The position numbers and the translations under genes are program-made. This document shows positions 1 to 64,000 of a stretch of 64,000 bases of DNA, piece by piece. A model generated the notes under the pieces. It did no database searches. It saw only the letters and a program-made list of their open reading frames with translations, and had not been told where the DNA came from. The stretch comes from Nitrospirales bacterium (GTDB lineage Bacteria > Nitrospirota > Nitrospiria > Nitrospirales > UBA8639): the NCBI GenBank assembly GCA_029261295.1, contig JAJDBP010000021.1, forward strand, positions 1-64,000, given 5' to 3'. How positions within the stretch are numbered: position 1 is the stretch's first letter; every line of letters starts with the position of its first letter.

Positions 1-289
1 TGACGTATCAGGTGGCTCGTGGTGACACAAAGCAGAAATGCCAGAAAAAACAACAAACGAAAAGGAGAGAGGCTGCCGCACCTCCTAGCGCGTGGCAATG
101 AGAGTGGACAGGAAAGTTTTCACACAGCCTGGACCCAAAGCAGACATTAAGAAATTTGGAGTGGGTGCGGGCGAAGACATCGAAAGGTTGCAAGATTGAA
201 TTGGCTCCTTTGTGAGGTTTTACAAAAAAAGTAAGCCTCCCATCATGACGACAAGAGGCTTCCAAAAGAACATATCGAAGGTTAGGTGT

Positions 290-700
290 TTATGGCGTCT
301 GTGCTCCAGCACGTCGTCGTTGGTGCCACCGATAGCCAGCCAGGCCAAGAAGGCCGGATCCTAACAACAGGAATGTTGTGGGTTCGGGGATAGGATTGGG
401 GCCTGGACCAGATCCCTCTTGGGAAAACGTGAGACCCGTACTCGACATGCCAGCCGGCACATCAATGAGGGAGAGAAAGGCGTTGGCATTCGTATTAGCG
501 CGAAGATCCGAAAACGTTGGATAGCCAAAATACGTCAGCTCGCTGGTGCCACCGGTCACCGTAATATCCGCATCCGTCTCATCCTGGATAAGGTAATTCA
601 TGGCAAGGGACTGATTTGCGAGGAGCAATATGAGCAAAACAGCGAAAATAAGGGATCTGGATATTTTTCTTCTCATGCCCACTCTACAAAGCCGATTCAT
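290..700 (-). CDS. PEP-CTERM sorting domain protein, short (136 aa)
   Basis: A small exported protein with an N-terminal signal peptide (basic start, then a long Leu/Ile run ending near LANQSLA) and a C-terminal PEP-CTERM tag: PEPTTFLLLGSGLLGLAGY followed by an Arg-rich tail. Such tags are recognised by an exosortase, and the proteins usually go to the outer surface or the exopolysaccharide matrix. The middle (about 60 residues) has no motif I recognise, so its function is unknown. The start at 700 is preceded by an AGGAGG box seven bases upstream, better than the internal Met at residue 9. No exosortase gene lies in this window. A second PEP-CTERM protein is at 19600. Confidence 0.85.
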   Translation of the reverse strand: MNRLCRVGMRRKISRSLIFAVLLILLLANQSLAMNYLIQDETDADITVTGGTSELTYFGYPTFSDLRANTNANAFLSLIDVPAGMSSTGLTFSQEGSGPGPNPIPEPTTFLLLGSGLLGLAGYRWHQRRRAGAQTP

Positions 701-1190
701 TGTGTTGCCTCCTCTACTCCAAAAAATAGTTAAAGCCCCAAGTGTCTAGAGAACTACTACTTCAGGAATCGCTGAACCCCACCATTTTCAAATATAACTA
801 TCTTCACGCTTAGATTTTTTCTGCTAAGCTCCTATTCCTTATCCCACTGCACTAATCCCAAAGATTTATGGCCTCGGTGACTTTCCTAGACAAGACGGCA
901 AACTAAGATAGCTTTTTCCATGCTCGTTTTTCATCCCCCCCAAAAGAGGGGGGCAAAAAGATCTTAGGTAATTTTACGCTCGAATCCAATTGAATCTGAC
1001 CTCTGATGTTCTTTCTGAATGTCCGCTATTGGCCGTTTTGAGTCAAATTGCGGTGGTCTCTGAATATCCACTTTGGAGTGTGATAATCGTCATTGTCAGA
1101 AGGAAAATGTCACCGTTCTCCTAAGGGAAGTATTACATTTTTAGTAATTTTTGTGATCTCATCTGCCCATCCTCATGAAGCCTGTCTGTG

Positions 1191-1254
1191 GGGCAATGGT
1201 TTTGCCTACTTTTGCCGAAACAAAAGTGGGTCCCAGGCCGGGGCGAAACCCGGC
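1191..1254 (-). repeat. Partial inverted copy of the 187-bp dispersed repeat
   Basis: Read on the minus strand, this segment follows the first third of the repeats at 44151-44338 and 46458-46644. The shared core includes CTTTTGCCGAAACAAAAG (seen directly on the plus strand here), with GCAATGG before it and GAAACCCGGC after it. Similarity stops at both ends, so this is a fragment. Confidence 0.5.
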
Positions 1255-1310
1255 AAATTCCAAGAGGACAACAGAACCTCAAGAAAAAAGTACGATCACG
1301 GCTTGACTGG

Positions 1311-1331
1311 ATTCCCACTTTCGTGGGAATG
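1311..1331. repeat. Short palindromic element
   Basis: A perfect 8-bp inverted repeat (ATTCCCAC, loop TTTC, GTGGGAAT) directly upstream of the esterase start. Similar short palindromes are scattered between genes in many bacteria. It lacks a T-run, so it is not an obvious terminator. Confidence 0.5.
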
Positions 1332-1336
1332 ACAGT

Positions 1337-2653
1337 ATGAATAGCATGCGTCGATTTATTCTTACATACGGCATTTCCTTGTTTCTTGTTACGGGTCTGT
1401 TCTCAGCGCCTGTTGGGGAAGATTCGGTCGGTGCGGCGGTTGTTTCTGATGACGCTCAGTCTCTTGACTCCTTGGTTCGAGACTATGTGCAAGGATCTTC
1501 TGAGCCCTCACATGATGTGTTGCTCTCTCAAATTTTGAAACATCCTGATGCCAACCTTCAAATAGTTGAGGCGGCGATTCGAGCCATCCCTCATTACTCG
1601 AAAGCTTCGGTTGGGGCGCAGCCTCATCGCTCGGTGAGGGTGAAAGGGAAGGATACGTCCTATGCGTTGTATGTGCCCCCTTCCTATACCCCTGATCAGG
1701 CGTATCCCCTTATTCTCTGTTTGCATGGCGCTGGGTTTACCGGGGAAGCCTATTTGGAGCGATGGGTACCACGGTTGGAAGATCGTTATATCCTGGCTTG
1801 TCCAACTATGCCTCGAGGTGCTTGGTGGACACGGTTTGCTGAGAAGGTCATTCTTGAAATCTTGAACAGTCTTTCTGAGGAATATCATCTTGATCAAGAT
1901 CGAATCTTTCTGACGGGGATGTCCAATGGTGGGATCGGCGCCTGGATTATTGGAATGCATCATGCGGACCGGTTTGCAGGCATCGCCCCAATGGCGAGCG
2001 GTGTGGATGATGTTATGTTCCCATTTGTAGAAAATTTAATAAATACCCCAGTGTACGTGATTCATGGGAAAGCCGATCAGGTGATGCCTGTTCAACTTAG
2101 TCGAGATCTGGTGCAGGAAATGAAACGTCATGGGGTTTCCTACCAATATCGCGAACACAAATGGACGCATCCTCATGCAGGGGGACATTTTTTTCCACGA
2201 AAAGAATTGCCGGAATTAATTACGTGGTTTGATACACAGCGTCGATCAGGGATCCCTACTCGGGTTTCCCTCGTGCGTGATGCTTCCCATGCCATGCCGT
2301 TGTCATGGAGTCGAATTGATGCGACGGAGCAAATTGCCGAATTTTCAGAAAATCTTGTGGATAAGCGTGACCGGCTGATTGCGGCTGCAATATACGCCAA
2401 ACTGCATGCAGAAATCGTCAACCCAAATACAATCGAAGTAAGGGCGATTCGTGTAAAGCAATATACGGTGTTTTTGAACCAGGCGTTAGTGGATTTTTCC
2501 AAGCCGATTGTGGTGAGAACCAATAGCGAAAAATCCTTCGAAGGGATGGTAGAGTCCAGTATGAAGACGATGCTTGAAGAAGCGCGTCAACGGCGTGATC
2601 GGAATAATCTTTATTCGGCTAGGCTGACGATTAATTTGGCTCCTGCCCAGTGA
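1337..2653 (+). CDS. Secreted alpha/beta-hydrolase (esterase / predicted peptidase type)
   Basis: A 438-residue exported protein: a hydrophobic signal peptide (residues about 6-24) and then, from about residue 95, an alpha/beta-hydrolase fold of the polyhydroxybutyrate-depolymerase/LpqC-like kind. Visible parts are the beta-strand and oxyanion region LILCLHGAGFTGEA, the nucleophile elbow GMSNGG (GXSXG), the Asp region VIHGKADQVMP, and a His near HAGGHFFP, together a plausible Ser-Asp-His triad. The C-terminal 130 residues, after the hydrolase domain, are unassigned and may form a separate domain. Substrate unknown. It stands alone, converging on the M48 protease gene. A short palindrome sits directly before the start. 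Confidence 0.75.
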   Translation: MNSMRRFILTYGISLFLVTGLFSAPVGEDSVGAAVVSDDAQSLDSLVRDYVQGSSEPSHDVLLSQILKHPDANLQIVEAAIRAIPHYSKASVGAQPHRSVRVKGKDTSYALYVPPSYTPDQAYPLILCLHGAGFTGEAYLERWVPRLEDRYILACPTMPRGAWWTRFAEKVILEILNSLSEEYHLDQDRIFLTGMSNGGIGAWIIGMHHADRFAGIAPMASGVDDVMFPFVENLINTPVYVIHGKADQVMPVQLSRDLVQEMKRHGVSYQYREHKWTHPHAGGHFFPRKELPELITWFDTQRRSGIPTRVSLVRDASHAMPLSWSRIDATEQIAEFSENLVDKRDRLIAAAIYAKLHAEIVNPNTIEVRAIRVKQYTVFLNQALVDFSKPIVVRTNSEKSFEGMVESSMKTMLEEARQRRDRNNLYSARLTINLAPAQ

Positions 2654-2692
2654 GGGGTGTCTCTTGGTTCATTGTAGATGTTCCATCTGAAG

Positions 2693-3571
2693 TCAGGATG
2701 TTGGCCTGGAAGAAGAACTGCAATGTTGGCTGCGAATAGCAAGGGCTTCAGGCATCCATTGTTCGAACTGTCTGATTCGAGTTTCATGGCTGGGGTGAGT
2801 TGACATAAATTCCGACGGTTGTTTGCCTTGGCTCATTTGACCCATCCGTTCCCATAGCTTGGGGGCCTCGATGGGGTCGAAGCAGGCGCGGGCGACAAAC
2901 AGCAATCCCATATAATCGGCCTCCGATTCATGATCTCTGGAAAACGGCAGCAAGACGCCATATTGGGCTCCTACCCCTAACGCCCCCATCACCGCCCGTT
3001 GTGTTTGGAAATCCATATCACCTAATGCCACGCTCGCGGCCATGGAGCCAATTTGAACTAATTTTTGATAGGCCATTCTCTCTGCCCCATGACGAGCAAT
3101 AGCATGCGCTATTTCATGGCCCATGACCACCGCCAAGCCATTCGTATTTTCCGCCACAGCAAATAGGCCGGTATATACGGCTGTTTTCCCTCCTGGTAAG
3201 GCAAACGCATTTGCCTGGTCAGATTGAATGACATTAAATTCCCAGTTAAACCCAGGGTCCACATCAGCAGCCGCTTTGGCTAATTTTTGACCAATCGTTC
3301 GGATCAAATCTACTGCTTCCCCTTGCTGCAAAACATTTGATTGACCAAGAATTTCCTGGTAGGACTGCAACCCAAGGGACATTTCTTGCTCTCGAGTCAT
3401 ATCCACTAATTGGGAGCGGCCTGTGAGGGGAACGGTTTCTTGATTGGACACGTAATAATATAAACCGTAGATCGCAAACAAGACGATAGGAATAAGTCGG
3501 ACTTTCCAACTCATTCGTCGGCGTGGTTGGCCGCTCATTCCGCCTCTTCGTCCAAAAGGCCCTATCCGCAT
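2693..3571 (-). CDS. M48 family zinc metalloprotease, membrane-anchored
   Basis: A membrane-anchored protease of the M48 family (YcaL/BepA/LoiP-like size, 292 aa). One transmembrane segment (about residues 22-41) precedes the catalytic domain. The zinc motif HEIAH lies at residues 152-156 (VVMGHEIAHAIARHG), with the third ligand in HESEADYMG. Family members act in the periplasm on damaged or misassembled envelope proteins; the substrate here is unknown. Alternative starts exist at 3538 (Met12, with a GAGGCGGA box before it) and 3514 (Met20); either would keep the anchor. It is followed on the same strand by the DUF937 and Kbp genes, with gaps too large to prove an operon. Confidence 0.85.
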   Translation of the reverse strand: MRIGPFGRRGGMSGQPRRRMSWKVRLIPIVLFAIYGLYYYVSNQETVPLTGRSQLVDMTREQEMSLGLQSYQEILGQSNVLQQGEAVDLIRTIGQKLAKAAADVDPGFNWEFNVIQSDQANAFALPGGKTAVYTGLFAVAENTNGLAVVMGHEIAHAIARHGAERMAYQKLVQIGSMAASVALGDMDFQTQRAVMGALGVGAQYGVLLPFSRDHESEADYMGLLFVARACFDPIEAPKLWERMGQMSQGKQPSEFMSTHPSHETRIRQFEQWMPEALAIRSQHCSSSSRPTS

Positions 3572-3624
3572 TTCTTAAATTTTCCCATCCAGCATGAACC
3601 TAGATTGTCAGTATGCCAAAAGGT

Positions 3625-4176
3625 TTAACTGAAAAATTTTTTGGCAGCGATGCCCAGTAAGTCATCAGCAATGGATCCATCCCCATCAAAATCTAAAAAG
3701 GATGCCAAGCCGCTTAGGCCCGAAGGCTGGGCTTGCGTTTGAGTTCCGACCATGCCTGCCCCGGTAGCTTTTTGACTGAGAGCACCCATGGCCACTGAAG
3801 CCACCATGGGGAGCATTTTTTTGAGAATGTCTGCTCCGATGCCAGTATTCGCTGATGCTCGCGATGCAACATTACGGCTGACTTCTTTGCTTCCAAATAA
3901 ATGTCCTAAAATATTATTGCCATCATTAACGGTATCTGCTTGCTCGAGTAATTGTGGGTTTTCTAGGTATTGTTGGTGGTTCCCTCGCCCTAGGGCTCCC
4001 AGCAAGGCGCCTAATCCATCTCCTGAAGATCCATTATTCCCCATTGCCCGTGCCACCGCCGGTAGTAATTGTCCCAGCGCACTTTGGGTTTGTGATTCCC
4101 CCAGACCTAAAGATTTGGACATATTTTGAACGACGGCACCGCCGCCAGCATTCATGATGGTATCTAAGAGGTTCAT
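3625..4176 (-). CDS. DUF937 domain protein
   Basis: A 183-residue protein rich in Gly, Ala, Gln and Ser whose first 50 residues (MNLLDTIMNAGGGAVVQNMS, then LGLGESQTQSALGQLLPAVA) are typical of DUF937 (YidB-like) proteins. The C-terminal part contains FLDFDGDGSIADDLLG, an EF-hand-like acidic loop also common in this group. No enzymatic motif is present; the cellular role of DUF937 proteins is not established. There is a good start at 4176, with an AAGGAG-like box just upstream on the minus strand. Confidence 0.8.
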   Translation of the reverse strand: MNLLDTIMNAGGGAVVQNMSKSLGLGESQTQSALGQLLPAVARAMGNNGSSGDGLGALLGALGRGNHQQYLENPQLLEQADTVNDGNNILGHLFGSKEVSRNVASRASANTGIGADILKKMLPMVASVAMGALSQKATGAGMVGTQTQAQPSGLSGLASFLDFDGDGSIADDLLGIAAKKFFS

Positions 4177-4395
4177 CGTGGAAACTCCTTTTGTATAAAT
4201 TTGAAGAATAGACCACTTCTAGGAATGTTACTGAAAAGAGGGGAGGGAAATTTTACTGGAAGTCCAAATAAATCGCTATACGTGTATACCCGAAGTCTTG
4301 GCTTTGAGCCTTGAGGGCTTGGACCATCGTTCTTGATGAATAGGGTGAAGACGGAGGATAGCTTGAGATGCCTTTCGATGTTGAGGACAATCGGT

Positions 4396-4436
4396 GGCGA
4401 ATGCCTTTCGGAAATCACTTCCGAAAAACATTCGCC
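4396..4436. repeat. 41-bp two-stage hairpin downstream of kbp
   Basis: Two nested perfect inverted repeats: GGCGAATG (4396-4403) pairs with CATTCGCC (4429-4436), and TTTCGGAA (4406-4413) pairs with TTCCGAAA (4419-4426), separated by two unpaired bases on each side and a 5-base loop. It lies 40 bp beyond the kbp stop on the minus strand. There is no U-run, so it is either a non-canonical 3'-end hairpin or a palindromic repeat element. Confidence 0.7.
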
Positions 4437-4475
4437 TATCTGAGGAAAGGTGTAAAAGGCAACAGAGCGTGGTTA

Positions 4476-4916
4476 TCAAAGAGGAATGCGGATTTTTTGA
4501 CCTGGATAAATCAAATTCGGATCTTTGATAACTTCCCGGTTTGCTTCAAAAATTTTGGGATATGCCATAGCATCCCCTAGATATTGTTTGGCAATTTTAG
4601 AGAGGGTATCTCCGCTTTTGATGATATAATACTCCACTTTAGGTGTTTGAGGTGGTTCCGGAGTCGTGAGTTGGTCCGCATACACATTTGAGACCCCTTT
4701 GACATTTCCTGCAAGCAGAATGGCTTTCTCTTTTACTGCGATATCCGGGGCTTGGCCCTGAAGGAATGTTTTACCATCAGCTTCTTGGAATTCTATTGCA
4801 AGGTTGGCGATGCTCAATCCACGGGATTCAATATGTTGCTTAATTTTGGTAGCCGGATCTTCACCTGATCCAAAAATCTTTTCTCCAATGTCTCTGACAA
4901 AATCGAATAACCCCAT
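4476..4916 (-). CDS. kbp: BON-LysM protein, Kbp/YgaU family
   Basis: A 146-residue cytoplasmic-type protein in the order expected of the E. coli K+-binding protein Kbp (YgaU): a short N-terminal segment (MGLFDFVRDIGEKIFG), a BON-like domain (about residues 20-85, with LQGQAPDIAVKEKAILLAGN), then a LysM domain (about 97-146: YIIKSGDTLSKIAKQYLG through LIYPGQKIRIPL). Length and order match the family closely. Kbp binds potassium in E. coli; the same role here is inferred by similarity. A GGAGG-type box precedes the start at 4916. Confidence 0.85.
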   Translation of the reverse strand: MGLFDFVRDIGEKIFGSGEDPATKIKQHIESRGLSIANLAIEFQEADGKTFLQGQAPDIAVKEKAILLAGNVKGVSNVYADQLTTPEPPQTPKVEYYIIKSGDTLSKIAKQYLGDAMAYPKIFEANREVIKDPNLIYPGQKIRIPL

Positions 4917-5165
4917 TGAAAACCTCCTGGTAAGGAATAGATGATGAGGGGGTAAGAATCAGATACGATATCGAGTCTGGTATCATTAGTAAAGGCGATC
5001 GAGTCAATTTTGGGGTGTGAGAAGCTATTTCGCTGAAAAAAGCTAAGAGCGAATGTAGGAAAGCCGATCAAGGAAATACGATAAGGAGTTTGAAAAAGCT
5101 CTCGGCTTTCTTGAGGCTTGTTGTGTCATGGCAAATCTTTACCCCCTCAGAAACAAGAGGAAGTG

Positions 5166-5858
5166 ATGACAGCTGAACGTACTCCTTTAGATTCTTCATC
5201 GCGGAAATTTTCTGGAAAACAGGTGGTGCTCTTTGTTGGGCTGGCAGTTTTGGCCACCGGGTTAATCACAGCCTGGTGGGTTAACCAATATTTGTATGCA
5301 GCGACATTTGAGCCAATCCAATTGACTCAGGTGGAGCAACAGTCTTTGAACAGTAAAATGGCTCAATTGGGTCAAGCGACTCCCATGAGAAATCCTGCCT
5401 CAATTCCAGAAAGGGTTTCTTCTGGCGGCGGCTTAAAACCTGAGCCTTATTCAGAAGAAGGCGCCTCACGAGAGATTCAATTAACCGAGCGAGAAGTGAA
5501 TGCGTTAATTGCGAAGGATGTAGAAATGGCCAAGCACGTGGCCATTGATCTAGCAGAGAATCTTGTGAGCGTGAAATTAGTTGTGCCTGTGAATGACGAC
5601 ATGCCTTTGGTGGGTGGTAAAACTCTGAAGTTAAATTTTGGGGTGGAACTCAGTTATGCCAATGGCAAACCTGTGGTGGCTATGGAGGGAATTAGTCTGG
5701 GTGGAGTTCCGCTCCCAAGTGCGTGGTGGGGGGATATCAAGCATCTCAATTTGGTTGAACAGTTTGGTGGAGCGGGAGGTTTTTGGGAGCAATTTTCCAA
5801 GGGCGTCGAAGATCTTCGCATTCAAGATGGCCGATTGCATATCAAGTTAAAAGAATAA
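5166..5858 (+). CDS. Membrane-anchored protein of unknown function (230 aa)
   Basis: The reading frame is open from a TTG at 5118, but the ATG at 5166 is preceded by AGAGGAAGTG and gives a standard N-terminus, so I choose it. One transmembrane segment (VVLFVGLAVLATGLITAWWV) is followed by about 190 periplasmic residues with a Gln/Ser-rich linker and then a compact region (EIQLTEREVNALIAKD, VVPVNDDMPLVGGKTLKLNF). I do not recognise the family. The pattern of a lipid-binding-like C-terminal sheet domain after an anchor is only suggestive. It stands alone. Confidence 0.7.
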   Translation: MTAERTPLDSSSRKFSGKQVVLFVGLAVLATGLITAWWVNQYLYAATFEPIQLTQVEQQSLNSKMAQLGQATPMRNPASIPERVSSGGGLKPEPYSEEGASREIQLTEREVNALIAKDVEMAKHVAIDLAENLVSVKLVVPVNDDMPLVGGKTLKLNFGVELSYANGKPVVAMEGISLGGVPLPSAWWGDIKHLNLVEQFGGAGGFWEQFSKGVEDLRIQDGRLHIKLKE

Positions 5859-6025
5859 TACGTTCCCTTATTGAGTTGGTTGTTTGTTCTCATATCATCT
5901 CTCCAAGTGTCTTCAATAAACCTTTTCTGATTGTTTACGTCTTTGGTTATAGTTCGGTGGTAAGGGAGTCTTCCCTCAAGAGGATTTTGTTGTAAGTGGA
6001 GAATTATTGAGGAAGGGGAGGAAAC

Positions 6026-6058
6026 CCACCGTTGGATGTTACTCCAAGGTGGGTTGTG
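6026..6058. terminator. Strong hairpin, possible 3'-end structure
   Basis: AACCCACC pairs with GGTGGGTT, and TTGGA with TCCAA inside it, giving 13 base pairs around a 6-base loop. It sits between the converging ends of the genes at 5858 (plus) and 6085 (minus). Neither strand shows a clear T-run after the stem, so termination is inference. Confidence 0.4.
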
Positions 6059-6084
6059 GGATACTTACTATGAGAATTGCACCA

Positions 6085-6402
6085 TTATCCTACGAGTTGT
6101 GCTGCAGGTTTTTGAGCAGATCGATGTACGTATTTCCGAGACTTGGTCCATCCACGTTTAGTTGAAGGGGTTGGATCCAAGGTTGGCTGAATAGTGCGAG
6201 GTGGGACAAATGAATCATCCAAGGCTAAGATGTCTTCGGCTTGTTGCAGTTCTTTAAGGCGGGTGTGATGTTGTTCTAATTCCCAAACCACGGCTTTGTT
6301 GAGTTGTGTAATCTTGTCTTGCAACTCTTTCATTGCCCGTTCATGATGTTGTACCTCGTTTTTTCGAGCCACACTAATGTACTGAACATCCACGTACGTC
6401 AT
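6085..6402 (-). CDS. Small coiled-coil protein of unknown function (105 aa)
   Basis: The start at 6402 has an AGGAGG-type box (GGAGGAGGAAAAATCCA before ATG), which supports a real gene. Residues about 15-60 form a charged heptad-like helix (NEVQHHERAMKELQDKITQL, then the ELEQHHTRLKELQQAEDIL stretch), followed by a Pro/Thr-rich linker and a basic tail (KRGWTKSRKYVHRSAQK). It has no signal peptide or known domain. It could be a nucleic-acid-associated or structural small protein; function not assigned. Confidence 0.6.
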   Translation of the reverse strand: MTYVDVQYISVARKNEVQHHERAMKELQDKITQLNKAVVWELEQHHTRLKELQQAEDILALDDSFVPPRTIQPTLDPTPSTKRGWTKSRKYVHRSAQKPAAQLVG

Positions 6403-6953
6403 TGGATTTTTCCTCCTCCTGTGTAATAACTACTTGTTGAGCCGTATCCCAAATCAATCTTGCTTTGGGATGGATCGATACTCTAAGCAATACTTTTGCC
6501 ATGCAGGTTTGAATGGTGGGCCAAGATTTCTAATTCCTTGATCTTCCTTATAATTTTGCCTTGGGAGAAGTTTAAAAGTTCAAGGAAGGCACATATGAAA
6601 ACATGCAACAGTTAATTTTTGTGACAAGTAGTTGAGAATTCTTGAGAAAAGAAAGAAGATAATGAAATGTTTCCACCTAATGGAGGCAGTTCATCAAAAA
6701 AAGAGAAAACTTCTTCGACATAACGTGTGGAAAGAGGACGAGGTTCGGAAGGGGAAGAAGGAATGATGAAGTGGCTTCTTTAGTGTCTGAAGATATTCTA
6801 GCGTGTTTTAGTTTGTCCCCAACCGTTTATGGAAATTGTTGACTGTCTTGCTATAGAACAAGGCATTTCATCCGATGGAGATCATATTCATGAGGCAGTT
6901 GGCTATTATCAATACATAAAGTAGGTTCTTAGAAAAAAGACAAGATTATCACT
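6403..6953. other. Intergenic stretch without recognisable genes
   Basis: About 550 bp between divergent genes (6402 minus, 6954 plus). It is AT-rich, with only very short open frames and no hairpin with a T-run. It must hold the promoters of both flanking genes, but I cannot point to convincing -35/-10 boxes. Confidence 0.4.
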
Positions 6954-7703
6954 ATGAAGAAACCGTACACATCTCAGAAATTTCGGAACCATCTATTAGA
7001 TCTTATGGAGCAGAAGGATCACTGGGCATGGGTTCAGTTCATCGGTCCATCCATTACCAAATCGAAGCTTAAAATTCATTATCAACAAGAATATGCGGTC
7101 TATGTTCGTGACTTTCCTGTGTTTCTTTCTCGCATTCATGGCAAAAACCCACCCTTGATAGTTCGGAAAATGTTAGCTGAGAATATTTTTGAGGAGGATA
7201 CGGGGCAATTATCTTTGGGGGTCTCTCATCCTGACCTCTTTTTGAAAATGATGCAAGGATTAGGGTTTCGACGAAAGAATTTTGAGCCTATATCGCTTTT
7301 TCCTGCTACTCGGCGTTATCGACAATGGTTAGATAAGATGTCCGATCATCCTGATTGGGTGGTTGGCGCGGCGGTGATGACAATATTTGTGGAAGGGAGT
7401 ATTCATGATCGTGATGAGCTGTCTCGCAAAGCTCGCCCAAAAACCACAAATCAAATCTCAACAAAAATTAAGAATCATCCCCTTGTGAAGTTTCATGGTG
7501 TTTCCCCGAATGCGTTGGATTTAATTCGGGCACATCAATTGGTCGAGGGCGGTCATCGACATGATGCCTATGACATGGTCGTCAATCATGCCAGAACACG
7601 AAGCCAACAAGATATGATTTTGAAAACCCTGCAGCGAACCCTGGTCCTGTGGCTCCGTTATCGAGATGGCTTGGCTCGTGCCTGTGAATTACATCAAAAA
7701 TAG
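6954..7703 (+). CDS. Heme-oxygenase-fold (HDO / TenA-PqqC-like) iron-containing oxidase candidate
   Basis: A 249-residue soluble all-helical protein that fits the 'iron-containing redox enzyme' branch of the TenA/PqqC/heme-oxygenase-like superfamily. Spaced Glu/Asp/His ligands characteristic of diiron HDO enzymes can be seen: QQEYAVYVRDFP in helix 1, LAENIFEEDTG with a following SHPDLF, EGSIHDRDELS, and FHGV...RAHQLVEGGHRHD. HDO enzymes use O2 to oxidise or cleave C-C and C-N bonds of small molecules; the substrate cannot be predicted. The radical SAM gene starts 137 bp downstream on the same strand, so a joint pathway is plausible. The N-terminal ATG is clear. Confidence 0.65.
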   Translation: MKKPYTSQKFRNHLLDLMEQKDHWAWVQFIGPSITKSKLKIHYQQEYAVYVRDFPVFLSRIHGKNPPLIVRKMLAENIFEEDTGQLSLGVSHPDLFLKMMQGLGFRRKNFEPISLFPATRRYRQWLDKMSDHPDWVVGAAVMTIFVEGSIHDRDELSRKARPKTTNQISTKIKNHPLVKFHGVSPNALDLIRAHQLVEGGHRHDAYDMVVNHARTRSQQDMILKTLQRTLVLWLRYRDGLARACELHQK

Positions 7704-7839
7704 TTATCAAGGTTGGCTGAAATGGATTAGCCCATTATCCTGGCAGGACTTATCATTCTTCCTCGCTTGTCGTTTTCCTCCCTCTTTACACGATTTCTCA
7801 ATCAGTAAAAACTAGCCTGAATGTCGTGGAGTATGGTAG

Positions 7840-10056
7840 GTGTTGCCTGCTATGGCTTTTCCTTCAGTCCTGTTGATTATCCCGCCCCTGACACAACTCA
7901 ATACCCCGTATCCATCGATCGCGTATTTGACTGGATTTTTGCGATCCCATGGATATCGTACGCATCAGGCTGATGTCGGCATTGAAATGGTGTTGGCTCT
8001 CTTTTCGAAAAATGGGCTGAATCGTGTCTTTGGTGAACTTCGTACCAAGTCTCTTGAAGAATTGCCGGGCGAGGCTCGCCAAATGCTCAGTCTTTCGCGA
8101 GCCTATGAGGAAACCATTGATCCCGTGATTCGATTTTTACAGGGCCAAGACGCCTCCTTAGCTTCCCGAATTTGTCAGGGAGGATTCCTTCCCCAAGGCC
8201 CACGATTTTCGATGAATGAGCTGGATGCGTTGCAAGGGAAGGATGCTTCCCGAAATCAAACCGACCAGGCAAAGCATATGGCAACCTTATATTTAGAGGA
8301 CTTGGCAGACTTGGTCCAAGCGACAATTTCGCCATATTTTGCGCTGAGTCGTTATGCCGAATCCATTGCGAGCCAGGCGACGTCTTATGACGGCATAGCT
8401 GAAGCCTTAGAGCAACCACTAAGCCTGACTGATAAATGGATGATAGAGGCGATGTGGGAACATGTGGAGCAATCGCAGCCTTCGGTGGTGGGATTTTCGG
8501 TTCCTTTCCCCGGAAATCTTTACGGAGCACTTCGGATGGGACAACATTTGCGTGCCCGAAGGCCGGAGATCAAAGTTGTTCTTGGAGGAGGGTATCCCAA
8601 TACGGAACTGCGACGAGTGCGAGATCCGCGTCTTTTTGAAGTGGTGGATTTTGTCACGCTTGATGATGGAGAGCGGCCTTTGCTCTGTCTATTGGAATAT
8701 CTACTAGACAAACGAAAAGAGAGTGATCTTTGCCGAACATTTTTCAGATCTGGGCAAATCGTGGTCTGGAAAAATGGAGCCAGCGAACCTGATCTCCCTC
8801 AAGCCGAAGTTGGGACGCCGACATATGATGGGTTGAATCTCGCCCAGTACATCTCAGTGTTGGATACCCTCAACCCTATGCATCGGCTTTGGTCCGATGG
8901 GCATTGGAACAAGTTGACGGTTGCGCATGGCTGCTACTGGAAACAATGTACGTTCTGTGATGTCGGATTGGATTATATTGGTCGATATGAGGTGTCGCCC
9001 GGTGATCTCTTAGTCGATCGCATTGAAATCATGATTGATGAAACGGGCAGGCGGGGGTTCCATTTTGTGGATGAGGCCGCCCCTCCTGTTGGATTGAAAC
9101 ATCTTGCCCTTTCCCTGTTGGAGCGAGGCGTAACCATTTCTTGGTGGGGAAACGTTCGATTTGAACCAGCATTCACGGTTGATTTGTGCCGATTACTTGC
9201 GGCATCAGGATGTATCGCCCTGAGCGCTGGATTAGAAGCTGCCTGTGATCGTTTGCTTGCTCTGGTCAAGAAAGGGATTACGGTCGATCAAACAGTGAGA
9301 GTGGTTCAGGCGTGTCAGGAAGCAGGGATTCTTGTTCATGCCTATCTGATGTATGGTTTGCCGAGTGAAACGATTAGAGAGACTCTGGAAAGTCTGGAGC
9401 GCGTGCGGCAACTATTTGCGAATGGTTTAATACAATCGGCTTTTTGGCATCGGTTTACGACAACAGCACATAGCCCTATTGGTTTGAATCCCGATGCCTT
9501 TGGACTGGAGCTTATTGGGCCTGAATTTCAAGGATTTGCGGAAAATGATCTTCTTCATTGCGATGCTCAGGTGTCAATTCCTGATTGGGTGGGAGAGGGC
9601 CTACGCTCAGCGCTCTGGCATTTTAAGGAAGGAGTGGAACTTCAACGCGATGTGCGCGAATGGTTTCCTGAACGGACGCCGAAACCAAAAGTCAAAAGAA
9701 CATGGGTGAAACAGATATTAGAGTCTGGATCCGAACCAGACCCGTCCCTGATGGAAAAAAAGTTTGTGTGGATTGGGGGACAACTAGATATTGATCGAGG
9801 GCACGGGCAACAATGCCGGATCATTTTGCCGAATCGAACCATGGATCAAGAAGTGAGATTGCAGCAGGGACAAGCAGAGTGGTTTCTCAATCTGATTACA
9901 CGTGCCACTCCAATTCATCAGCCAGGCGGCCACCGCTATCCGATCTTCAAAGAAGTTCGTGCGGGCTATCCGTTTGGAGGTCCCAAAGGGTTCGACAAAT
10001 GGTGGCAATCGGCATCAGCGCAAAAAGCCAAAACCGTCGGTCTCCTCTTAGTGTAA
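7840..10056 (+). CDS. B12-binding-domain-type radical SAM protein, CX4CX2C motif
   Basis: A 738-residue protein. Residues about 8-310 look like the Rossmann-type B12-binding half (SVLLIIPPLTQLNTPYPSIA; later VVGFSVPFPGNLYGALRMG and VVLGGGYPNTE). Residues about 355-560 form the radical SAM core, with Cys365, Cys370 and Cys373 in GCYWKQCTFCD: four residues, not the usual three, separate the first two cysteines. I do not see the DXHXXG cobalamin-ligand motif, so B12 may bind base-off or not at all. The C-terminal 170 residues are family-specific. The GTG at 7840 has a GGAG box eight bases upstream; an ATG at 7852 is an alternative. Reaction unknown; methyl transfer or rearrangement on a natural product is possible. 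Confidence 0.75.
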   Translation: MLPAMAFPSVLLIIPPLTQLNTPYPSIAYLTGFLRSHGYRTHQADVGIEMVLALFSKNGLNRVFGELRTKSLEELPGEARQMLSLSRAYEETIDPVIRFLQGQDASLASRICQGGFLPQGPRFSMNELDALQGKDASRNQTDQAKHMATLYLEDLADLVQATISPYFALSRYAESIASQATSYDGIAEALEQPLSLTDKWMIEAMWEHVEQSQPSVVGFSVPFPGNLYGALRMGQHLRARRPEIKVVLGGGYPNTELRRVRDPRLFEVVDFVTLDDGERPLLCLLEYLLDKRKESDLCRTFFRSGQIVVWKNGASEPDLPQAEVGTPTYDGLNLAQYISVLDTLNPMHRLWSDGHWNKLTVAHGCYWKQCTFCDVGLDYIGRYEVSPGDLLVDRIEIMIDETGRRGFHFVDEAAPPVGLKHLALSLLERGVTISWWGNVRFEPAFTVDLCRLLAASGCIALSAGLEAACDRLLALVKKGITVDQTVRVVQACQEAGILVHAYLMYGLPSETIRETLESLERVRQLFANGLIQSAFWHRFTTTAHSPIGLNPDAFGLELIGPEFQGFAENDLLHCDAQVSIPDWVGEGLRSALWHFKEGVELQRDVREWFPERTPKPKVKRTWVKQILESGSEPDPSLMEKKFVWIGGQLDIDRGHGQQCRIILPNRTMDQEVRLQQGQAEWFLNLITRATPIHQPGGHRYPIFKEVRAGYPFGGPKGFDKWWQSASAQKAKTVGLLLV

Positions 10057-10106
10057 TCAGAGCTTTTCTGGCTAGAAGGTGCCTGGCGAAAATCCTCTTC
10101 CTTATT

Positions 10107-10127
10107 TCCCTCCTTTGTAAGGAGGGA
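10107..10127. repeat. Short palindromic repeat element
   Basis: A perfect 9-bp inverted repeat (TCCCTCCTT, loop TGT, AAGGAGGGA) followed by a second AAAGGGAGG. This composition is typical of small dispersed palindromes between bacterial genes. No T-run follows. Confidence 0.55.
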
Positions 10128-10191
10128 CCAAAGGGAGGTAGAGTTTCCAGATAACCACATAGTTTCAATCTCCAACATATAAGGAGCTTAC

Positions 10192-10629
10192 ATGACCACA
10201 GCGCAGTATCCATGCAGTCCTAAAGAAAAAGTTAATGGGCTTTGTTTTCTCGGGCGGTTGATCGACAAAGTCAAAATGCGGAATGCAGGGCAGATTCAAG
10301 ATTACAATTTTCTAACGGCTGGGTTTGATAAATATTTGTTAGATAAATTGGAAATAAAAGGAGAAGATTTCGAGAAACGAGTACTTGAGGGAGGAACTAA
10401 ACAGGAGATTGCTGATTGGGTGAAGGCCAACGGCAAAGCACTGACCGATGAAGAAAAAGCAGAATGGAACAATATGGTGTTGACGTTCGGGCCAAAAGCC
10501 CCTATGGCGCAGCAGGCCTTCGATCGGAATAAGGCGGCATTGGCTGAAAAACGTGGCGTTTCATTAGAGGACCTTTCGCACATCACCACGTGGTTTGAAG
10601 CCATTGAGCACGACGAGGACCGGATGTGA
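10192..10629 (+). CDS. DUF5069 domain protein
   Basis: A 145-residue soluble protein whose core (LCFLGRLIDKVKMRNAGQ, then DYNFLTAGFDKYLLDKLEI, then TKQEIADWVKANGK) matches the DUF5069 family as I know it. The length is near the family's. No catalytic residues are established for this family. An AAGGAG box lies just before the ATG. It is 136 bp downstream of the radical SAM gene with a palindrome in between, so co-transcription is possible but unproven. Confidence 0.7.
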   Translation: MTTAQYPCSPKEKVNGLCFLGRLIDKVKMRNAGQIQDYNFLTAGFDKYLLDKLEIKGEDFEKRVLEGGTKQEIADWVKANGKALTDEEKAEWNNMVLTFGPKAPMAQQAFDRNKAALAEKRGVSLEDLSHITTWFEAIEHDEDRM

Positions 10630-10648
10630 AAATTTTAAAGGGGTTCTC

Positions 10649-11308
10649 TCAAAGCGGCTCAAGTGTTGTGAGCCAACTAGAAAAATGAAGACATTGTTCT
10701 CTTATTTTCTGTAATCCTATCCTCGATGCAATAGCGACTCCAAATGTAAGCTTTTGATAGGTAGGATAAATGTTCAGAATTCTTTGATGAGGTGCTGTAC
10801 TAGGTTGATCATTTATTTCCTCAGGTGTACTAAACTGCTGGCAAGTTTTTTTGAAATGTTGTTCTAAATGTTGCCCTCCAGGTAATCCTGCCGCCATATC
10901 TGCAGGAGAGGAGAAAAGGAGTCCTTCGAATTCATGGAGTGTTAGAAAAGGGATGAATTTCTCATTTCCAATATCCTGGCCTATGGCTTGTTCAACAAAT
11001 TCTGCGCGCTCAAAGCAAGTATCCCCTTCAGGGTTGGATCGTCCAGGAAAGCTTTTAGGTAGTCCGTAATAGTCAAACATAGTAGAAACTGCGCAAGCAC
11101 TTGTGTCTCTAAGTAGATTGCAGAGTTCCTTCCTGATTTTAGTGTATGGTCCAAGACCACCTCTGAAGTTTTGGCCATCTTTGACGATTTTTGTAGTGGA
11201 AAGAATTGGTTGGAGAAAAATTCCTTTTTCCTTTAAATATGGCAAGAGTAATTCTTTGGAAAACCTTTCTTCTGTCTGGCCTTCGACGAAAAGGAATAGT
11301 TTTTTCAC
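10649..11308 (-). CDS. DUF4276 family protein (TOPRIM-like), partner of the AAA ATPase
   Basis: A 219-residue protein starting with GTG at 11308, only two bases after the stop of the upstream ATPase gene. The N-terminus KLFLFVEGQTEERF places a conserved Glu (residue 9) after a hydrophobic strand, as in TOPRIM-type nucleases. A second acidic site lies in STMFDYYGLP (Asp79), and a conserved patch FLTLHEFEGLLFS follows. This is the DUF4276 pattern. In several families these proteins pair with SMC/ABC-like ATPases, and related pairs (for example AriA/AriB of PARIS, Gabija) defend against phage. A nuclease or effector role here is inference. The gene pair is AT-rich compared with its neighbours. 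Confidence 0.75.
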   Translation of the reverse strand: MKKLFLFVEGQTEERFSKELLLPYLKEKGIFLQPILSTTKIVKDGQNFRGGLGPYTKIRKELCNLLRDTSACAVSTMFDYYGLPKSFPGRSNPEGDTCFERAEFVEQAIGQDIGNEKFIPFLTLHEFEGLLFSSPADMAAGLPGGQHLEQHFKKTCQQFSTPEEINDQPSTAPHQRILNIYPTYQKLTFGVAIASRIGLQKIREQCLHFSSWLTTLEPL

Positions 11309-11310
11309 TT

Positions 11311-12384
11311 CTATGGTCTACCCCCAAGGAGATTTTTCTCCCAGAGGTCTCCCAACCCATAGTCATCAAGCCAATCTTCCATTTCGTTGGTTTGCAAGTG
11401 ACGAAATGTCGATTGACCATCTATTCGATCAACAACAAGAATATCTTCAAGTTGAAGCTGATTGACTAAAGGTACCGACTGAGTAGAAACGACTAGTTGG
11501 GTTTTAGCTGTTACACTTCGGAACAAAGATGCGAGGACCGTAATGGCAAAAGGATGAAGTCCCAATTCTGGTTCGTCAATTAAAATTGTTGATGGCGGGT
11601 TTGGTTGCAAGAGAAGTGTTGCCAAGCACATGAATCGGAGTGTTCCATCTGAAAGATGATAGGCCATAAAGGGATAGTCCGACCCCTTTTCTCTCCACTC
11701 AAGCCGGATTTTATTTTCATTGCTTGGATTTGGCCTTAAAATAAAATCGTCAAAAAATGGAGCAACTTGCCGCACTTGATCACGAATGGCTTCATAGTAA
11801 TTCTTGAATGATCCATATTGTAGACTATACAAAAATGCAGCTAAATTTGAGGCGTCCGAGCGAAGGTAAAAGTTATCATTGATATCCCCAATACTTTTTA
11901 CCTTTGCAGTATCACTTGTGTCATGAAAGTGGTAAACCTTCCAACTTTTGAGCGCGGAGAAAACATAGTCCGAGATTTTTGATAGGTTGGGGGATAATTT
12001 GCTTTCTTTGTGCCCTACGCCTAGTGAATCAGGATATCGAGTTACAGAGTCTCCCCAAAAGAGACTTTGCTCTTTTTCAAAAAAAAGAGAGCCGTCTGCT
12101 GTTGGAACCCACACACAATAATATCCATTATTGCCAAACCTTAATTCTACCTCTATTTTTCCTGTGATCTTTCCTCCAAAATGCAAGAAGGTTTCTGCTC
12201 CTCCGCTTTTTGCTATGGTATTCTGAAAGTTGCCCTCCACCATTTGATTTAACAGTTTAAAGGCACCAATGAAATTACTTTTACCTGCGCCATTTGGACC
12301 AATTAGTACGTTCAGAGGGCCTAATTCCAGTTCAAGATCGCGGATGGATTTAAAGCCTTTGAGAATGATTTTTTTGAGCTTCAT
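11311..12384 (-). CDS. AAA/ABC-type ATPase (AAA15/AAA_21-like), putative defence ATPase
   Basis: A 357-residue ATPase. Walker A is GPNGAGKS (residues 29-36), directly after FKSIRDLELELGPLNVLIG, the typical start of RecF/SMC-like 'AAA_21' proteins. A signature-like LSDGTLRFM and Walker B ILIDEPELGLHP follow, then a VVSTQS switch region. It lacks the long coiled coil of SMC proteins. It forms a two-gene operon with the DUF4276 gene just downstream. Together they resemble an ATPase sensor plus nuclease effector cassette, a common form of anti-phage system; this role is inferred from architecture only. Confidence 0.8.
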   Translation of the reverse strand: MKLKKIILKGFKSIRDLELELGPLNVLIGPNGAGKSNFIGAFKLLNQMVEGNFQNTIAKSGGAETFLHFGGKITGKIEVELRFGNNGYYCVWVPTADGSLFFEKEQSLFWGDSVTRYPDSLGVGHKESKLSPNLSKISDYVFSALKSWKVYHFHDTSDTAKVKSIGDINDNFYLRSDASNLAAFLYSLQYGSFKNYYEAIRDQVRQVAPFFDDFILRPNPSNENKIRLEWREKGSDYPFMAYHLSDGTLRFMCLATLLLQPNPPSTILIDEPELGLHPFAITVLASLFRSVTAKTQLVVSTQSVPLVNQLQLEDILVVDRIDGQSTFRHLQTNEMEDWLDDYGLGDLWEKNLLGGRP

Positions 12385-12441
12385 GTTTTTGTTGAATGGA
12401 ATTTTTAGTGTTCTAAACGGTAAGTGGCAATCTTGCCAAGG

Positions 12442-12790
12442 CTACTTTTTCCTATTGACGAAGTCAAACTCTGAGTTGAATGGTTTGTTAGCTTGAAACC
12501 CACCCATATGCTTGGTGCTGGGGGTTGGGCTTTCGTCCAGATTAGCCATTTTGTTTTGGCTGAGAAAATATTTCGGTAAGTCCTTCTGCTTGGCTTCAAC
12601 ATTCACATTGAAAAGTTTGGCTGCATTTAGACTGAATATTTTTGCTTTGAGATATTTGGCCAGGGCTGAATACTGGGGGCTTTCTTGAAGTTTGTCAAGA
12701 ATCTTAAAGCGACGTAAGGATCCGATTTGCCATACAAAAATACTCGTTATTCGAACAGTTGGCCTCAGATGGTTTCTCTGTTTCTGTGAA
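12442..12790 (-). pseudogene. Degenerate open frame, possible C-terminal remnant of a hydrolase gene
   Basis: On the minus strand a frame stays open from about 12790 to a TAG at 12442 with no usable start. It encodes a protein-like stretch (RRFKILDKLQESPQYSALAK, continuing with IFSLNAAKLFNVNVEAK). The segment resembles the C-terminal tail of amidohydrolase-type proteins as I remember them, but that match is weak. It ends 58 bp before the ATPase start and lies downstream of the 131-aa gene. Most likely a truncated relic; it could also be chance coding. Confidence 0.25.
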
Positions 12791-12827
12791 AGAGGATGGG
12801 TGAAGGAAATTTCAGAAATGTTACGTT

Positions 12828-13223
12828 TTACCCTCCAAATTCAAAAACTTTGATTTGAGGTTTTTCCTCACGGTTTATATGGTCGAAATCATTTGGATTT
12901 CCAGGTTGGTATCGGGGGAATAGATTAATGGTTTTTTTTGAGCGAGAAGGTGGGGCTTGCGAGGGTGATTCTGTTCGCCAGCCTACAGAAGGAGAAGGGC
13001 GTTGACGCCAAGCAGTTTCTGGTTCTTCTGGCGTTCTCCATTCGGATGATTCAAATAGGGTATCCGAAAGGGGTGTTCTATAGGATTGTTCGTCGGGGAG
13101 GACCAGGTCGGGTGCCAATTTTTCTATAGCACCTGCGGCCAAGAGGGCTGGGACCATAGCCAGAAGGGCCCATCTCCAGATTGCATCTGGCATGGTCGAT
13201 TCCAGCTGGAATGTCATGGTCAT
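12828..13223 (-). CDS. Small membrane-anchored protein (131 aa), unknown function
   Basis: The start overlaps the stop of the solute-binding protein gene by four bases (ATGA type), which argues for translational coupling and for a real gene. One hydrophobic segment (IWRWALLAMVPALLAAGAI, about residues 15-33) is followed by a Pro/Ser/Arg-rich, probably disordered periplasmic tail with many SPS and PP motifs. No family recognised. Coupling to the binding protein suggests a shared role. Confidence 0.6.
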   Translation of the reverse strand: MTMTFQLESTMPDAIWRWALLAMVPALLAAGAIEKLAPDLVLPDEQSYRTPLSDTLFESSEWRTPEEPETAWRQRPSPSVGWRTESPSQAPPSRSKKTINLFPRYQPGNPNDFDHINREEKPQIKVFEFGG

Positions 13224-14071
13224 GGGGCCTTCCCAGCCTCTTTTTGCCAGTCTAAGGAATCAAACCAATATTTGTGTGCTGATGCGAGCCAAGTGTCGGC
13301 TTCATGACTAATAATCCATGCATTGAGAAAGTTTAAAAAGTCAGGATCTCCTTTGTTGATGGCAAAGCCGGCTTTGGTGGTCAGGAGTGGTTTCGATAAG
13401 GGTTCATCCACCATTCCTGGGTGGTTTAAGACCGCGAAGGTGGGAATGGGATTGAGCTCAACATAGCCATGGACCTTGCCCGTTGTGACGGCCTTAATGG
13501 CTTCCTGACTGGACGAAAAGATTTTGATGGTTGATTGAGGAAAGACGCGACGAGCCAGGGCATCTGACACTGTATCTTTGACGGCGGTGATGATGACGTT
13601 TGGCCCGTTGAGATCTTTGATTCCGGTAAATTTTTTTGTTAATGCGATGTTGGTGACCAAGCCGACGCCTGAAGACGCATAGGGTTGGCTGAAATTTACT
13701 TTTAGCGCTCGTTGAGGGGTGATCACCATTCCTCCCGCGATAATATCAATTTTGCGGTTCAATATGGCCGGGACAATGTCTTCCCATTCAAAGACATGAA
13801 ATTCAGGTTTGACTCCAAGGTCTTTGGCTAATTGTTTGGCGACGTCAATTTCAAATCCGACTAATTTCCCCTTTTTTGTTTTTAGGGTCCAGGGCGTAAA
13901 TAGGGAGACGCCGACACGTATTGTCCCTTTTTCAATGACACTGTTCAGAGATCCAGGCAGCGCCTTAGCTGTAGTTTCGGCCACGGCCATGGGGAGTTGT
14001 AGGAAAAACCAGCCCACAAGGCCTGTGATACAAAATAGGAACATCCGACAAAACGATTGGTGTGTGTTCAT
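13220..14071 (-). CDS. Family 3 extracellular solute-binding protein (amino-acid type)
   Basis: A 283-residue periplasmic binding protein. A signal peptide (about residues 8-31) precedes a PF00497-type fold: IEKGTIRVGVSLFTPWTLKT, then GFEIDVAKQLAKDLGVKPEF, then IVPAILNRKIDIIAGGMVIT. Length and motif order match amino-acid ABC binding proteins. No permease or ATPase gene is adjacent, so it may serve a remote transporter, act as a sensor, or be one of the catalytic (dehydratase-like) members. The ligand cannot be told from the sequence. It is translationally coupled to the small membrane protein gene downstream. Confidence 0.8.
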   Translation of the reverse strand: MNTHQSFCRMFLFCITGLVGWFFLQLPMAVAETTAKALPGSLNSVIEKGTIRVGVSLFTPWTLKTKKGKLVGFEIDVAKQLAKDLGVKPEFHVFEWEDIVPAILNRKIDIIAGGMVITPQRALKVNFSQPYASSGVGLVTNIALTKKFTGIKDLNGPNVIITAVKDTVSDALARRVFPQSTIKIFSSSQEAIKAVTTGKVHGYVELNPIPTFAVLNHPGMVDEPLSKPLLTTKAGFAINKGDPDFLNFLNAWIISHEADTWLASAHKYWFDSLDWQKEAGKAP

Positions 14072-14149
14072 GTTTCCGCCATGATTGTGGTTAGTATTTG
14101 CTCGGCCCGTGAATCTACCATATTCTCTTTCTCTTCGACAGTGTTCAGA

Positions 14150-14345
14150 GGAATGGTGAAAAAAACCGTCAGCTGCGTTCTCGCCATTTTGTCGTGCTCA
14201 CGTACTGGGAGTACGCTTCGCGCGTCAAAAAGGCTGTGGCCTTGCTGGACGGACTTTTTGACCATTCCCCTTGCTGCTGATGTCGATAGTCCTTCGGGTA
14301 TTTTGAGACAATGCCAATGATGATTTTCAACAGCCCGTGTTCAGA
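14150..14345. repeat. Probable dispersed intergenic repeat segment
   Basis: A GC-richer block containing inverted pieces (for example CGTACTGGGAGTACG) and the words TGGACGGACTTTTTGACC and TTTTCAACAGCCCGTG, of a kind I associate with dispersed non-coding repeats. Only this copy is seen in the window, so the call is inference from character, not from a second copy. Confidence 0.3.
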
Positions 14346-14394
14346 GATTGCGGGACTATGAGCATAAGGGACGAGAATGGGTGAGTGTCGCGTT

Positions 14395-14659
14395 TTTTAA
14401 GGTACACAATATGTCGTTGAATAATTTTGTAACGTCTCACGGGGGCGAGAGGGGGAAGGGTCAAAGTGCGGTACCTCAGTCGTGTGGCCTCGTTCAAAAA
14501 GTAGCGATGAAGTTAATTCTTTTCAAGCCTGATATAGTTTTTTGCTTTTGGGTTCTGGTAGGGGACCGGCAGGAGGCGCAAGAATGTTTTGAGAATAATT
14601 CGGTGCCCGAGGATTTGGTCAAGGATAGTTATGAAGAATTTTCCATGGCAAAGAAGTGA
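14395..14659 (+). pseudogene. Degenerate fragment of cobQ (codons about 38-130)
   Basis: The translation keeps recognisable CobQ landmarks in order: FFKVHNMSLNNFVTSHGGE (CobQ has [18 protein letters not shown]), CGLVQKVAMKLILFKPD (Cob[18 protein letters not shown]), and EDLVKDSYEEF (CobQ: KFVQSSYEEL). The N-terminal nucleotide-binding loop and everything after about residue 130 are missing, so it cannot be functional. It is clearly more diverged than the fragment at 18409. It lies beside the metalloprotease gene, 6.2 kb from the intact cobQ. Confidence 0.7.
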
Positions 14660-14848
14660 GGGTGCATAGAAGTCGGCCTTCCTATTGGTGGCCATTTTTC
14701 ACTATTCTTTATTAGCCGATTTCCAGATTTTTAATATTATTCTAAGCCGTATAGTTCCTCAAAAAACTAGATGAAAATTCCACAGGTGACATACCAAGCA
14801 ACCTTCCCCAGAAACACGGCACCATGAAATTGTGGTAGTGGTGTTTAA

Positions 14849-17824
14849 CTATTTCTTTGTCAGGGATGGTTTGGCTCGGATTCTTTCACGGGATTTCTTT
14901 TCTTTGTAGTGATGGCCATTACGGAATTTCGGCTTGGCGTCAGTCTTGGGTCGAGCCTCAGTCCCTGTTGCTAATAATGGCTTTTTGGTCTCGTTTTGGA
15001 GTCCTGGTTCATCACCCACTAACCCGGGTTGCGCCTGGTTTCCTTCTCTGTTGCCAGGCAAATGATTGAGTAAATGATTTAAGATTTCCGTTGGACTTCG
15101 CTGTGATGTCGAACTCACCACTCCGGTCAACAAGTTGTCATCTGCTAGAATTTCCTCCTCCGTTCCTCCCGCCGCTATCTTTGAGAGAAAACGCGTGATG
15201 ATTTGCGCGTCCGTAAGTGCTTTCACCACCCCGTCGCCATCCACGTCTACTAAGCTCAGCCGCACGGGTTCCAGGTGCGTGGCGATGGCTTCGGCATTTG
15301 CACGGATGGCCGTGGAACCGATTAGCCCATCGATCATGGCCGTTCCTCGGAGCCCCAAGGCCCATCGTGTGAGTATGCCCGCATCTCGTGTGTCCGCGAT
15401 TTCATTGCCATCCACATCCCACGTCACCAGCGGCCCTGGTGGAGTGCTTGGCAACCCTCTTATCTCTAGGTCATCAATTAGGATATCCGTAGTTTCATCA
15501 TTGAAGGTCTTTTTATTGTTAAAGGTGCCGATGGTAATAGTATGGGGACCAGCTGGTAGTAGGCCAAGTGGAATAATCACTGGAATCCAATTAGTGGTTT
15601 GAGCCAAACCTCCGTTTCCGTCTCCTACCAACTGCGCCAAAATTTCCGTGTTATTCAGGCCTTTTAACTGGCCATTCACAGATAAGAGGGCTTCGCTCAA
15701 TTCGTCTTGTTCGTAGGTGGATGATTGATTCAGCTTAAATCGAAAGGCGATGGTGAGGGTATGTGGCTGCTCGAGTGTGAATGTACGCTCCCAGCCACCT
15801 GACATACCGTCAATATCAGTATCATCAAGGCCCCCAAGTTGGATTCGAAGGCCACCATCAGAGAATCCTTGTTGCGGCTCAAATGTCCCTTGTGCATATT
15901 GTGGCTGTAGAGTATTTCGGAAAGCATCGTCCCTATAACTAAACCCATCCATACCGCTTTCAAAATGTGCCTCTAAGAGAATGGGTCCGGGATTGTCAGC
16001 CGTGACCGTTAACATGATGGTAGCAGCAGTTGTTTTCCCAGCCTGGTCGGTAGTTGAGGCACTGATGGTGTGAAGACCAGGTGTCAATTCAATCGAGAAG
16101 GCTCCACCTGTTCCAATTTGACCGTCTAGATTTGAGGCCCACACGAGAGTAGCTGTTAGGTCTCCATCTTCGGCATCTTGCGCTAGCCCGACAAAGGTGA
16201 TGGTTTGGTTACCAAAAACAAATTCTCCATTTTGGGGTTGATCTATCGTGACGAGAGGGGCAGAGTTATCAATCGTAATAGTTCCTTGAGTGATGTTATT
16301 GCTGAGGTTCAGGTCATTGTCCGCGAAGACGGTGGCAACCAGGATAAATGATTCGAGTGATGCACCATTCAACGTCAGTGTGATCACACGTTCTGCACCC
16401 GCAGGAATGGTATTGAGTATACAAGTAGCTGTGGAGGTACCTATTCCAGTACAACTTCCAGAGTTGGTAACAACATTTTCTAATGTTAGCCCGTTGGGTA
16501 TGGAAATCTCCACTCTGGCATTGAAGGCTGAGGCCTGCCCGTTGTTTGTGACAGATAAGACCGAAGAAAAAGATTGTCCTAAAGGAGCGATCTGTGGAGT
16601 GGTTTGGAAGCGAGGTTGAAGGTCGGCCTGATCGACGTTAATAAAAGTGATGCACGAGGCACCATCGACCACTGGCTGCATGCTGTTCACACTGCAGGGT
16701 GAAAACTGGTCACTGCCGTTTAAGAAGGGATTCATCAGAAACGTGCCCGGGGTGCTGGCACAGGGCGAACCGCCTTCATTGTCATGGTCGGCCCCAAAGT
16801 TGTGTCCCAGTTCATGCGCGACGGTGAGGGCCCCCGCCGTTCCGGTCCCGGTGATTTGGTTAATACCTGTCCCAAATCGAGCACTACACAATGAACTGAG
16901 ATATGCTCTGCCCACCGTACTGCCATTGAAATTTTTCCCAGAAAAGAGGTGCGCTAATCCAGGATGGTCAAATGATGATGAGTTGGTGAAAAGACCAAAT
17001 TGATTGAGCAGGACTCCGCTGTCCGTTGAAGTCAGGTTGCCATTGTTTTGTAATGCGAGTACATCGACCAGACTGATTTGCACGCCGAGTTGTTCCGAGA
17101 AGATGCCATCGACCACGTTCATGCGCGCGATGGCAGCTGCATCGGGATCAGCATTCAGATTGTTAAATTCCTGATCGGTGACTACGGTCATGTCGATGTT
17201 GCGCGTGGCTCCTAATGCAGACAGGCTGACCCGCTCTTCAAGTTCTTCCATCAAGGCCCCAAAGCTGGTCATAGGGTGATCCGAAGCACTCAGCCCACAG
17301 GTTCGGTTGCCTAAATCCCGAGTGTCTGAGAGACGATAGATGGCATGTCCGGATGAGGGTCGAGCGGGCTTCGTTTGTAATGCAGGAGCCATGGCGGACA
17401 TGGGATCGATAATATAAGCTTCCTGTCCATCCCAGATCATGCCAGACCATTGGCGTCTGACACGGGTTAGCCGAACCCAGGAATCGGGGATGCCTTCGAG
17501 TGTGCCGCGATAAAACCTGAGACTTTTGTTAAGGCGTTGACGCTTCTGTTTGGGGATTTTGGAAATAAGGCGCGTATTGGCTTGCAGGGAAACACGAAAC
17601 GGTTTACCAAATGCATCAAATGACCAGATCAAAATTGAAGATTTTTCAATGGGAGGAAATTGTGGGGCCTGGAAAGCAATCCTGGGTAATTTCTCGAAAT
17701 ACAAAATTTCAAAGGGTTTGCTTTTTGACATTTCTGTGGAGGATTCTTGCGATTGCCCAAATGAAGCATTGGCGAAGATCAAGGTACAAATCAATGTCAA
17801 GAAGACCCTAGAAACCTGCTTCAT
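14849..17824 (-). CDS. Secreted reprolysin-type metalloprotease with CARDB/DUF11-like, Ig-like and dockerin-like parts
   Basis: A 991-residue exported protein. I use the Met at 17824 because a GGAGG box lies seven bases upstream and a signal peptide (VFLTLICTLIFANASFG) follows at once; the frame is open further up. Order: propeptide-like region, catalytic domain with zinc motif HELGHNFGADHD (about residue 336; HEXXHXXGXXHD of metzincins/M12B), a domain of repeats like CARDB/DUF11 (QPRFQTTPQ onwards), an Ig-like domain, a jelly-roll-like segment, then two calcium-loop repeats (DVDGNEIADTRDAGILTRW and DVDGDGVVKALTDAQIITRF) like type I dockerin. The tail is strongly basic. It probably acts outside the cell; cohesin partners are not visible here. 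Confidence 0.8.
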   Translation of the reverse strand: MKQVSRVFLTLICTLIFANASFGQSQESSTEMSKSKPFEILYFEKLPRIAFQAPQFPPIEKSSILIWSFDAFGKPFRVSLQANTRLISKIPKQKRQRLNKSLRFYRGTLEGIPDSWVRLTRVRRQWSGMIWDGQEAYIIDPMSAMAPALQTKPARPSSGHAIYRLSDTRDLGNRTCGLSASDHPMTSFGALMEELEERVSLSALGATRNIDMTVVTDQEFNNLNADPDAAAIARMNVVDGIFSEQLGVQISLVDVLALQNNGNLTSTDSGVLLNQFGLFTNSSSFDHPGLAHLFSGKNFNGSTVGRAYLSSLCSARFGTGINQITGTGTAGALTVAHELGHNFGADHDNEGGSPCASTPGTFLMNPFLNGSDQFSPCSVNSMQPVVDGASCITFINVDQADLQPRFQTTPQIAPLGQSFSSVLSVTNNGQASAFNARVEISIPNGLTLENVVTNSGSCTGIGTSTATCILNTIPAGAERVITLTLNGASLESFILVATVFADNDLNLSNNITQGTITIDNSAPLVTIDQPQNGEFVFGNQTITFVGLAQDAEDGDLTATLVWASNLDGQIGTGGAFSIELTPGLHTISASTTDQAGKTTAATIMLTVTADNPGPILLEAHFESGMDGFSYRDDAFRNTLQPQYAQGTFEPQQGFSDGGLRIQLGGLDDTDIDGMSGGWERTFTLEQPHTLTIAFRFKLNQSSTYEQDELSEALLSVNGQLKGLNNTEILAQLVGDGNGGLAQTTNWIPVIIPLGLLPAGPHTITIGTFNNKKTFNDETTDILIDDLEIRGLPSTPPGPLVTWDVDGNEIADTRDAGILTRWALGLRGTAMIDGLIGSTAIRANAEAIATHLEPVRLSLVDVDGDGVVKALTDAQIITRFLSKIAAGGTEEEILADDNLLTGVVSSTSQRSPTEILNHLLNHLPGNREGNQAQPGLVGDEPGLQNETKKPLLATGTEARPKTDAKPKFRNGHHYKEKKSRERIRAKPSLTKK

Positions 17825-17899
17825 GAGAATTCCTCCACAGAAATTTTGGGAGATAAACGCGAAATGGTGCTGGTGGGCGGTATACCTTGCCGGATACAA

Positions 17900-18408
17900 G
17901 CAAAAAAAATGCCATCTAAGGTCTCTTTGAGGGAAGGTCTACATGCACTGTTTTTTTGTCAGTCTTGTCCATATTGAGATGGCTCACCACTTCTATTCCA
18001 AGTGTTTTGTGTAGGATACAACATGCAAAACAAGCGGAAGTGGAGGAAAATACATTCACCGGAATAGCTGGGAGTGAAATGAACGGGGAATGAATAGGAA
18101 ACGTAAAATGTTTGCATGGAATTGCCTAATGAATAGGCAGGAGAATCTTGAAACGACGTGTAAACAGAACGTTCAGGAGCCCAGAATATGCAGTAGCATT
18201 GGCGTTGGTGTCTAGACTTTTTCCGAAAGAATTTATCCTCTTAAGGGTTCATGTGTCTACTAACTGTACTGAATGGCCGGTCTTGAGGTATGTCTTACAA
18301 ATTAATGAATTGATAAAGTCGATCGAACGTCGAGATGGCTCTGAATAATTTGTCAGGGTTCTCGTTGGGCCGTCTACAGAAATTTTTCCCTTTTACTTTT
18401 TAAATACC
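17900..18408. other. Intergenic stretch, no convincing gene
   Basis: About 510 bp between the divergent metalloprotease and the truncated cobQ copy. A 66-codon frame from 18148 starts with TTG, has no ribosome-binding site and no recognisable features, so I do not call it. Confidence 0.4.
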
Positions 18409-18750
18409 ATGCAACGAGCCATTGCTATATTGGGTACAGGGTCGGATGTCGGGAAGAGTTTGGTGACGGCGGGTATCTGTCGCCTACTCTACCGGGTAGG
18501 AGTCAAGGTGGTCCCCTTAAAAGCACAAAATATGTCGTTGAATTCCTTTGTGACGCCTGAAGGGGGGGAGATGGGGCGTGCCCGGGTATTGCAAGCCCAA
18601 GCTTGTGGTCTTGCCCCTAGTGTCTTGATGAATCCAATTCTCCGTAAGCCAGAGGCTGATTGCAGATTTCAAGTCATTGTGCAAGGCAAGGTGTGGGAAC
18701 GGCATGAAGCGAGCGAAAATTTTGATCAAAAAGAAGTCCTTTGGAAATAA
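18409..18750 (+). pseudogene. Truncated cobQ copy (first 113 codons)
   Basis: It begins like cobyric acid synthase, including the P-loop GTGSDVGKS, and follows CobQ to residue 112 (VLWK), then hits TAA where the intact gene continues FVQSSYEEL. Sequence after the stop has no cobQ similarity. The copy is a mosaic: codons 1-37 differ from the intact gene at about a third of the bases, mostly third positions, while 18519-18747 is almost identical (by eye about 94%) to 20701-20929. It has no glutamine-amidotransferase domain and cannot make cobyric acid. Confidence 0.85.
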
Positions 18751-19599
18751 TGACTGCAGATGAAAATGGTTGAAGGAGGAGTGATTAATCTAACGGAATA
18801 ATTTTTTGCCATTAGGCTAAATTTCTGAATCTTTTTTTGAGTTTTGGAATAAGGAAATAATGATTTTCTGCAATTAAATCTTGTCAGGAATTTGAGGAAT
18901 GAGTCTTCGAAGTTCTTTCCTGCTTTCTATCTCCCTTTATCCGCACAAAAGTGTCCGAGTTTGGGCATTCCTTAGCTAGTTTCTCAAAAAATTACCAAAA
19001 GCCTGAGGTTCTTTCTCCGCTATTTTTTCGAGGCGACCTTGTTGATTCCATGTTTAAGCATGGAAGGCAATTGAAATTGCTTACCCAAAAAGAATCAAAA
19101 ATAAAGGAATAGATTTAACCAGTCGGCGAAGGTTTTGTTTCGATTGTATAGATTCTTGAAGGTTTCATTAAAAATTATTTATTTGCATACGGATTTATTA
19201 TGTTTTGTTTTTTAATTAAATAAGTGGTCAAAAAAAATCTTCTTTATAGGCACTTTGCTTACAAGAGAATAGTTTGCTCCCACCATCCTTCTGTCAGCAT
19301 TTTTCGTTAACTACTAACAATATTCATGAAAACCCACCATTTACTCTTTCAAATGCTGTACTTGATAACCTTTCCTACGTGCCTGGAAGAATATCGTCAA
19401 AATATTTAACAGGAAGGAAATGGGATACTTTTAATAAACTTCATAAAGTTACACCGTTGAACAACAACCCTTTCTAACTTGGCCAAAGAGTATTCATGTT
19501 TTCTATGGCATACCACTTGCTTTAAGCCTATGTGAATTGCAGATCTCGATGGAAATATTCAACGAGTTTTTATTGTAGTTTTACAAGAAGGAGGTTTTT
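18751..19599. other. AT-rich intergenic stretch
   Basis: About 850 bp of markedly AT-rich DNA with runs of T and A. A 67-codon frame at 19274 starts inside this AT-rich DNA without a ribosome-binding site and is not called. The last 30 bp carry the AAGGAGG box of the PEP-CTERM gene. The rest shows nothing I can name. Confidence 0.4.
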
Positions 19600-20340
19600 A
19601 TGAATGGTCTACAGAAAAGATTGCTAGGGGCAACTGCTGCTCTAGTGCTTGGGTTGAGCATTGCCATTCCTCAGGCTCAGGCTGATTTTATCATTCGTGT
19701 TACTGATATCACAGCTGGGACGCCATCAGAGGTTGTGACGGATAACTTGGCTGGTGATACCAACGGCACTTTGGGCTTGATTAATACGACTTTTTCCACA
19801 ACCAATTTTAGTATTGTGACAACAATTGGAACTTCCAAGCCTCTTGGGGGAAATTCCGATTCTTTGGCTCGCATCGATTTGTTGAATGTGAATGTGACTG
19901 GTCTTAATGGTGGAGGGACGTTATTAGTCGAAATTACCGACACAGATTTTGCCTTAAATAGTCCAGCGGGAATTGGCTCAATGATAGGGTCTATTGGGGG
20001 GACGCTTGGGTTGAATGCAAATACACTGACCGCTCAATATTTTTATGATCCTAATAATGCTGAATTTGGGGTGGGTGGTACCAGTCTTACCTCAAACCTT
20101 TTCTCAGGTCCAGGTGGATTTTCTCAGGATCTTGGTCCTATTCAGGTGAATGGTGTGACCGGACCGTTCTCGATGACGCAAGCTATCACAATTACCATGG
20201 TTGGGAATGACATTATTTCCTATGATTCTGATCAAATGGTGAACGCAGTTCCTGAGCCAAGCTCTGTGTTGTTATTCGGTTCTGGTCTCGTAGGATTGGG
20301 TTACTTAGCACGACGGAAAAATCAAAAGGCATCAGCCTAA
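19600..20340 (+). CDS. PEP-CTERM sorting domain protein (246 aa)
   Basis: A signal peptide (residues about 6-28, ending PQAQA) precedes a beta-rich, Thr/Asn/Gly-rich body of about 190 residues without known domain, then the sorting tag VPEPSSVLLFGSGLVGLGYL and a basic end (ARRKNQK). An exosortase would recognise the tag; the mature protein is expected at the cell surface or in the matrix. It has a strong AAGGAGG box before ATG and an intrinsic terminator 45 bp after the stop, so it is a single-gene transcription unit. Codon use is AT-richer than in the neighbouring cobQ. Confidence 0.88.
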   Translation: MNGLQKRLLGATAALVLGLSIAIPQAQADFIIRVTDITAGTPSEVVTDNLAGDTNGTLGLINTTFSTTNFSIVTTIGTSKPLGGNSDSLARIDLLNVNVTGLNGGGTLLVEITDTDFALNSPAGIGSMIGSIGGTLGLNANTLTAQYFYDPNNAEFGVGGTSLTSNLFSGPGGFSQDLGPIQVNGVTGPFSMTQAITITMVGNDIISYDSDQMVNAVPEPSSVLLFGSGLVGLGYLARRKNQKASA

Positions 20341-20384
20341 TCCGTTTTCACATACTCTCCAGTTATTTTCACGAACTGGCAAAG

Positions 20385-20413
20385 AGGGTGGGGAGAAATC
20401 CTCACCCTTTTTT
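20385..20413 (+). terminator. Rho-independent terminator of the PEP-CTERM gene
   Basis: AGGGTGGGGA (20385-20394) pairs with TCCTCACCCT (20399-20408) with one G-T pair, 4-base loop, followed by a run of T (20408-20413). Confidence 0.85.
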
Positions 20414-20590
20414 GTGATGCGATTCCAGCGTTAAATTCCAATATCTCTCTGCTCCTTCATTGTTTCCTTATCCCTTTTAATCTAATGTAGTCTATTCTTC
20501 AATCCTTTTCTCATTTCATATTATGTCATTATAATCTTTATGGTGGAAATATTTTCTGCGGTTGGGCAGCCTTATGAAACCAAACAAGCA

Positions 20591-22132
20591 ATGAAACGTA
20601 CGTTGGCGATATTAGGAACCGGTTCAGACGTTGGGAAAAGTCTGATCGCTGCAGGGTTGTGCCGATTGATCTATCGTGCAGGTTTTAAGGTGGCCCCCTT
20701 TAAAGCACAAAATATGTCGTTGAATTCCTTTGTGACGCCTGAAGGGGGAGAGATGGGGCGTGCCCAGGTATTGCAAGCCCAGGCTTGTAGCCTTGCCCCT
20801 AGTGTCTTGATGAATCCAATTCTCCTTAAGCCAGAAGCTGATTGCAGATCCCAAGTCATTGTGCAAGGCAAGGTGTGGGAACGGCATGAAGCGAGCGAAT
20901 ATTTTGCTCAAAAATCCGTCCTTTGGAAATTTGTACAGTCAAGCTATGAAGAACTAGTGAAGATCTATGAAGTGATTGTGATCGAAGGCGCTGGGAGTGC
21001 GGCGGAAATGAATCTTCGAGATCGGGATATCGTCAATTGGCCGGTTGTAGAAATGGCTGACGCATCGGTGATTCTCGTGGCTGACATTGATCGGGGTGGC
21101 GTATTTGCACAGGTCATTGGAACGATGGATCTTTTGGCCACGAACGAACGGCGACGGGTGATTGGGATCGTGATTAATAAGTTTCGGGGTGACCTCACTT
21201 TATTTGATGATGGGATCAAAATTATTGAAGAACGCACCGGGGTGCCAGTGCTGGGTGTGGTGCCTTATCTGCGGAATTTGGAATTAGATCAGGAAGATAG
21301 CGTGGACATTGAGCGATTTCGTATGACCCCTTTTGGAGCAAAGACCGTAAATGTGGCGGTCGTGTTGTTGCCACACATGAGCAACTTTACAGATTTCAAT
21401 CAACTTGTCGCTGAGACGGATGTGGCACTTCGTTATGTCGGATCCCCCCAAGAACTTCATGGAGCGGATGTCGTCATTCTGCCAGGGAGTAAAACCACGA
21501 TTGAAGATTTGAACTATCTTCGGAAAGTAGGCTTCGAGCAAACGCTCTTGGCCCATGTGCAACGGGGTGGGGAAATATTGGGGATCTGTGGCGGGTTCCA
21601 GATGTTAGGAAATACCATTGCAGACCCACACCATGTTGAGACGGGCGGTTCGTCGAAAGGCTTAGGCTTGCTTGACGTTGAGACCGAATTACTTCCACAT
21701 AAGAAAACTGTGCAAGTTTGTGCCCAGTCTCTAGCCGCGTTTGCGGATCATAAATGTCTTGTTGAAGGCTACGAAATTCATATGGGACGTACAACTCGTG
21801 AGAAGACGGTATCACCCTGTTTTCAAATTCTCTCGGATGAGGCTCAACCTTCTTCAGGGCAAAGTACGCAAAGAGAAGATGGGGCGATGCGAACGGATGG
21901 GTTGGTGTGGGGAACCTACATTCATGGGGTATTCGATCAACCAGATTTTCGTCGCGAGTGGCTGAATCGCGTGCGTATTCGAAAAAATCTTCAAACACTT
22001 GACCTGAAAACATCTCAAGCCGTTTCCGAAAGATTAGTCCATGCTCTCGATCGCTGGGCCGATCATGTCAGTACGTACCTGAATATGAAGCCTATCTTGG
22101 CCTCTATCCGAAGATTGCCAAAGGGATCCTAA
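20591..22132 (+). CDS. cobQ: Cobyric acid synthase (glutamine-hydrolysing)
   Basis: A 513-residue enzyme that amidates the b, d, e and g side chains of adenosylcobyrinic acid a,c-diamide, giving adenosylcobyric acid. The N-terminal ATPase half has the P-loop GTGSDVGKS and [20 protein letters not shown]. The C-terminal class I amidotransferase half has the catalytic Cys in GICGGFQMLGNT and a conserved HMGRT and YIHGVFD. Length matches the family. I start at Met 20591, matching the start of the truncated copy at 18409; the frame is open from 20540. It lies 0.8 kb before the first B12 riboswitch and is not preceded by one itself. Confidence 0.93.
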   Translation: MKRTLAILGTGSDVGKSLIAAGLCRLIYRAGFKVAPFKAQNMSLNSFVTPEGGEMGRAQVLQAQACSLAPSVLMNPILLKPEADCRSQVIVQGKVWERHEASEYFAQKSVLWKFVQSSYEELVKIYEVIVIEGAGSAAEMNLRDRDIVNWPVVEMADASVILVADIDRGGVFAQVIGTMDLLATNERRRVIGIVINKFRGDLTLFDDGIKIIEERTGVPVLGVVPYLRNLELDQEDSVDIERFRMTPFGAKTVNVAVVLLPHMSNFTDFNQLVAETDVALRYVGSPQELHGADVVILPGSKTTIEDLNYLRKVGFEQTLLAHVQRGGEILGICGGFQMLGNTIADPHHVETGGSSKGLGLLDVETELLPHKKTVQVCAQSLAAFADHKCLVEGYEIHMGRTTREKTVSPCFQILSDEAQPSSGQSTQREDGAMRTDGLVWGTYIHGVFDQPDFRREWLNRVRIRKNLQTLDLKTSQAVSERLVHALDRWADHVSTYLNMKPILASIRRLPKGS

Positions 22133-22315
22133 TAAATTTTTGTTAAATAGTTGAAAGTGAAGACTTCGTGAGCCGTTGCTCTGGTCTTTGTTTCCCCAGA
22201 AAAACCGTTTGTGCAAGTGTAATACGACAAATTATTTGCGGGAAAGAAAAAGCATTTTGCCATACCATTTGAAGTTCTCTTGCGTATCATCTGTCAATTT
22301 CCAAGGAGGTTACTT

Positions 22316-22849
22316 ATGAAGCCAGTATTGGCGGTCTTCCTTTCTTTTGTAGTGTTGTCTGCCTGTGGAGGAGGCAGTGCTCGCTTAGGGACGCCTGTCA
22401 CACTCCCTCCTGGTCCAATCACGATTCAAAATACTGTACCGTTTATCCCAGGAAATCACATCGCCAATAATATCAAACAGGAATGTGATCTTAATTCACA
22501 ACTTTCTGTCTTTATTAAGGAATATGCAACTGAGAACGCAGTAGAGCTGCGAGGGGTTGACGCTCTCGATACGAGCGAGCCTGGGAATGTCCTAAAAATT
22601 GAAATTACGCATTCAGTAAGTCAGGGCAATGCCTTCATTGGACACCGAAAATATACAGCTGTCCGAGGGGAACTATATGATAATGGAAAACTCTTGGCTT
22701 CTTTTACGGGTGCCAGGAATTCTGGAGGAGGGGCCTTTGCAGGATTTAAAGGTTCTTGCGCTGTCTTGGGACGAACGGTGAAGGCACTAGGAAAAGATAT
22801 CGCGACATGGTTGAAGCAGCCGTCTAACAATGCCCATTTAGGTGATTAG
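22316..22849 (+). CDS. DUF4410-like lipoprotein
   Basis: A 177-residue lipoprotein: short signal with lipobox LSAC (Cys about residue 17), then AARL-like linker and a DUF4410-type fold (VLKIEITHSVSQGNAFIGHR, ending in a GKDIATWLKQ helix). An AAGGAGG box precedes the ATG at 22316; an in-frame ATG-like start further up is not used. DUF4410 proteins are outer-membrane or periplasmic lipoproteins with no settled role. It sits between cobQ and the B12 transport genes, but nothing ties it to cobamides. Confidence 0.7.
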   Translation: MKPVLAVFLSFVVLSACGGGSARLGTPVTLPPGPITIQNTVPFIPGNHIANNIKQECDLNSQLSVFIKEYATENAVELRGVDALDTSEPGNVLKIEITHSVSQGNAFIGHRKYTAVRGELYDNGKLLASFTGARNSGGGAFAGFKGSCAVLGRTVKALGKDIATWLKQPSNNAHLGD

Positions 22850-22921
22850 TATCAGTATGGAAAATGCGTTCTTTGTGATTAATTGTCCTAAGTTGACAAT
22901 AAGGGGGTCAGCTTCCTATTG

Positions 22922-23110
22922 TCACCTCCAACATATTTACGGAACGGATGAAGGGAAGCGGGTGTGAATCCCGCGTGGTCCCGCCGCTGTAACTGGGGAC
23001 GCCCCCCGCAATGCCACTGTTTCTCTTGAACGAATAGGAATGGGAAGGCGTGGGTGGTCGGCCAGCACTTTAGATGCTGAGCTCCAGAAGCCAGAATACC
23101 TCGTTTGTTC
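22922..23110 (+). promoter_or_regulatory. Cobalamin riboswitch 1 (upstream of btuF)
   Basis: The conserved B12-aptamer core is plain: GGGAAGCGGGTGTGAATCCC, then CGCGTGGTCCCGCCGCTGTAA, and the closing element AGAAGCCAGAATACC near 23085-23100. A perfect 10-bp terminator follows (23168-23196), so the switch most likely works by ligand-induced transcription termination, lowering btuFCD expression when cobalamin is plentiful. Confidence 0.93.
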
Positions 23111-23167
23111 CAAGACCAATGTTCCCTCGTGGGCTGGGGAAATGGTGAGGATGAAGAAGCGGGTGCA

Positions 23168-23207
23168 ATCCTCAAGGTTGATGAAGCCTTGAGGATTTTT
23201 TTATTTT
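23168..23207 (+). terminator. Riboswitch-1 expression platform (intrinsic terminator)
   Basis: ATCCTCAAGG (23168-23177) pairs perfectly with CCTTGAGGAT (23187-23196), followed by TTTTTTTATTTT. It stands between the B12 aptamer and btuF. Confidence 0.9.
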
Positions 23208-24315
23208 GGAATCTATTTCAGGTAGGGACGGAACAGGAAGTCGGCAAGTTAAGTGTCTGCACCCTCACCCTAGCCCTCTCCCTGCAAGGGAGAGGAGATT
23301 TAATTTCAAACTAACCGTTTGGGTCATTTTCTTTGGTATAGTAATCTGCTTTTTTCCGTCTTCTTATCCTCATGCACAGAGTTATGCTGGAGAGAGTGAT
23401 CATATGAAGCGTCGGCAGCAGGGCATTTTGACGGGGATGCCATTCATGGCCAATATTGCGCCCAGAACGTTCGTCGATGATCTGGATCGGAAGCTGTATC
23501 TCGCAAAACCACCTAAACGGATCGTGTCGTTAGCACCCAGCATTACGGAAATCCTTTTTGCGATTGGCGCAGAGAATGAAATTGTTGGCGTTACCGACTT
23601 TTGTAATTATCCTCCGGCTGCCTTAGAAAAACCGAAGGTTGGCTATTCACAACCCAATTTGGAGGCGCTGGTGGCGCTTGAACCGCAACTCGTTTTGGCT
23701 CCCCCCTCGTTTCTTCGTGCCGATTTACTGGCCAAGTTGGAACAGCTCAAGATTCCCACGTTTGTGCTTGAATCAAAAACAGTGGAAGGTATTTTCGGAC
23801 ATATTCAGTTGTTAGGAAGAATGGTTGGCCGAGCGTCTGAGGCCAATGCTTTTACGGCAGTGATGCGTAAGCAGGTCGCCAACCTCACGAAAAAAGTTGA
23901 AGGTCGGCCTCGTCCCACCATGCTCTATGTCCTCAGTTCGGATCCTTTGATTACGGTCGGTCCTGGAAGTTTCATTCATCATTTGATTGAACTGGCTGGT
24001 GGGCGGAACGCGGCTGAGCGGGCCAATGCCCCCTACCCACGACTAACGATGGAAGAGGTGTTGACGCAAAATGCCGACATCTTGCTCTTTCCAATCGGAG
24101 AGTTTGAAGGGGTTCCACAAGCGGAACAAGATCGCTGGAAACGCTGGAATACCTTACGGGCGGTGCAAACGGGAAAATTATTTCAGGTCCAAGCTGATTT
24201 ACTCAATCGTCCGGGGCCTCGTGTGATTAAAGGATTACGGCATTTGGTCACATTGCTCCATCCAGATGTCTCACTAGATGATCCTGTCGAGGCCCCCAGT
24301 CCAGAAATTCGCTAA
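23206..24315 (+). CDS. btuF: Cobalamin ABC transporter substrate-binding protein
   Basis: A periplasmic vitamin B12-binding protein of the PF01497 fold: PKRIVSLAPSITEILFAIGA, then VGYSQPNLEALVALEPQLVL, and a conserved DPLITVGPGSFIHHLIELAGG. It hands cobalamin to BtuCD. The signal peptide is FKLTVWVIFFGIVICFFPSS, but no normal start codon precedes it: the frame begins with TTG at 23206, within the riboswitch terminator tail, and runs through a palindromic repeat. The next ATG is 23404, after the signal peptide. The start therefore remains open. It is the first gene of the riboswitch-1 operon btuF-btuC-btuD. Confidence 0.88.
   Translation: MESISGRDGTGSRQVKCLHPHPSPLPARERRFNFKLTVWVIFFGIVICFFPSSYPHAQSYAGESDHMKRRQQGILTGMPFMANIAPRTFVDDLDRKLYLAKPPKRIVSLAPSITEILFAIGAENEIVGVTDFCNYPPAALEKPKVGYSQPNLEALVALEPQLVLAPPSFLRADLLAKLEQLKIPTFVLESKTVEGIFGHIQLLGRMVGRASEANAFTAVMRKQVANLTKKVEGRPRPTMLYVLSSDPLITVGPGSFIHHLIELAGGRNAAERANAPYPRLTMEEVLTQNADILLFPIGEFEGVPQAEQDRWKRWNTLRAVQTGKLFQVQADLLNRPGPRVIKGLRHLVTLLHPDVSLDDPVEAPSPEIR
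23275..23295. repeat. Palindromic repeat inside the 5' end of the btuF frame
   Basis: CCTCTCCCT, loop GCA, AGGGAGAGG: a 9-bp perfect hairpin preceded by CACCCTCACCCTAGC. This is the look of a common dispersed intergenic palindrome. Here it lies inside the only open frame upstream of the BtuF signal peptide and translates as PHPSPLPARER. Confidence 0.65.
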
Positions 24316-24365
24316 AGGACCAATTCTGTCATGAATCTAAATCATGTAGTTCGGGAAAATAATTT

Positions 24366-25520
24366 GTGAAGCCAACTCTTGATGGTCCATCGCTGAGCCC
24401 GCTTCCGACGGTGCTTCCGTTGGAGCATTCAATATCAACGAAATCCCCACTCAATGTGGCCTCATCGTTGAGGGGAACATTGACACTGAGTCGTTGGTGG
24501 CTATGGGTGAGTGCAGCCTGTGTTCTGACCGTGTTGGTCTTTGTGGGATGTTTAGGACTTGGCACACAAGCTATTACCTATTCAACCATTATTGCCGTGA
24601 TTATGGAGGCAGTGGCTGGTTCGTCTATCGAGCAGGGTCTGAATGATCCGACTTCCGTCATCCTTCTTCACGTCAGGATGCCTCGTGTGCTTCTGGCGTT
24701 TTTTGTCGGTGGTAGTTTGGCGATGGTGGGGGTGGCCCTTCAGGCTTTGTTGCGCAACCCTTTAGCGGATCCATTCGTGATTGGTATTTCCAGTGGGGCC
24801 GCGCTTGGAGCTGCGATTGCCTTACTGTTTGGTCTTGGAATATCGGTGGGAAGTCTGTCGGCTCTACCTATTTGTGCCTTTGCGGGCGCGTTGATCTCGC
24901 TCACCATCATGTATCGAATTTCTTCGGCACAATTTGGTTTTTCAGTGTATACCCTGTTGCTCGCCGGAGTGGTACTGAATGCCATTTTTTCGGCTTTCAT
25001 CATGTTTCTTACGAGTATTGCTGATCCGAATCGCGCGTTTGGGATGTATGCCTGGTTGATGGGGACGTTGACCGGTCCGGATTGGCCAACACTGGGAATA
25101 TTGGTGTTGTATCTGGGAGCAGGTCTGGTCATTCTGGGAATGCAGGCGCAGTCGCTGAATTTGCTGACACTTGGGGAGGAAACGGCGCGTTCGTTAGGTG
25201 TCGAGGTGGAACGAGTCAAAAAAATGGTGTTCCTTGCTGCCGCACTTCTTACCGGAGCGGTGGTCAGTTTTAGTGGGATTATCGGATTCGTTGGGTTGAT
25301 CATCCCCCATGCCGTGCGATTAGTGGTCTCGGCCGATCATCGTCTTTTACTGCCTGTGGCCGGTTTAGTAGGAGGGATGTTTTTGATGTTGGCCGATACG
25401 GTGGCTCGTACGGCTTTGAGTCCGAGTGAGTTTCCCGTTGGTGTCATTACCGCATTGGTTGGCGGCCCCATATTTTTATGGTTATTGACGACCCGACAAA
25501 CGCAATTGGGTATGAAGTAA
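24366..25520 (+). CDS. btuC: Cobalamin ABC transporter permease (FecCD family)
   Basis: A 384-residue polytopic membrane protein of the BtuC/FecCD family, with about ten hydrophobic segments. Diagnostic stretches are ILLHVRMPRVLLAFFVGGSL, GVALQALLRNPLADPFVIG (including the permease motif) and FSGIIGFVGLIIPHAVRLVV. It begins with GTG at 24366 and carries about 45 extra N-terminal residues before the first helix. It lies between btuF and btuD and is expected to form the BtuC2D2 complex. Confidence 0.9.
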   Translation: MKPTLDGPSLSPLPTVLPLEHSISTKSPLNVASSLRGTLTLSRWWLWVSAACVLTVLVFVGCLGLGTQAITYSTIIAVIMEAVAGSSIEQGLNDPTSVILLHVRMPRVLLAFFVGGSLAMVGVALQALLRNPLADPFVIGISSGAALGAAIALLFGLGISVGSLSALPICAFAGALISLTIMYRISSAQFGFSVYTLLLAGVVLNAIFSAFIMFLTSIADPNRAFGMYAWLMGTLTGPDWPTLGILVLYLGAGLVILGMQAQSLNLLTLGEETARSLGVEVERVKKMVFLAAALLTGAVVSFSGIIGFVGLIIPHAVRLVVSADHRLLLPVAGLVGGMFLMLADTVARTALSPSEFPVGVITALVGGPIFLWLLTTRQTQLGMK

Positions 25521-25525
25521 TCTAA

Positions 25526-26353
25526 ATGATGAACGAGCACATGATTCCCAACGTAGCCTATTCGCTGGACCATATAAGCTTTTCCTATTCAAAAGGAAAG
25601 AACGCGGCCTCTGAGGCTGTCTTGAAAGAGTTGTCCTGTTTGATTCTTTCTGGTCGGGTGTTAGGCATTCTTGGCCCAAATGGGTCTGGAAAAAGCACTT
25701 TACTAAAATTGTTAGCCAGAGTGTTTCGGCCACAGCAAGGCACCATTGAACTATTGGGCGAGCCGTTATCTGGCCTGTCCCAGTTAGACGTGGCCAAGCG
25801 AGTGGCACTGGTGCCCCAAGAAACGCTGCAAGTGTTTCCCTTTACCATCGCTGAGATGGTGTTGATGGGGCGGTCTCCTCATCATCAGGGTTGGGGAGGC
25901 TGGCATTGGGAAGATTCCCAGGATTGGGCGGTGGCCCAGAACGCCATGGAAGAGCTGGATGTGGCGCATCTCGGCCATCGACTTGTGACCGAAGTGTCGG
26001 GTGGAGAACGCCAACGAGCGGTGATAGCTCGTGCGTTAGTGCAGGAGCCGAAGATCCTATTGTTGGATGAACCGACGGCCTTTTTAGATCTCCACCATCA
26101 GTTAGATATTGCTCGGATTATCAAACGATTAAATCGAGAACGAGGATTGACGGTGGTGTTGGTCTCGCACGATTTGAATTTGGCCAGCCAATATTGTGAT
26201 CAAGTCTTGCTTTTGAATCATGGGCGTCTTGCCGCGATGGGGTCGCCTCAATCCGTGATAAAACCAAACGTTATTGAAGAGGTGTATGGATGTTCGGTGC
26301 TTGTTGATCGGCATCCGCAATCCGGGTTGCCGCGAGTGTCTTTGCCGGTTTAG
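25526..26353 (+). CDS. btuD: Cobalamin ABC transporter ATP-binding protein
   Basis: A 275-residue ABC ATPase with Walker A GPNGSGKS, the signature VSGGERQRAVIARAL, Walker B ILLLDEPTAFLDL and the switch His in VLVSHDLN. It powers BtuC. It starts five bases after the btuC stop. Family neighbours include siderophore transporters, but the two B12 riboswitches and the B12 gene neighbourhood make cobalamin the likely substrate. Confidence 0.9.
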   Translation: MMNEHMIPNVAYSLDHISFSYSKGKNAASEAVLKELSCLILSGRVLGILGPNGSGKSTLLKLLARVFRPQQGTIELLGEPLSGLSQLDVAKRVALVPQETLQVFPFTIAEMVLMGRSPHHQGWGGWHWEDSQDWAVAQNAMEELDVAHLGHRLVTEVSGGERQRAVIARALVQEPKILLLDEPTAFLDLHHQLDIARIIKRLNRERGLTVVLVSHDLNLASQYCDQVLLLNHGRLAAMGSPQSVIKPNVIEEVYGCSVLVDRHPQSGLPRVSLPV

Positions 26354-26404
26354 TTGTCAGTGGAGGTTTACCGTTTATTCATCATTTTACAAAGGAGGAG
26401 GGTT

Positions 26405-26572
26405 ACTTAAGGAAAATTGAATGGTTGTGACGGGGAAGCTGGTGTAAATCCAGCACGGTGCCGCCACTGTAAGCGGGGAGTAATTCTGCAATCGGCCATT
26501 GTGAGCTGTGAGCTCATGAGAAGGCGCAGAAGAACGATAATCCGCAAGTCAGGAAACCCAACAACTGTTTCT
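26405..26572 (+). promoter_or_regulatory. Cobalamin riboswitch 2 (upstream of btuB)
   Basis: A second B12 aptamer core: GACGGGGAAGCTGGTGTAAA, then TCCAGCACGGTGCCGCCACT, GTAAGCGGGGA, and the closing element CCGCAAGTCAGGAAACCC. It lies directly before btuB. No terminator with T-run follows; see the ribosome-binding-site hairpin at 26583-26599. Confidence 0.93.
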
Positions 26573-26582
26573 TCCATAAAAC

Positions 26583-26602
26583 CCCTTCGAGCTAAAGGGA
26601 GG
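26583..26602 (+). promoter_or_regulatory. Ribosome-binding-site hairpin of btuB (riboswitch-2 output)
   Basis: CCCTT (26583-26587) can pair with AAGGG (26595-26599), the left half of the AAAGGGAGG Shine-Dalgarno box of btuB. Such a sequestering stem would let the upstream B12 aptamer control translation. The short stem makes this an inference. Confidence 0.5.
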
Positions 26603-26605
26603 TGG

Positions 26606-28624
26606 ATGATGTCCACGAACGTATTATTTCGATTTGTTTTTCAGTGTTGTTTTTTTGTTTGTATTTCCCTCGCCGTACATGCAGGTTTTCCTTATTGGGC
26701 TCTCGCTCTTGATGATCTGAACTCCGAGCCTGTCCACACATTTGATCCTGTGGTGGTGACCGCCACCAAAACCCCAGTTCCCATCAGTCATGTCACGAGT
26801 GCAGTAGAAGTCTTTACGGCGAAGGAAATAGCGCTACGCAAAGTTCGTACGGTCACCGACCTTCTTCGTCTTAGCCAAGGAACAATTGTATCGTCCAATG
26901 GCGGTCCTGGGACGCAGGCTACGGTGAGAATCAGAGGCGCGGCTGCTGATCAAACATTGGTACTCATTGATGGAGCAATTGTGAATAGTGGAACCGTGGG
27001 ACAATTTAATTTTGGGCCTCTAGCAACGGATAATATTGCCAGTATTGAAATCCTTCGAGGAGCTCAAAGTATGATGTGGGGTTCTGATGCCATGGGTGGT
27101 GTTGTGAATATCCGAACCAAGCGTGGAGAGGGCCCCTTTCGTGTTGGAGCATTTTTTGAATATGGCTCTTTTAATACGCTGCGAGAAGGTCTCACTTTCT
27201 CTGGTCAGAAGGACTTCATTGATTTGTCAGCGGCTCTTTCTCGGTGGGATTCATCAGGATTTTCGGCGATTAATTACCGAAGAGGGGCATCGGAGCGTGA
27301 TTCGTTCCGAAATTGGCAAGCCTCATCACGTTTGGGGATTTCCCTTCCTCGGGAGGGACGTTTCGATGTAAATCTGCGATGGTGGAATAGTGATACTGCC
27401 ATTGATAGTTCTTTCGGCCCCTCAGACGTCGTTGATGCCAACAACGATAGTAAGGGCCTTGTACTTACTGGTATTTGGGAGCAACCCATTACTGACTGGT
27501 ATTCTCATGTCTTGACCCTTGCACGGGCCAAAGAGGCTAGCCCCTTTGATCCGGGAGTTTCGCAACGAAATCTTTCTTCAGGTGTGGTGAGTGTTCCCTT
27601 TGGAGGGCCGAATGAGACAAAGGTGCTTTCTAATCGGATTGAGACTCAACATAATTTCCAACTCATGAAAGAGGTGGCCCTCAACATGGGCTATCAATTT
27701 CGAGAGCAGCAAGGGAAGAATGATACGGGTTTATCAACCAAGATTACGTCGTCTCACTCGGGGTTTGCTCAATTTCAGGTGAATCTATTTGAGAGACTTT
27801 TTGCCACGGCGGGTGTTCGTCAGGATAGCTATAACACCTTTGGTGATGCGACCACGTATCGAGTGACCGGGGGGTATCTGTTAAAAGAGACCAATACGAA
27901 AATTCGATCGAGTTGGGCGACGGGCTTTCGTGCGCCGACTATTAATGAATTATTTTTCCCAAATTTTGGTAACCCAAACCTGGATCCTGAAAAAAGTAAA
28001 AGTTTTGATGTCGCGGTTGATCAATTTCTTTTCTCCAAGCGACTCAAGTTGAGTGTGGGATATTTTTATAATCGGTATAAAGATTTGATAGAAACGATTC
28101 AAAATCTAGGGGTGTGTGGAGCTGGTCCGTTTGGCACTAATTTCTGCCCGGTCAATGTATCCAAAGCTAAGACAAAGGGGTGGGAAAGCTCGGCATCTCT
28201 GGTTTTGGCTCAAGACCTGCCTTTTATGAAATTGCTAGATATTCTTGCTCAATATACCTACACCTCGACTCGTAACCTTGATACCAATCGACGGCTGGCG
28301 CGGGTACCGGTGGATCAGGTGAGTATCAGAGTGCATTATCAACCCATTGCTCCTCTGAGCCTGGTGCTTGATTTTCGATGGGTGGGTTCGCAGTTTAATC
28401 GTCCAAGTACTGCACAAGATGACTCCCAACGTGTACCTTCCTTTAAGGTGGTGAATCTCGTGGCGAGCTATGATGTGATGAAGCAAGTAGAGGTCTATAC
28501 CCGTATTGATAATCTTTTTAATGAAGAATATGAAGAGATTTTGTTCTTTGGGACGCCCGTACGCTCAATTTTTGGAGGTATCCGAGTGCAATTTGATCTT
28601 CCCATTGGTGATACTAATTCATGA
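26606..28624 (+). CDS. btuB: TonB-dependent vitamin B12 receptor
   Basis: A 672-residue outer-membrane receptor. The start is one of two adjacent ATG codons (26606 or 26609) just after GGGAGG; the frame continues upstream only through the riboswitch. Signal peptide about residues 4-35; TonB-box-like FDPVVVTATKTPVPIS; plug domain with VRIRGAAADQTLVLIDGA and SIEILRGAQSMMWGSDAMGG; then a beta-barrel ending in an aromatic strand (RSIFGGIRVQF). It imports cobalamin (or other corrinoids) into the periplasm for BtuF. The stop overlaps the start of cobB (ATGA), tying transport to salvage in one transcript. Confidence 0.9.
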   Translation: MMSTNVLFRFVFQCCFFVCISLAVHAGFPYWALALDDLNSEPVHTFDPVVVTATKTPVPISHVTSAVEVFTAKEIALRKVRTVTDLLRLSQGTIVSSNGGPGTQATVRIRGAAADQTLVLIDGAIVNSGTVGQFNFGPLATDNIASIEILRGAQSMMWGSDAMGGVVNIRTKRGEGPFRVGAFFEYGSFNTLREGLTFSGQKDFIDLSAALSRWDSSGFSAINYRRGASERDSFRNWQASSRLGISLPREGRFDVNLRWWNSDTAIDSSFGPSDVVDANNDSKGLVLTGIWEQPITDWYSHVLTLARAKEASPFDPGVSQRNLSSGVVSVPFGGPNETKVLSNRIETQHNFQLMKEVALNMGYQFREQQGKNDTGLSTKITSSHSGFAQFQVNLFERLFATAGVRQDSYNTFGDATTYRVTGGYLLKETNTKIRSSWATGFRAPTINELFFPNFGNPNLDPEKSKSFDVAVDQFLFSKRLKLSVGYFYNRYKDLIETIQNLGVCGAGPFGTNFCPVNVSKAKTKGWESSASLVLAQDLPFMKLLDILAQYTYTSTRNLDTNRRLARVPVDQVSIRVHYQPIAPLSLVLDFRWVGSQFNRPSTAQDDSQRVPSFKVVNLVASYDVMKQVEVYTRIDNLFNEEYEEILFFGTPVRSIFGGIRVQFDLPIGDTNS

Positions 28625-30030
28625 AACTTCCTCGACTTTTGATTGCAGGAACACATAGTGGGGTAGGGAAGACAACTGTGACGTTGGCGCTTCTGGCTGG
28701 CTTTCGAAGCCAGGGGCGCCGAGTTCAACCTTTTAAAGTCGGTCCGGACTTTATTGATCCTGGGCATCATCAGATGGCGAGTGGTTGTGAATCGCGCAAT
28801 CTCGATGGATGGATGTTGGGTGCATTTTTAAATCGAGACACGTTTCAAGCAGTTGCTAGGGAGGCAGATCTTTCCATTATTGAAGGAATGATGGGTTTGT
28901 TTGATGGGAGTTCTCCAGTAAATGAAATAGGGAGTAGTGCCGAAATGGCGAAGCAATTGAATGCTCCCGTCCTAATCGTTGTTGATGGAAGTGCTATGGC
29001 CAGATCAGCTGCCGCCATGGTATTTGGCTATGCTCAATTTGACCCTCAGGTAAAGATTGCAGGGGTCGTGTTTAACCGAATTAAGAGCGAGGGACATTAT
29101 CAATTGTTGAAAGAAGCGGTAGAAAAGGAAACTCAGGTGCCAGTTGTGGGGTATATTCGACCAGAGCCAGAATTGACGATCCCCGATCGACATTTAGGCT
29201 TGAGGACGGCTCTGGAGGGACAAGGTCTGGAATTCTATTCGAACCTAGTTCAGTCAACAATCAATACCATTGATTTTGAGCGAATCGAACAATTAGCTCA
29301 TGCATCTCCTGAATGGGATGCTCCGGGATTTTTAGCGCCACAACGGTCAGCCGAATCGGGAAACAAACCGATCAAGATCGCTGTGGCCCATGACCCAGCC
29401 TTCAGTTTTTATTATCCAGAGAATATTGCTCTACTTGAACAGGCTGGAGGTACTGTGGGCCGTTTCTCTCCCATGAAGGATCCGATATTACCTGTTGACG
29501 TGGATTTTTTGTATTTGGGGGGCGGCTATCCAGAAGTCTATGCTTCTGTGTTGGAACAGAATTCTTCCATGCGGAACAGCATTGCCGAATTTGTTCGGCA
29601 GGGTGGAGTCGTCTATGCAGAATGTGGTGGGTTATTGTATTTATCAAGGTCTTTGAAAGATTTTGATAAGGAGGTGTTTGACATGGTTGGCGTTCTTCCC
29701 TGTAAGGCTGTGATGAGTCGAACCCAGATGACTCTAGGCTATCGGGAAATGACGTTAACCCAATCTGGCATCTTAGGGGAAAAAGGTAGTCGAATCCGTG
29801 GACATGAATTTCACTATTCCCATCTGGAAAATCTGGGAAATGTGGATTATGTCGGGAAGATTTTTGATGCACGAGGAAAAGACTGCGGTGGGGATGGAAT
29901 TATGGTCAACAATGTTGTTGCGCTGTATACTCACCTACATTTTTCCAGCCACCCCCAGGTTCCGGTCGATTTGATACAAGCCGCACGAGACCAACGTGAG
30001 AAAAGGACAACAAATTATGTCAGACACTGA
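28621..30030 (+). CDS. cobB: Cobyrinate a,c-diamide synthase
   Basis: A 469-residue amidotransferase that amidates the a and c acetate side chains of (hydrogeno)cobyrinic acid. The N-terminal ATPase domain shows GTHSGVGKTTVTLALLAGF and KVGPDFIDPGHH. The C-terminal glutaminase half has GGGYPEVYA and the catalytic Cys in YAECGGLLYL. Length is normal for CobB/CbiA. It is translationally coupled to btuB by a four-base overlap and overlaps cobO by 14 bp. In a locus without ring-synthesis genes its substrate may come from a distant cluster or from salvaged incomplete corrinoids. Confidence 0.92.
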   Translation: MKLPRLLIAGTHSGVGKTTVTLALLAGFRSQGRRVQPFKVGPDFIDPGHHQMASGCESRNLDGWMLGAFLNRDTFQAVAREADLSIIEGMMGLFDGSSPVNEIGSSAEMAKQLNAPVLIVVDGSAMARSAAAMVFGYAQFDPQVKIAGVVFNRIKSEGHYQLLKEAVEKETQVPVVGYIRPEPELTIPDRHLGLRTALEGQGLEFYSNLVQSTINTIDFERIEQLAHASPEWDAPGFLAPQRSAESGNKPIKIAVAHDPAFSFYYPENIALLEQAGGTVGRFSPMKDPILPVDVDFLYLGGGYPEVYASVLEQNSSMRNSIAEFVRQGGVVYAECGGLLYLSRSLKDFDKEVFDMVGVLPCKAVMSRTQMTLGYREMTLTQSGILGEKGSRIRGHEFHYSHLENLGNVDYVGKIFDARGKDCGGDGIMVNNVVALYTHLHFSSHPQVPVDLIQAARDQREKRTTNYVRH

Positions 30031-30613
30031 TCATCAAGCTCGTATGGCCAGATTGAAATCCTCTGTGGATCGACGAATTGCGGCTGCTCAAGATGAAAAA
30101 GGACTCCTGGTTATTCATACTGGTGCCGGAAAAGGCAAAACGACGGCGGCGCTGGGAATGGCTATTAGATCTTTAGGCCATGGGATGAAGGTGGCTGTCG
30201 TGCAGTTTATAAAAGGTGCCATTGATACGGCTGAGGAGCGCATACTGAAGAGCTTTGGCGATCAAGTGGTCTTCCTTCGCATGGGAGAAGGATACACGTG
30301 GGAAACACAAAATAAAGAACGAGATAAGTCTGTCGCTCAAGAAGCGTGGGCAGAAGTGGAAAAATTTCTTCAGGATCCCACCTTCGGCATGGTGGTATTG
30401 GATGAATTGAATATTGCGATACATCATGAGTATGTCTCGCTCGATCAAGTCCTTAAAGCAGTGGCTCAACGTCCTCCTATGCTCCATGTGGTGATCACCG
30501 GTCGAGGGGCGAAATCGGAGTTAATTGAAGTGGCGGACTTAGTGTCGGAAATGAAAATGATCAAGCATCCCTTTAGAAATGGGATCAAGGCACAAAAGGG
30601 AGTCGAGTTTTGA
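30017..30613 (+). CDS. cobO: Cob(I)yrinic acid a,c-diamide adenosyltransferase (CobO/BtuR type)
   Basis: A 198-residue ATP:corrinoid adenosyltransferase of the CobA/CobO/BtuR family. Walker A GAGKGKTTAALG follows LLVIHT, then KVAVVQFIKG, VLDELNIAIHHEYV and the C-terminal LVSEMKMIKHPF typical of the family. I start at the ATG at 30017, which an AAGGA box precedes, rather than 29996. It overlaps cobB. A second, unrelated adenosyltransferase (PduO type) lies 1.5 kb downstream. Confidence 0.9.
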   Translation: MSDTDHQARMARLKSSVDRRIAAAQDEKGLLVIHTGAGKGKTTAALGMAIRSLGHGMKVAVVQFIKGAIDTAEERILKSFGDQVVFLRMGEGYTWETQNKERDKSVAQEAWAEVEKFLQDPTFGMVVLDELNIAIHHEYVSLDQVLKAVAQRPPMLHVVITGRGAKSELIEVADLVSEMKMIKHPFRNGIKAQKGVEF

Positions 30614-31365
30614 CGACGAATGGCACGACGCCAACAGGCGCATTTTCCGGTGATGAGCGGAATGCTGTGTATCGTGCCATCTTTGAACGACGAGACGTCC
30701 GAAAAGATTTTCTTCCCGATGCGATTTCAGAGGACACGCTTCGTCGAATTCTCATGGCTGCACATCATGCGGGCTCGGTGGGGTATATGCAGCCTTGGGA
30801 TTTTTTGGTCATTCAACGTCCAGAAACCAAACAGGCGGTCAAAAACTTGTTTGTTCAAGCCAATGATGCTGCAGCGTTACAGTATCAAGGCGAACAAGCT
30901 GGAATGTATCGAGGGTTGAAGCTTGAAGGCATAGAAGAAGCTCCCATTAATATTTGTGTCACCTGCACTCGTGAACGAGGCGGCCCTGCAGTCTTAGGTC
31001 GTGCTTCCGTTCCCGATACAGATTTGTACAGTACCTGTTGTGCGATTCAAAACCTCTGGCTTTCGGCTCGGGCAGAGGGGATCGGGGTGGGCTGGGTATC
31101 CATACTAGATTATGCGGCGTTGAAAGAAGTTTTAGGTATTCCTCAACCAGTCTGGATTATTGCCTATTTGTGCGTGGGATATGTGAGCAGGTTCGCCGAT
31201 CAACCTGATTTGGAGAAGGCCGGGTGGCGAAAACGAATGCCTTTGGATCAACTGCTTCATTATGAGACATGGGGAAAGCGCACAGGACAGGGCTTTGGCG
31301 TTTCCGATCCTGAGCAGGACGAAAGGGTCCTCTCCTCACTTGATGCCCCCGAAATAAACTTGTAA
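30610..31365 (+). CDS. bluB: 5,6-dimethylbenzimidazole synthase
   Basis: A 251-residue flavoenzyme of the nitroreductase-like BluB family that makes dimethylbenzimidazole (DMB) from FMN and O2. FERRDVRKDFLPDAISEDTL at the start of the fold, HHAGSVGYMQPWDFLVI, and the C-terminal WISILDY-like GWVSILDYAALKEVLGIPQ and MPLDQLLHYETWG are family landmarks. It begins with TTG at 30610 (GGGAG box upstream), overlapping the cobO stop. It supplies the lower ligand for CobT, and it implies that oxygen is available at least at times. Confidence 0.9.
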   Translation: MTTNGTTPTGAFSGDERNAVYRAIFERRDVRKDFLPDAISEDTLRRILMAAHHAGSVGYMQPWDFLVIQRPETKQAVKNLFVQANDAAALQYQGEQAGMYRGLKLEGIEEAPINICVTCTRERGGPAVLGRASVPDTDLYSTCCAIQNLWLSARAEGIGVGWVSILDYAALKEVLGIPQPVWIIAYLCVGYVSRFADQPDLEKAGWRKRMPLDQLLHYETWGKRTGQGFGVSDPEQDERVLSSLDAPEINL

Positions 31366-31370
31366 GTCCC

Positions 31371-32042
31371 ATGAGTTCTTCTCTTCAGCTTGATGCCAGG
31401 CCCGATTGTCTCATTATACGATTTCCATCGGTCTTCAAGTGTCTGAGTTGGGCCCCTTGGAATGGTGGGGATTCATTGGTGTCTGCTGTGGTCAACCGTC
31501 ATGTGGATCTGCACGGCTCTTGCTCCTTCGAGACGATCCCCGAGGATTTTCGGCAATTGTTCAAAGAGATTTCCCTTGTGCCAGACGAGACGATTGGCTT
31601 GATGACGGCCGCGAAGGTCGAGGCCTTTACGGAATGTTTTTTGATGGCATCTGGTGCCTGGGTGCATGCGGTGGCGACTGTTGGGCTCACCAATGCTCGT
31701 TCGGTTCTTGATGCGGCCGACGTGGAGTTGGGGGGTCGATGTTCTTCGCCTGGAACGGTGAACCTTGTCGTTGCGACCAATGCTCTTCCGACCATTGGTG
31801 GGCGTACCCAGGCGATTCACATCGCAGCCTCTGCGAAAGCCGCGGCATTTCGTGATGCTGCCGTTCAGAGCCAAAAATCCGAACGTCCAGCTGACTTAAC
31901 CGGTACGGATTGTGTGGTGATGGGAGCGAGTGGTGAAATTGAAGAAGATCAATGCGGTCTTCATACCGTTCTCGGCGAAATGATCGGTTGTGCGGTGTAT
32001 ACATCAGTGGCTGAGGGGATAGCCGAGTGTGTCACCTCTTAG
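31371..32042 (+). CDS. cbiZ: Adenosylcobinamide amidohydrolase
   Basis: A 223-residue protein of the CbiZ family (PF01955). It shows SASGAWVHAVATVGLTNARS-like sequence (MASGAWVHAVATVGLTNARS), then SSPGTVNLVVATNALP and the end GTDCVVMGASGE. CbiZ hydrolyses the aminopropanol linkage of adenosylcobinamide (and, in some bacteria, adenosylpseudocobalamin) to adenosylcobyric acid, so that CbiB can rebuild the molecule. CbiZ is typical of archaea and found in a minority of bacteria. Its place directly after bluB suggests a remodelling route. The ribosome-binding site is weak. Confidence 0.85.
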   Translation: MSSSLQLDARPDCLIIRFPSVFKCLSWAPWNGGDSLVSAVVNRHVDLHGSCSFETIPEDFRQLFKEISLVPDETIGLMTAAKVEAFTECFLMASGAWVHAVATVGLTNARSVLDAADVELGGRCSSPGTVNLVVATNALPTIGGRTQAIHIAASAKAAAFRDAAVQSQKSERPADLTGTDCVVMGASGEIEEDQCGLHTVLGEMIGCAVYTSVAEGIAECVTS

Positions 32043-32135
32043 TTGTGGTTTTTCCTGCCTATACGAGGGAGGTGATTTCGAAGTGGCACGATCGACCCAA
32101 AGCAGATAATATTTTTTCTTCTGGAGACAAATGCC

Positions 32136-32735
32136 ATGCGAATTTCAAAAGTCTATACACGCACTGGTGATGCTGGCAAAACCCGGTTAGCTGGTGGGCA
32201 AGAGGTTTGGAAAGATTCTGTGCGGGTAGAAGCTTACGGCACTGTGGACGAATTGAATTCCACGCTTGGATTCATTCGTGCGTCGAATGAACAATCGGGA
32301 ACGAAGGCTGAATCCTCTAAATTTATTGAGAATGCCCTGAAGTGGACGCAAAATAAGTTGTTTGATTTGGGTGGCATTCTGGCGACGGCCCCTGGAGAGT
32401 CGTTTCCGAATATGCCCACCGTGTCCTCAGAGGACGTTGTCCATTTGGAACAATTGATTGATGAATGCCAAAAAGATCTTGAGCCTTTGAAGGAATTTAT
32501 TTTGCCTGGTGGTGGACAGATTTCGGCGTTGTTACATGTTGCCCGTACCATTTGTCGGCGTGCTGAACGTTTGTGTGTGACCTTGTCGAAGGAAGAAGCG
32601 GTCTCAACGGAATTGGTGAAATTTCTCAATCGGCTGAGTGATGCGTTGTTTGTGTTCGCGAGATGGGTGGCGAAACAACAAGGAGAGGCTGAATTGTTGT
32701 GGGAACGCGTGCCAGCTCAATCGTCCAAGGACTAA
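32136..32735 (+). CDS. pduO: ATP:cob(I)alamin adenosyltransferase, PduO type
   Basis: A 199-residue PduO/MMAB-family enzyme: KVYTRTGDAGKTRLAGGQEV at the start (the ATP-binding N-terminus), AYGTVDELNSTLGF, then LHVARTICRRAERLCV and LNRLSDALFVFARW. It is unrelated in fold to CobO but does the same cobalt adenosylation. Its co-occurrence with CobO suggests different corrinoid substrates or roles, for example cobalamin recycling. It follows cbiZ after a 93-bp gap. Confidence 0.9.
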   Translation: MRISKVYTRTGDAGKTRLAGGQEVWKDSVRVEAYGTVDELNSTLGFIRASNEQSGTKAESSKFIENALKWTQNKLFDLGGILATAPGESFPNMPTVSSEDVVHLEQLIDECQKDLEPLKEFILPGGGQISALLHVARTICRRAERLCVTLSKEEAVSTELVKFLNRLSDALFVFARWVAKQQGEAELLWERVPAQSSKD

Positions 32736-32744
32736 GGTTTTTGT

Positions 32745-33362
32745 ATGCGCGTTGTTCGTCAATCTACCCCTAGTGACAGAGGAGCCTTGGCCTCGGGGCC
32801 ATCGAAGGCTTCTCGGGCTCAGGCTAAACCAATCAAGCCTCAACCTGAATCAAAACTCATTTTTGTTCTGGGAGGAGCACGATCAGGAAAAAGCTCCTTC
32901 GCACTTCAACAGGGGAAAGTTCAATCCCCACGTGCGTTTCTTGCTACCGCAGAAGGATTTGATTCGGAAATGGCGGTTCGTATTCAGAAGCACAAACGAT
33001 CGAGAGGGCAGGGGTGGACGACCTTCGAAGTTCCCACTCAATTAACCGAATGGTTTGCAGGGGAGGGGGCGAATTATCCCAGCGTGGTCGTGGATTGCTT
33101 AACGCTCTGGCTGAATAATCTTCTTCGAGAGAAGGTTCGACCGAGACAAGTCCCATCTCATATTCGGAAATTGTTAAAAGCCATAAAGGATTGTCCCAGC
33201 CAGGTTGTCATGGTGAGCAATGAGCTTGGATTGGGTCTCGTACCGGGCGATGACGTTAGTCGGGAGTTTCGTGATGTGGCCGGTCGGATGAATCAACTCA
33301 TTGCGGCTGACGCTGATGAAGTCCATTTTTTAGTGAGTGGTCTCCCGCTTCGATTGAAATAA
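32745..33362 (+). CDS. cobU: Adenosylcobinamide kinase / guanylyltransferase
   Basis: A 205-residue bifunctional enzyme activating adenosylcobinamide to its GDP form. The P-loop GGARSGKS is at residues 43-50; later FVDCLTLWLNNLL-like VVDCLTLWLNNLLREK, VSNELGLGLVPGD and REFRDVAGRMNQLIA follow family order. It has an N-terminal extension of about 36 Ser/Pro/Lys-rich residues not found in the standard protein; a start further in has no good codon. Nine bases follow pduO; cobT begins four bases after its stop. Confidence 0.9.
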   Translation: MRVVRQSTPSDRGALASGPSKASRAQAKPIKPQPESKLIFVLGGARSGKSSFALQQGKVQSPRAFLATAEGFDSEMAVRIQKHKRSRGQGWTTFEVPTQLTEWFAGEGANYPSVVVDCLTLWLNNLLREKVRPRQVPSHIRKLLKAIKDCPSQVVMVSNELGLGLVPGDDVSREFRDVAGRMNQLIAADADEVHFLVSGLPLRLK

Positions 33363-33366
33363 TATT

Positions 33367-34455
33367 ATGTCAAAACGTTCTCCGTTGATTCAGGACACGA
33401 TAGACAGTATTCGGCCTATTAGTAAAGATTTCCAGGCTCGCGCACAAGTGTCGTTGGATCAGCTCACGAAGCCCGTTGGGAGTTTAGGGTGTCTAGAGGA
33501 ATTAGCGGCACAGTATGTAGCCATTAGACAGGAACTTCCGCCTCTGATGCCTGAGCCGGTGGTGTTGACGTTGGCGGCCGATCACGGTGTCGTTCGAGAA
33601 GGAGTGAGTGCCTATCCCTCTTCAGTGACCGCGCAAATGGTGATGAATTTTTTGAATGGTGGAGCCGCGATTAATGTGATAGCGAAACAGGTTGGCGCTC
33701 AGGTACGTGTGGTGGATATGGGCGTGGAATCTGATCTTGGACATCTTCCCGGGTTACTCGATCACAAAATTGGATTGGGCACCAATAATTTTGTTAAGGG
33801 TCCAGCCATGTCCCATGAGCAGGCTCTTCAGAGTATAGAGGTTGGTATACGTCTCGCTCGGGATGTCTATGATGATGGTCTACGGGTCATGGGTATTGGA
33901 GAGATGGGCATTGGCAATACTACTTCCAGTAGTGCAATCGCGGCAGTGATGACTGGACAATCGGTTACCAAGGTTACGGGAAAAGGCACCGGGGTTGATG
34001 CTGAACGGTTCACAAAAAAGATGCAGATTATTGAACAGGGTATTACGCGTAATCAGCCTAATGAGAAGGATTCCCTTGATGTGTTAGCCAAATTGGGAGG
34101 GTTTGAAATTGGTGGGTTGGTTGGGCTTATTCTGGGTGGGGCCGCCTGTCGTATTCCCGTCGTGCTGGATGGGTTTATTACTGGTGCTGCGATGTTGCTA
34201 GCCAAGGAATTGGTCGCTGATTGCCAAGACTACGTCATTCCTTCGCATTGCTCAGTCGAACCTGGGCATCGCTATGTTCTGGAACATTTGGAATTGCAGC
34301 CGTTGTTTGATTTAGATCTTCGTCTTGGGGAAGGAACAGGAGCTTGCCTGGCTATTGGATTATTGAACGCGGCCATTGCCTGTTTAAGGGATATGGCGAC
34401 GTTTGAGAGCGCGGGAGTCGACGGAGCGGCTGCAGGGTTGCCGGAGCCAGTATGA
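33367..34455 (+). CDS. cobT: Nicotinate-nucleotide:dimethylbenzimidazole phosphoribosyltransferase
   Basis: A 362-residue CobT that activates DMB to alpha-ribazole phosphate. LTKPVGSLGCLEELAAQ near the N-terminus, LAADHGVVREGVSAYP, MGIGNTTSSSAIAAV and the catalytic Glu322 in LGEGTGACLA are plain. It uses the BluB product made within the same operon. Its stop overlaps the start of cobS by four bases. Confidence 0.94.
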   Translation: MSKRSPLIQDTIDSIRPISKDFQARAQVSLDQLTKPVGSLGCLEELAAQYVAIRQELPPLMPEPVVLTLAADHGVVREGVSAYPSSVTAQMVMNFLNGGAAINVIAKQVGAQVRVVDMGVESDLGHLPGLLDHKIGLGTNNFVKGPAMSHEQALQSIEVGIRLARDVYDDGLRVMGIGEMGIGNTTSSSAIAAVMTGQSVTKVTGKGTGVDAERFTKKMQIIEQGITRNQPNEKDSLDVLAKLGGFEIGGLVGLILGGAACRIPVVLDGFITGAAMLLAKELVADCQDYVIPSHCSVEPGHRYVLEHLELQPLFDLDLRLGEGTGACLAIGLLNAAIACLRDMATFESAGVDGAAAGLPEPV

Positions 34456-35216
34456 GGAACGTCTGGGCTGGATTTGCGCTGGCCTGGCAGTTTCTGACCA
34501 TTATTCCGCTCCCTACTCGATGGACGGCAGAAGCACTTCCTTCCACATTTGCTTTTGCCCTTCGGTGTTTTCCCGTCGTGGGTTTTCTTCTTGGCTTGGG
34601 ATTGGTGTTCCTTGATCAGCTGTTGGAGCAACTCTTCTCGCCTTTGGTATTGAATATGATCCTCCTTTCCCTTTATGTGGGCGTCACGGGAGGACTTCAT
34701 CAGGATGGGTTGGCTGATACCGTGGATGCGCTGGCCGGAGGAACCACACCGGAACATCGCTTGGAGATTTTTCGTGACTCGCATATTGGAGCCCTTGGTG
34801 TGACAGGATTGGTCCTGAGTCTCGGGTTGAGATATGCCGGATTAATGGCGTTGCCTGCCGGGGTGCGCGAATTAGCGTTGCTCTGTATGCCGGCGGTTGG
34901 ACGGTGGTCGCTGGTGATGGGAGTATGGAAGTCTGTGTATCCTCGAGTGGAAGGATTGGCCGCTTCATTTATTCGGAATAGTTCATCTGTTGAGAGTGTG
35001 GTCGCGACGTTAATTGTAGGAGTTGGGCTTGGCGTTGCGTTCGGGCCGGTCCCAGCTGTGATTGTGCTTGGTGTCGGATCCCTGCTTGTACGAGGATATG
35101 TGTGGTGGATTTCCAAGAAGATCGGCGGTATCACCGGCGATATTCTTGGATCGATCAATGAAGGCGTGGAAATTCTATTTGTGCTCTGCGCGCCGATGCT
35201 CGTCTTGTTAGCATGA
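34452..35216 (+). CDS. cobS: Adenosylcobinamide-GDP ribazoletransferase (cobalamin synthase)
   Basis: A 254-residue membrane enzyme that joins adenosylcobinamide-GDP with alpha-ribazole (phosphate), the last step of the pathway. Family marks are ALAWQFLTIIPLP at the N-terminus, GGLHQDGLADTVDAL with the metal-binding Asp residues, and DSHIGALGVTGLVLSL. Six or so membrane helices. Translationally coupled to cobT. Confidence 0.92.
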   Translation: MRNVWAGFALAWQFLTIIPLPTRWTAEALPSTFAFALRCFPVVGFLLGLGLVFLDQLLEQLFSPLVLNMILLSLYVGVTGGLHQDGLADTVDALAGGTTPEHRLEIFRDSHIGALGVTGLVLSLGLRYAGLMALPAGVRELALLCMPAVGRWSLVMGVWKSVYPRVEGLAASFIRNSSSVESVVATLIVGVGLGVAFGPVPAVIVLGVGSLLVRGYVWWISKKIGGITGDILGSINEGVEILFVLCAPMLVLLA

Positions 35217-35232
35217 TTTCCAGGAAAGTGGC

Positions 35233-35439
35233 ATGAGTCGAACCTATCCCAAGGCGTGTGAACGATGTGGCAAAGGCTTTGATTGTGGTCTTTCCCGGTG
35301 CTGGTGCGGCAGCATCCCTGTAAGCGATACGCAATATGAGCAGATCGTCAAACAATATCATGATTGTTTGTGCCCAGCCTGTCTGTCGGAAATTACCCAA
35401 CCTCCCTTATCGTCAGCCCCAAGTGATATTCCAAACTAA
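35233..35439 (+). CDS. Cysteine-rich CWC family small protein
   Basis: A 68-residue protein with eight cysteines in the pattern CERCGKGFDCG, CWCG, CLCPACL. This is the 'cysteine-rich CWC' family, likely a metal-binding knuckle. Start ATG 17 bp after cobS, and cbiB follows within 6 bp of its stop. Its position inside the cobalamin operon is consistent; the function of the family is not established. Confidence 0.82.
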   Translation: MSRTYPKACERCGKGFDCGLSRCWCGSIPVSDTQYEQIVKQYHDCLCPACLSEITQPPLSSAPSDIPN

Positions 35440-35444
35440 TCCGT

Positions 35445-36401
35445 ATGGATTTCTTTCAGGGATATAAATTCTTAGCCGTCGTGCTTTTAGATGTGATGTT
35501 GGGCGATCCTCGCTGGTTGCCCCATCCCGTTCGCTTGATGGGAGCGGTGATTATTCGTTGTGAGGAGCGAATTTTTCAATTTTGCCAGAGCTATAAAACA
35601 AAAACACTGGCCGGGGTGGTGCTGGCCCTAGGACTACCTTGTGGATGTTATTTCATTGTTTGGGAGTTGATTCGATTAATGGACTCTCTGAATGCAACCC
35701 TTGGGCTGATCACATGGATTGTCCTCGGGTATACCACGTTAGCCGCTCGTGATTTGTGGGATCATGCCATTCGGGTGTGTCGGGCGATGATTGAACAGGG
35801 GCTCCCTGCTGCACGGCTTGCCCTGAGCCAGATAGTTGGACGTGACACAGCGAATCTTTCTGAGTCTGAAATTGTTCGGGCCACGATTGAATCGGTTTCC
35901 GAAAATACTTCCGATGGTATTGTGGCCCCGCTTTTCTATCTCGCGCTGGGCGGACCGCCCTTAGCCATGGCGTATAAGGCGGTAAGCACATTGGATTCGT
36001 TGATTGGCTATCGCAATACCCGCTATCAAGATGTGGGATGGGCGTCGGCACGCTTGGATGATCTGGTCAATTGGGTTCCAGCACGATTGACGGCTGTAGG
36101 TATCAGTTTGGCCGCTGCTATTTGCTTAGGCAAGGGTCGATCCGCCTGGCGTACCTGTTGGCGTGATGCCCGAAACCACCTGAGCCCCAATAGTGGGTGG
36201 CCGGAGGCCGCGATGGCAGGAGCTCTTGGGATTCAATTAGGTGGGGTGAATGAATATGGTGGACGTGTTGAGGAACGCGCGATGCTCGGTGACCTTGGGT
36301 CTTTATTAACGTCTTCGTTCATTCCACGCGCTCTTCAATTAATGGTCTTCGCCTCTTTCCTGCTTGCCTTGATGCTTTTGTTCTTGGTGATGGTGTGGTG
36401 A
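35445..36401 (+). CDS. cbiB: Adenosylcobinamide-phosphate synthase
   Basis: A 318-residue membrane protein that joins adenosylcobyric acid to aminopropanol (phosphate). LLDVMLGDPRWLPHPVRLMG at the N-terminus, VRATIESVSENTSDGIVAP and GYRNTRYQDVGWASARLDDL are family signatures. Also called CobD in aerobic-pathway naming. It is the step that re-enters CbiZ-made cobyric acid. Its stop overlaps the GTG start of the next gene by seven bases. Confidence 0.93.
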   Translation: MDFFQGYKFLAVVLLDVMLGDPRWLPHPVRLMGAVIIRCEERIFQFCQSYKTKTLAGVVLALGLPCGCYFIVWELIRLMDSLNATLGLITWIVLGYTTLAARDLWDHAIRVCRAMIEQGLPAARLALSQIVGRDTANLSESEIVRATIESVSENTSDGIVAPLFYLALGGPPLAMAYKAVSTLDSLIGYRNTRYQDVGWASARLDDLVNWVPARLTAVGISLAAAICLGKGRSAWRTCWRDARNHLSPNSGWPEAAMAGALGIQLGGVNEYGGRVEERAMLGDLGSLLTSSFIPRALQLMVFASFLLALMLLFLVMVW

Positions 36402-37528
36402 ATCAACCGACTATTCATGGCGGAGAAGTCTATCTGCTCGCCAAGCAGCTCGGTCGTCCCGTGGAGACTTTGCTTGATTTCAGTGCCAGCATGAATCCGT
36501 TGGGCCCACCGGTGTCTGTAGTGCGAGCCATGCATGAAGCGGTGAATGGGTGTCAGTATTATCCTGATCGGCATTCGGAAGAAATACGCGCGCAGTTGGC
36601 TCAGAAGCATGCAATTTCTGAAGAATCGATTCTGGTGGGCAATGGCTCGGCTGAATTGATTCATATCCTTCCCAAAGCCCTTGCTCTGCGTCATGCCTGT
36701 ATTCTTGGTCCTACGTTTTCTGAATTTGAACATGCTCTTCGATTAGCAGGAGTCCGATGTACATCAGTGAATGCGGTTTCTTCTCAGCGCTATACTCCGC
36801 CCATTGAGAAACTTCATGATCTTCTTGACGAATGGAAACGGGTTTCCATCAGAAAAGATCGCAAGCCTGGGATTCATCATTATGCCGTGTTTTTGTGTAA
36901 TCCGAATAGTCCAACCGGTCGGCGTCTTTCGCTGCGAGACCTTCGACAGATTATCAAGAGGGTCAATCAGATTGGATGTTGGATGATCGTTGATGAAGCC
37001 TTTATGGATTGGTGTCCTTCGTATTCTCTGATTAAAGACCTTTCCCTCTGCTCACGATTAATTATCCTTCGCAGCTTCACGAAGTTTTTTGCGATTCCCG
37101 GCATTCGCCTTGGGTACCTCGTTGGGGAGCCAGCAGTGGTTGGATCTATGAAGAAACACCTGCCCCCGTGGTCAGTGAATCATGTGGCGCAGGCGGCAGG
37201 TGTGGAAGCGCTTAAAGATTGGCGTTTTTTTCAACGCAGCCTGAGGTTTATGCAGCAAGCTCGTGCGGCCTTTATTGTACAATTGCGGACGATTCCTGGA
37301 GTGCGAGTCATGCCCTCTCAGGCCAACTTTGTGATGGTGGAATTGCCTCCTGGAGTTGACTCTGATGACATTGGGGCTCGACTTCAGGAGCAAGGGATTC
37401 TCGTGAGGGACTGCCATACCTTTTCTGGCGTCACGCAGTCGGCTCTTCGATTGGCGGTGAAACTGAGGCGTGACAACCATCGGTTGGTTCAAGTCTTAAA
37501 AATTACGCTAAAGGATGTTCAGATGTGA
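36395..37528 (+). CDS. cobC: L-threonine-O-3-phosphate decarboxylase-type PLP enzyme
   Basis: A 377-residue fold-type I PLP enzyme related to histidinol-phosphate aminotransferase. In this setting it is best read as the threonine-phosphate decarboxylase (CobC; CobD in Salmonella naming) that makes aminopropanol phosphate for CbiB. HGGEVYLLAKQLGRP at the start, FLCNPNSPTGR, and the PLP lysine in SFTKFFAIPGIRLGYLVG are seen. It starts with GTG at 36395 and overlaps cbiB. It is the last gene of the operon; no clear terminator follows. Confidence 0.88.
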   Translation: MVNQPTIHGGEVYLLAKQLGRPVETLLDFSASMNPLGPPVSVVRAMHEAVNGCQYYPDRHSEEIRAQLAQKHAISEESILVGNGSAELIHILPKALALRHACILGPTFSEFEHALRLAGVRCTSVNAVSSQRYTPPIEKLHDLLDEWKRVSIRKDRKPGIHHYAVFLCNPNSPTGRRLSLRDLRQIIKRVNQIGCWMIVDEAFMDWCPSYSLIKDLSLCSRLIILRSFTKFFAIPGIRLGYLVGEPAVVGSMKKHLPPWSVNHVAQAAGVEALKDWRFFQRSLRFMQQARAAFIVQLRTIPGVRVMPSQANFVMVELPPGVDSDDIGARLQEQGILVRDCHTFSGVTQSALRLAVKLRRDNHRLVQVLKITLKDVQM

Positions 37529-37688
37529 AATTTGTTGATTCCTGGCTGGTCTCAGGCAATGTGATTGTGGGATAGGGTCTAGGGATTTTGTTTTTGGCCT
37601 GAAGCAGCGATAAATCAGACCTTTATGGTATACATACACTATTCAGTCATTTTTCCAAACCGCAAACAGTTCAGATTGGATACACATC

Positions 37689-38174
37689 GTGACAGATCAA
37701 ATTAAAAAGACTCTTGGCGTTGTTCTCGTGTTGTTCCTCGGAGTGGGGGTATGGGTCCTGTATAGTTCGATGGAGCCCACTATATCTCGTTTGCAAGATA
37801 CTGATCCCGTAGCTGGAGAAGCCTTGGGGTTGGTCAAAAACCATTTGTCCCGTGAAGGGTATACGTTGGAGCAAGAACTCCAGCTTTTTGTTGATGATTT
37901 AGACGCAAAGGGTATTCCGCATAAGGAAGAAGAATGGCAGGTGGCGGCTCAAAAAGATAAATATGTGGTGCGGAAGATTGTACGAGAAAAGGGGTCGATG
38001 GAGTGGATTGAGCGAGAGTTTGCGTGGCGGGTCGATGTGAAAGAACAATCGATTCGGGTGATTTCCTTAGCCGCGCAACAGTTCATGCCATTTGAAAATT
38101 TGCCACCTCTCCCGCATCAAGAAGAAATTTCTTTCTGGCCTACGAAGGCTGGGTCGGCAAAGAAACTTGTATAG
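37689..38174 (+). CDS. Membrane-anchored protein of unknown function (161 aa)
   Basis: It starts with GTG. One transmembrane segment (LGVVLVLFLGVGVWVLYSS) is followed by a soluble part of about 130 residues with a strand-rich pattern (YVVRKIVREKGSMEWIEREF, then VDVKEQSIRVISLAAQ). No family recognised. Its 3' end overlaps the end of the convergent Rieske gene by 35 bp. Confidence 0.65.
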   Translation: MTDQIKKTLGVVLVLFLGVGVWVLYSSMEPTISRLQDTDPVAGEALGLVKNHLSREGYTLEQELQLFVDDLDAKGIPHKEEEWQVAAQKDKYVVRKIVREKGSMEWIEREFAWRVDVKEQSIRVISLAAQQFMPFENLPPLPHQEEISFWPTKAGSAKKLV

Positions 38175-38469
38175 ACTTTTCCACGATACGAACTTCGTAG
38201 CAAGGGACATTCAAACTCGGAGTGGGGTTTTTCTGACAGACACCGGTCGGAATATGAAATTTCCATCCATGCCATGGACAGACAACGTATTCTCCCTCAA
38301 TAGATCCTTCTCCTAAGGGACCGCCTGCATGGGGACATGTATTATCAAGCGCAAAAATCTGGCCGTCGAGATTAATGAGCGCGATTCCCAAATCGTTGGT
38401 CTCAATGCTTTTACAGCTGCCGGGTGGTAGGTCATCGAGGTGAGCTATGGGAATGAAATCGGAGGCCAT
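38140..38469 (-). CDS. Rieske-type [2Fe-2S] ferredoxin
   Basis: A 109-residue soluble Rieske protein with cluster ligands Cys45/His47 (CPHAGGPL) and Cys64/His67 (CPWHGW). It has the size of NirD-like and dioxygenase-ferredoxin types, which pass electrons to an oxygenase or reductase. No partner gene is adjacent. The gene converges with the preceding one and overlaps it. Confidence 0.88.
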   Translation of the reverse strand: MASDFIPIAHLDDLPPGSCKSIETNDLGIALINLDGQIFALDNTCPHAGGPLGEGSIEGEYVVCPWHGWKFHIPTGVCQKNPTPSLNVPCYEVRIVEKSIQVSLPTQPS

Positions 38470-38614
38470 GAGGATCGTTAGAAGGGCAAACCCTTAATAT
38501 ATCAATTTTCTTTTGAACCAACAACTGCCCAATCCCAGCTCTTGATTCTCGGGAATCCGAATGATATAGGTTGAGCGTTTTGCCAATTTTCTTAATGAAT
38601 TTGACCTGATCATT

Positions 38615-39151
38615 ATGGAAATGACCTTACTCCTGAATGCCAGCTATGAGCCATTGCGGGTGGTGCATTGGCAAAAAGCCATTAATTTATTATGGCAGGG
38701 GAAGGTTGAGGTTCTTGAATTCCATGATCGTGATATTCGGGGGGTGTCGATTTCTTTTAAGCTGCCCTCTGTTATGCGGTTGTTAAATTTTGTCAAATTG
38801 CGATCCCAGCATCACGCCGTCAAATTCTCTCGAATCAACATTTTTACTCGTGATCGATATACGTGCCAATATTGTTACAAACGGGTACCCACAGAAGATT
38901 TAACATTTGATCATGTCTTGCCTATCGCCAAGGGGGGGCGGAAAACATGGGAAAATATTGTCACAGCTTGTTGGCGATGCAATAACCGAAAAAGTGGTCG
39001 CACGCCGAAAGAAGCAGGAATGAAATTATTTAAAGTCCCGGTGAAGCCAAGATGGACTCCGCGATTAACTCTGATGATCGGCATTCGGAATGCCCCAGAA
39101 AGTTGGCGGGATTATCTCTATTGGAATATGGAATTAGACGCCGATTTTTAG
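38615..39151 (+). CDS. HNH endonuclease domain protein
   Basis: A 178-residue protein of a widespread bacterial HNH type: MTLLLNASYEPLRVVHWQKA at the start, a zinc-knuckle Cys pair CQYC, the HNH core (LTFDHVLPIAKGG, then WENIVTACWRCNNRKSG). Such stand-alone HNH proteins have no firmly known job. There is no integrase or other mobile-element gene nearby, so it is likely a chromosomal housekeeping-type member. Confidence 0.85.
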   Translation: MEMTLLLNASYEPLRVVHWQKAINLLWQGKVEVLEFHDRDIRGVSISFKLPSVMRLLNFVKLRSQHHAVKFSRINIFTRDRYTCQYCYKRVPTEDLTFDHVLPIAKGGRKTWENIVTACWRCNNRKSGRTPKEAGMKLFKVPVKPRWTPRLTLMIGIRNAPESWRDYLYWNMELDADF

Positions 39152-39362
39152 GCAAAGTTCTGGTTCCCCTCTCTTTAAAAATCTCCTGATTTTCACCAGA
39201 GAGTTCTTTCAAAATCCCTTTCGCACAATATGTCTATCCGAGTCGGATGAAGTTTTTCATCTAAAAATGGACAGGAGCAAGAAGATCCCTCTTTGCCTTT
39301 CCTTCTTCCTCCGTTCTCGTTGTGTGAAAAACCACCAATACGGCGAATAGAGCTTTCTCTCC

Positions 39363-39515
39363 TTAGGATACTTCAATTAAAGGAATCGGCGCTCGTTCAG
39401 CTTGTTTTCTGCGTCCACAGTTAATACAGACGAGCACCAGTAGTGACAGGCCTGATTCCATGTCTACTTCTCGATCAAGTAACATACTGCCTTGGCATTT
39501 TTCGCACCTATGCAT
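39363..39515 (-). CDS. Small zinc-ribbon protein (50 aa)
   Basis: A short frame on the minus strand gives MHRCEKCQGSMLLDREVDME, a hydrophobic strand, CINCGRRKQAER and a short tail. The two CXXC pairs (Cys4/Cys7 and Cys30/Cys33) form a zinc-ribbon of the usual spacing. An in-frame stop lies just upstream of the ATG at 39515. Function unknown; small zinc ribbons may bind nucleic acid or protein. Confidence 0.55.
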   Translation of the reverse strand: MHRCEKCQGSMLLDREVDMESGLSLLVLVCINCGRRKQAERAPIPLIEVS

Positions 39516-39969
39516 GTGAAGACCCCGTCGTTCACCTCGTCAAGTATGTAGAGGGTTATCATATTGCCAATTTTTCAACCATCAAGGAGGGTGTTACTAG
39601 ATGTTCGTGGTTGTGAATGAACAACATGTTGACCGAACTCTTGTCATGATGACGTGGATAAAAGAGAAATTAAAAGGAACAAGCACGTAACGAATCAATA
39701 AAGCCGTTCAAAAAAAGTTGCGAAATTTACCATAGGCACAAGTGGAAAAGCTATGGACAGAATTCTCGGATTGAGTCAGAATGTCGAGGTGATGTGTTAT
39801 GCAGATGTTGCTTCCATGTGAACGAGGAATTGGGTGGAAGATGAATGAAGCAGGGGCTGCAAAAAAACAATGGATGGCTGGGAAATTATTGCATCAGGTC
39901 GCAGGCCATCGGGCACATGTCATGTGAAAGGTAGACCAGATTTGAAGGACCATAAGGTGTTTGTTATTT
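39516..39969. other. Intergenic stretch with a possible 29-codon frame
   Basis: An AAGGAGG box (39586-39592) is followed by an ATG at 39601 opening a 29-codon frame to TAA at 39690 (MFVVVNEQHVDRTLVMMTWI...). The good ribosome-binding site makes it look like the start of a gene that has lost its remainder. The rest, to 39969, holds stop-rich sequence. I do not call it as an intact gene. Confidence 0.3.
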
Positions 39970-41013
39970 ATGCCATATAGTGAAGAATCAATAGCCTCTT
40001 CTGTTCCAGATTGGGTCTCCTTGTCCGATGAAGAACTCTTAGATCTCCGGATCTGTGATTTAAAGTTGCGTATTCCAGGCACAGATCTCAATAAATGCCT
40101 TCGGCAATTATCCCGAGAGCTGCAAGCCCAAGGCCTAATCTTTCGTCCGCATATTTGGTTGTCCGATGATTGGTATTCTCCAGATGGAGTGCCAGGGCTA
40201 GCTGCACCGTTTTATATGGGGCATCCTCGATTGGCCAAATTAGAAATGAATCAAATGTTAGAGGTTGAAGGCGGGACCTTTGAGGGATGTATGCGCATAC
40301 TTCGCCATGAAACCGGGCACGCCATTGAGAATGCCTATCATCTCCGTCGGCGGCGATCCCGGCAACAGATGTTTGGGAAAAGTTCCGTTCCCTATCCGGA
40401 TTGTTATTTGCCCAAGCCCTATAGCAAGAGTTTCGTCTTGCATCTCGATATGTGGTATGCCCAAAGCCATCCAGACGAAGATTTTGCGGAAACCTTTGCG
40501 GTTTGGTTAACGCCAGGATCTCATTGGCGTGAGCGGTTTGCAGGATGGCCAGCGCTAAAGAAATTGGAATATATGGATGGGCTCATGAAGGAATTAGTGG
40601 GCGTCCCACCTATTGTTACCAAAAAAGAACGTGTCGATCCCATTGGTCGTCTCAAGAAAACCCTGCGTGAACATTACCAAGGCAAGCGAGAGCGATATGG
40701 CCTAGACTATCCAAATTTTTATGCCAGAGATTTACGCCGGTTGTTTTCCGGGGATCCTGATAATTCGGAAAATCCCTCTGCCGCAAATTTTATTCGGAAA
40801 TTTCGGAAAGAAGTCCGTCGGAAGGTGGCGGAATGGACGGGGGAATATCAATATACGATTGATCAGGTCCTACGAGACATGATCACCCATTGTCGTCAAA
40901 ACAATTTGCGATTGGCGCTTTCCGAAGATCGAGCCAAAGTCGATTTTACGATTCTCTTAACAGTACAGACCATGAATTATTTGCATGGAGGCCGTCATCG
41001 GTTGGTTCTATGA
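39970..41013 (+). CDS. Putative zinc-binding metallopeptidase (Peptidase_Mx-like)
   Basis: A 347-residue soluble protein. HETGHAIENAY (HEXXH, about residues 113-117) with a downstream DEDFAETFAVWL giving a third ligand is the pattern of the 'putative zinc-binding metallo-peptidase' family. A TTG at 39961 and an ATG at 39970 compete; I choose ATG. Substrate unknown. Its stop overlaps the start of the ATP-grasp gene (ATGA), so the two are made together, a pairing that hints at a peptide ligation and cleavage system. Confidence 0.75.
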   Translation: MPYSEESIASSVPDWVSLSDEELLDLRICDLKLRIPGTDLNKCLRQLSRELQAQGLIFRPHIWLSDDWYSPDGVPGLAAPFYMGHPRLAKLEMNQMLEVEGGTFEGCMRILRHETGHAIENAYHLRRRRSRQQMFGKSSVPYPDCYLPKPYSKSFVLHLDMWYAQSHPDEDFAETFAVWLTPGSHWRERFAGWPALKKLEYMDGLMKELVGVPPIVTKKERVDPIGRLKKTLREHYQGKRERYGLDYPNFYARDLRRLFSGDPDNSENPSAANFIRKFRKEVRRKVAEWTGEYQYTIDQVLRDMITHCRQNNLRLALSEDRAKVDFTILLTVQTMNYLHGGRHRLVL

Positions 41014-42032
41014 GAAAACTGCGAGTCATGGTCCTCATGCATCAAGACTTGGTTCCTCCGGATAATCCCGAAGGCGTCGATCTGGCCTCGGTCGCCTGGA
41101 AAACGGAATTTGATGTTCTCACCACCTTAACGGATTTGGGACATGACATTACGGCGTTGGGTGTGCGAGACGATTTGCGAGTGATTGATCAAGTGGTGAA
41201 TGACTGGAAGCCGCATATTGCTTTTAATTTACTCGAAGAATTTAACGGCAATCCCGAGTTTGATCAAAATGTTGTTTCCTATCTTGAGTTGTTAGGGGTG
41301 CCTTATACCGGGTGTAATCCGAAGGGGCTCGTGCTCACACGCGATAAAGGGTGGTCTAAAAAAATTATGGCCTATCACCGAATTCGGTGCCCAGACTTTG
41401 CTGTTTTTCCTATAGGACGGGTGATCAAGTGGGCCGAGGAATTTTCCTTTCCGGTCATCGTGAAATCCATTAGCGAAGAAGCCTCGTTGGGAATTTCGCA
41501 AGCCTCGATTGTCCATGACGAAGAAAAGTTAAAAGAGCGCATCGAATTTGTTCATCAAAATGTTGGGACGAGTGCGATTGCCGAACGTTATATTGAAGGG
41601 CGGGAATTGTATGTAGGGGTATTGGGTAATCGGCGGCTACAGGTTTTACCCGTATGGGAGTTGGATTTAAAAAATCTTCCGGCAGATTCGCTCCCTATTG
41701 CGACGGCCCGTGTGAAATGGAGTGTCAAATATCAAAAGAAATATGATATCCAATCAGCAGAAGTCGAAGGGCTGCCGCCCAAACTCGTGCGCGCGATTCA
41801 ACGAACCGCCAAGCGTGCCTATCATATTTTAGGACTCAACGGGTATGCACGGATGGATTTTCGACTCGATCCTAAGAATCGGCTCTATTTTTTAGAAGCC
41901 AATCCGAATGCGCAATTAGCTTATGGCGAAGATCTAGCCGAGTCCGCTGAACGCGCCGGTATGTCCTATGAAGCCCTCATTCAACGCATTCTGAATATCG
42001 GTTTAAGTTGGAAGCCCGAGACTCAGCGTTAA
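41010..42032 (+). CDS. ATP-grasp ligase (D-Ala-D-Ala ligase-like)
   Basis: A 340-residue ATP-grasp enzyme. The N-terminal domain (VMVLMHQDLVPPDNPEGVDL) and the core (YTGCNPKGLVLTRDKGWSKK, FPVIVKSISEEASLGIS, then RMDFRLDPKNRLYFLEANPN with the metal-binding Asp/Glu/Asn) are typical. Standard D-alanine ligases have other landmark residues, so its substrate is likely different, for example a peptide or amino acid. It starts at the ATG at 41010, coupled to the peptidase gene. Confidence 0.8.
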   Translation: MRKLRVMVLMHQDLVPPDNPEGVDLASVAWKTEFDVLTTLTDLGHDITALGVRDDLRVIDQVVNDWKPHIAFNLLEEFNGNPEFDQNVVSYLELLGVPYTGCNPKGLVLTRDKGWSKKIMAYHRIRCPDFAVFPIGRVIKWAEEFSFPVIVKSISEEASLGISQASIVHDEEKLKERIEFVHQNVGTSAIAERYIEGRELYVGVLGNRRLQVLPVWELDLKNLPADSLPIATARVKWSVKYQKKYDIQSAEVEGLPPKLVRAIQRTAKRAYHILGLNGYARMDFRLDPKNRLYFLEANPNAQLAYGEDLAESAERAGMSYEALIQRILNIGLSWKPETQR

Positions 42033-42079
42033 TCCGTCATCTCCTCACGACTCATTCAACATCCCTTCCCACCCCGTCA

Positions 42080-42115
42080 TTCCCGACAGTAGTAATCGGG
42101 AAACCTTTTTGCCGT
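42080..42115. repeat. Short palindromic repeat
   Basis: TTCCCGA, spacer CAGTAGTAA, TCGGGAA preceded by CGTCAT. A 7-bp perfect inverted repeat of the short dispersed type. Confidence 0.45.
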
Positions 42116-42359
42116 TTTCATTTAAACTATGTCTGGTAGTTGGAGAAGGTCGTACCGAGTTCTTTTTCCTATCTACGAATGCGTTATTTTTCTGAGAGAG
42201 ATGTCGTTCATTGAATACAAGGTTGTGGATGAAAGACTCGAGGGTAAACGAAGAGGTTGGCTATACTGTAGAAGCTGACCTTTAAGAGAGAGTCTGAAGG
42301 GGAATAGATATGGGTAGGTGTCTGGTTCCCCCTCGAGAATGAGATTTTGGAACGACTGG

Positions 42360-43091
42360 TCACCTGTGGGTCGTTAATTGACCTTGAGGGTGCCAGCGTA
42401 TGGTTAGGACTTTACGCAAAGCCTTTATTTCGCGTACAAACGCAGGAAGTCGATTTTTGATTTGGTAGACTTCATTCTCAGTATCCTGCTTGGGGAGTTT
42501 AGCAAATTGTTTTTCCAGGCGAGTCGCCCCTAAGATGTTAGCGCCCTCTCGCAGATTGAGGATCGCGTTGTTAATGGCATCTAATTTCCCATTAGATGAG
42601 GCACGTTCTATGACTTGGATGGATTTCTTAATTTCTTGAACAAAGGCTTCCAGGATTTTTTCATACGTGGTGGAGGTAAGTTTGAATCGTTCTACCACAA
42701 TCGCTTTGTGAAGCAGCACGGGCCCTTCCTCTTCTATTGCATCATGGACTTTCTTCCGAAGCTGTGCATCATCAGGGGGTTTGACCAAAAAATGTTTGCA
42801 TCCTAAGGCGGCAGCCTTCTGAACCGTGGAGACATCTGCCCGAGAAGTTAAGAGAATAAACGGCAGGGTTTCCCATTCTACGCGATGCCGGATTTTTTCA
42901 AGAAAACTCAGGCCATCCATCTCGGGCATTTCAAAGTCGGATATAACGAAGTCAATATCCTCCACGTCCTCTAGGTGCTGTAATCCTTCCTGGCCATTCT
43001 GAGCAAGAAGGACGGAATAGCCGTCCAATCGCAGGATTTCTTTTACCACATTAGCGGTGAGAGGACTGTCTTCAATAATGAGCCCTTGCAT
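42360..43091 (-). CDS. CheY-like response regulator with degenerate HPt-like C-terminal domain
   Basis: Residues 1-120 form a receiver domain: acidic pocket IIEDS (Asp8), phospho-acceptor Asp52 in DFVISDFEMPEMDG, Thr in LLTS, Lys in LVKPP. The C-terminal 110 residues form a four-helix-like segment with LREGANILGATRLEKQF that resembles an HPt domain (usually HXLKGXAXXLGA) in which the His seems to be replaced. No output DNA-binding domain. A kinase partner is not adjacent. Confidence 0.75.
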   Translation of the reverse strand: MQGLIIEDSPLTANVVKEILRLDGYSVLLAQNGQEGLQHLEDVEDIDFVISDFEMPEMDGLSFLEKIRHRVEWETLPFILLTSRADVSTVQKAAALGCKHFLVKPPDDAQLRKKVHDAIEEEGPVLLHKAIVVERFKLTSTTYEKILEAFVQEIKKSIQVIERASSNGKLDAINNAILNLREGANILGATRLEKQFAKLPKQDTENEVYQIKNRLPAFVREIKALRKVLTIRWHPQGQLTTHR

Positions 43092-43433
43092 GTATGTCTC
43101 CAGGTGAGATGAAGGAGTTAGTAGGCTTTAGACAAATCAATGTGATTCTTTACCTTTTCGGTCGAGGAAAATTGAACTTAAGTAAAAGACCTCCCCCCAA
43201 AGCCTCAGGTTTTCGCAGGAATGAGAGAATTTGGAAAAATCCCACTCAAGGAATATCGACTGCAGGAGCGACAGCAAAATGACAATGTTGATACCCTCTC
43301 TTTGGGTAGGGCCTTGTGATACTGAGAGTATCATCTGTTTTCGCGTACCTATTTATTATCTGGAATGTTAAGATTGTGTTGGTTCTGAGAAGAAGAGGCA
43401 CCTGGGGTCTACATTCATAACACAGACTAAAGG
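43092..43433. other. Intergenic stretch with a small inverted repeat
   Basis: About 340 bp between divergent genes. A perfect TGATACT-GAG-AGTATCA palindrome lies at 43317-43333 and could be an operator for the gene at 43434. No other feature recognised. Confidence 0.35.
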
Positions 43434-44051
43434 ATGATGATGATAAGGAAGGCGACTTCTCCTATTTTCTCTTTGGCCATAGCCATTGGAATGATCGTAT
43501 TAACCTGGCCGACAATTGGTATGGGCCAGAGTGGTTGGCAGCCATTCCACAATCATGGGCTGGCCCTTTCCTACCCTCCCGAATGGAAACGGATGAGTCC
43601 GAAAAGTACACACAAACTTCAAGGGATGCTCAATCAACAATTCTCAGAGATGGACAATGCTGAGGTGTCCGTTGTTGGTCTTGATGTGTTGCTCAACCTC
43701 CCAGAATTTCGCGTCATGATTACCAAGGAACGGTTCGTCTCCGCGCCATCTCAGGACTATCTCATCAAGGAACGAGAGAAGTTTTTGACTGAAGCGAAAA
43801 TTCGAGGAGGGGTGCAATCGTTTGGTGAGATGAAACCCCTGACGATCAATGGGCAGGCGGCCATTGAAATCCACGATGTGGACAAAGGCGCACGGGGCTA
43901 TAGCAGTAGTGTCCGGATATTGTGTGGAAAAGATACGTGGCACATCACCTTTACTGGAAGTACCAAAGCGACATATCAAGACTATCGCCCGCAGATTGAG
44001 CGAATGATGCAGTCCATGGCCCTTGTTGAGCAATGTGAGTCCAAGCTCTAA
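43434..44051 (+). CDS. Exported protein of unknown function (205 aa)
   Basis: A signal peptide (about residues 9-32, ending GMGQS) precedes a domain with the plan of a PsbP/DcrB-like fold (HNHGLALSYPPEWKRMSPKS at its start, later IRGGVQSFGEMKPLTINGQA and WHITFTGSTKATYQDYRPQI). Such domains are widespread in bacterial periplasmic proteins of unclear role. It begins with three ATG codons in a row; the first is used. It is not part of a visible operon. Confidence 0.6.
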   Translation: MMMIRKATSPIFSLAIAIGMIVLTWPTIGMGQSGWQPFHNHGLALSYPPEWKRMSPKSTHKLQGMLNQQFSEMDNAEVSVVGLDVLLNLPEFRVMITKERFVSAPSQDYLIKEREKFLTEAKIRGGVQSFGEMKPLTINGQAAIEIHDVDKGARGYSSSVRILCGKDTWHITFTGSTKATYQDYRPQIERMMQSMALVEQCESKL

Positions 44052-44150
44052 ATTGGAGTCTGCCTAGCCAGCCTAATCAATCAATTTTCATTGCCTCTGG
44101 CGGTGTGCAAACTCCTCATGTTCAAGCCGAATGTCTCATAGATTTTTGGT

Positions 44151-44338
44151 GCTGCCGGGTTTTGTCCCTGCAGTCGAGCTCTTTTTGTTTCGGCAAAATG
44201 ACCCAAAACCATTGACGCCCGGTCCGGCCTGATTAAAGGGGACTGACGCAAGCGAGAGAACGGACCACCTCGCTGTACTCAAACAAGGTCCGCAGCATGA
44301 TAAGAGCGTCCATCCCTAGAGCCAGCCGGGAGGCGTCG
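44151..44338 (+). repeat. 187-bp dispersed repeat, copy A
   Basis: It matches 46458-46644 along its whole length, by eye a bit over 80% identity, with a few small indels. Shared words include TGCCGGGTTT, TTGTTTCGGCAAAA, ACCCAAA, CCATTGACGC, CGGACCACCTCGCTGT, CAAGGTCCGCAGCATGAT and CCCTAGAGCC. It lacks a sizeable open frame. It lies just 3' of the phosphatase gene. Confidence 0.85.
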
Positions 44339-44358
44339 GGTTATTTTTCTGTAATGGG

Positions 44359-44862
44359 CTATTTTGATGTACTCTGTATTTGCGCATATCTCTCAAGCCA
44401 ATCGCGTTGCTCTTTGGTATCGGGGACTGGACACCCACGGGCATTTTCAATCCATTGAAAGGCCTTGTGTGGAGAGATTCCTTGGCGAACCATTAGAGAC
44501 GCAGCGAGTAACGAGGCCCGTCCAATACCCATTCGACAATGAGTAACAATGATTTTCTTTTCCTCTAATTGCTCTGTTAGATTCGAGATAAAGGCATCCC
44601 AGGATTTAAAGGAAATAGGCAACCCTCTATCTTGAATGGGAAATTGAAAAAATAAAATCCCATGATTTAAGCAAACCGCTTCTTCCTGTTGAATATCTAA
44701 TTCTCGCATTTCTTCATATGTGAGGGCTGACGCTACAGCCTGGACGCCAGCCTGTTTCCAACTCAAGACATCATCTTCCAACCATTCTCCTCCGCGTGGG
44801 CGTGCCATAGTGCCTAGTTGACTACCTTGGAACTCTTTAATCCAATAAATTGAGGAAACCAT
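44359..44862 (-). CDS. Dual-specificity / tyrosine-type protein phosphatase
   Basis: A 167-residue cytoplasmic phosphatase. The P-loop HCRMGIGRAS gives the catalytic Cys109 and Arg115 (CX5R), and Asp78 in QDRGLP is a good candidate general acid. The C-terminal PHKAFQWIENARGCPVPDTK resembles other bacterial members of this class. Substrate unknown. It is flanked by repeat copy A and the detached DsrE 3' end, so it sits in a rearranged region. Confidence 0.82.
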   Translation of the reverse strand: MVSSIYWIKEFQGSQLGTMARPRGGEWLEDDVLSWKQAGVQAVASALTYEEMRELDIQQEEAVCLNHGILFFQFPIQDRGLPISFKSWDAFISNLTEQLEEKKIIVTHCRMGIGRASLLAASLMVRQGISPHKAFQWIENARGCPVPDTKEQRDWLERYAQIQSTSK

Positions 44863-44995
44863 TTTCAGGAATATAGTTGAATGAAAATTATGTGAGTCTT
44901 CATCTCTATGACAATTTTATAATGTCTGCAAGAATTACGGAAGGTTCCAGCACTCAAATGGTGGGAGTTCTGACTGAAAGAAAGACTTCGTTCAT

Positions 44996-45062
44996 TGAAA
45001 GCGAGGAAGCGGTCGAAGCCGTCGATGATGTTGGAGAGAATGACAAGCCCACAAAAATTGCA
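44996..45062 (-). pseudogene. Detached 3' end of a DsrE-family gene
   Basis: The minus strand here encodes CNFCGLVILSNIIDGFDRFL, then AFN, nearly the same as the end of the intact DsrE gene at 46707 (VNFCGLVILSNIIDGCDRFL, then AFN). Here the frame runs on instead of stopping and lacks the first three quarters of the gene. It is a duplicated relic, not a functional gene. Confidence 0.75.
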
Positions 45063-45122
45063 CGTATTGTATGAATCTGTGCCCATGGTTTCTCGGGAGC
45101 CCGATTCTGCGCGTGGGTGTGG

Positions 45123-45731
45123 TTACGAGTCCTTGAGTCGTGTTGCGTCGCTTGTCGAGGGGGAAGCCCCTGGCTCACCGGTCGCCTCTGCTACGCCTTC
45201 TTTCGGCGGCGGGGCAACGCGCATAATCCAGATGAGATTCGCCGCAACAAACGCGACCGAGAGTCCCGTCATGCCGAACATTCGGAAGTTCATCCAGATT
45301 TCCTCTTCCACGTTGTAGGCCACGTAGAGATTGGCGGAGCCCAAGAGAATAAAGAAGGCGGCCCACACCAGATTGAGCCGACGCCACATCTCTTTCGGGA
45401 GTTCGAGCCCGGCCCCGAGCATCCGTTCGATGAGTGGACTGTCGCCAATGAACTGGCTGCCGAGTAGCCCGACGGCAAGGAGCCAGAGTTCAACCGTACC
45501 GTTCCACTTGATAAAGGTTGGATCGCGGAATATCAACGTCAACGCACCGAATGGAAGTACAAGGGCAAGGGCGAGGACATGATTGCGATCAACGGTCCTG
45601 GCCACGATCCAATAGCCAAACGTCTGCATGGCACATGCGATCATGAGGGCGGCTGTTGCGTCGTACATGTCGCGCATCTGGTAGACCACAAAGAAGACGA
45701 TTACTGGAAAGAGATCAACAAAAAACTTCAT
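45123..45731 (-). CDS. yciB: YciB / intracellular septation protein A family membrane protein
   Basis: A 202-residue polytopic membrane protein with about five to six hydrophobic segments. MKFFVDLFPVIVFFVVYQMR at the N-terminus, MQTFGYWIVARTVDR-like sequence, DPTFIKWNGTVELWLLAVGL and PKEMWRRLNLVWAAFF are family marks. YciB is an inner-membrane protein of the cell-envelope machinery in proteobacteria. The gene looks richer in G and C than its neighbours and is flanked by the two 187-bp repeats, so horizontal gain is plausible. Confidence 0.85.
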   Translation of the reverse strand: MKFFVDLFPVIVFFVVYQMRDMYDATAALMIACAMQTFGYWIVARTVDRNHVLALALVLPFGALTLIFRDPTFIKWNGTVELWLLAVGLLGSQFIGDSPLIERMLGAGLELPKEMWRRLNLVWAAFFILLGSANLYVAYNVEEEIWMNFRMFGMTGLSVAFVAANLIWIMRVAPPPKEGVAEATGEPGASPSTSDATRLKDS

Positions 45732-46457
45732 AGTGTTCCAAACATCTCGCTGCGTGTTCGTATGTCAGCATTGAAGGCCGACACGTCTACCCGACTCCCC
45801 AATCCGACCTCTTGTGACTGACATGCCGGTGGCACAGACCGCTCAGACGTAGTGAGATCACGTCGATTCACGGTGCTGAGTCGACTGACTTCTCGCCGCC
45901 TGGGGTTGTGTGTTCCGCCATGCGGTCCGCGGAAACTGTGTTGAGGTTTGCGTGGCTTTGCCAAGTTAACGGTGGCGCGAATTCTTCCTTGGCTTCGCAT
46001 GGTGGCAACCGATCTCCTAAAAGGATGGTGAATGGGTTGAGCGCCCCTTCCAGTACGGTATGGGGTTCGTCCATTTCTTCGCAATCCGCGACATCCCTCA
46101 ATACAATACAAGAAGAAGAAGGATAAGATAAGAGGAGCAGTCAATTTTTGATGCATGGTCCGCTCGATTGATTCGAGTAGCATCCGAACCTTCTTGTCAG
46201 TCAGTCGCAGTGCCTGGACGGGGCACAGGCCGTACTCTACCTCTCTTTGTCCCCCTATCCAGAATGGGGTATTTTTTGGGGCCATCCCTTTTCTTGGCCC
46301 ATTTCTCACCTAAACGGACGGACATGTGTTTGTGACGACTGCTGACTGTCTCTGAACATGGGGGAATGTTGCAAATGAGGGGCAAGTCACCTGTCCCCAT
46401 ACTCTCCGGTTGTGCAAAATCGTATTGTTCAAAAGGGCGTCTGATCAATTTTCTGTG
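45732..46457. other. GC-richer stretch with no confident gene; possible broken lipoprotein
   Basis: On the minus strand a lipoprotein-like start (MHQKLTAPLILSFFFLYCIE, then GC, from 46156) runs in a different frame from a protein-like stretch at 46101-45868 (DCEEMDEPHTVLEGALNPFT, ending VDSAP). A frameshift near 46100 could join them into a short secreted protein, but I recognise no family. The 582-bp frame covering 45728-46309 is probably chance. The whole stretch is like the adjacent yciB in base composition. Confidence 0.3.
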
Positions 46458-46644
46458 ATGCCGGGTTTCGGTCAGGCAGCCGAGCTCCTTTTGTTTCGGC
46501 AAAAGGACCCAAAGCCATTGACGCACAGTCCGGCCTCATCAATGGGGACGGACGCAGGCGAGAGAGCGGACCACCTCGCTGTCCTTCAACAAGGTCCGCA
46601 GCATGATCGGAGGGTCAATCCCTAGAGCCGACCAGGAGGCGTCG
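46458..46644 (+). repeat. 187-bp dispersed repeat, copy B
   Basis: The second copy of the repeat described at 44151, in the same orientation. It ends 62 bp before the DsrE gene's stop. Together with copy A it brackets the phosphatase, DsrE relic and yciB segment (about 2.3 kb apart). Confidence 0.85.
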
Positions 46645-46706
46645 AGAGTTGAGGGGGAGAGACGAGATGAGCTGGTAGGACGGGTGTATCGGCCTTCAGG
46701 GTTTTG

Positions 46707-47057
46707 TTAGTTGAAGGCGAGGAAGCGGTCGCATCCGTCGATGATGTTGGAGAGGATGACGAGGCCACAGAAATTCACTTCTTTGCCGTAGCCGTCGGTG
46801 GAGATCTTGTGCTGTTGGCAGCCGTAGGCACAGACAAAGAGTTTGAGGCCTTCCTTCCCCAATTCGGCAAATCGGGGATCTTTTAAATTGAGGACTCCTT
46901 CATCAATGAAATAGAGATAGGTATCGACCTTATTGGCCAAGGCTGTTTTGGAGAGCTGATAAACGGTCTCGGCATTGGGATTGTCAGGGGCGGTGGACAG
47001 GAGCAAACCTAATTTTTTCTTGGCTAGGCTGGGATTGGGTATGTTGGTTTGAGCCAT
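46707..47057 (-). CDS. DsrE-family protein
   Basis: A 116-residue soluble protein of the DsrE/YchN-like fold: KKLGLLLSTAPDNPNAETVY at the start, TYLYFIDEGVLNL, and CAYGCQQHKIS with two close cysteines. DsrE proteins take part in sulfur relay; whether these cysteines do so here is inference. A partial copy of its 3' end lies at 44996. The gene starts with ATG at 47057. Confidence 0.8.
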   Translation of the reverse strand: MAQTNIPNPSLAKKKLGLLLSTAPDNPNAETVYQLSKTALANKVDTYLYFIDEGVLNLKDPRFAELGKEGLKLFVCAYGCQQHKISTDGYGKEVNFCGLVILSNIIDGCDRFLAFN

Positions 47058-47234
47058 TGAAGTTTTTCACCTTTTATCTATGGTCGCTAATGGTAAGTTT
47101 TATAGGGTGGCATATTGCCCCTGTCAAGTCCAATATGCCCTTTCTTTTGCTTGACCAGGGTTTTCGGGCCTCTCTATAATTTTAAAGTTTTCAAGCATTT
47201 CTGGCAGAGCAACTGAGGAATCCTTGGGTATGCC

Positions 47235-47744
47235 ATGAGTCAATTGACGCATTTTAATGAATCGGGTCGGGCACGCATGGTGGATGTGACCGATAAGCCA
47301 GCCACGGCGCGTGTGGCTGTGGCTCAGGGGAAGGTGTGGATGCTGCCGGAAACCCTTGAAAAAATCCAAGAAGGGCGTATCGCGAAGGGGGATGTTCTGG
47401 CTGTGGCCCAGGTGGCCGGCGTGATGGGAGCGAAGAGGACGCCTGATGTGATTCCCATGTGCCATCCTCTCTTATTAAGTGGTGTGGATGTGAATTTTTC
47501 TGAAGATGCCCAACCTGATGCTTCCGGGCGTTGTTCCATCAGTATAGAAGCGACGGTGAAGACGACGGGCAATACTGGCGTTGAGATGGAAGCCATGACG
47601 GCGGTCTCGGTGGCGGCTCTCACGATTTATGATATGTGCAAGGCGGTGGATAAGGGGATGGAGTTTGGTGAGATTTTTTTGGTGTCGAAGTCCGGGGGAA
47701 AATCTGGACTGTATCAACGTGATGCGGTGGTGAGTGGCGGTTAA
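47235..47744 (+). CDS. moaC: Cyclic pyranopterin monophosphate synthase
   Basis: A 169-residue MoaC, the second step of molybdenum-cofactor synthesis. [33 protein letters not shown], and [30 protein letters not shown] hold the family's catalytic His and Lys residues. First of the moaC-D-E-A run. Confidence 0.95.
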
Positions 47745-47785
47745 GGTTTTTCTCACTCGTCCATGATGACATTCGATTATTGACT

Positions 47786-48040
47786 ATGGCACAGATAAAA
47801 CTTTTTGGCATGTTGAAAACTTTAGTGGCGGGGGTGAATGTGTTGGATCTGCCCTTGTCCGATGGCGCGCAAGTGAAAGATTTAGTGGATGCGCTTCATG
47901 TGCAATACCCCGGTTTAGGTGAGCTTTTACAACAGAAAAAAGTGGTGGTGTCGGTGAACCAGGAAATAGCCCATTGGGAAACGGTTCTGGCTGATTCAGA
48001 TGAAATTGCGTTGTTGCCGCCTTTTGCGGGTGGGGCATAA
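47786..48040 (+). CDS. moaD: Molybdopterin synthase small subunit, MoaD, with Gly-Gly-Ala end
   Basis: An 84-residue ubiquitin-like MoaD (start ATG at 47786; a TTG six bases earlier is unlikely). QIKLFGMLKTLVAG at the start and DEIALLPPFAGGA at the end follow the family. In known MoaD the protein ends in Gly-Gly, which carries the thiocarboxylate sulfur; here an Ala follows (GCG GGT GGG GCA TAA). Activity would need removal of that Ala or tolerance of it. Neighbours moaC and moaE are 41 bp and 48 bp away. Confidence 0.88.
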   Translation: MAQIKLFGMLKTLVAGVNVLDLPLSDGAQVKDLVDALHVQYPGLGELLQQKKVVVSVNQEIAHWETVLADSDEIALLPPFAGGA

Positions 48041-48088
48041 TCATGATTTACCATCATTCTGATGGCTGGGAACTGAGGAAGGTGTCTT

Positions 48089-48532
48089 ATGGCTGTTGAG
48101 ACTGAAGAAGGTATGCTCGTTCGTGTTCAGCTGGAAAATTTTTCCATTGATGAAGAATTAGAACGGGTTCGAGCTCGCTCAACTAAAATTGGTGGGATCT
48201 CGATGTTTTTGGGGACGGCTCGTGATCATTCCAAAGGTCATGATGTGAGTTCGATGACGTTTGAACATTATGAAGGCATGGCGCAAAAGAAGTTGAAGGA
48301 AATTCGCGAACGGGCGTTACAAGATTTTGACATCATTGAAGCCCTGGTCCTTCATCGCTTTGGTCCTATCGAAATTGGGGAAAATATTGTGTTGATTATT
48401 GTGGGAGCTGAGCATCGAGCTGATGCGTTCAAGGCCTGTCAATGGTGCATTGATGAACTGAAGAAAATCACGCCGATATGGAAAATGGAATATACCCCAC
48501 AAGGGGATGTCTGGGTTGAGGAACACCCATAA
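48089..48532 (+). CDS. moaE: Molybdopterin synthase catalytic subunit
   Basis: A 147-residue MoaE. It has GGISMFLGTARDHSKGHDVS near the N-terminus, LTFEHYEGMA-like MTFEHYEGMAQKKLKEI, HRFGPIEIGENIVLIIVGAE, then the C-terminal IDELKKITPIWKMEY with the catalytic Lys region. It moves sulfur from MoaD to the pterin. The stop overlaps the moaA start (TAATG). Confidence 0.94.
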   Translation: MAVETEEGMLVRVQLENFSIDEELERVRARSTKIGGISMFLGTARDHSKGHDVSSMTFEHYEGMAQKKLKEIRERALQDFDIIEALVLHRFGPIEIGENIVLIIVGAEHRADAFKACQWCIDELKKITPIWKMEYTPQGDVWVEEHP

Positions 48533-49593
48533 TGCTTAATAATGAACCACAGCTTTTGTCCGAACCCGTGAAAGATTTGTGGGGACGCCCTTTACGCTCT
48601 CTACGTGTGTCGGTCACAGATCGATGTAATTTGCGCTGTCAGTATTGTATGCCCGAGGAAGAGTATGTGTGGCTGCCGCGTGAAACGCTGTTGACCTTTA
48701 AAGAGATTGTGTTTTTGACAGAACTCTTTTCGGAGCAAGGTGTCGATCGAGTCCGCATTACTGGTGGGGAACCGCTTCTGCGTAAAGATCTGGCTTCTTT
48801 AATTGGAATGTTACAGAAGAATACCCGCATTCAAGACATTGCGATGACGACTAATGGTGTGTTGTTGGCTGAGCATGCACAGAACCTTTTTGATGCGGGT
48901 TTGCACCGTATTACGGTGAGTCTGGATACGTTAAAGCCTGAGCGGTTTAAGGCGTTGACCCGTCGAGATACGTTGGCGCAGGTCTTTGAAGGCATTGAAT
49001 CAGTTGGGCGGGTTGGCTTTCAGGGATTAAAGCTGGATACGGTGGCGATGAAAGGGTATAACGATGATGAACTCATTCCGTTGATCGAGTATGGCAAACG
49101 GGTCAATGGTGAAGTGCGATTCATCGAATATATGGATGTTGGTGGAGCGAATGATTGGTCGGCAGATAAAGTTCTTTCCCGCAAAGAAATTCTTGCTATT
49201 CTGAGTCAGTATTATGGGGTTATTGAACCCCTAGAAGTGATGAGTGCTGCTCCTGCCCAGCGATTTCGTCTTCCTGATGGAACGACGTTTGGCATTATTC
49301 CTTCTACCACGATGCCCTTTTGTTCAACCTGTGATCGCAGTCGATTAACAGCTGATGGGATGTGGTACCTCTGTTTGTATGCCAAGACAGGGTTGGATCT
49401 TCGTAAGCCTATTCGAGATCGACGTTCACGAGAAGATTTAGTTTCTATGATTCAATCAGTCTGGGAGACTCGTCGTGACCGTGGTGCCGAAGAACGCAAG
49501 GAACTGGAAACGAGCACTGGCCGCGGCCGATTTATCGAAATTGATCGATTGCGGCAAGATCCACATTTAGAAATGCATGCGAGGGGCGGGTGA
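48532..49593 (+). CDS. moaA: GTP 3',8-cyclase (radical SAM)
   Basis: A 353-residue MoaA with the SAM cluster CNLRCQYC (CX3CX2C), RITGGEPLLRKDL, and a C-terminal cluster region CSTCDRSRLTADGMWYLCL. It ends in Gly-Gly (HARGG), as MoaA requires. It makes the first pterin intermediate from GTP. Confidence 0.96.
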   Translation: MLNNEPQLLSEPVKDLWGRPLRSLRVSVTDRCNLRCQYCMPEEEYVWLPRETLLTFKEIVFLTELFSEQGVDRVRITGGEPLLRKDLASLIGMLQKNTRIQDIAMTTNGVLLAEHAQNLFDAGLHRITVSLDTLKPERFKALTRRDTLAQVFEGIESVGRVGFQGLKLDTVAMKGYNDDELIPLIEYGKRVNGEVRFIEYMDVGGANDWSADKVLSRKEILAILSQYYGVIEPLEVMSAAPAQRFRLPDGTTFGIIPSTTMPFCSTCDRSRLTADGMWYLCLYAKTGLDLRKPIRDRRSREDLVSMIQSVWETRRDRGAEERKELETSTGRGRFIEIDRLRQDPHLEMHARGG

Positions 49594-49823
49594 AAATTTT
49601 TACTTTTTTTTTAGACTCCTGCCTCGGGAGTATTCCTTTTTTCTTGTGATTCCTCCATCAGGATTTTCTTGCCGGTTCCAATACCCTGTGCTACAGTTTT
49701 TTACAGCTCAGTAGAAATGAAAGGTCCTATTCCTTGTGACCGGCTTTCCTTTCCCGAATTTTTTTTGCCTGTCTCACCGTAGGATTGGGGTCTGGTCCAT
49801 CGGCCAGAAAAGGGATGATGTAA

Positions 49824-50678
49824 ATGGGATGGTTTAAACGGAGTAAACCCGATGATTCGAAGGGGAGTTCCGTCAATATCATGGAAGGGATGTGGATTAA
49901 ATGCACGGTTTGCCGTGCGATTATCTTTAAGCGCGAAGTGGAGCGAAACCTCAAGGTCTGTCCTAAGTGCTCGTATCACTTTCCCATGTCCATTGACGAG
50001 CGGGTTCAATTACTCGCCGATGCGGGGACCTTTCAAGAGTGGGATGCTGATCTTGTTCCCATTGATCCATTGGAATTTGAGGATACACAGCCATATCAGG
50101 TTCGTGTTCACAATGCCCAACGTAAAACGAATAAGAAAGAAGCCATTTTGACAGGCTTTTGCCAGATTCAACAAATCCCCATTGCTGTTGGTATTTTTGA
50201 TTTTTCATTTATGGGTGGGAGCATGGGTTCGGTTGTGGGAGAAAAGATTTGCCGGGCCATTGATCGAGCGGTAGCGGATCGCGTCCCTTTTTTATTGGTG
50301 ACTACGTCTGGTGGCGCACGAATGCAGGAAGGCACATTGTCTCTCATGCAAATGGCAAAAACGGCCTCCGCTATTGCCAATCTTCAAGAAGCCAAGTTGC
50401 CCTATATTGTCTTATTAACCGACCCGACCTTTGGCGGCGTGACCGCGAGTGTGGCCATGTTAGGGGATGTCATTCTTGCTGAACCGAAGGCCCTCATTGG
50501 ATTTGCGGGACCCCGCGTGATTGAGCAAACGATCAAAGAACGATTGCCTGAAGGGTTTCAACGTGCTGAGTTTTTGTTGGATCATGGCATGGTTGATCAA
50601 ATCGTGAAACGAAAAGTTTTGAAAGATACTCTCGCTACTTTGCTCACTCATTGTGGTGCACGTGCGATGTCTGCCTGA
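49824..50678 (+). CDS. accD: Acetyl-CoA carboxylase carboxyltransferase subunit beta
   Basis: A 284-residue AccD with an N-terminal zinc ribbon (Cys27, Cys30, Cys46, Cys49: CTVC and CPKC), then the carboxyltransferase core FMGGSMGSVVGEKICRAIDR, TTSGGARMQEGTLSLMQMAK, and LIGFAGPRVIEQTIKERLPE. It starts the accD-folC-lptD run. The accD stop is 48 bp before the preferred folC start. Confidence 0.95.
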   Translation: MGWFKRSKPDDSKGSSVNIMEGMWIKCTVCRAIIFKREVERNLKVCPKCSYHFPMSIDERVQLLADAGTFQEWDADLVPIDPLEFEDTQPYQVRVHNAQRKTNKKEAILTGFCQIQQIPIAVGIFDFSFMGGSMGSVVGEKICRAIDRAVADRVPFLLVTTSGGARMQEGTLSLMQMAKTASAIANLQEAKLPYIVLLTDPTFGGVTASVAMLGDVILAEPKALIGFAGPRVIEQTIKERLPEGFQRAEFLLDHGMVDQIVKRKVLKDTLATLLTHCGARAMSA

Positions 50679-50725
50679 GTTGTTTCCTTCCTCGTTCGTT
50701 CCTTGCCTACTATTGGTCAAGTTGC

Positions 50726-52033
50726 GTGTTAACTTATCCAGAAACCCTTGACTATTTGTTTGCTCTTCACCGTTTTGGGGTTAAGCTCGGACTGGAGCCT
50801 ATTACAAATATTCTTCAGCGATTGGGGCAACCTCAGCGTCAATATGCCACGCTTCATGTTGGCGGGACGAATGGGAAAGGCTCCTCAGCCGCAATGCTTG
50901 CCGCAATTTTGCAGGCGGGTGGTTACCGAGTGGGCTTGTATACCTCTCCTCATTTAATTGATTTCCGTGAACGCATACGTGTGCAAAATGATGATATTTC
51001 TGAAGAACATGTGTGTGAAATAACGGAACGTATTCGATGTCGCACTGACACGTCTGACTCTCTGACCTTTTTTGAAATAACGACGGCCATGGCATTTCAA
51101 TATTTTTTGGATCAAAGGGTCGATATTGCCGTGATCGAAGTTGGTTTAGGAGGGCGGTATGATGCGACCAATGTATTGGATCCTCTCGGAGTGCTGATTA
51201 CAGGAATTGCGCTTGATCATGAGATGTATCTTGGGGGGACCCTTCCTGACATTGCGCGAGAAAAAGCTGGGATCATTCATTCCCAGGTTCCTGTGGTGTT
51301 GGGAGCCGTATCCGAGAGCGTCAAGTCTGTTTTTGAAGCCAGCACCCAACAAAGTGATGCCGTTCTCTTTCACTATGGCCAAGATTTTTCTATGTCCCAA
51401 TCGGCACAAGGGACCTTTACCTATCATGGAATTCGAGAGGAAATTCCAGGCCTTAACCCAAATTTACTCGGACAACATCAAGTGAATAATGCGGCATGTG
51501 CATTAGCGTTATTAGAATCTGCCACCAGAGAAAGGTTTCCTCTTTCGGTGAACGATATTCAATATGGCTTAAAGCATGTTCGTTGGAAAGGACGCCTTGA
51601 AATCATTCAACGTGATCCCATCGTCATTGTTGATGGGGCGCATAATCCATGCGGCGCACAGGTCTTGTTTGACTTTCTTGAATCACAACTTCATGATTGC
51701 CCTGACCGAAAAATTATTGTCATTCTCGGTATGATGGATGATAAGCATCATGCAGAATTTACCCAGGTATTATTCCCGCTCATTAGTACATTGATTCTCA
51801 CGCGACCTCATATGACTCGAGCAGTCACACCTGATGAACTTAAACAGGTTGTGCCGCAGGGAGACGTGGCAATTGTCACCGTCGATGATTCTTGGGAAGC
51901 TTTATGTCATGCCCACCGTCTGGCTCGTTCTTCTGATTTGATCTGTGTTACCGGTTCATTATTTCTGGTTGGAGAAATCTTGCATCACTTGACTCAACGC
52001 TCTTCACCTATGAGTAAACCCGAGAATGTTTAG
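50726..52033 (+). CDS. folC: Folylpolyglutamate synthase / dihydrofolate synthase
   Basis: A 435-residue FolC: TYPETLDYLFALHRFGVKLG at the start, P-loop GGTNGKGS, LTFFEITTAMAFQYF, IAVIEVGLGGRYDATNVL, and VDGAHNPCGA. I start at GTG 50726 because the frame upstream (to 50651) lies inside accD. It adds glutamate to folates; here it neighbours accD as in many bacteria. The stop overlaps the lptD start by eight bases. Confidence 0.92.
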   Translation: MLTYPETLDYLFALHRFGVKLGLEPITNILQRLGQPQRQYATLHVGGTNGKGSSAAMLAAILQAGGYRVGLYTSPHLIDFRERIRVQNDDISEEHVCEITERIRCRTDTSDSLTFFEITTAMAFQYFLDQRVDIAVIEVGLGGRYDATNVLDPLGVLITGIALDHEMYLGGTLPDIAREKAGIIHSQVPVVLGAVSESVKSVFEASTQQSDAVLFHYGQDFSMSQSAQGTFTYHGIREEIPGLNPNLLGQHQVNNAACALALLESATRERFPLSVNDIQYGLKHVRWKGRLEIIQRDPIVIVDGAHNPCGAQVLFDFLESQLHDCPDRKIIVILGMMDDKHHAEFTQVLFPLISTLILTRPHMTRAVTPDELKQVVPQGDVAIVTVDDSWEALCHAHRLARSSDLICVTGSLFLVGEILHHLTQRSSPMSKPENV

Positions 52034-54251
52034 CAAGGGGAAGCTCCTCCTATGGTTCTCTCTGCCGCTGATGTGTCTGTTGGGTGTTCCCCTATTGGTA
52101 TTCGCTGAGGGTGGGCCTCAATCAAAAGAGGTGAATACGGCAAATTCCCGTGGAGTTCCAGTTGAAATAACAGCAGATCGAATTGAATATGATCAGGAGC
52201 GGGAAGAGTATCATGCCATCGGGTCAGTCGATGTGACTCGTGGGCCTGTTCGACTTCTAGCCGATGACGCGACTCTAGAGAAGTTGACAGGAAGGTTGTT
52301 GGCCGAAGGACATGTCCATCTTCGGGATGGTCAAGCCGATGTGTGGGCTGAGGAACTTGAGCTCAATATGAACACGGAAGCTGGGGTCGTAACGAGAGGG
52401 AAAATATTTGGGAAAGAACAAAATTCCTTTGTGACCGGGAGCCGTCTTCAACGGTTTTCTGAAACGCATTATCGAGTCAAAGAAGGGTCCTTTACGAATT
52501 GTGATGCCAAGGATGGTGAAATCCCGGCATGGCGTTTCACCTTTGATGATGTCGATTTGGATTATGAAGATAGCTTGTCTGGACGAGGGGTCTGGTTCAA
52601 TGTGAATGATGTCCCGATAATTCCATTACCCACTTTTCAATATCCTTTAGGAGCTTCTCGCAAATCCGGGTTGCTCATTCCAACTATTGGTGTGGACAAT
52701 GCCTTTGGATTTAAATACCGGCAAGGTTTCTTTTGGGCGATAAATCCCAGCCAAGATTTGACGATTTCGCCTCAAATATTGTCGGACCGTGGATTTGGAG
52801 GGGATTTGGATTATCGGTATGTCTGGAGTCGAGAGGCTAAAGGACAATGGTTGATGAATGCCCTCTATGATACGGAACAGGATCGGAAGCGATTTCAATT
52901 TCGTGGTGCCCATACCCAACAGTTTACCAGGGACCTATCCTTTCGCATGAATTTGAATTATTCCACTGATCGTGACTTTTTGCAGGACTTGAGTAGTTCT
53001 GGGGTTCAGCGTGCGTTACCAAGCCAAGAGTCCAATCTGACGCTGCTACAGCGATTAGATCATGGAGCGTTATACCTCTGGGGGCAATACCTGCAACCGC
53101 TAAATGTGGGGGGCGATATGACCTTCCAACGGTTGCCAGAAGTCGGTCATCGATTTTTCAATCCTGGGTTATTAGGGAGTCCGGTGGCCTTGATGGCTGA
53201 TACGACGTTTGTTCATTTTTGGCGCGAAGAAGGGTTTAATGTGAGCCGGTTGGATTTCTTGCCTGGCGTTTCTCTTGAAAGTTTACATGTGGGACATATT
53301 TTTGGAATTCGGCCCCAAGCCAAGTTTCGAGAAGTGGCCTATTCGCGAGGGTTAACTGATCGCTCCGGACAATATCGTGAAACCTATTGGCTTGCGGCTG
53401 AAGCGTTTTCAAATTTGACGAAGCGGTTTTCACTTGGAGATTCTGGGTCAGTGAGGCATTCGATGAAGCCCAACATCATTTATGAGTTTGTCCCGCAATC
53501 GAAGCAATCAAAGCTGGTCAATATTGATGCGGTCGATGATTTGATTAATAAGAGTTTGCTGACCTATTCCTTGAACAATCGTCTCAGCCATCAAGGGCAA
53601 GCGGGGAGTTCCAATACATGGTTGGATCTGCTTGTGGCTCAAAGTTATCATGTGGCAGATCCTCCTCCCCTGGCTTCCAAATTTTCAGATATTTGGGGAC
53701 GTGGAGTATTTCATCAACCCCTAAATTTTCCGAGTTTTCTCTCCGCATTTAATCTCACCGTAGATGCGTTCGTTGATCATCGGGAACAAGAGTTGACGCA
53801 ATTTAATACCGATGCAGGTATTCAAGGAAATCGTGCTTGGTATTTTTCGGTGGGCCAACGTTATGCCAAAGCGGGTTTGCGGGCGCGTCGGGGAGACATT
53901 TGGAATCCCATTTCTTTTAACGAGGTACTTGCACCTGCCGCGGAAATTCTTTTCCTCACCGCTAGTGGTGGTGTTCGATTGCCTGGTGGGTTCACTGTAG
54001 GATCCCGTTGGTATCATGACCTCCGTACCGGAAAAACGGCGGAATTGGATGTGGTCGCTCTGTACCAAAATCCTTGCCGATGTTTTTCAGTTGGGCTGTA
54101 TTATGTACGGTTCCCCGATCGGGAGCAGTATGACTTCCTGATTAGCCTGACAGGCCTCTGGGGTTCCCAAGGAAATGGGACTCAATTGATGAAGGATCTT
54201 TTAGGGCCTATTATGCAAGGTGATCGAGGTGTTCCCTGGGATTATCGCTAG
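52026..54251 (+). CDS. lptD: LPS-assembly protein LptD
   Basis: A 741-residue outer-membrane protein that inserts lipopolysaccharide on the cell surface. Signal peptide about residues 7-28; then an OstA/LptA-like beta-jellyroll (VEITADRIEYDQEREEYHAI, DATLEKLTGRLLAEGHVHLR), and a beta-barrel domain to the C-terminus. Two cysteines near the end (NPCRCFS) and one in FTNCDAKDG match the disulfide-bearing positions of LptD in general layout. Confirms an LPS-bearing outer membrane. Confidence 0.9.
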   Translation: MFSKGKLLLWFSLPLMCLLGVPLLVFAEGGPQSKEVNTANSRGVPVEITADRIEYDQEREEYHAIGSVDVTRGPVRLLADDATLEKLTGRLLAEGHVHLRDGQADVWAEELELNMNTEAGVVTRGKIFGKEQNSFVTGSRLQRFSETHYRVKEGSFTNCDAKDGEIPAWRFTFDDVDLDYEDSLSGRGVWFNVNDVPIIPLPTFQYPLGASRKSGLLIPTIGVDNAFGFKYRQGFFWAINPSQDLTISPQILSDRGFGGDLDYRYVWSREAKGQWLMNALYDTEQDRKRFQFRGAHTQQFTRDLSFRMNLNYSTDRDFLQDLSSSGVQRALPSQESNLTLLQRLDHGALYLWGQYLQPLNVGGDMTFQRLPEVGHRFFNPGLLGSPVALMADTTFVHFWREEGFNVSRLDFLPGVSLESLHVGHIFGIRPQAKFREVAYSRGLTDRSGQYRETYWLAAEAFSNLTKRFSLGDSGSVRHSMKPNIIYEFVPQSKQSKLVNIDAVDDLINKSLLTYSLNNRLSHQGQAGSSNTWLDLLVAQSYHVADPPPLASKFSDIWGRGVFHQPLNFPSFLSAFNLTVDAFVDHREQELTQFNTDAGIQGNRAWYFSVGQRYAKAGLRARRGDIWNPISFNEVLAPAAEILFLTASGGVRLPGGFTVGSRWYHDLRTGKTAELDVVALYQNPCRCFSVGLYYVRFPDREQYDFLISLTGLWGSQGNGTQLMKDLLGPIMQGDRGVPWDYR

Positions 54252-54252
54252 G

Positions 54253-54906
54253 ATGTCTTCTCAATGGAATCCTGAAACGTTAAAACAGATTTTCCTAGCG
54301 CTTCTTGTATCTTTCGGGGTTGCTCATCAATCTATTTGTGAAGCTCATGATGGGCTTAATGATCGTGTGAGTATTATAGCCCATCAAGGGCAATTGTTCG
54401 GGATTACCTCAAGGGAAGGGATCGCAAGACATGTGTTAGGTGCAGGCGAACAGGTCTTGGAGATAGATTCTCAAGGTGTCACGGGATTTGTTCAAACCAC
54501 TACGCGCTTACTTGGTTTTTCTGGGAAACTTCAGCGCTGGATTCCTCTCAATCTTTCGAGTTCTGAGCGCATTCTCAAGTGGTCTTTGTCCCCACGACTA
54601 ATCATGGTAGAAGGGCGGCAAGCTGTCTATGGTTTTCAGAGTGATAGGGGGCGTTGGAAACGTGAACCTTTAGGAGCCGGTGAAACTTTTCGTAGCAGCG
54701 CGGTGAAGGATGCAGTGGCCATTGCGGTAACCGATAGACGTGCGCTTGGGTTTTCAGCGAAAACTGGTGGGTTTTTTTTACAAGATCTTCCTCCAGGAGA
54801 TGACATTCGAGATATTCAAATTAATGACCATATTGTCCTCCTTCACTTGTCAGATTCGATCCTGGTCTTTCGATCCGGACTTGGGATTTGGGCGGAATTG
54901 CCTTAA
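54253..54906 (+). CDS. Exported protein of unknown function (217 aa)
   Basis: It starts with ATG two bases after the lptD stop, which suggests joint transcription. A signal peptide (LALLVSFGVAHQSICEA) leads a beta-repeat-like body (ISIIAHQGQLFGITSREGIA-type turns; VTGFVQTTTRLLGFSGKLQR; AIAVTDRRALGFSAKTGGFF), reminiscent of beta-propeller blades. No family recognised. Its stop codon shares TTAA with that of the next, convergent gene. Confidence 0.7.
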   Translation: MSSQWNPETLKQIFLALLVSFGVAHQSICEAHDGLNDRVSIIAHQGQLFGITSREGIARHVLGAGEQVLEIDSQGVTGFVQTTTRLLGFSGKLQRWIPLNLSSSERILKWSLSPRLIMVEGRQAVYGFQSDRGRWKREPLGAGETFRSSAVKDAVAIAVTDRRALGFSAKTGGFFLQDLPPGDDIRDIQINDHIVLLHLSDSILVFRSGLGIWAELP

Positions 54907-55199
54907 TTGGAAGAGAGGTTTGATGCGGGTTGAGATTGATTAGTGAGGCCTGGGTAATCGACACCAATGGGTGCATTGGAACAGTATTGACTCCACCACT
55001 GAATGACTTCCTGGAGGAAGGGGTCTTCTGGTCCTGTTGCAAAAAGATGTCCATATAGATAACCGGTTTGAGTATCAAACAGGATGAAGATCGGCATGGA
55101 TGTTGGTTCTGGAGGAGGTGCAGTTTCCATTGATTCATTCACTTTCTTATATCGATGTGCTGCAATTTCTCTAGATACTTTTCGGCGGTTCGGAAACAT
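54903..55199 (-). CDS. Small protein of unknown function (98 aa)
   Basis: A frame convergent with the lptD-linked gene; the two share a TTAA that holds both stops. The protein has a basic N-terminus, a Pro-rich linker (APPPEPTSMP), and a compact centre (IFILFDTQTGYLYGHLFATG, then PFLQEVIQWWSQYC). No domain recognised. An AAGGA box is close to the ATG. Confidence 0.45.
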   Translation of the reverse strand: MFPNRRKVSREIAAHRYKKVNESMETAPPPEPTSMPIFILFDTQTGYLYGHLFATGPEDPFLQEVIQWWSQYCSNAPIGVDYPGLTNQSQPASNLSSN

Positions 55200-55449
55200 T
55201 CCTTAAGCCTCTCAGCAGGGAAGTCATGCACTTTGTTGAAATTTAGATGAGAAAGTGAGAGGAAAACAGGAAGTTAGAGTAGCTCTAAGGGATGATTTTT
55301 TATTTTGTGTACAGAAATTGTCCTCGAAAACTTGACCTCCTCATGAAATGGGGTTGCAATGGCAAGCTGTTTTGATTCTAATGTTTGTTTGTCAGTGAAA
55401 TGGCTCGATAAAAACTCAAAAGCCAGGAGAATTTGGAGGGAGGCGAATT

Positions 55450-56910
55450 ATGGAATCTTCAATGTCTACTGAATATTCAAAAAATGAGCGAGTGGCCAAA
55501 ATTCTCCTCGTTGAAGATGAACAGGATGTTCGGGAAACTATCAAGCTCCAATTAGAAGGTGAAGGTCATGAGGTTACCGAGACTGCTTCTGGGAAACAGG
55601 CTCTGGTGTTGGCCGAATCCTCTCCATTCGACCTTGTACTGACAGATGTCATGATTCCCGATCTTAATGGAATTGAGCTTGTTCAACAAATGAACCAGTG
55701 GCCTTTGCGCCCTGTCACTGTGGTCATGACTGGGTATGGGTCCGTGGAAATGGCGGTCAATGCGATTAAAGCGGGAGCCTTTGATTTTTTGTCGAAACCC
55801 TTTTCTGTCGATGTCTTAAGCGCCACGGTGGCCAGCGCTCTTCGCGTAAAAATTTTGCAAGATGAAAATACGGAACTCAAAAAAACGATAAAAGGCCAAT
55901 TTAGTTTAGGGAAACTGGTGAGCTCCAGCCAGGTCATGAAAGAAGTATTTCAACTCATCGACTGTGTTGCGGATACTGATAGTACCGTGCTCATATTGGG
56001 TGAGAGTGGAACCGGCAAAGAACTGATCGCTCAAACCATTCATGCAAATAGTACCCGTCGCCGGGGAAATCTTATTCCAGTCAATTGTGGGGCTATTCCA
56101 GAAGCGCTATTGGAGAGTGAGTTGTTTGGGCATGAAAAAGGGGCGTTTACTGGAGCGGTCGCGGCTAGGGTTGGTCGGTTTGAGTTAGCCTCAGGCGGAA
56201 CCATTTTCTTAGATGAAATCGGTGACCTGAGCCCTCCGCTACAGGTCAAAATTCTTCGAGTACTCCAGGAACGTACCTTTGAACGAGTTGGGGGGACCCG
56301 CACGTATAAATCAGATGCGAGAGTGATTGCCGCAACCAATCAAGATCTTGAAAATTTAGTTGCGGCGAAACAATTTAGAGAAGACCTGTTCTACCGTTTG
56401 AATGTTGTGCCTGTTCTCGTGCCACCATTGCGGCAGCGGGTTGAAGATATTCCACTCTTGTTGCAGCATTTTATTGACATGTTTAATGATCGTCGAAAAG
56501 CAGAGCTGACAGGGATATCAGACCAAGCCATGGCCTTGTTGTGTGAATATCCGTGGCCTGGCAATGTTCGAGAAATTAGCAATATTGTGGAACGAATCGC
56601 TATCTTGAAACGAAGAGGCTTAATTGAACCGGAAGATTTGCCTGAAAAAATTCGTCGGCTTCCATCAGACCACCTTCCTACGATGCCCGCAGCGATTCCA
56701 GTTGGTGGATTAGATCTTTCAAGAGCGGTGGAGGAATTTGAAAATCGTTTAATTTTAGAAGCGCTAGAACGAACCAACTGGGTGAAAAGTAAGGCTGCGC
56801 GGCTTTTGCAAATTAATCGGACCACGCTCATTGAAAAATTAAAAAAGAAATCGCTTGCTGAAGTTGTGGCTCAGCGGGCTACCCCTCCGGAAGATCTGGT
56901 CGATGTTTAG
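55450..56910 (+). CDS. NtrC-type sigma-54 response regulator (FleQ/FlrA-like tail)
   Basis: A 486-residue regulator with receiver domain (phospho-Asp66 in DLVLTDVMIPD), sigma-54 AAA+ domain (GESGTGKE, ELFGHEKGAFTGAV with the GAFTGA loop, then GTIFLDEIGDL), and a Fis-type helix-turn-helix (KAARLLQINRTTLIEKLKKK). The HTH is close to the NRTTLVEKMK pattern of FleQ/FlrA. The strong GGAGGGAGG box precedes ATG. It likely switches on the flagellar genes that follow with RNA polymerase sigma-54; this is inference by position and type. Confidence 0.88.
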   Translation: MESSMSTEYSKNERVAKILLVEDEQDVRETIKLQLEGEGHEVTETASGKQALVLAESSPFDLVLTDVMIPDLNGIELVQQMNQWPLRPVTVVMTGYGSVEMAVNAIKAGAFDFLSKPFSVDVLSATVASALRVKILQDENTELKKTIKGQFSLGKLVSSSQVMKEVFQLIDCVADTDSTVLILGESGTGKELIAQTIHANSTRRRGNLIPVNCGAIPEALLESELFGHEKGAFTGAVAARVGRFELASGGTIFLDEIGDLSPPLQVKILRVLQERTFERVGGTRTYKSDARVIAATNQDLENLVAAKQFREDLFYRLNVVPVLVPPLRQRVEDIPLLLQHFIDMFNDRRKAELTGISDQAMALLCEYPWPGNVREISNIVERIAILKRRGLIEPEDLPEKIRRLPSDHLPTMPAAIPVGGLDLSRAVEEFENRLILEALERTNWVKSKAARLLQINRTTLIEKLKKKSLAEVVAQRATPPEDLVDV

Positions 56911-57139
56911 GCATTGACAACTGTTTCCTATTCTCACTTCCCTTCTTGTGGCATCCTGGCTAATGAGCCAGAAATTCTGACCCTTCCGTCAACCCATTGA
57001 CGTCGGCAGTTTCTTCCTCGCAGGAATCCCTGCACAAAATCCCCTCATTTTTCAACATTTTCTCCAGTAAGTCATATTGTCCCAGGCAAGAAATGCTCGG
57101 GTCCGGTTTTTGCTGAATAGACTTTCAAGGTTGGAGGAT

Positions 57140-59221
57140 ATGCAAAACGTAAGACGATTTCTCTGGATAGTCGGAGTGGCTGTCCTCTGGCCCAGTACGG
57201 CAGTGGGTGGAACGTGTGCGGAATTTCCCTGGAATCATCCTCGAGACATGATCATCCCACCTGTCTTGGAGAAAGGGCAGGAGGCCATACAAGCAGGTTT
57301 TGTATTAGAAGGGCGGGAATTGTTTTCTACCTATCTGAGTGATCATGAGGAAGGCTTGTTTGCTGAGGGTACGCGGTGGGCACTGGCTTCCCTTCCTGAT
57401 ATTGCTGATGAGCCTGGAAAAGAATTTCTTAAACAGATTGTACGTCTTCAAACGATGAAAGTTGAACAGGTGGACAGTGTCTATGCTCCCTGGGCACTTT
57501 GTACGATCGGAGAATTGTATTGGAATGCAGGATGGTCTTCCGAAGCCAATGCTGTGTTTGAAGAATTTCTTGAGTCTTATCCGGATCATCCTTTGGCTGG
57601 AGCGGTAATGGTTGAAGCGGGCCTGGGGTATTTGGATAACCAACAATTTCTTGAAGCGGCTTTGGTTCTTCGTCGAGTCGTGGTAGAGCCAAAATGGGAG
57701 GCCCATCGATATCGTGGGGCTTTAGGATTAGCCGATGCCACGGCGATGTCCAAGGCCTGGAAGCAAGCCTATTATTGGTATCGGGTAGTGGAAGCCGAAA
57801 AGCCTGAGTTAATCAGGAAATCTGAGCGATCTTCCTATTATTTTGGATTAACTGAATTAGCTGTTGGGGATTCACGAAAAGCGATACCTCGACTTCTGAC
57901 GACTGTCAATCTTCATCCCCAACATGAAATTTCTGGACAAGCATTAAATCGTATAGCTGAAAAATTGAACCAAGAAGAGCACGAATTCTTGTCATTGTGG
58001 TTTGCTGAACAGGCTAACCAAAACTTTAAAGGACAGGAATCTAGTCGCCGAGGTAAAGCCGCACAAATTCGATGGGTCGTGAACTTTTTGTCTCATGAGC
58101 ATTCGAAAAAGGAATGGAGTGATGTCTACCGTCGTTTAGATGATCTTGAAATCTATATATCTTTGTCCTGGGATAATGTTGTTGAAATGGCTCGAACATT
58201 GAGCCAAGCACCCGAGCAGGATTTAGCCGAAGAGAGCCTGTTATGGATGGGTCGTGGGTATTTAGAGCTTCACGATGTTCAAGCCGCCATTCAGGCCTTT
58301 ATGCATCTTGCAGCCATCACTCATTCTGTTACCTGGCGGCAGGAAGCCGAAGGGTATTTAGGTTCTATTTTAGATCAGCAATTTCAAACCTATTATGATC
58401 AACAGGCATGGATAAAGGCACTGAAATTCTATGAAAACAACCAGAAGGCCTTCTCTTTAGTCCCGTTAACCCGTGAACGTATTCGAAATGTGGCTCAAGC
58501 CTATCAACAGGTCAATCTCCCCGCTAAAGCCCTTCAGTGGTATGCACAATTATTGGAAGAATATCCAGATAGCCCGTTACGAGAAGAGATTTTTTCTCAA
58601 AAAGTCTTCCTAGCCGATGATCAAAAAAATATGAAGTTACTCAGAGAGTCCGGAGAGTTGTATCTGCAGGAGTATGCCAAAGGCTTGTGGAGTAGTTCTG
58701 TCCTCACGCTATTAGGATTGGAAGCGCTGGAGCGAAAAGACTTTCCTGTTGCAGTTCAAGAACTCTCTGATGCGGTTCAACTCATCGAAGACAAGACACG
58801 CCGACGATTTGTACTCCGCAAGCGAGCTCAGACGTATCAGGGAGCGGGAAGAAGAGATCTCGCCCTTCAAGACTTACGTCAGGTAGTCGCTTTAGACCCT
58901 CAGGATATGGCCGACGTGCTTCGGCTGGGTGATTTCCTTTTTGACCAGGGAGATTTTTCAGATGCTGAATCTCCTTATGAACAGGTGTTGTCCTCCAAAG
59001 CACCTGTGGATTTGAAAGCATGGGCCAAATATCGGTGGGCTCTTTCTCTGGACTATCAAGGGCGAGGGAGCGAAGCAAGAAAGCTGTTGGCTGAGGTAGG
59101 ACAATTAGAAACACGATCGCCAGAATTTGAAAATACGATCCGTGCGGCAGCTGTAGCGGTGTTAGACGAATTCTCTTTGAATGGAAAGCCTCAAGCCGTG
59201 AGAGCTGATGAAGGGAGTTAA
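57140..59221 (+). CDS. Exported TPR-repeat protein (693 aa)
   Basis: A long periplasmic protein. I start at ATG 57140 since a GGAGG box precedes it (the frame begins at 57077) and a signal peptide (FLWIVGVAVLWPSTAVGG) follows directly. Multiple helix-pair repeats of TPR/Sel1-like type follow: WNAGWSSEANAVFEEFLESY, PAKALQWYAQLLEEYPDSPL, AGRRDLALQDLRQVVALDPQ. Seems to be a scaffold. It sits between two regulators and before the histidine kinase gene (4 bp), suggesting a role with the flagellar-linked unit, perhaps motility or envelope sensing. Confidence 0.75.
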   Translation: MQNVRRFLWIVGVAVLWPSTAVGGTCAEFPWNHPRDMIIPPVLEKGQEAIQAGFVLEGRELFSTYLSDHEEGLFAEGTRWALASLPDIADEPGKEFLKQIVRLQTMKVEQVDSVYAPWALCTIGELYWNAGWSSEANAVFEEFLESYPDHPLAGAVMVEAGLGYLDNQQFLEAALVLRRVVVEPKWEAHRYRGALGLADATAMSKAWKQAYYWYRVVEAEKPELIRKSERSSYYFGLTELAVGDSRKAIPRLLTTVNLHPQHEISGQALNRIAEKLNQEEHEFLSLWFAEQANQNFKGQESSRRGKAAQIRWVVNFLSHEHSKKEWSDVYRRLDDLEIYISLSWDNVVEMARTLSQAPEQDLAEESLLWMGRGYLELHDVQAAIQAFMHLAAITHSVTWRQEAEGYLGSILDQQFQTYYDQQAWIKALKFYENNQKAFSLVPLTRERIRNVAQAYQQVNLPAKALQWYAQLLEEYPDSPLREEIFSQKVFLADDQKNMKLLRESGELYLQEYAKGLWSSSVLTLLGLEALERKDFPVAVQELSDAVQLIEDKTRRRFVLRKRAQTYQGAGRRDLALQDLRQVVALDPQDMADVLRLGDFLFDQGDFSDAESPYEQVLSSKAPVDLKAWAKYRWALSLDYQGRGSEARKLLAEVGQLETRSPEFENTIRAAAVAVLDEFSLNGKPQAVRADEGS

Positions 59222-59225
59222 CACT

Positions 59226-60077
59226 ATGGGAATGCCCTCTTGTATACCACCGGTAGAACGGGAAGCGAACTCTTCTACCCAAAAGAGTCCACCATCGAGA
59301 AACCCAACCTTATATCTGTCCATTGGCCAAAATGAGGCTGAATTTCCTGCCCTCGAGTTGCATCATGTTTCAAAAGAAGGACATCAAGATAGGCTAGCCT
59401 GCCTTGGGGAAAAAGTGGGGCAACTTGCTCATGATATTCGAAATCCCTTGTCGAGTATTGAGTGCTTTGCCACATTGTTGGGCCGTGAGCATCAAAGTCA
59501 AGACGAACGACAAGAGTTGGCTGGTCATTGCATTCAGGCCGTTCGTGTTTTAGATCAATTGGTTTCCAATATATTAGTGTTGAGCACAGCGTTGCCGGCT
59601 CAGAAGGAGCCAGTGAATCTTGTAGCCCTCCTTGACGATGTCGAATTGTTAGCGATGTATCCTTTACGAAAAAAAGGAATAACCATTCATCGTCGGCTTG
59701 ATGAAACCTTGTGGACCATTCAGGGCCATGAATCTTTACTGAAACAAGTTTTTCTTAATCTGCTCATGAATGCCATTCATGCCTCAACTCCAGAGAGCCT
59801 CATTGAGATTCACGGTCGGTACCTCTCACGCCAAACTGGTATCTTGGGTAGTCAACATAGAGAAAATGGCCTCCTTCTTAGTATACGAGATCAAGGTTGT
59901 GGGATGTCCCAAGATGAACTTTCACAAATGTTTCGACACTTTTATTCAGGTCGAAAGGGAGGCACGGGTCTTGGTCTATCAATAGTCAAACAAATCATTC
60001 ATATTCATCACGGATTGATTGATATTACGAGTCAACAGGGAAAAGGGACGACAGTCGAGGTCTTTTTACCTCAATAA
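59226..60077 (+). CDS. Soluble two-component histidine kinase (FlrB-like)
   Basis: A 283-residue kinase without membrane segment. Start at 59226: AAGGGAG eight bases before this ATG, better than 59208 which overlaps the TPR gene. The H-box is KVGQLAHDIRNPLSS (His69). ATPase domain: NLLMNAIHAS (N-box), SIRDQGCGMS (G1), GGTGLGLSIVKQI (G2). Position directly before an NtrC-type regulator and flg genes matches FlrB/FleS, which start the sigma-54 flagellar cascade. Confidence 0.85.
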   Translation: MGMPSCIPPVEREANSSTQKSPPSRNPTLYLSIGQNEAEFPALELHHVSKEGHQDRLACLGEKVGQLAHDIRNPLSSIECFATLLGREHQSQDERQELAGHCIQAVRVLDQLVSNILVLSTALPAQKEPVNLVALLDDVELLAMYPLRKKGITIHRRLDETLWTIQGHESLLKQVFLNLLMNAIHASTPESLIEIHGRYLSRQTGILGSQHRENGLLLSIRDQGCGMSQDELSQMFRHFYSGRKGGTGLGLSIVKQIIHIHHGLIDITSQQGKGTTVEVFLPQ

Positions 60078-60089
60078 AAGGAGAATCGC

Positions 60090-61478
60090 ATGCTAGAGAC
60101 GGAGAGTGGGTCGAGCCGGGGTGTTCTGGTGGTGGAAGATGATGAGCAATTGCAAACAGCGCTGACCAAAATCTTGAGCCAACACGGTTATGAGGTCACG
60201 ATCGCTCGAGATGGGTATGAGGGGTTAGAGCATGTTGAACGGGATACTCCCTGGCTTGTCCTGACGGACCTGAGTTTGCCAGGAAAAGGGGGAATGGAAT
60301 TTTTACGGGAAGTTCGGACGCAAGGATATCATATGCCTGTGGTAGTCATGACAGCCTATGGTGGAGTGGATGTCGCGGTGGAAGCATTGAAATATGGTGC
60401 AACAGACTTTCTTCAAAAGCCTTTTGCCTTTGATCGATTAGAGAAGATTATTCAACAGCTAGATGAGGATCGAAACGAAATTGGCCTTGAGACGAATGAC
60501 AATCAGGCTAAACCGCCAATTGGTGAACCTCGCGAAGGATTTTTAACCCGGGATCCTAAGGTACTCCAAACATTAAAAATGCTGGACATGGTGGCCGGTA
60601 GCTCCGCAACGATTTTGATTCAGGGTGAAAGTGGGACCGGGAAAGAAGTGTTGGCTCGTCATATTCATCGTAAAAGTACCCGAGCACATCAACCCTTTGT
60701 CGCCATTAATTGTGCGGCCTTGCCTGAAGGACTGCTTGAGAGCGAACTTTTTGGTTATGAAAAAGGGGCATTTACTGGAGCCTTGACCAGACGAGCGGGG
60801 AAATTCGAACAGGCTCATCATGGGACGTTGTTATTAGATGAAATAGGTGAGATGAGTTTAGGGTTGCAGGCGAAATTATTACGTGTTCTTCAAGAACGAG
60901 AGGTTGATCGGTTGGGGTCACGGCAACCGATTCCGGTAGATGTTCGAGTGATCGTCACGACTAATCGCAACCTTGCACAGGAAGTTCAGGCCGGACGATT
61001 TAGGGAAGATGTGTATTACAGGCTAAGCGTCATGCCGTTTACTCTTCCTCCGTTACGTGATCGGCCAGAAGACATTCAATTGCTCGCGGAGCATTTTTCT
61101 CATCGGTCGTTTCGGCGGAATCAGCGTTCATGGAATGGGATTTCTGATGAAGCCATGATGTATTTGAAACGTCGACCGTGGCGGGGAAATGTTCGTGAAC
61201 TGGAAAATGTCATTGAGCGAGGAGTGTTATTCGCAGATAACGGGCAATTAAAGTTGGAACATTTTCAATTTGACGAACCGGAATTAGTCTCTAATTCTAC
61301 GGCTGCGCCTAGCGGAACGATTTGGGAGATGGAGCGAGATCTGATTTTGAGAACATTAGAAAAGCATAATGGGAATCGAACACATGCAGCGAGAACCTTA
61401 GGAATCAGTATCCGTACTCTACGGAATAAATTGCGAGAATATCGGGAACTCAATGGTGGTATTCCATTGGGAGTCTAA
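60090..61478 (+). CDS. NtrC-type sigma-54 response regulator (FlrC-like)
   Basis: A 462-residue regulator: receiver (Asp60 in LVLTDLSLPGKGG), AAA+ with GESGTGKEV, ELFGYEKGAFTGAL and GTLLLDEIGEM, and an HTH (THAARTLGISIRTLRNKLRE). An AAGGAGA box precedes the ATG, 12 bp after the kinase stop. With the kinase it forms a pair like FlrB/FlrC (FleS/FleR). It is probably the activator of the flgB operon immediately downstream. Confidence 0.9.
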   Translation: MLETESGSSRGVLVVEDDEQLQTALTKILSQHGYEVTIARDGYEGLEHVERDTPWLVLTDLSLPGKGGMEFLREVRTQGYHMPVVVMTAYGGVDVAVEALKYGATDFLQKPFAFDRLEKIIQQLDEDRNEIGLETNDNQAKPPIGEPREGFLTRDPKVLQTLKMLDMVAGSSATILIQGESGTGKEVLARHIHRKSTRAHQPFVAINCAALPEGLLESELFGYEKGAFTGALTRRAGKFEQAHHGTLLLDEIGEMSLGLQAKLLRVLQEREVDRLGSRQPIPVDVRVIVTTNRNLAQEVQAGRFREDVYYRLSVMPFTLPPLRDRPEDIQLLAEHFSHRSFRRNQRSWNGISDEAMMYLKRRPWRGNVRELENVIERGVLFADNGQLKLEHFQFDEPELVSNSTAAPSGTIWEMERDLILRTLEKHNGNRTHAARTLGISIRTLRNKLREYRELNGGIPLGV

Positions 61479-61773
61479 AGGGTTGACTCCAGTTTCTACA
61501 ATATTTTTGTAGAAAAAAGAGGAATTCCTTCACGGTTGAAAGAGGATGTGGAAAAAATTGCCGAACATGAGGAAAAATTTTCACCGAGGCTTCTTTTCTT
61601 ACATTGAAAGGGTGTTGAAGGTTCTTTGAAGGATGGTGGATACGAACTTTAGCAATTTCAGGAATGGTGCTGGTGTGGCGAATAATCGAGACAACGGGTT
61701 GTGCAATCTAAGGAAAGTGGCCATCTGTTGGTCATAGGTCTCATGTCATGATTTCTAGTGGAGGAAGTGCCCA
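61479..61773. promoter_or_regulatory. Regulatory gap upstream of flgB with a 9-bp palindrome
   Basis: About 295 bp before flgB. It contains a perfect TTTCTACAA-TATTT-TTGTAGAAA palindrome (61493-61515). I expected a sigma-54 promoter (TGGCAC-N5-TTGCW), but none with correct spacing is clear; GG and GC near 61553-61564 are two bases too close. The palindrome could be a terminator-like hairpin or an activator site. Confidence 0.4.
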
Positions 61774-62187
61774 ATGATGATATCCCCATGGGATGCGGGA
61801 ACCCATTTATATGAACGAGCCTTGGATGTTCGGAGTGGTATTCACGAAACGATTGCTTCGAATATGGCCAATGAGGAAACCCCAGGTTATAAGGCTAGGC
61901 AGTTGCCATTTCGGGAAACGTTTTCTGCCATTCTTCATGGGGCAGGCCAATTAGATCCGATGGTCACTCATCATCGACATTTGGGTGGCCTGACAAACGA
62001 AAACAAAATTTTTCAACAAACGATTAAACAAGATGTCGGAGCCGGGATCGATGAAAATACGGTCAATCTTGAACAGGAAATGACGTTGATGGCTGAAAAT
62101 ACCCTCCTGTACATGGCGGTGAATCAATTTTTAGACGGACGATTTGAAGGCTGGAAAAATGCCATTAATGAAGGGCGAGGAGGGTGA
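61774..62187 (+). CDS. flgB: Flagellar basal-body rod protein FlgB
   Basis: A 137-residue rod protein: IHETIASNMANEETPGYKAR in the N-terminal helix, the middle linker with HHRHLGG, and the C-terminal VNLEQEMTLMAENTLLYMAV typical of FlgB. GGAGGAAG box before ATG. First gene of the flgB-flgC-fliE-fliF run. Confidence 0.93.
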   Translation: MMISPWDAGTHLYERALDVRSGIHETIASNMANEETPGYKARQLPFRETFSAILHGAGQLDPMVTHHRHLGGLTNENKIFQQTIKQDVGAGIDENTVNLEQEMTLMAENTLLYMAVNQFLDGRFEGWKNAINEGRGG

Positions 62188-62248
62188 ACATAGCAAAAAT
62201 GGTGAGTACTCATAGGGAGAACGAATATGAAACACAATGGGGGAAACT

Positions 62249-62692
62249 ATGAATATTGATCGACTCTTTGGGGTTGTGGGGTCTGCGTTAGATTCTCAAC
62301 GACAACGACTGAATATTATTGCGAGCAATCTTGCAAATGCTGAATCAACACGCACACCTGATGGTGGCCCTTATAAACGTCGAGATGTGGTGTTTCAAAC
62401 GTCGTCCACGCAAACCGGATTTCGTTCCGTCTTTTCTAGCGCATTTGGAGATCCGGCTGAGCCTGCGGGGGTTCGGATTACAGATATTATTGAAGACCAA
62501 CGTCCTTTGAGAACGGTGTATGAGCCTAACCATCCAGATGCAGATGAGAAGGGATTCCTGCATCTCCCCAATGTGAATCCGATTGAAGAGATGGTGAACC
62601 TGATGTCGGCGACCAGAGCGTATGAAGCCAATATTGCGGTCATGGAAACGGGGAAGACCATGACACTTCGTGCATTAGAGATGGGTCGATAG
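62249..62692 (+). CDS. flgC: Flagellar basal-body rod protein FlgC
   Basis: A 147-residue FlgC: FGVVGSALDSQRQRLNIIAS and NLANAESTRTPDGGPYKRR near the start, and PIEEMVNLMSATRAYEANIA at the end. I start at ATG 62249 (GGGGGAA before it) rather than 62237. Confidence 0.93.
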   Translation: MNIDRLFGVVGSALDSQRQRLNIIASNLANAESTRTPDGGPYKRRDVVFQTSSTQTGFRSVFSSAFGDPAEPAGVRITDIIEDQRPLRTVYEPNHPDADEKGFLHLPNVNPIEEMVNLMSATRAYEANIAVMETGKTMTLRALEMGR

Positions 62693-62724
62693 ACCATTTG
62701 GGTAACTAGGAAAGGATATTCGAA

Positions 62725-63027
62725 ATGGATTACTCCAGAATTAAAGGAATTGAAGGTATTCCTGAACCCTTTGGGAGCTCACCAGTTAAGGCTCCTTCTC
62801 ATTCTGGTCCAGGATTTAATGATCTTCTCAAAAATGCTGTTGAATCTGTGAATGCGATGCAACACGAAGCTGGTCGGCTGGAGGATTCAGTAGTGAAAGG
62901 CGAAAGTACGAACATTCACCAAGCAGTGATTGCGGGTGAAAAGGCTGGCTTGTCCTTTCGTTTACTCATGCAAGTGAGAAATAAGATGGTTGAGGCGTAT
63001 CAAGAAGTCATGCGGATGCAGGTGTGA
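62725..63027 (+). CDS. fliE: Flagellar hook-basal body protein FliE
   Basis: A 100-residue FliE: FNDLLKNAVESVNAMQHEAG, then NIHQAVIAGEKAGLSFRLLM and QVRNKMVEAYQEVMRMQV at the C-terminus. It links the MS ring to the rod. Confidence 0.93.
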   Translation: MDYSRIKGIEGIPEPFGSSPVKAPSHSGPGFNDLLKNAVESVNAMQHEAGRLEDSVVKGESTNIHQAVIAGEKAGLSFRLLMQVRNKMVEAYQEVMRMQV

Positions 63028-63107
63028 AGTATCAGGGAATTAGGGATGGCCTTGACCATACATGGTCTAGGTTTGAAGTCACAGTTCATGAGGAATTGTA
63101 AATAGGT

Positions 63108-64000
63108 ATGGCAACATTCGCGGAAAGTCTTATTACAAATTTTCAGGCCCTCAGCCTTGGTCAACGCATTGGGGTGGTCGTGGTGTTGGCTTTGGCCATT
63201 GCGACGGTTCCCATGTTGCTCATCATTGGAAAGGAACCTGAACTGGTTATCTTGTTTTCCCAATTAGATTCTGAAGACACTCGAGCGATTATTCAAGAAC
63301 TCGGCAAGCAGGGGGTCAGTTATGAGGTTGCTGAAGATGGCAATACCATAAAGGTTCCAGCCGAGCGTGTGCATGAATTACGTCTCGATTTAGCCTCCGC
63401 AGGCCTTCCAGAATCTGCTGGGGTAGGATTTGAAATCTTTGATCGTACTGGGATCGGTGTGACCCCATTTACCCAGCAAATGAACTATCGTCGAGCGCTT
63501 CAGGGGGAATTGGCTCGAACGATCAGTCAGATTTCTCAAGTAGATCGGGTTCGAGTTCATTTAGTTATTCCGGAAAAACGGTTATTTGCTTCTGAGCAAA
63601 AACCAGCTCAAGCGGCTGTGGTCCTGACCTTGAGGCGGGGAAAACCATTAGGAGGGACGCAAGTTCAAGGTATTGTCCATTTGGTTGCGAGTAGTGTGGA
63701 AGGATTACAACCAGGCCAAGTCACTGTGGTGGATAATCATGGTGAAGTTCTGAGCAAAAATTCAGCGGATAAGGATGCGCAACTCACGACCTCTCAAATC
63801 GCGACACAACGAAGGGTGGAGCATGATCTGGAGGAACGAATCCAGACCATGCTGGATCAAGTATTGGGCCGAGACAAATCAGTTGTTCGGGTGACAGCAC
63901 CGTTAGAGTTTCGTCAAGTGGAAATTACGGAAGAAAGTTTTGATCCAAATAGTCAGGTAGTCAGAAGTGAAAACCGCAGTCAAGAAAAAGTTCTTGAACA
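63108..64000 (+). CDS. fliF: Flagellar M-ring protein FliF, N-terminal part
   Basis: The first 297 codons lie in the window, and the gene runs off the right edge. After a short N-terminus (MATFAESLITNFQALSLGQR) comes a transmembrane helix (VVVVLALAIATVPMLLIIG), then the ring-building motif region: ILFSQLDSEDTRAIIQELGK, GVGFEIFDRTGIGVTPFTQQ, and ISQVDRVRVHLVIPEKRLFA. ATG at 63108. Confidence 0.95.
   Translation, partial: MATFAESLITNFQALSLGQRIGVVVVLALAIATVPMLLIIGKEPELVILFSQLDSEDTRAIIQELGKQGVSYEVAEDGNTIKVPAERVHELRLDLASAGLPESAGVGFEIFDRTGIGVTPFTQQMNYRRALQGELARTISQISQVDRVRVHLVIPEKRLFASEQKPAQAAVVLTLRRGKPLGGTQVQGIVHLVASSVEGLQPGQVTVVDNHGEVLSKNSADKDAQLTTSQIATQRRVEHDLEERIQTMLDQVLGRDKSVVRVTAPLEFRQVEITEESFDPNSQVVRSENRSQEKVLE

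Follow-up and report, generated by a model that had tools for sequence, protein, structure and literature searches.

The present analysis suggests that two of three neighbouring genes in a 64,000-nucleotide stretch of a Nitrospirales genome (the whole stretch is referred to here as the window) encode separately inherited enzymes of this Nitrospirota class that lie side by side by chance. One, HDO1, would be an O2-activating enzyme that is not a p-aminobenzoate synthase, and the other is a predicted B12-type radical SAM enzyme. We consider this reading as a whole probable. The data on which it rests are the reading frames, the predicted fold of HDO1, its ligand residues, the cysteine motif of the radical SAM protein, and the distribution and neighbourhoods of the genes. 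Orthologues of the open reading frames at 6954-10629 occur in dozens of genomes at ~55-82% identity which, together with the length of the frames, excludes chance reading frames.

An earlier note, made from the letters of this DNA, had placed all three genes at the correct coordinates and had rightly called the third DUF5069 (Table 1); a literature search for DUF5069 turned up no paper in the collection consulted. Both of its enzyme assignments stand. Its proposal that HDO1 and the radical SAM gene form a conserved pair does not, and what survives of that proposal is a looser co-occurrence of the two genes across genomes.

Table 1. Positions of the genes discussed (window coordinates unless a locus is named)
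Feature	Position	Strand	Length	Description
cl4	6085-6402	-	105 aa	no family assigned; divergent from HDO1
HDO1	6954-7703	+	249 aa	putative haem-oxygenase-like dimetal oxidase; W26 at CADD Tyr27 column
Radical SAM gene	7840-10056	+	738 aa	putative cobalamin-binding-type; CX4CX2C at C365/C370/C373; TsrM/OxsB-like fold
DUF5069 gene	10192-10629	+	145 aa	Pfam match 2.4e-33
HDO2	L061:15759-16568 (G000 contig 10, near base 45,800)			second HDO copy, 43% identical to HDO1

HDO1 and its metal ligands

HDO1 matches PF14518 in Pfam (E 5.7e-16) and falls slightly under the cut-off of the TENA/PqqC model. Its AlphaFold model, built on a 20-sequence alignment, has a mean pLDDT of 90.2 and a predicted seven-helix haem-oxygenase-like fold that matches CADD, PqqC, SSO2700, UndA, BesC, and FlcD in the PDB. 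CADD is the top match (E 1.8e-7, TM 0.83 on target), and the nearest solved proteins in a profile search are 4-aminobenzoate synthases. By alignment, the ligand positions are E81, H92, E147, H194, E198, and H201, a full 3H/3C set, which is the spaced Glu/Asp/His pattern seen by the earlier note. All six residues are present in 92 of 92 ligand-intact relatives first sampled and in 105 once outgroups were added, figures that are tallies and no independent test, “ligand-intact” being defined by the six residues themselves. The fold match suggests that these ligands cluster in space. Modelling thus places HDO1 as a predicted haem-oxygenase-fold dimetal oxidase of the HDO superfamily, and its metals are probably a pair of irons.

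In the mechanism that we envisage, three His and three Glu would hold two metals that react with O2, and a peroxo-type species formed from O2 would oxidize a small organic substrate in the pocket; the metal identity, the pocket residues, and the chemistry are the parts of the explanation that we infer. The proteins of this class constitute an uncharacterized HDO subfamily, that is, new members of a known superfamily in which functions have been assigned to about a dozen of more than 10,000 enzymes (PMC13108848). An HDO was found in 156 of the 186 class genomes of at least 90% completeness and occurs almost throughout Nitrospira and its relatives, a group with many nitrite and comammox oxidizers. 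Given so wide a distribution, HDO1 seems likelier to carry out a core oxidation than a step of natural-product synthesis confined to particular strains.

Gene neighbourhoods and co-occurrence

The inference of an undescribed pathway from a conserved HDO–radical SAM pair was tempting, but the neighbourhood counts show it to be wrong. From named genomes a scan retrieved 192 HDO relatives, and the best 80 of these, nearly all from Nitrospirota and including Nitrospira moscoviensis, were used for loci. The radical SAM gene lies near the HDO gene in 7 of these best 80 loci, all of them close kin of the window in one clade. When the 60 nearest genomes are compared, 8 of the 21 that belong to the window's genus have both genes no more than 5 kb apart, and none of those outside it does. 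The class-wide set of 186 genomes (completeness at least 90%) contains 126 that carry both genes, and the coordinates listed put them within the 5 kb suggested by the earlier note in three: G000, which is the window's genome, G007, and G009. Homologues of the two genes are thus very rarely neighbours, the outcome that the earlier note had named as refuting its proposal. The adjacency therefore arose in one clade of the window's genus. In another genome, G028, HDO1 and the radical SAM gene are separated by a block of genes, and loss or gain of such a block may explain the adjacency in the window. From sequence resemblance we take the block to consist of transglutaminase and alpha-E-like genes.

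The usual neighbours of HDO in Nitrospira are instead MetH, a small divergent gene, and an FGE-like gene, typically in the order MetH-cl8-cl14-cl13-HDO-FGE, and among the best 80 of the 192 relatives cl13 accompanies 58 loci, FGE 53, and MetH 43, contig ends permitting. In the same 80 loci cl4 lies upstream of HDO in 12, every one in the window's lineage. Other orders have other genes beside HDO than Nitrospira does, presumably, from sequence resemblance, a HAD phosphatase or fructose-bisphosphatase-like gene. In families f10 and f41 HDO is followed by a same-strand HAD phosphatase gene resembling YrfG and in f6 by a fructose-bisphosphatase-like gene instead (loci for HDO with phosphatase-type downstream genes in other orders are L184:3137-4527, L185, L189, and L182-L183). 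The FGE-like gene was considered as a fixed HDO partner and rejected, as it adjoins HDO in Nitrospira but neither in the window's lineage nor in other orders. Immediately after the radical SAM gene comes DUF5069, both in the window's genus and in some genomes outside it. Beyond DUF5069, on the minus strand of the window at 10649-12384, is a tandem of a DUF4276 protein and an AAA_21 ATPase that resembles putative anti-phage ATPase pairs.

Across the 186 genomes, a ligand-intact HDO and the radical SAM gene are found together in 124, HDO only in 11, the radical SAM gene only in 16, and neither in 35, giving an odds ratio of 24.7 that is uncorrected for kinship and genome size. For these counts the residues of doubtful HDOs were examined one by one, the others were called intact from their identity to HDO1, and ten genomes absent from the HDO table were counted as having neither gene, as the totals require. 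By genera, each assigned by majority and by hand, the corresponding figures are 21, 8, 4, and 12 of 45 (odds ratio 7.9, p=0.004, not tree-corrected). Genomes thus tend either to have both a working HDO and the radical SAM gene or to lack both, a pattern that is suggestive, and co-occurrence in excess of expectation gives a hint of some shared role.

Such a role could be a single pathway for both enzymes, in which, say, the radical SAM protein methylates a compound that the HDO then oxidizes; its genes would be mostly unlinked and have become adjacent here. Besides the two tables, this would fit the separate case of G040, in which a ligand-deficient HDO arose independently and the radical SAM gene is missing, and at least 20 Nitrospira-type genomes in which coordinates place both genes on one contig, ~14-70 kb apart. 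However, 11 genomes retain an intact HDO without the radical SAM gene, and the latter occurs without HDO in six genomes of another class and in several of the order. Moreover, many of the genomes that have neither gene are small, so that genome reduction could account for much of an association that is not tree-corrected, and gene order varies between clades, the radical SAM gene coming first in Nitrospira and HDO first in the window's lineage. We therefore regard a common pathway as rather unlikely and favour two separately inherited enzymes.

Ligand loss in HDO2 and comparison with CADD

The window's genome has a second HDO copy, HDO2, which occupies the MetH/cl13 position and in which E147, H194, E198, and H201 are all substituted. 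The 20 ligand-deficient HDO2 proteins sampled form one clade (support 100/100), whereas the ligand-deficient protein of G040 (L174) groups with ligand-intact proteins of family f2 (support 100/100); from these two placements, the metal ligands of HDO appear to have been lost independently at least twice. FlcD offers a partial parallel, being a mononuclear HDO whose last core helix has lost two of its ligands (PMC13108848). Many HDO2 proteins likewise lack both His of the last helix and keep E81, H92, E147, and E198, but HDO2 is a separate lineage, and HDO1, unlike FlcD, keeps all six ligands. In HDO2 of the window's genus E147 and E198 have also gone, which leaves the protein without a plausible metal site. 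Many other HDO2 residues remain invariant, which indicates that the protein is still under selection. HDO2 therefore probably has a role without a dimetal site, as judged from its sequence, and may represent a family of pseudoenzymes spread through a single family of the order. This retention of invariant residues in a fold that seems to act independently of metal could be extended to the whole group, so that HDO1 and HDO2 would serve chiefly in binding or regulation and the intact HDO, too, would be no redox enzyme, but the full 3H/3C set is retained in 105 proteins from several orders, and we consider this very improbable.

The notable detail of the ligand losses is that W26 and the metal site are lost jointly: W26 is present in 104 of 105 ligand-intact and in 0 of 21 ligand-deficient proteins, with 20 of these 21 coming from one clade, so that independent support for the joint loss amounts to two events. 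N77 and P93 are likewise altered in both losses, and the intact relatives of L174 retain all three residues. The sole sampled ligand-intact HDO with another residue at position 26 (L101:4007-4753) has Gly there, through sequencing error or as a real exception. The intact and deficient sister families thus amount to a set of natural mutants and suggest W26, N77, and P93 as pocket candidates, and the pocket wall of HDO1 may include them. That W26 is itself oxidized by the dimetal site, or that a radical is drawn through it, we hold to be very improbable; it is more likely that W26 simply forms part of the lining of the substrate pocket.

W26 also distinguishes HDO1 from the proteins that it most resembles. 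CADD and NePabS share with HDO1 the fold and a 3H/3C set at matching positions, but the identity of CADD to HDO1 in the structural alignment is only 18%. Alignment with 9pj4 shows that CADD-type enzymes have an Asp in the last helix where HDO1 has E198. By the CADD ligand numbering, this Asp is a metal ligand. CADD and NePabS cleave a tyrosine of their own (Tyr27 and Tyr25) and take the nitrogen from Lys152 and Lys159, respectively (PMC11965152). The column of the sacrificed Tyr27 is occupied by Trp26 in HDO1 and, with the one exception above, in the intact HDO proteins. No lysine after E147 is invariant among the 105 intact proteins as a counterpart to the donor Lys152, the loop alignment to CADD being uncertain. 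K163, which at first stood at 91%, was rejected as a stand-in: present in 88 of 105 ligand-intact proteins, it also occurs in 16 of 21 ligand-deficient and 0 of 9 outgroup proteins. The CADD family model TIGR04305 gives HDO1 51.4 bits, far under its cut-off of 200.

In the window's genome there is a TrpE operon (L170); at another locus (L171) lies a second chorismate-binding enzyme gene, which scores best to NCBIfam TrpE models, under their cut-offs, and is favoured as PabB because a class IV aminotransferase gene adjoins it. Judged by position and sequence resemblance, the same arrangement is present in G039, which lacks HDO, and most of 60 genomes have two TrpE/PabB homologues, HDO-less ones included. 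For G028, which is 91% complete, no TrpE/PabB homologue is reported. A literature search on Nitrospira with p-aminobenzoate and folate turned up no paper in the collection consulted. That HDO1 makes p-aminobenzoate as CADD does, for folate and, in Nitrospira, in connection with the nearby MetH, would fit CADD as the closest solved protein in both sequence and fold, the presence of MetH near HDO in many Nitrospira, and the CADD-type PabS of the ammonia oxidizer Nitrosomonas (PMC11965152), but the Tyr and Lys columns, the family score, and the pab genes led us to reject this, and judged by its residues HDO1 is not such an enzyme, the converse being highly improbable.

The radical SAM protein

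The 738-residue protein matches the radical SAM core PF04055 (2.2e-12) and, under the curated cut-off of 32.1 bits, the B12-binding domain PF02310 (6.6e-7, 29.6 bits). The closest folds to its model are TsrM, OxsB, MgmA, and AprD4, and among curated NCBIfam models TIGR03975, PhpK, and ApyD come closest, each scoring well under its cut-off (for TIGR03975, a RiPP maturation radical SAM family, 90.2 bits against 281.85). The B12-type N-terminal half proposed by the earlier note gains support from these matches, and DXHXXG is, as it had said, found nowhere in the 738 residues. The model has a mean pLDDT of 79, falling below 50 in the cluster loop (residues 367-384). C365, C370, and C373 form the sole CX4CX2C motif of the protein and are invariant in its orthologues. 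The motif had been thought unusual; it is also invariant in two radical SAM paralogues near MetH and has been described for GenD1, which is said to resemble GenK (PMC4340712), and its novelty was therefore discarded. These paralogues are tandem B12-type genes of 655 and 631 aa beside MetH (L061:4669-8548 and L062:14803-18691), with similar copies in many genomes of the order.

The protein is thus predicted to be a B12-type radical SAM enzyme. It shares a radical SAM core and a putative B12-type N-terminal domain with TsrM, OxsB, PhpK, TIGR03975, and GenD1/GenK, and CX4CX2C with the last, but differs from all of them in scoring beneath every curated cut-off and in its C-terminal ~200 residues beyond the core, which have no family match. 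A cursory look beside the gene recognized no RiPP precursor or biosynthetic cluster. In addition to a [4Fe-4S] cluster, the protein very probably binds cobalamin, as its sequence and model indicate; it would cleave SAM to a 5′-deoxyadenosyl radical and most likely methylate an unactivated atom. Its assignment as a methyltransferase, the most likely one, is drawn by analogy from family and fold resemblance under every NCBIfam cut-off. The window also carries a cobalamin block at 20540-36401, comprising CobQ, a BtuC-like permease, an ABC ATPase, a BtuB-like receptor, CobB, BluB, CobT, and CbiB, with two cobalamin riboswitches (22917-23121 and 26383-26579); given these genes for B12 uptake and late cobalamin synthesis, B12 should be available.
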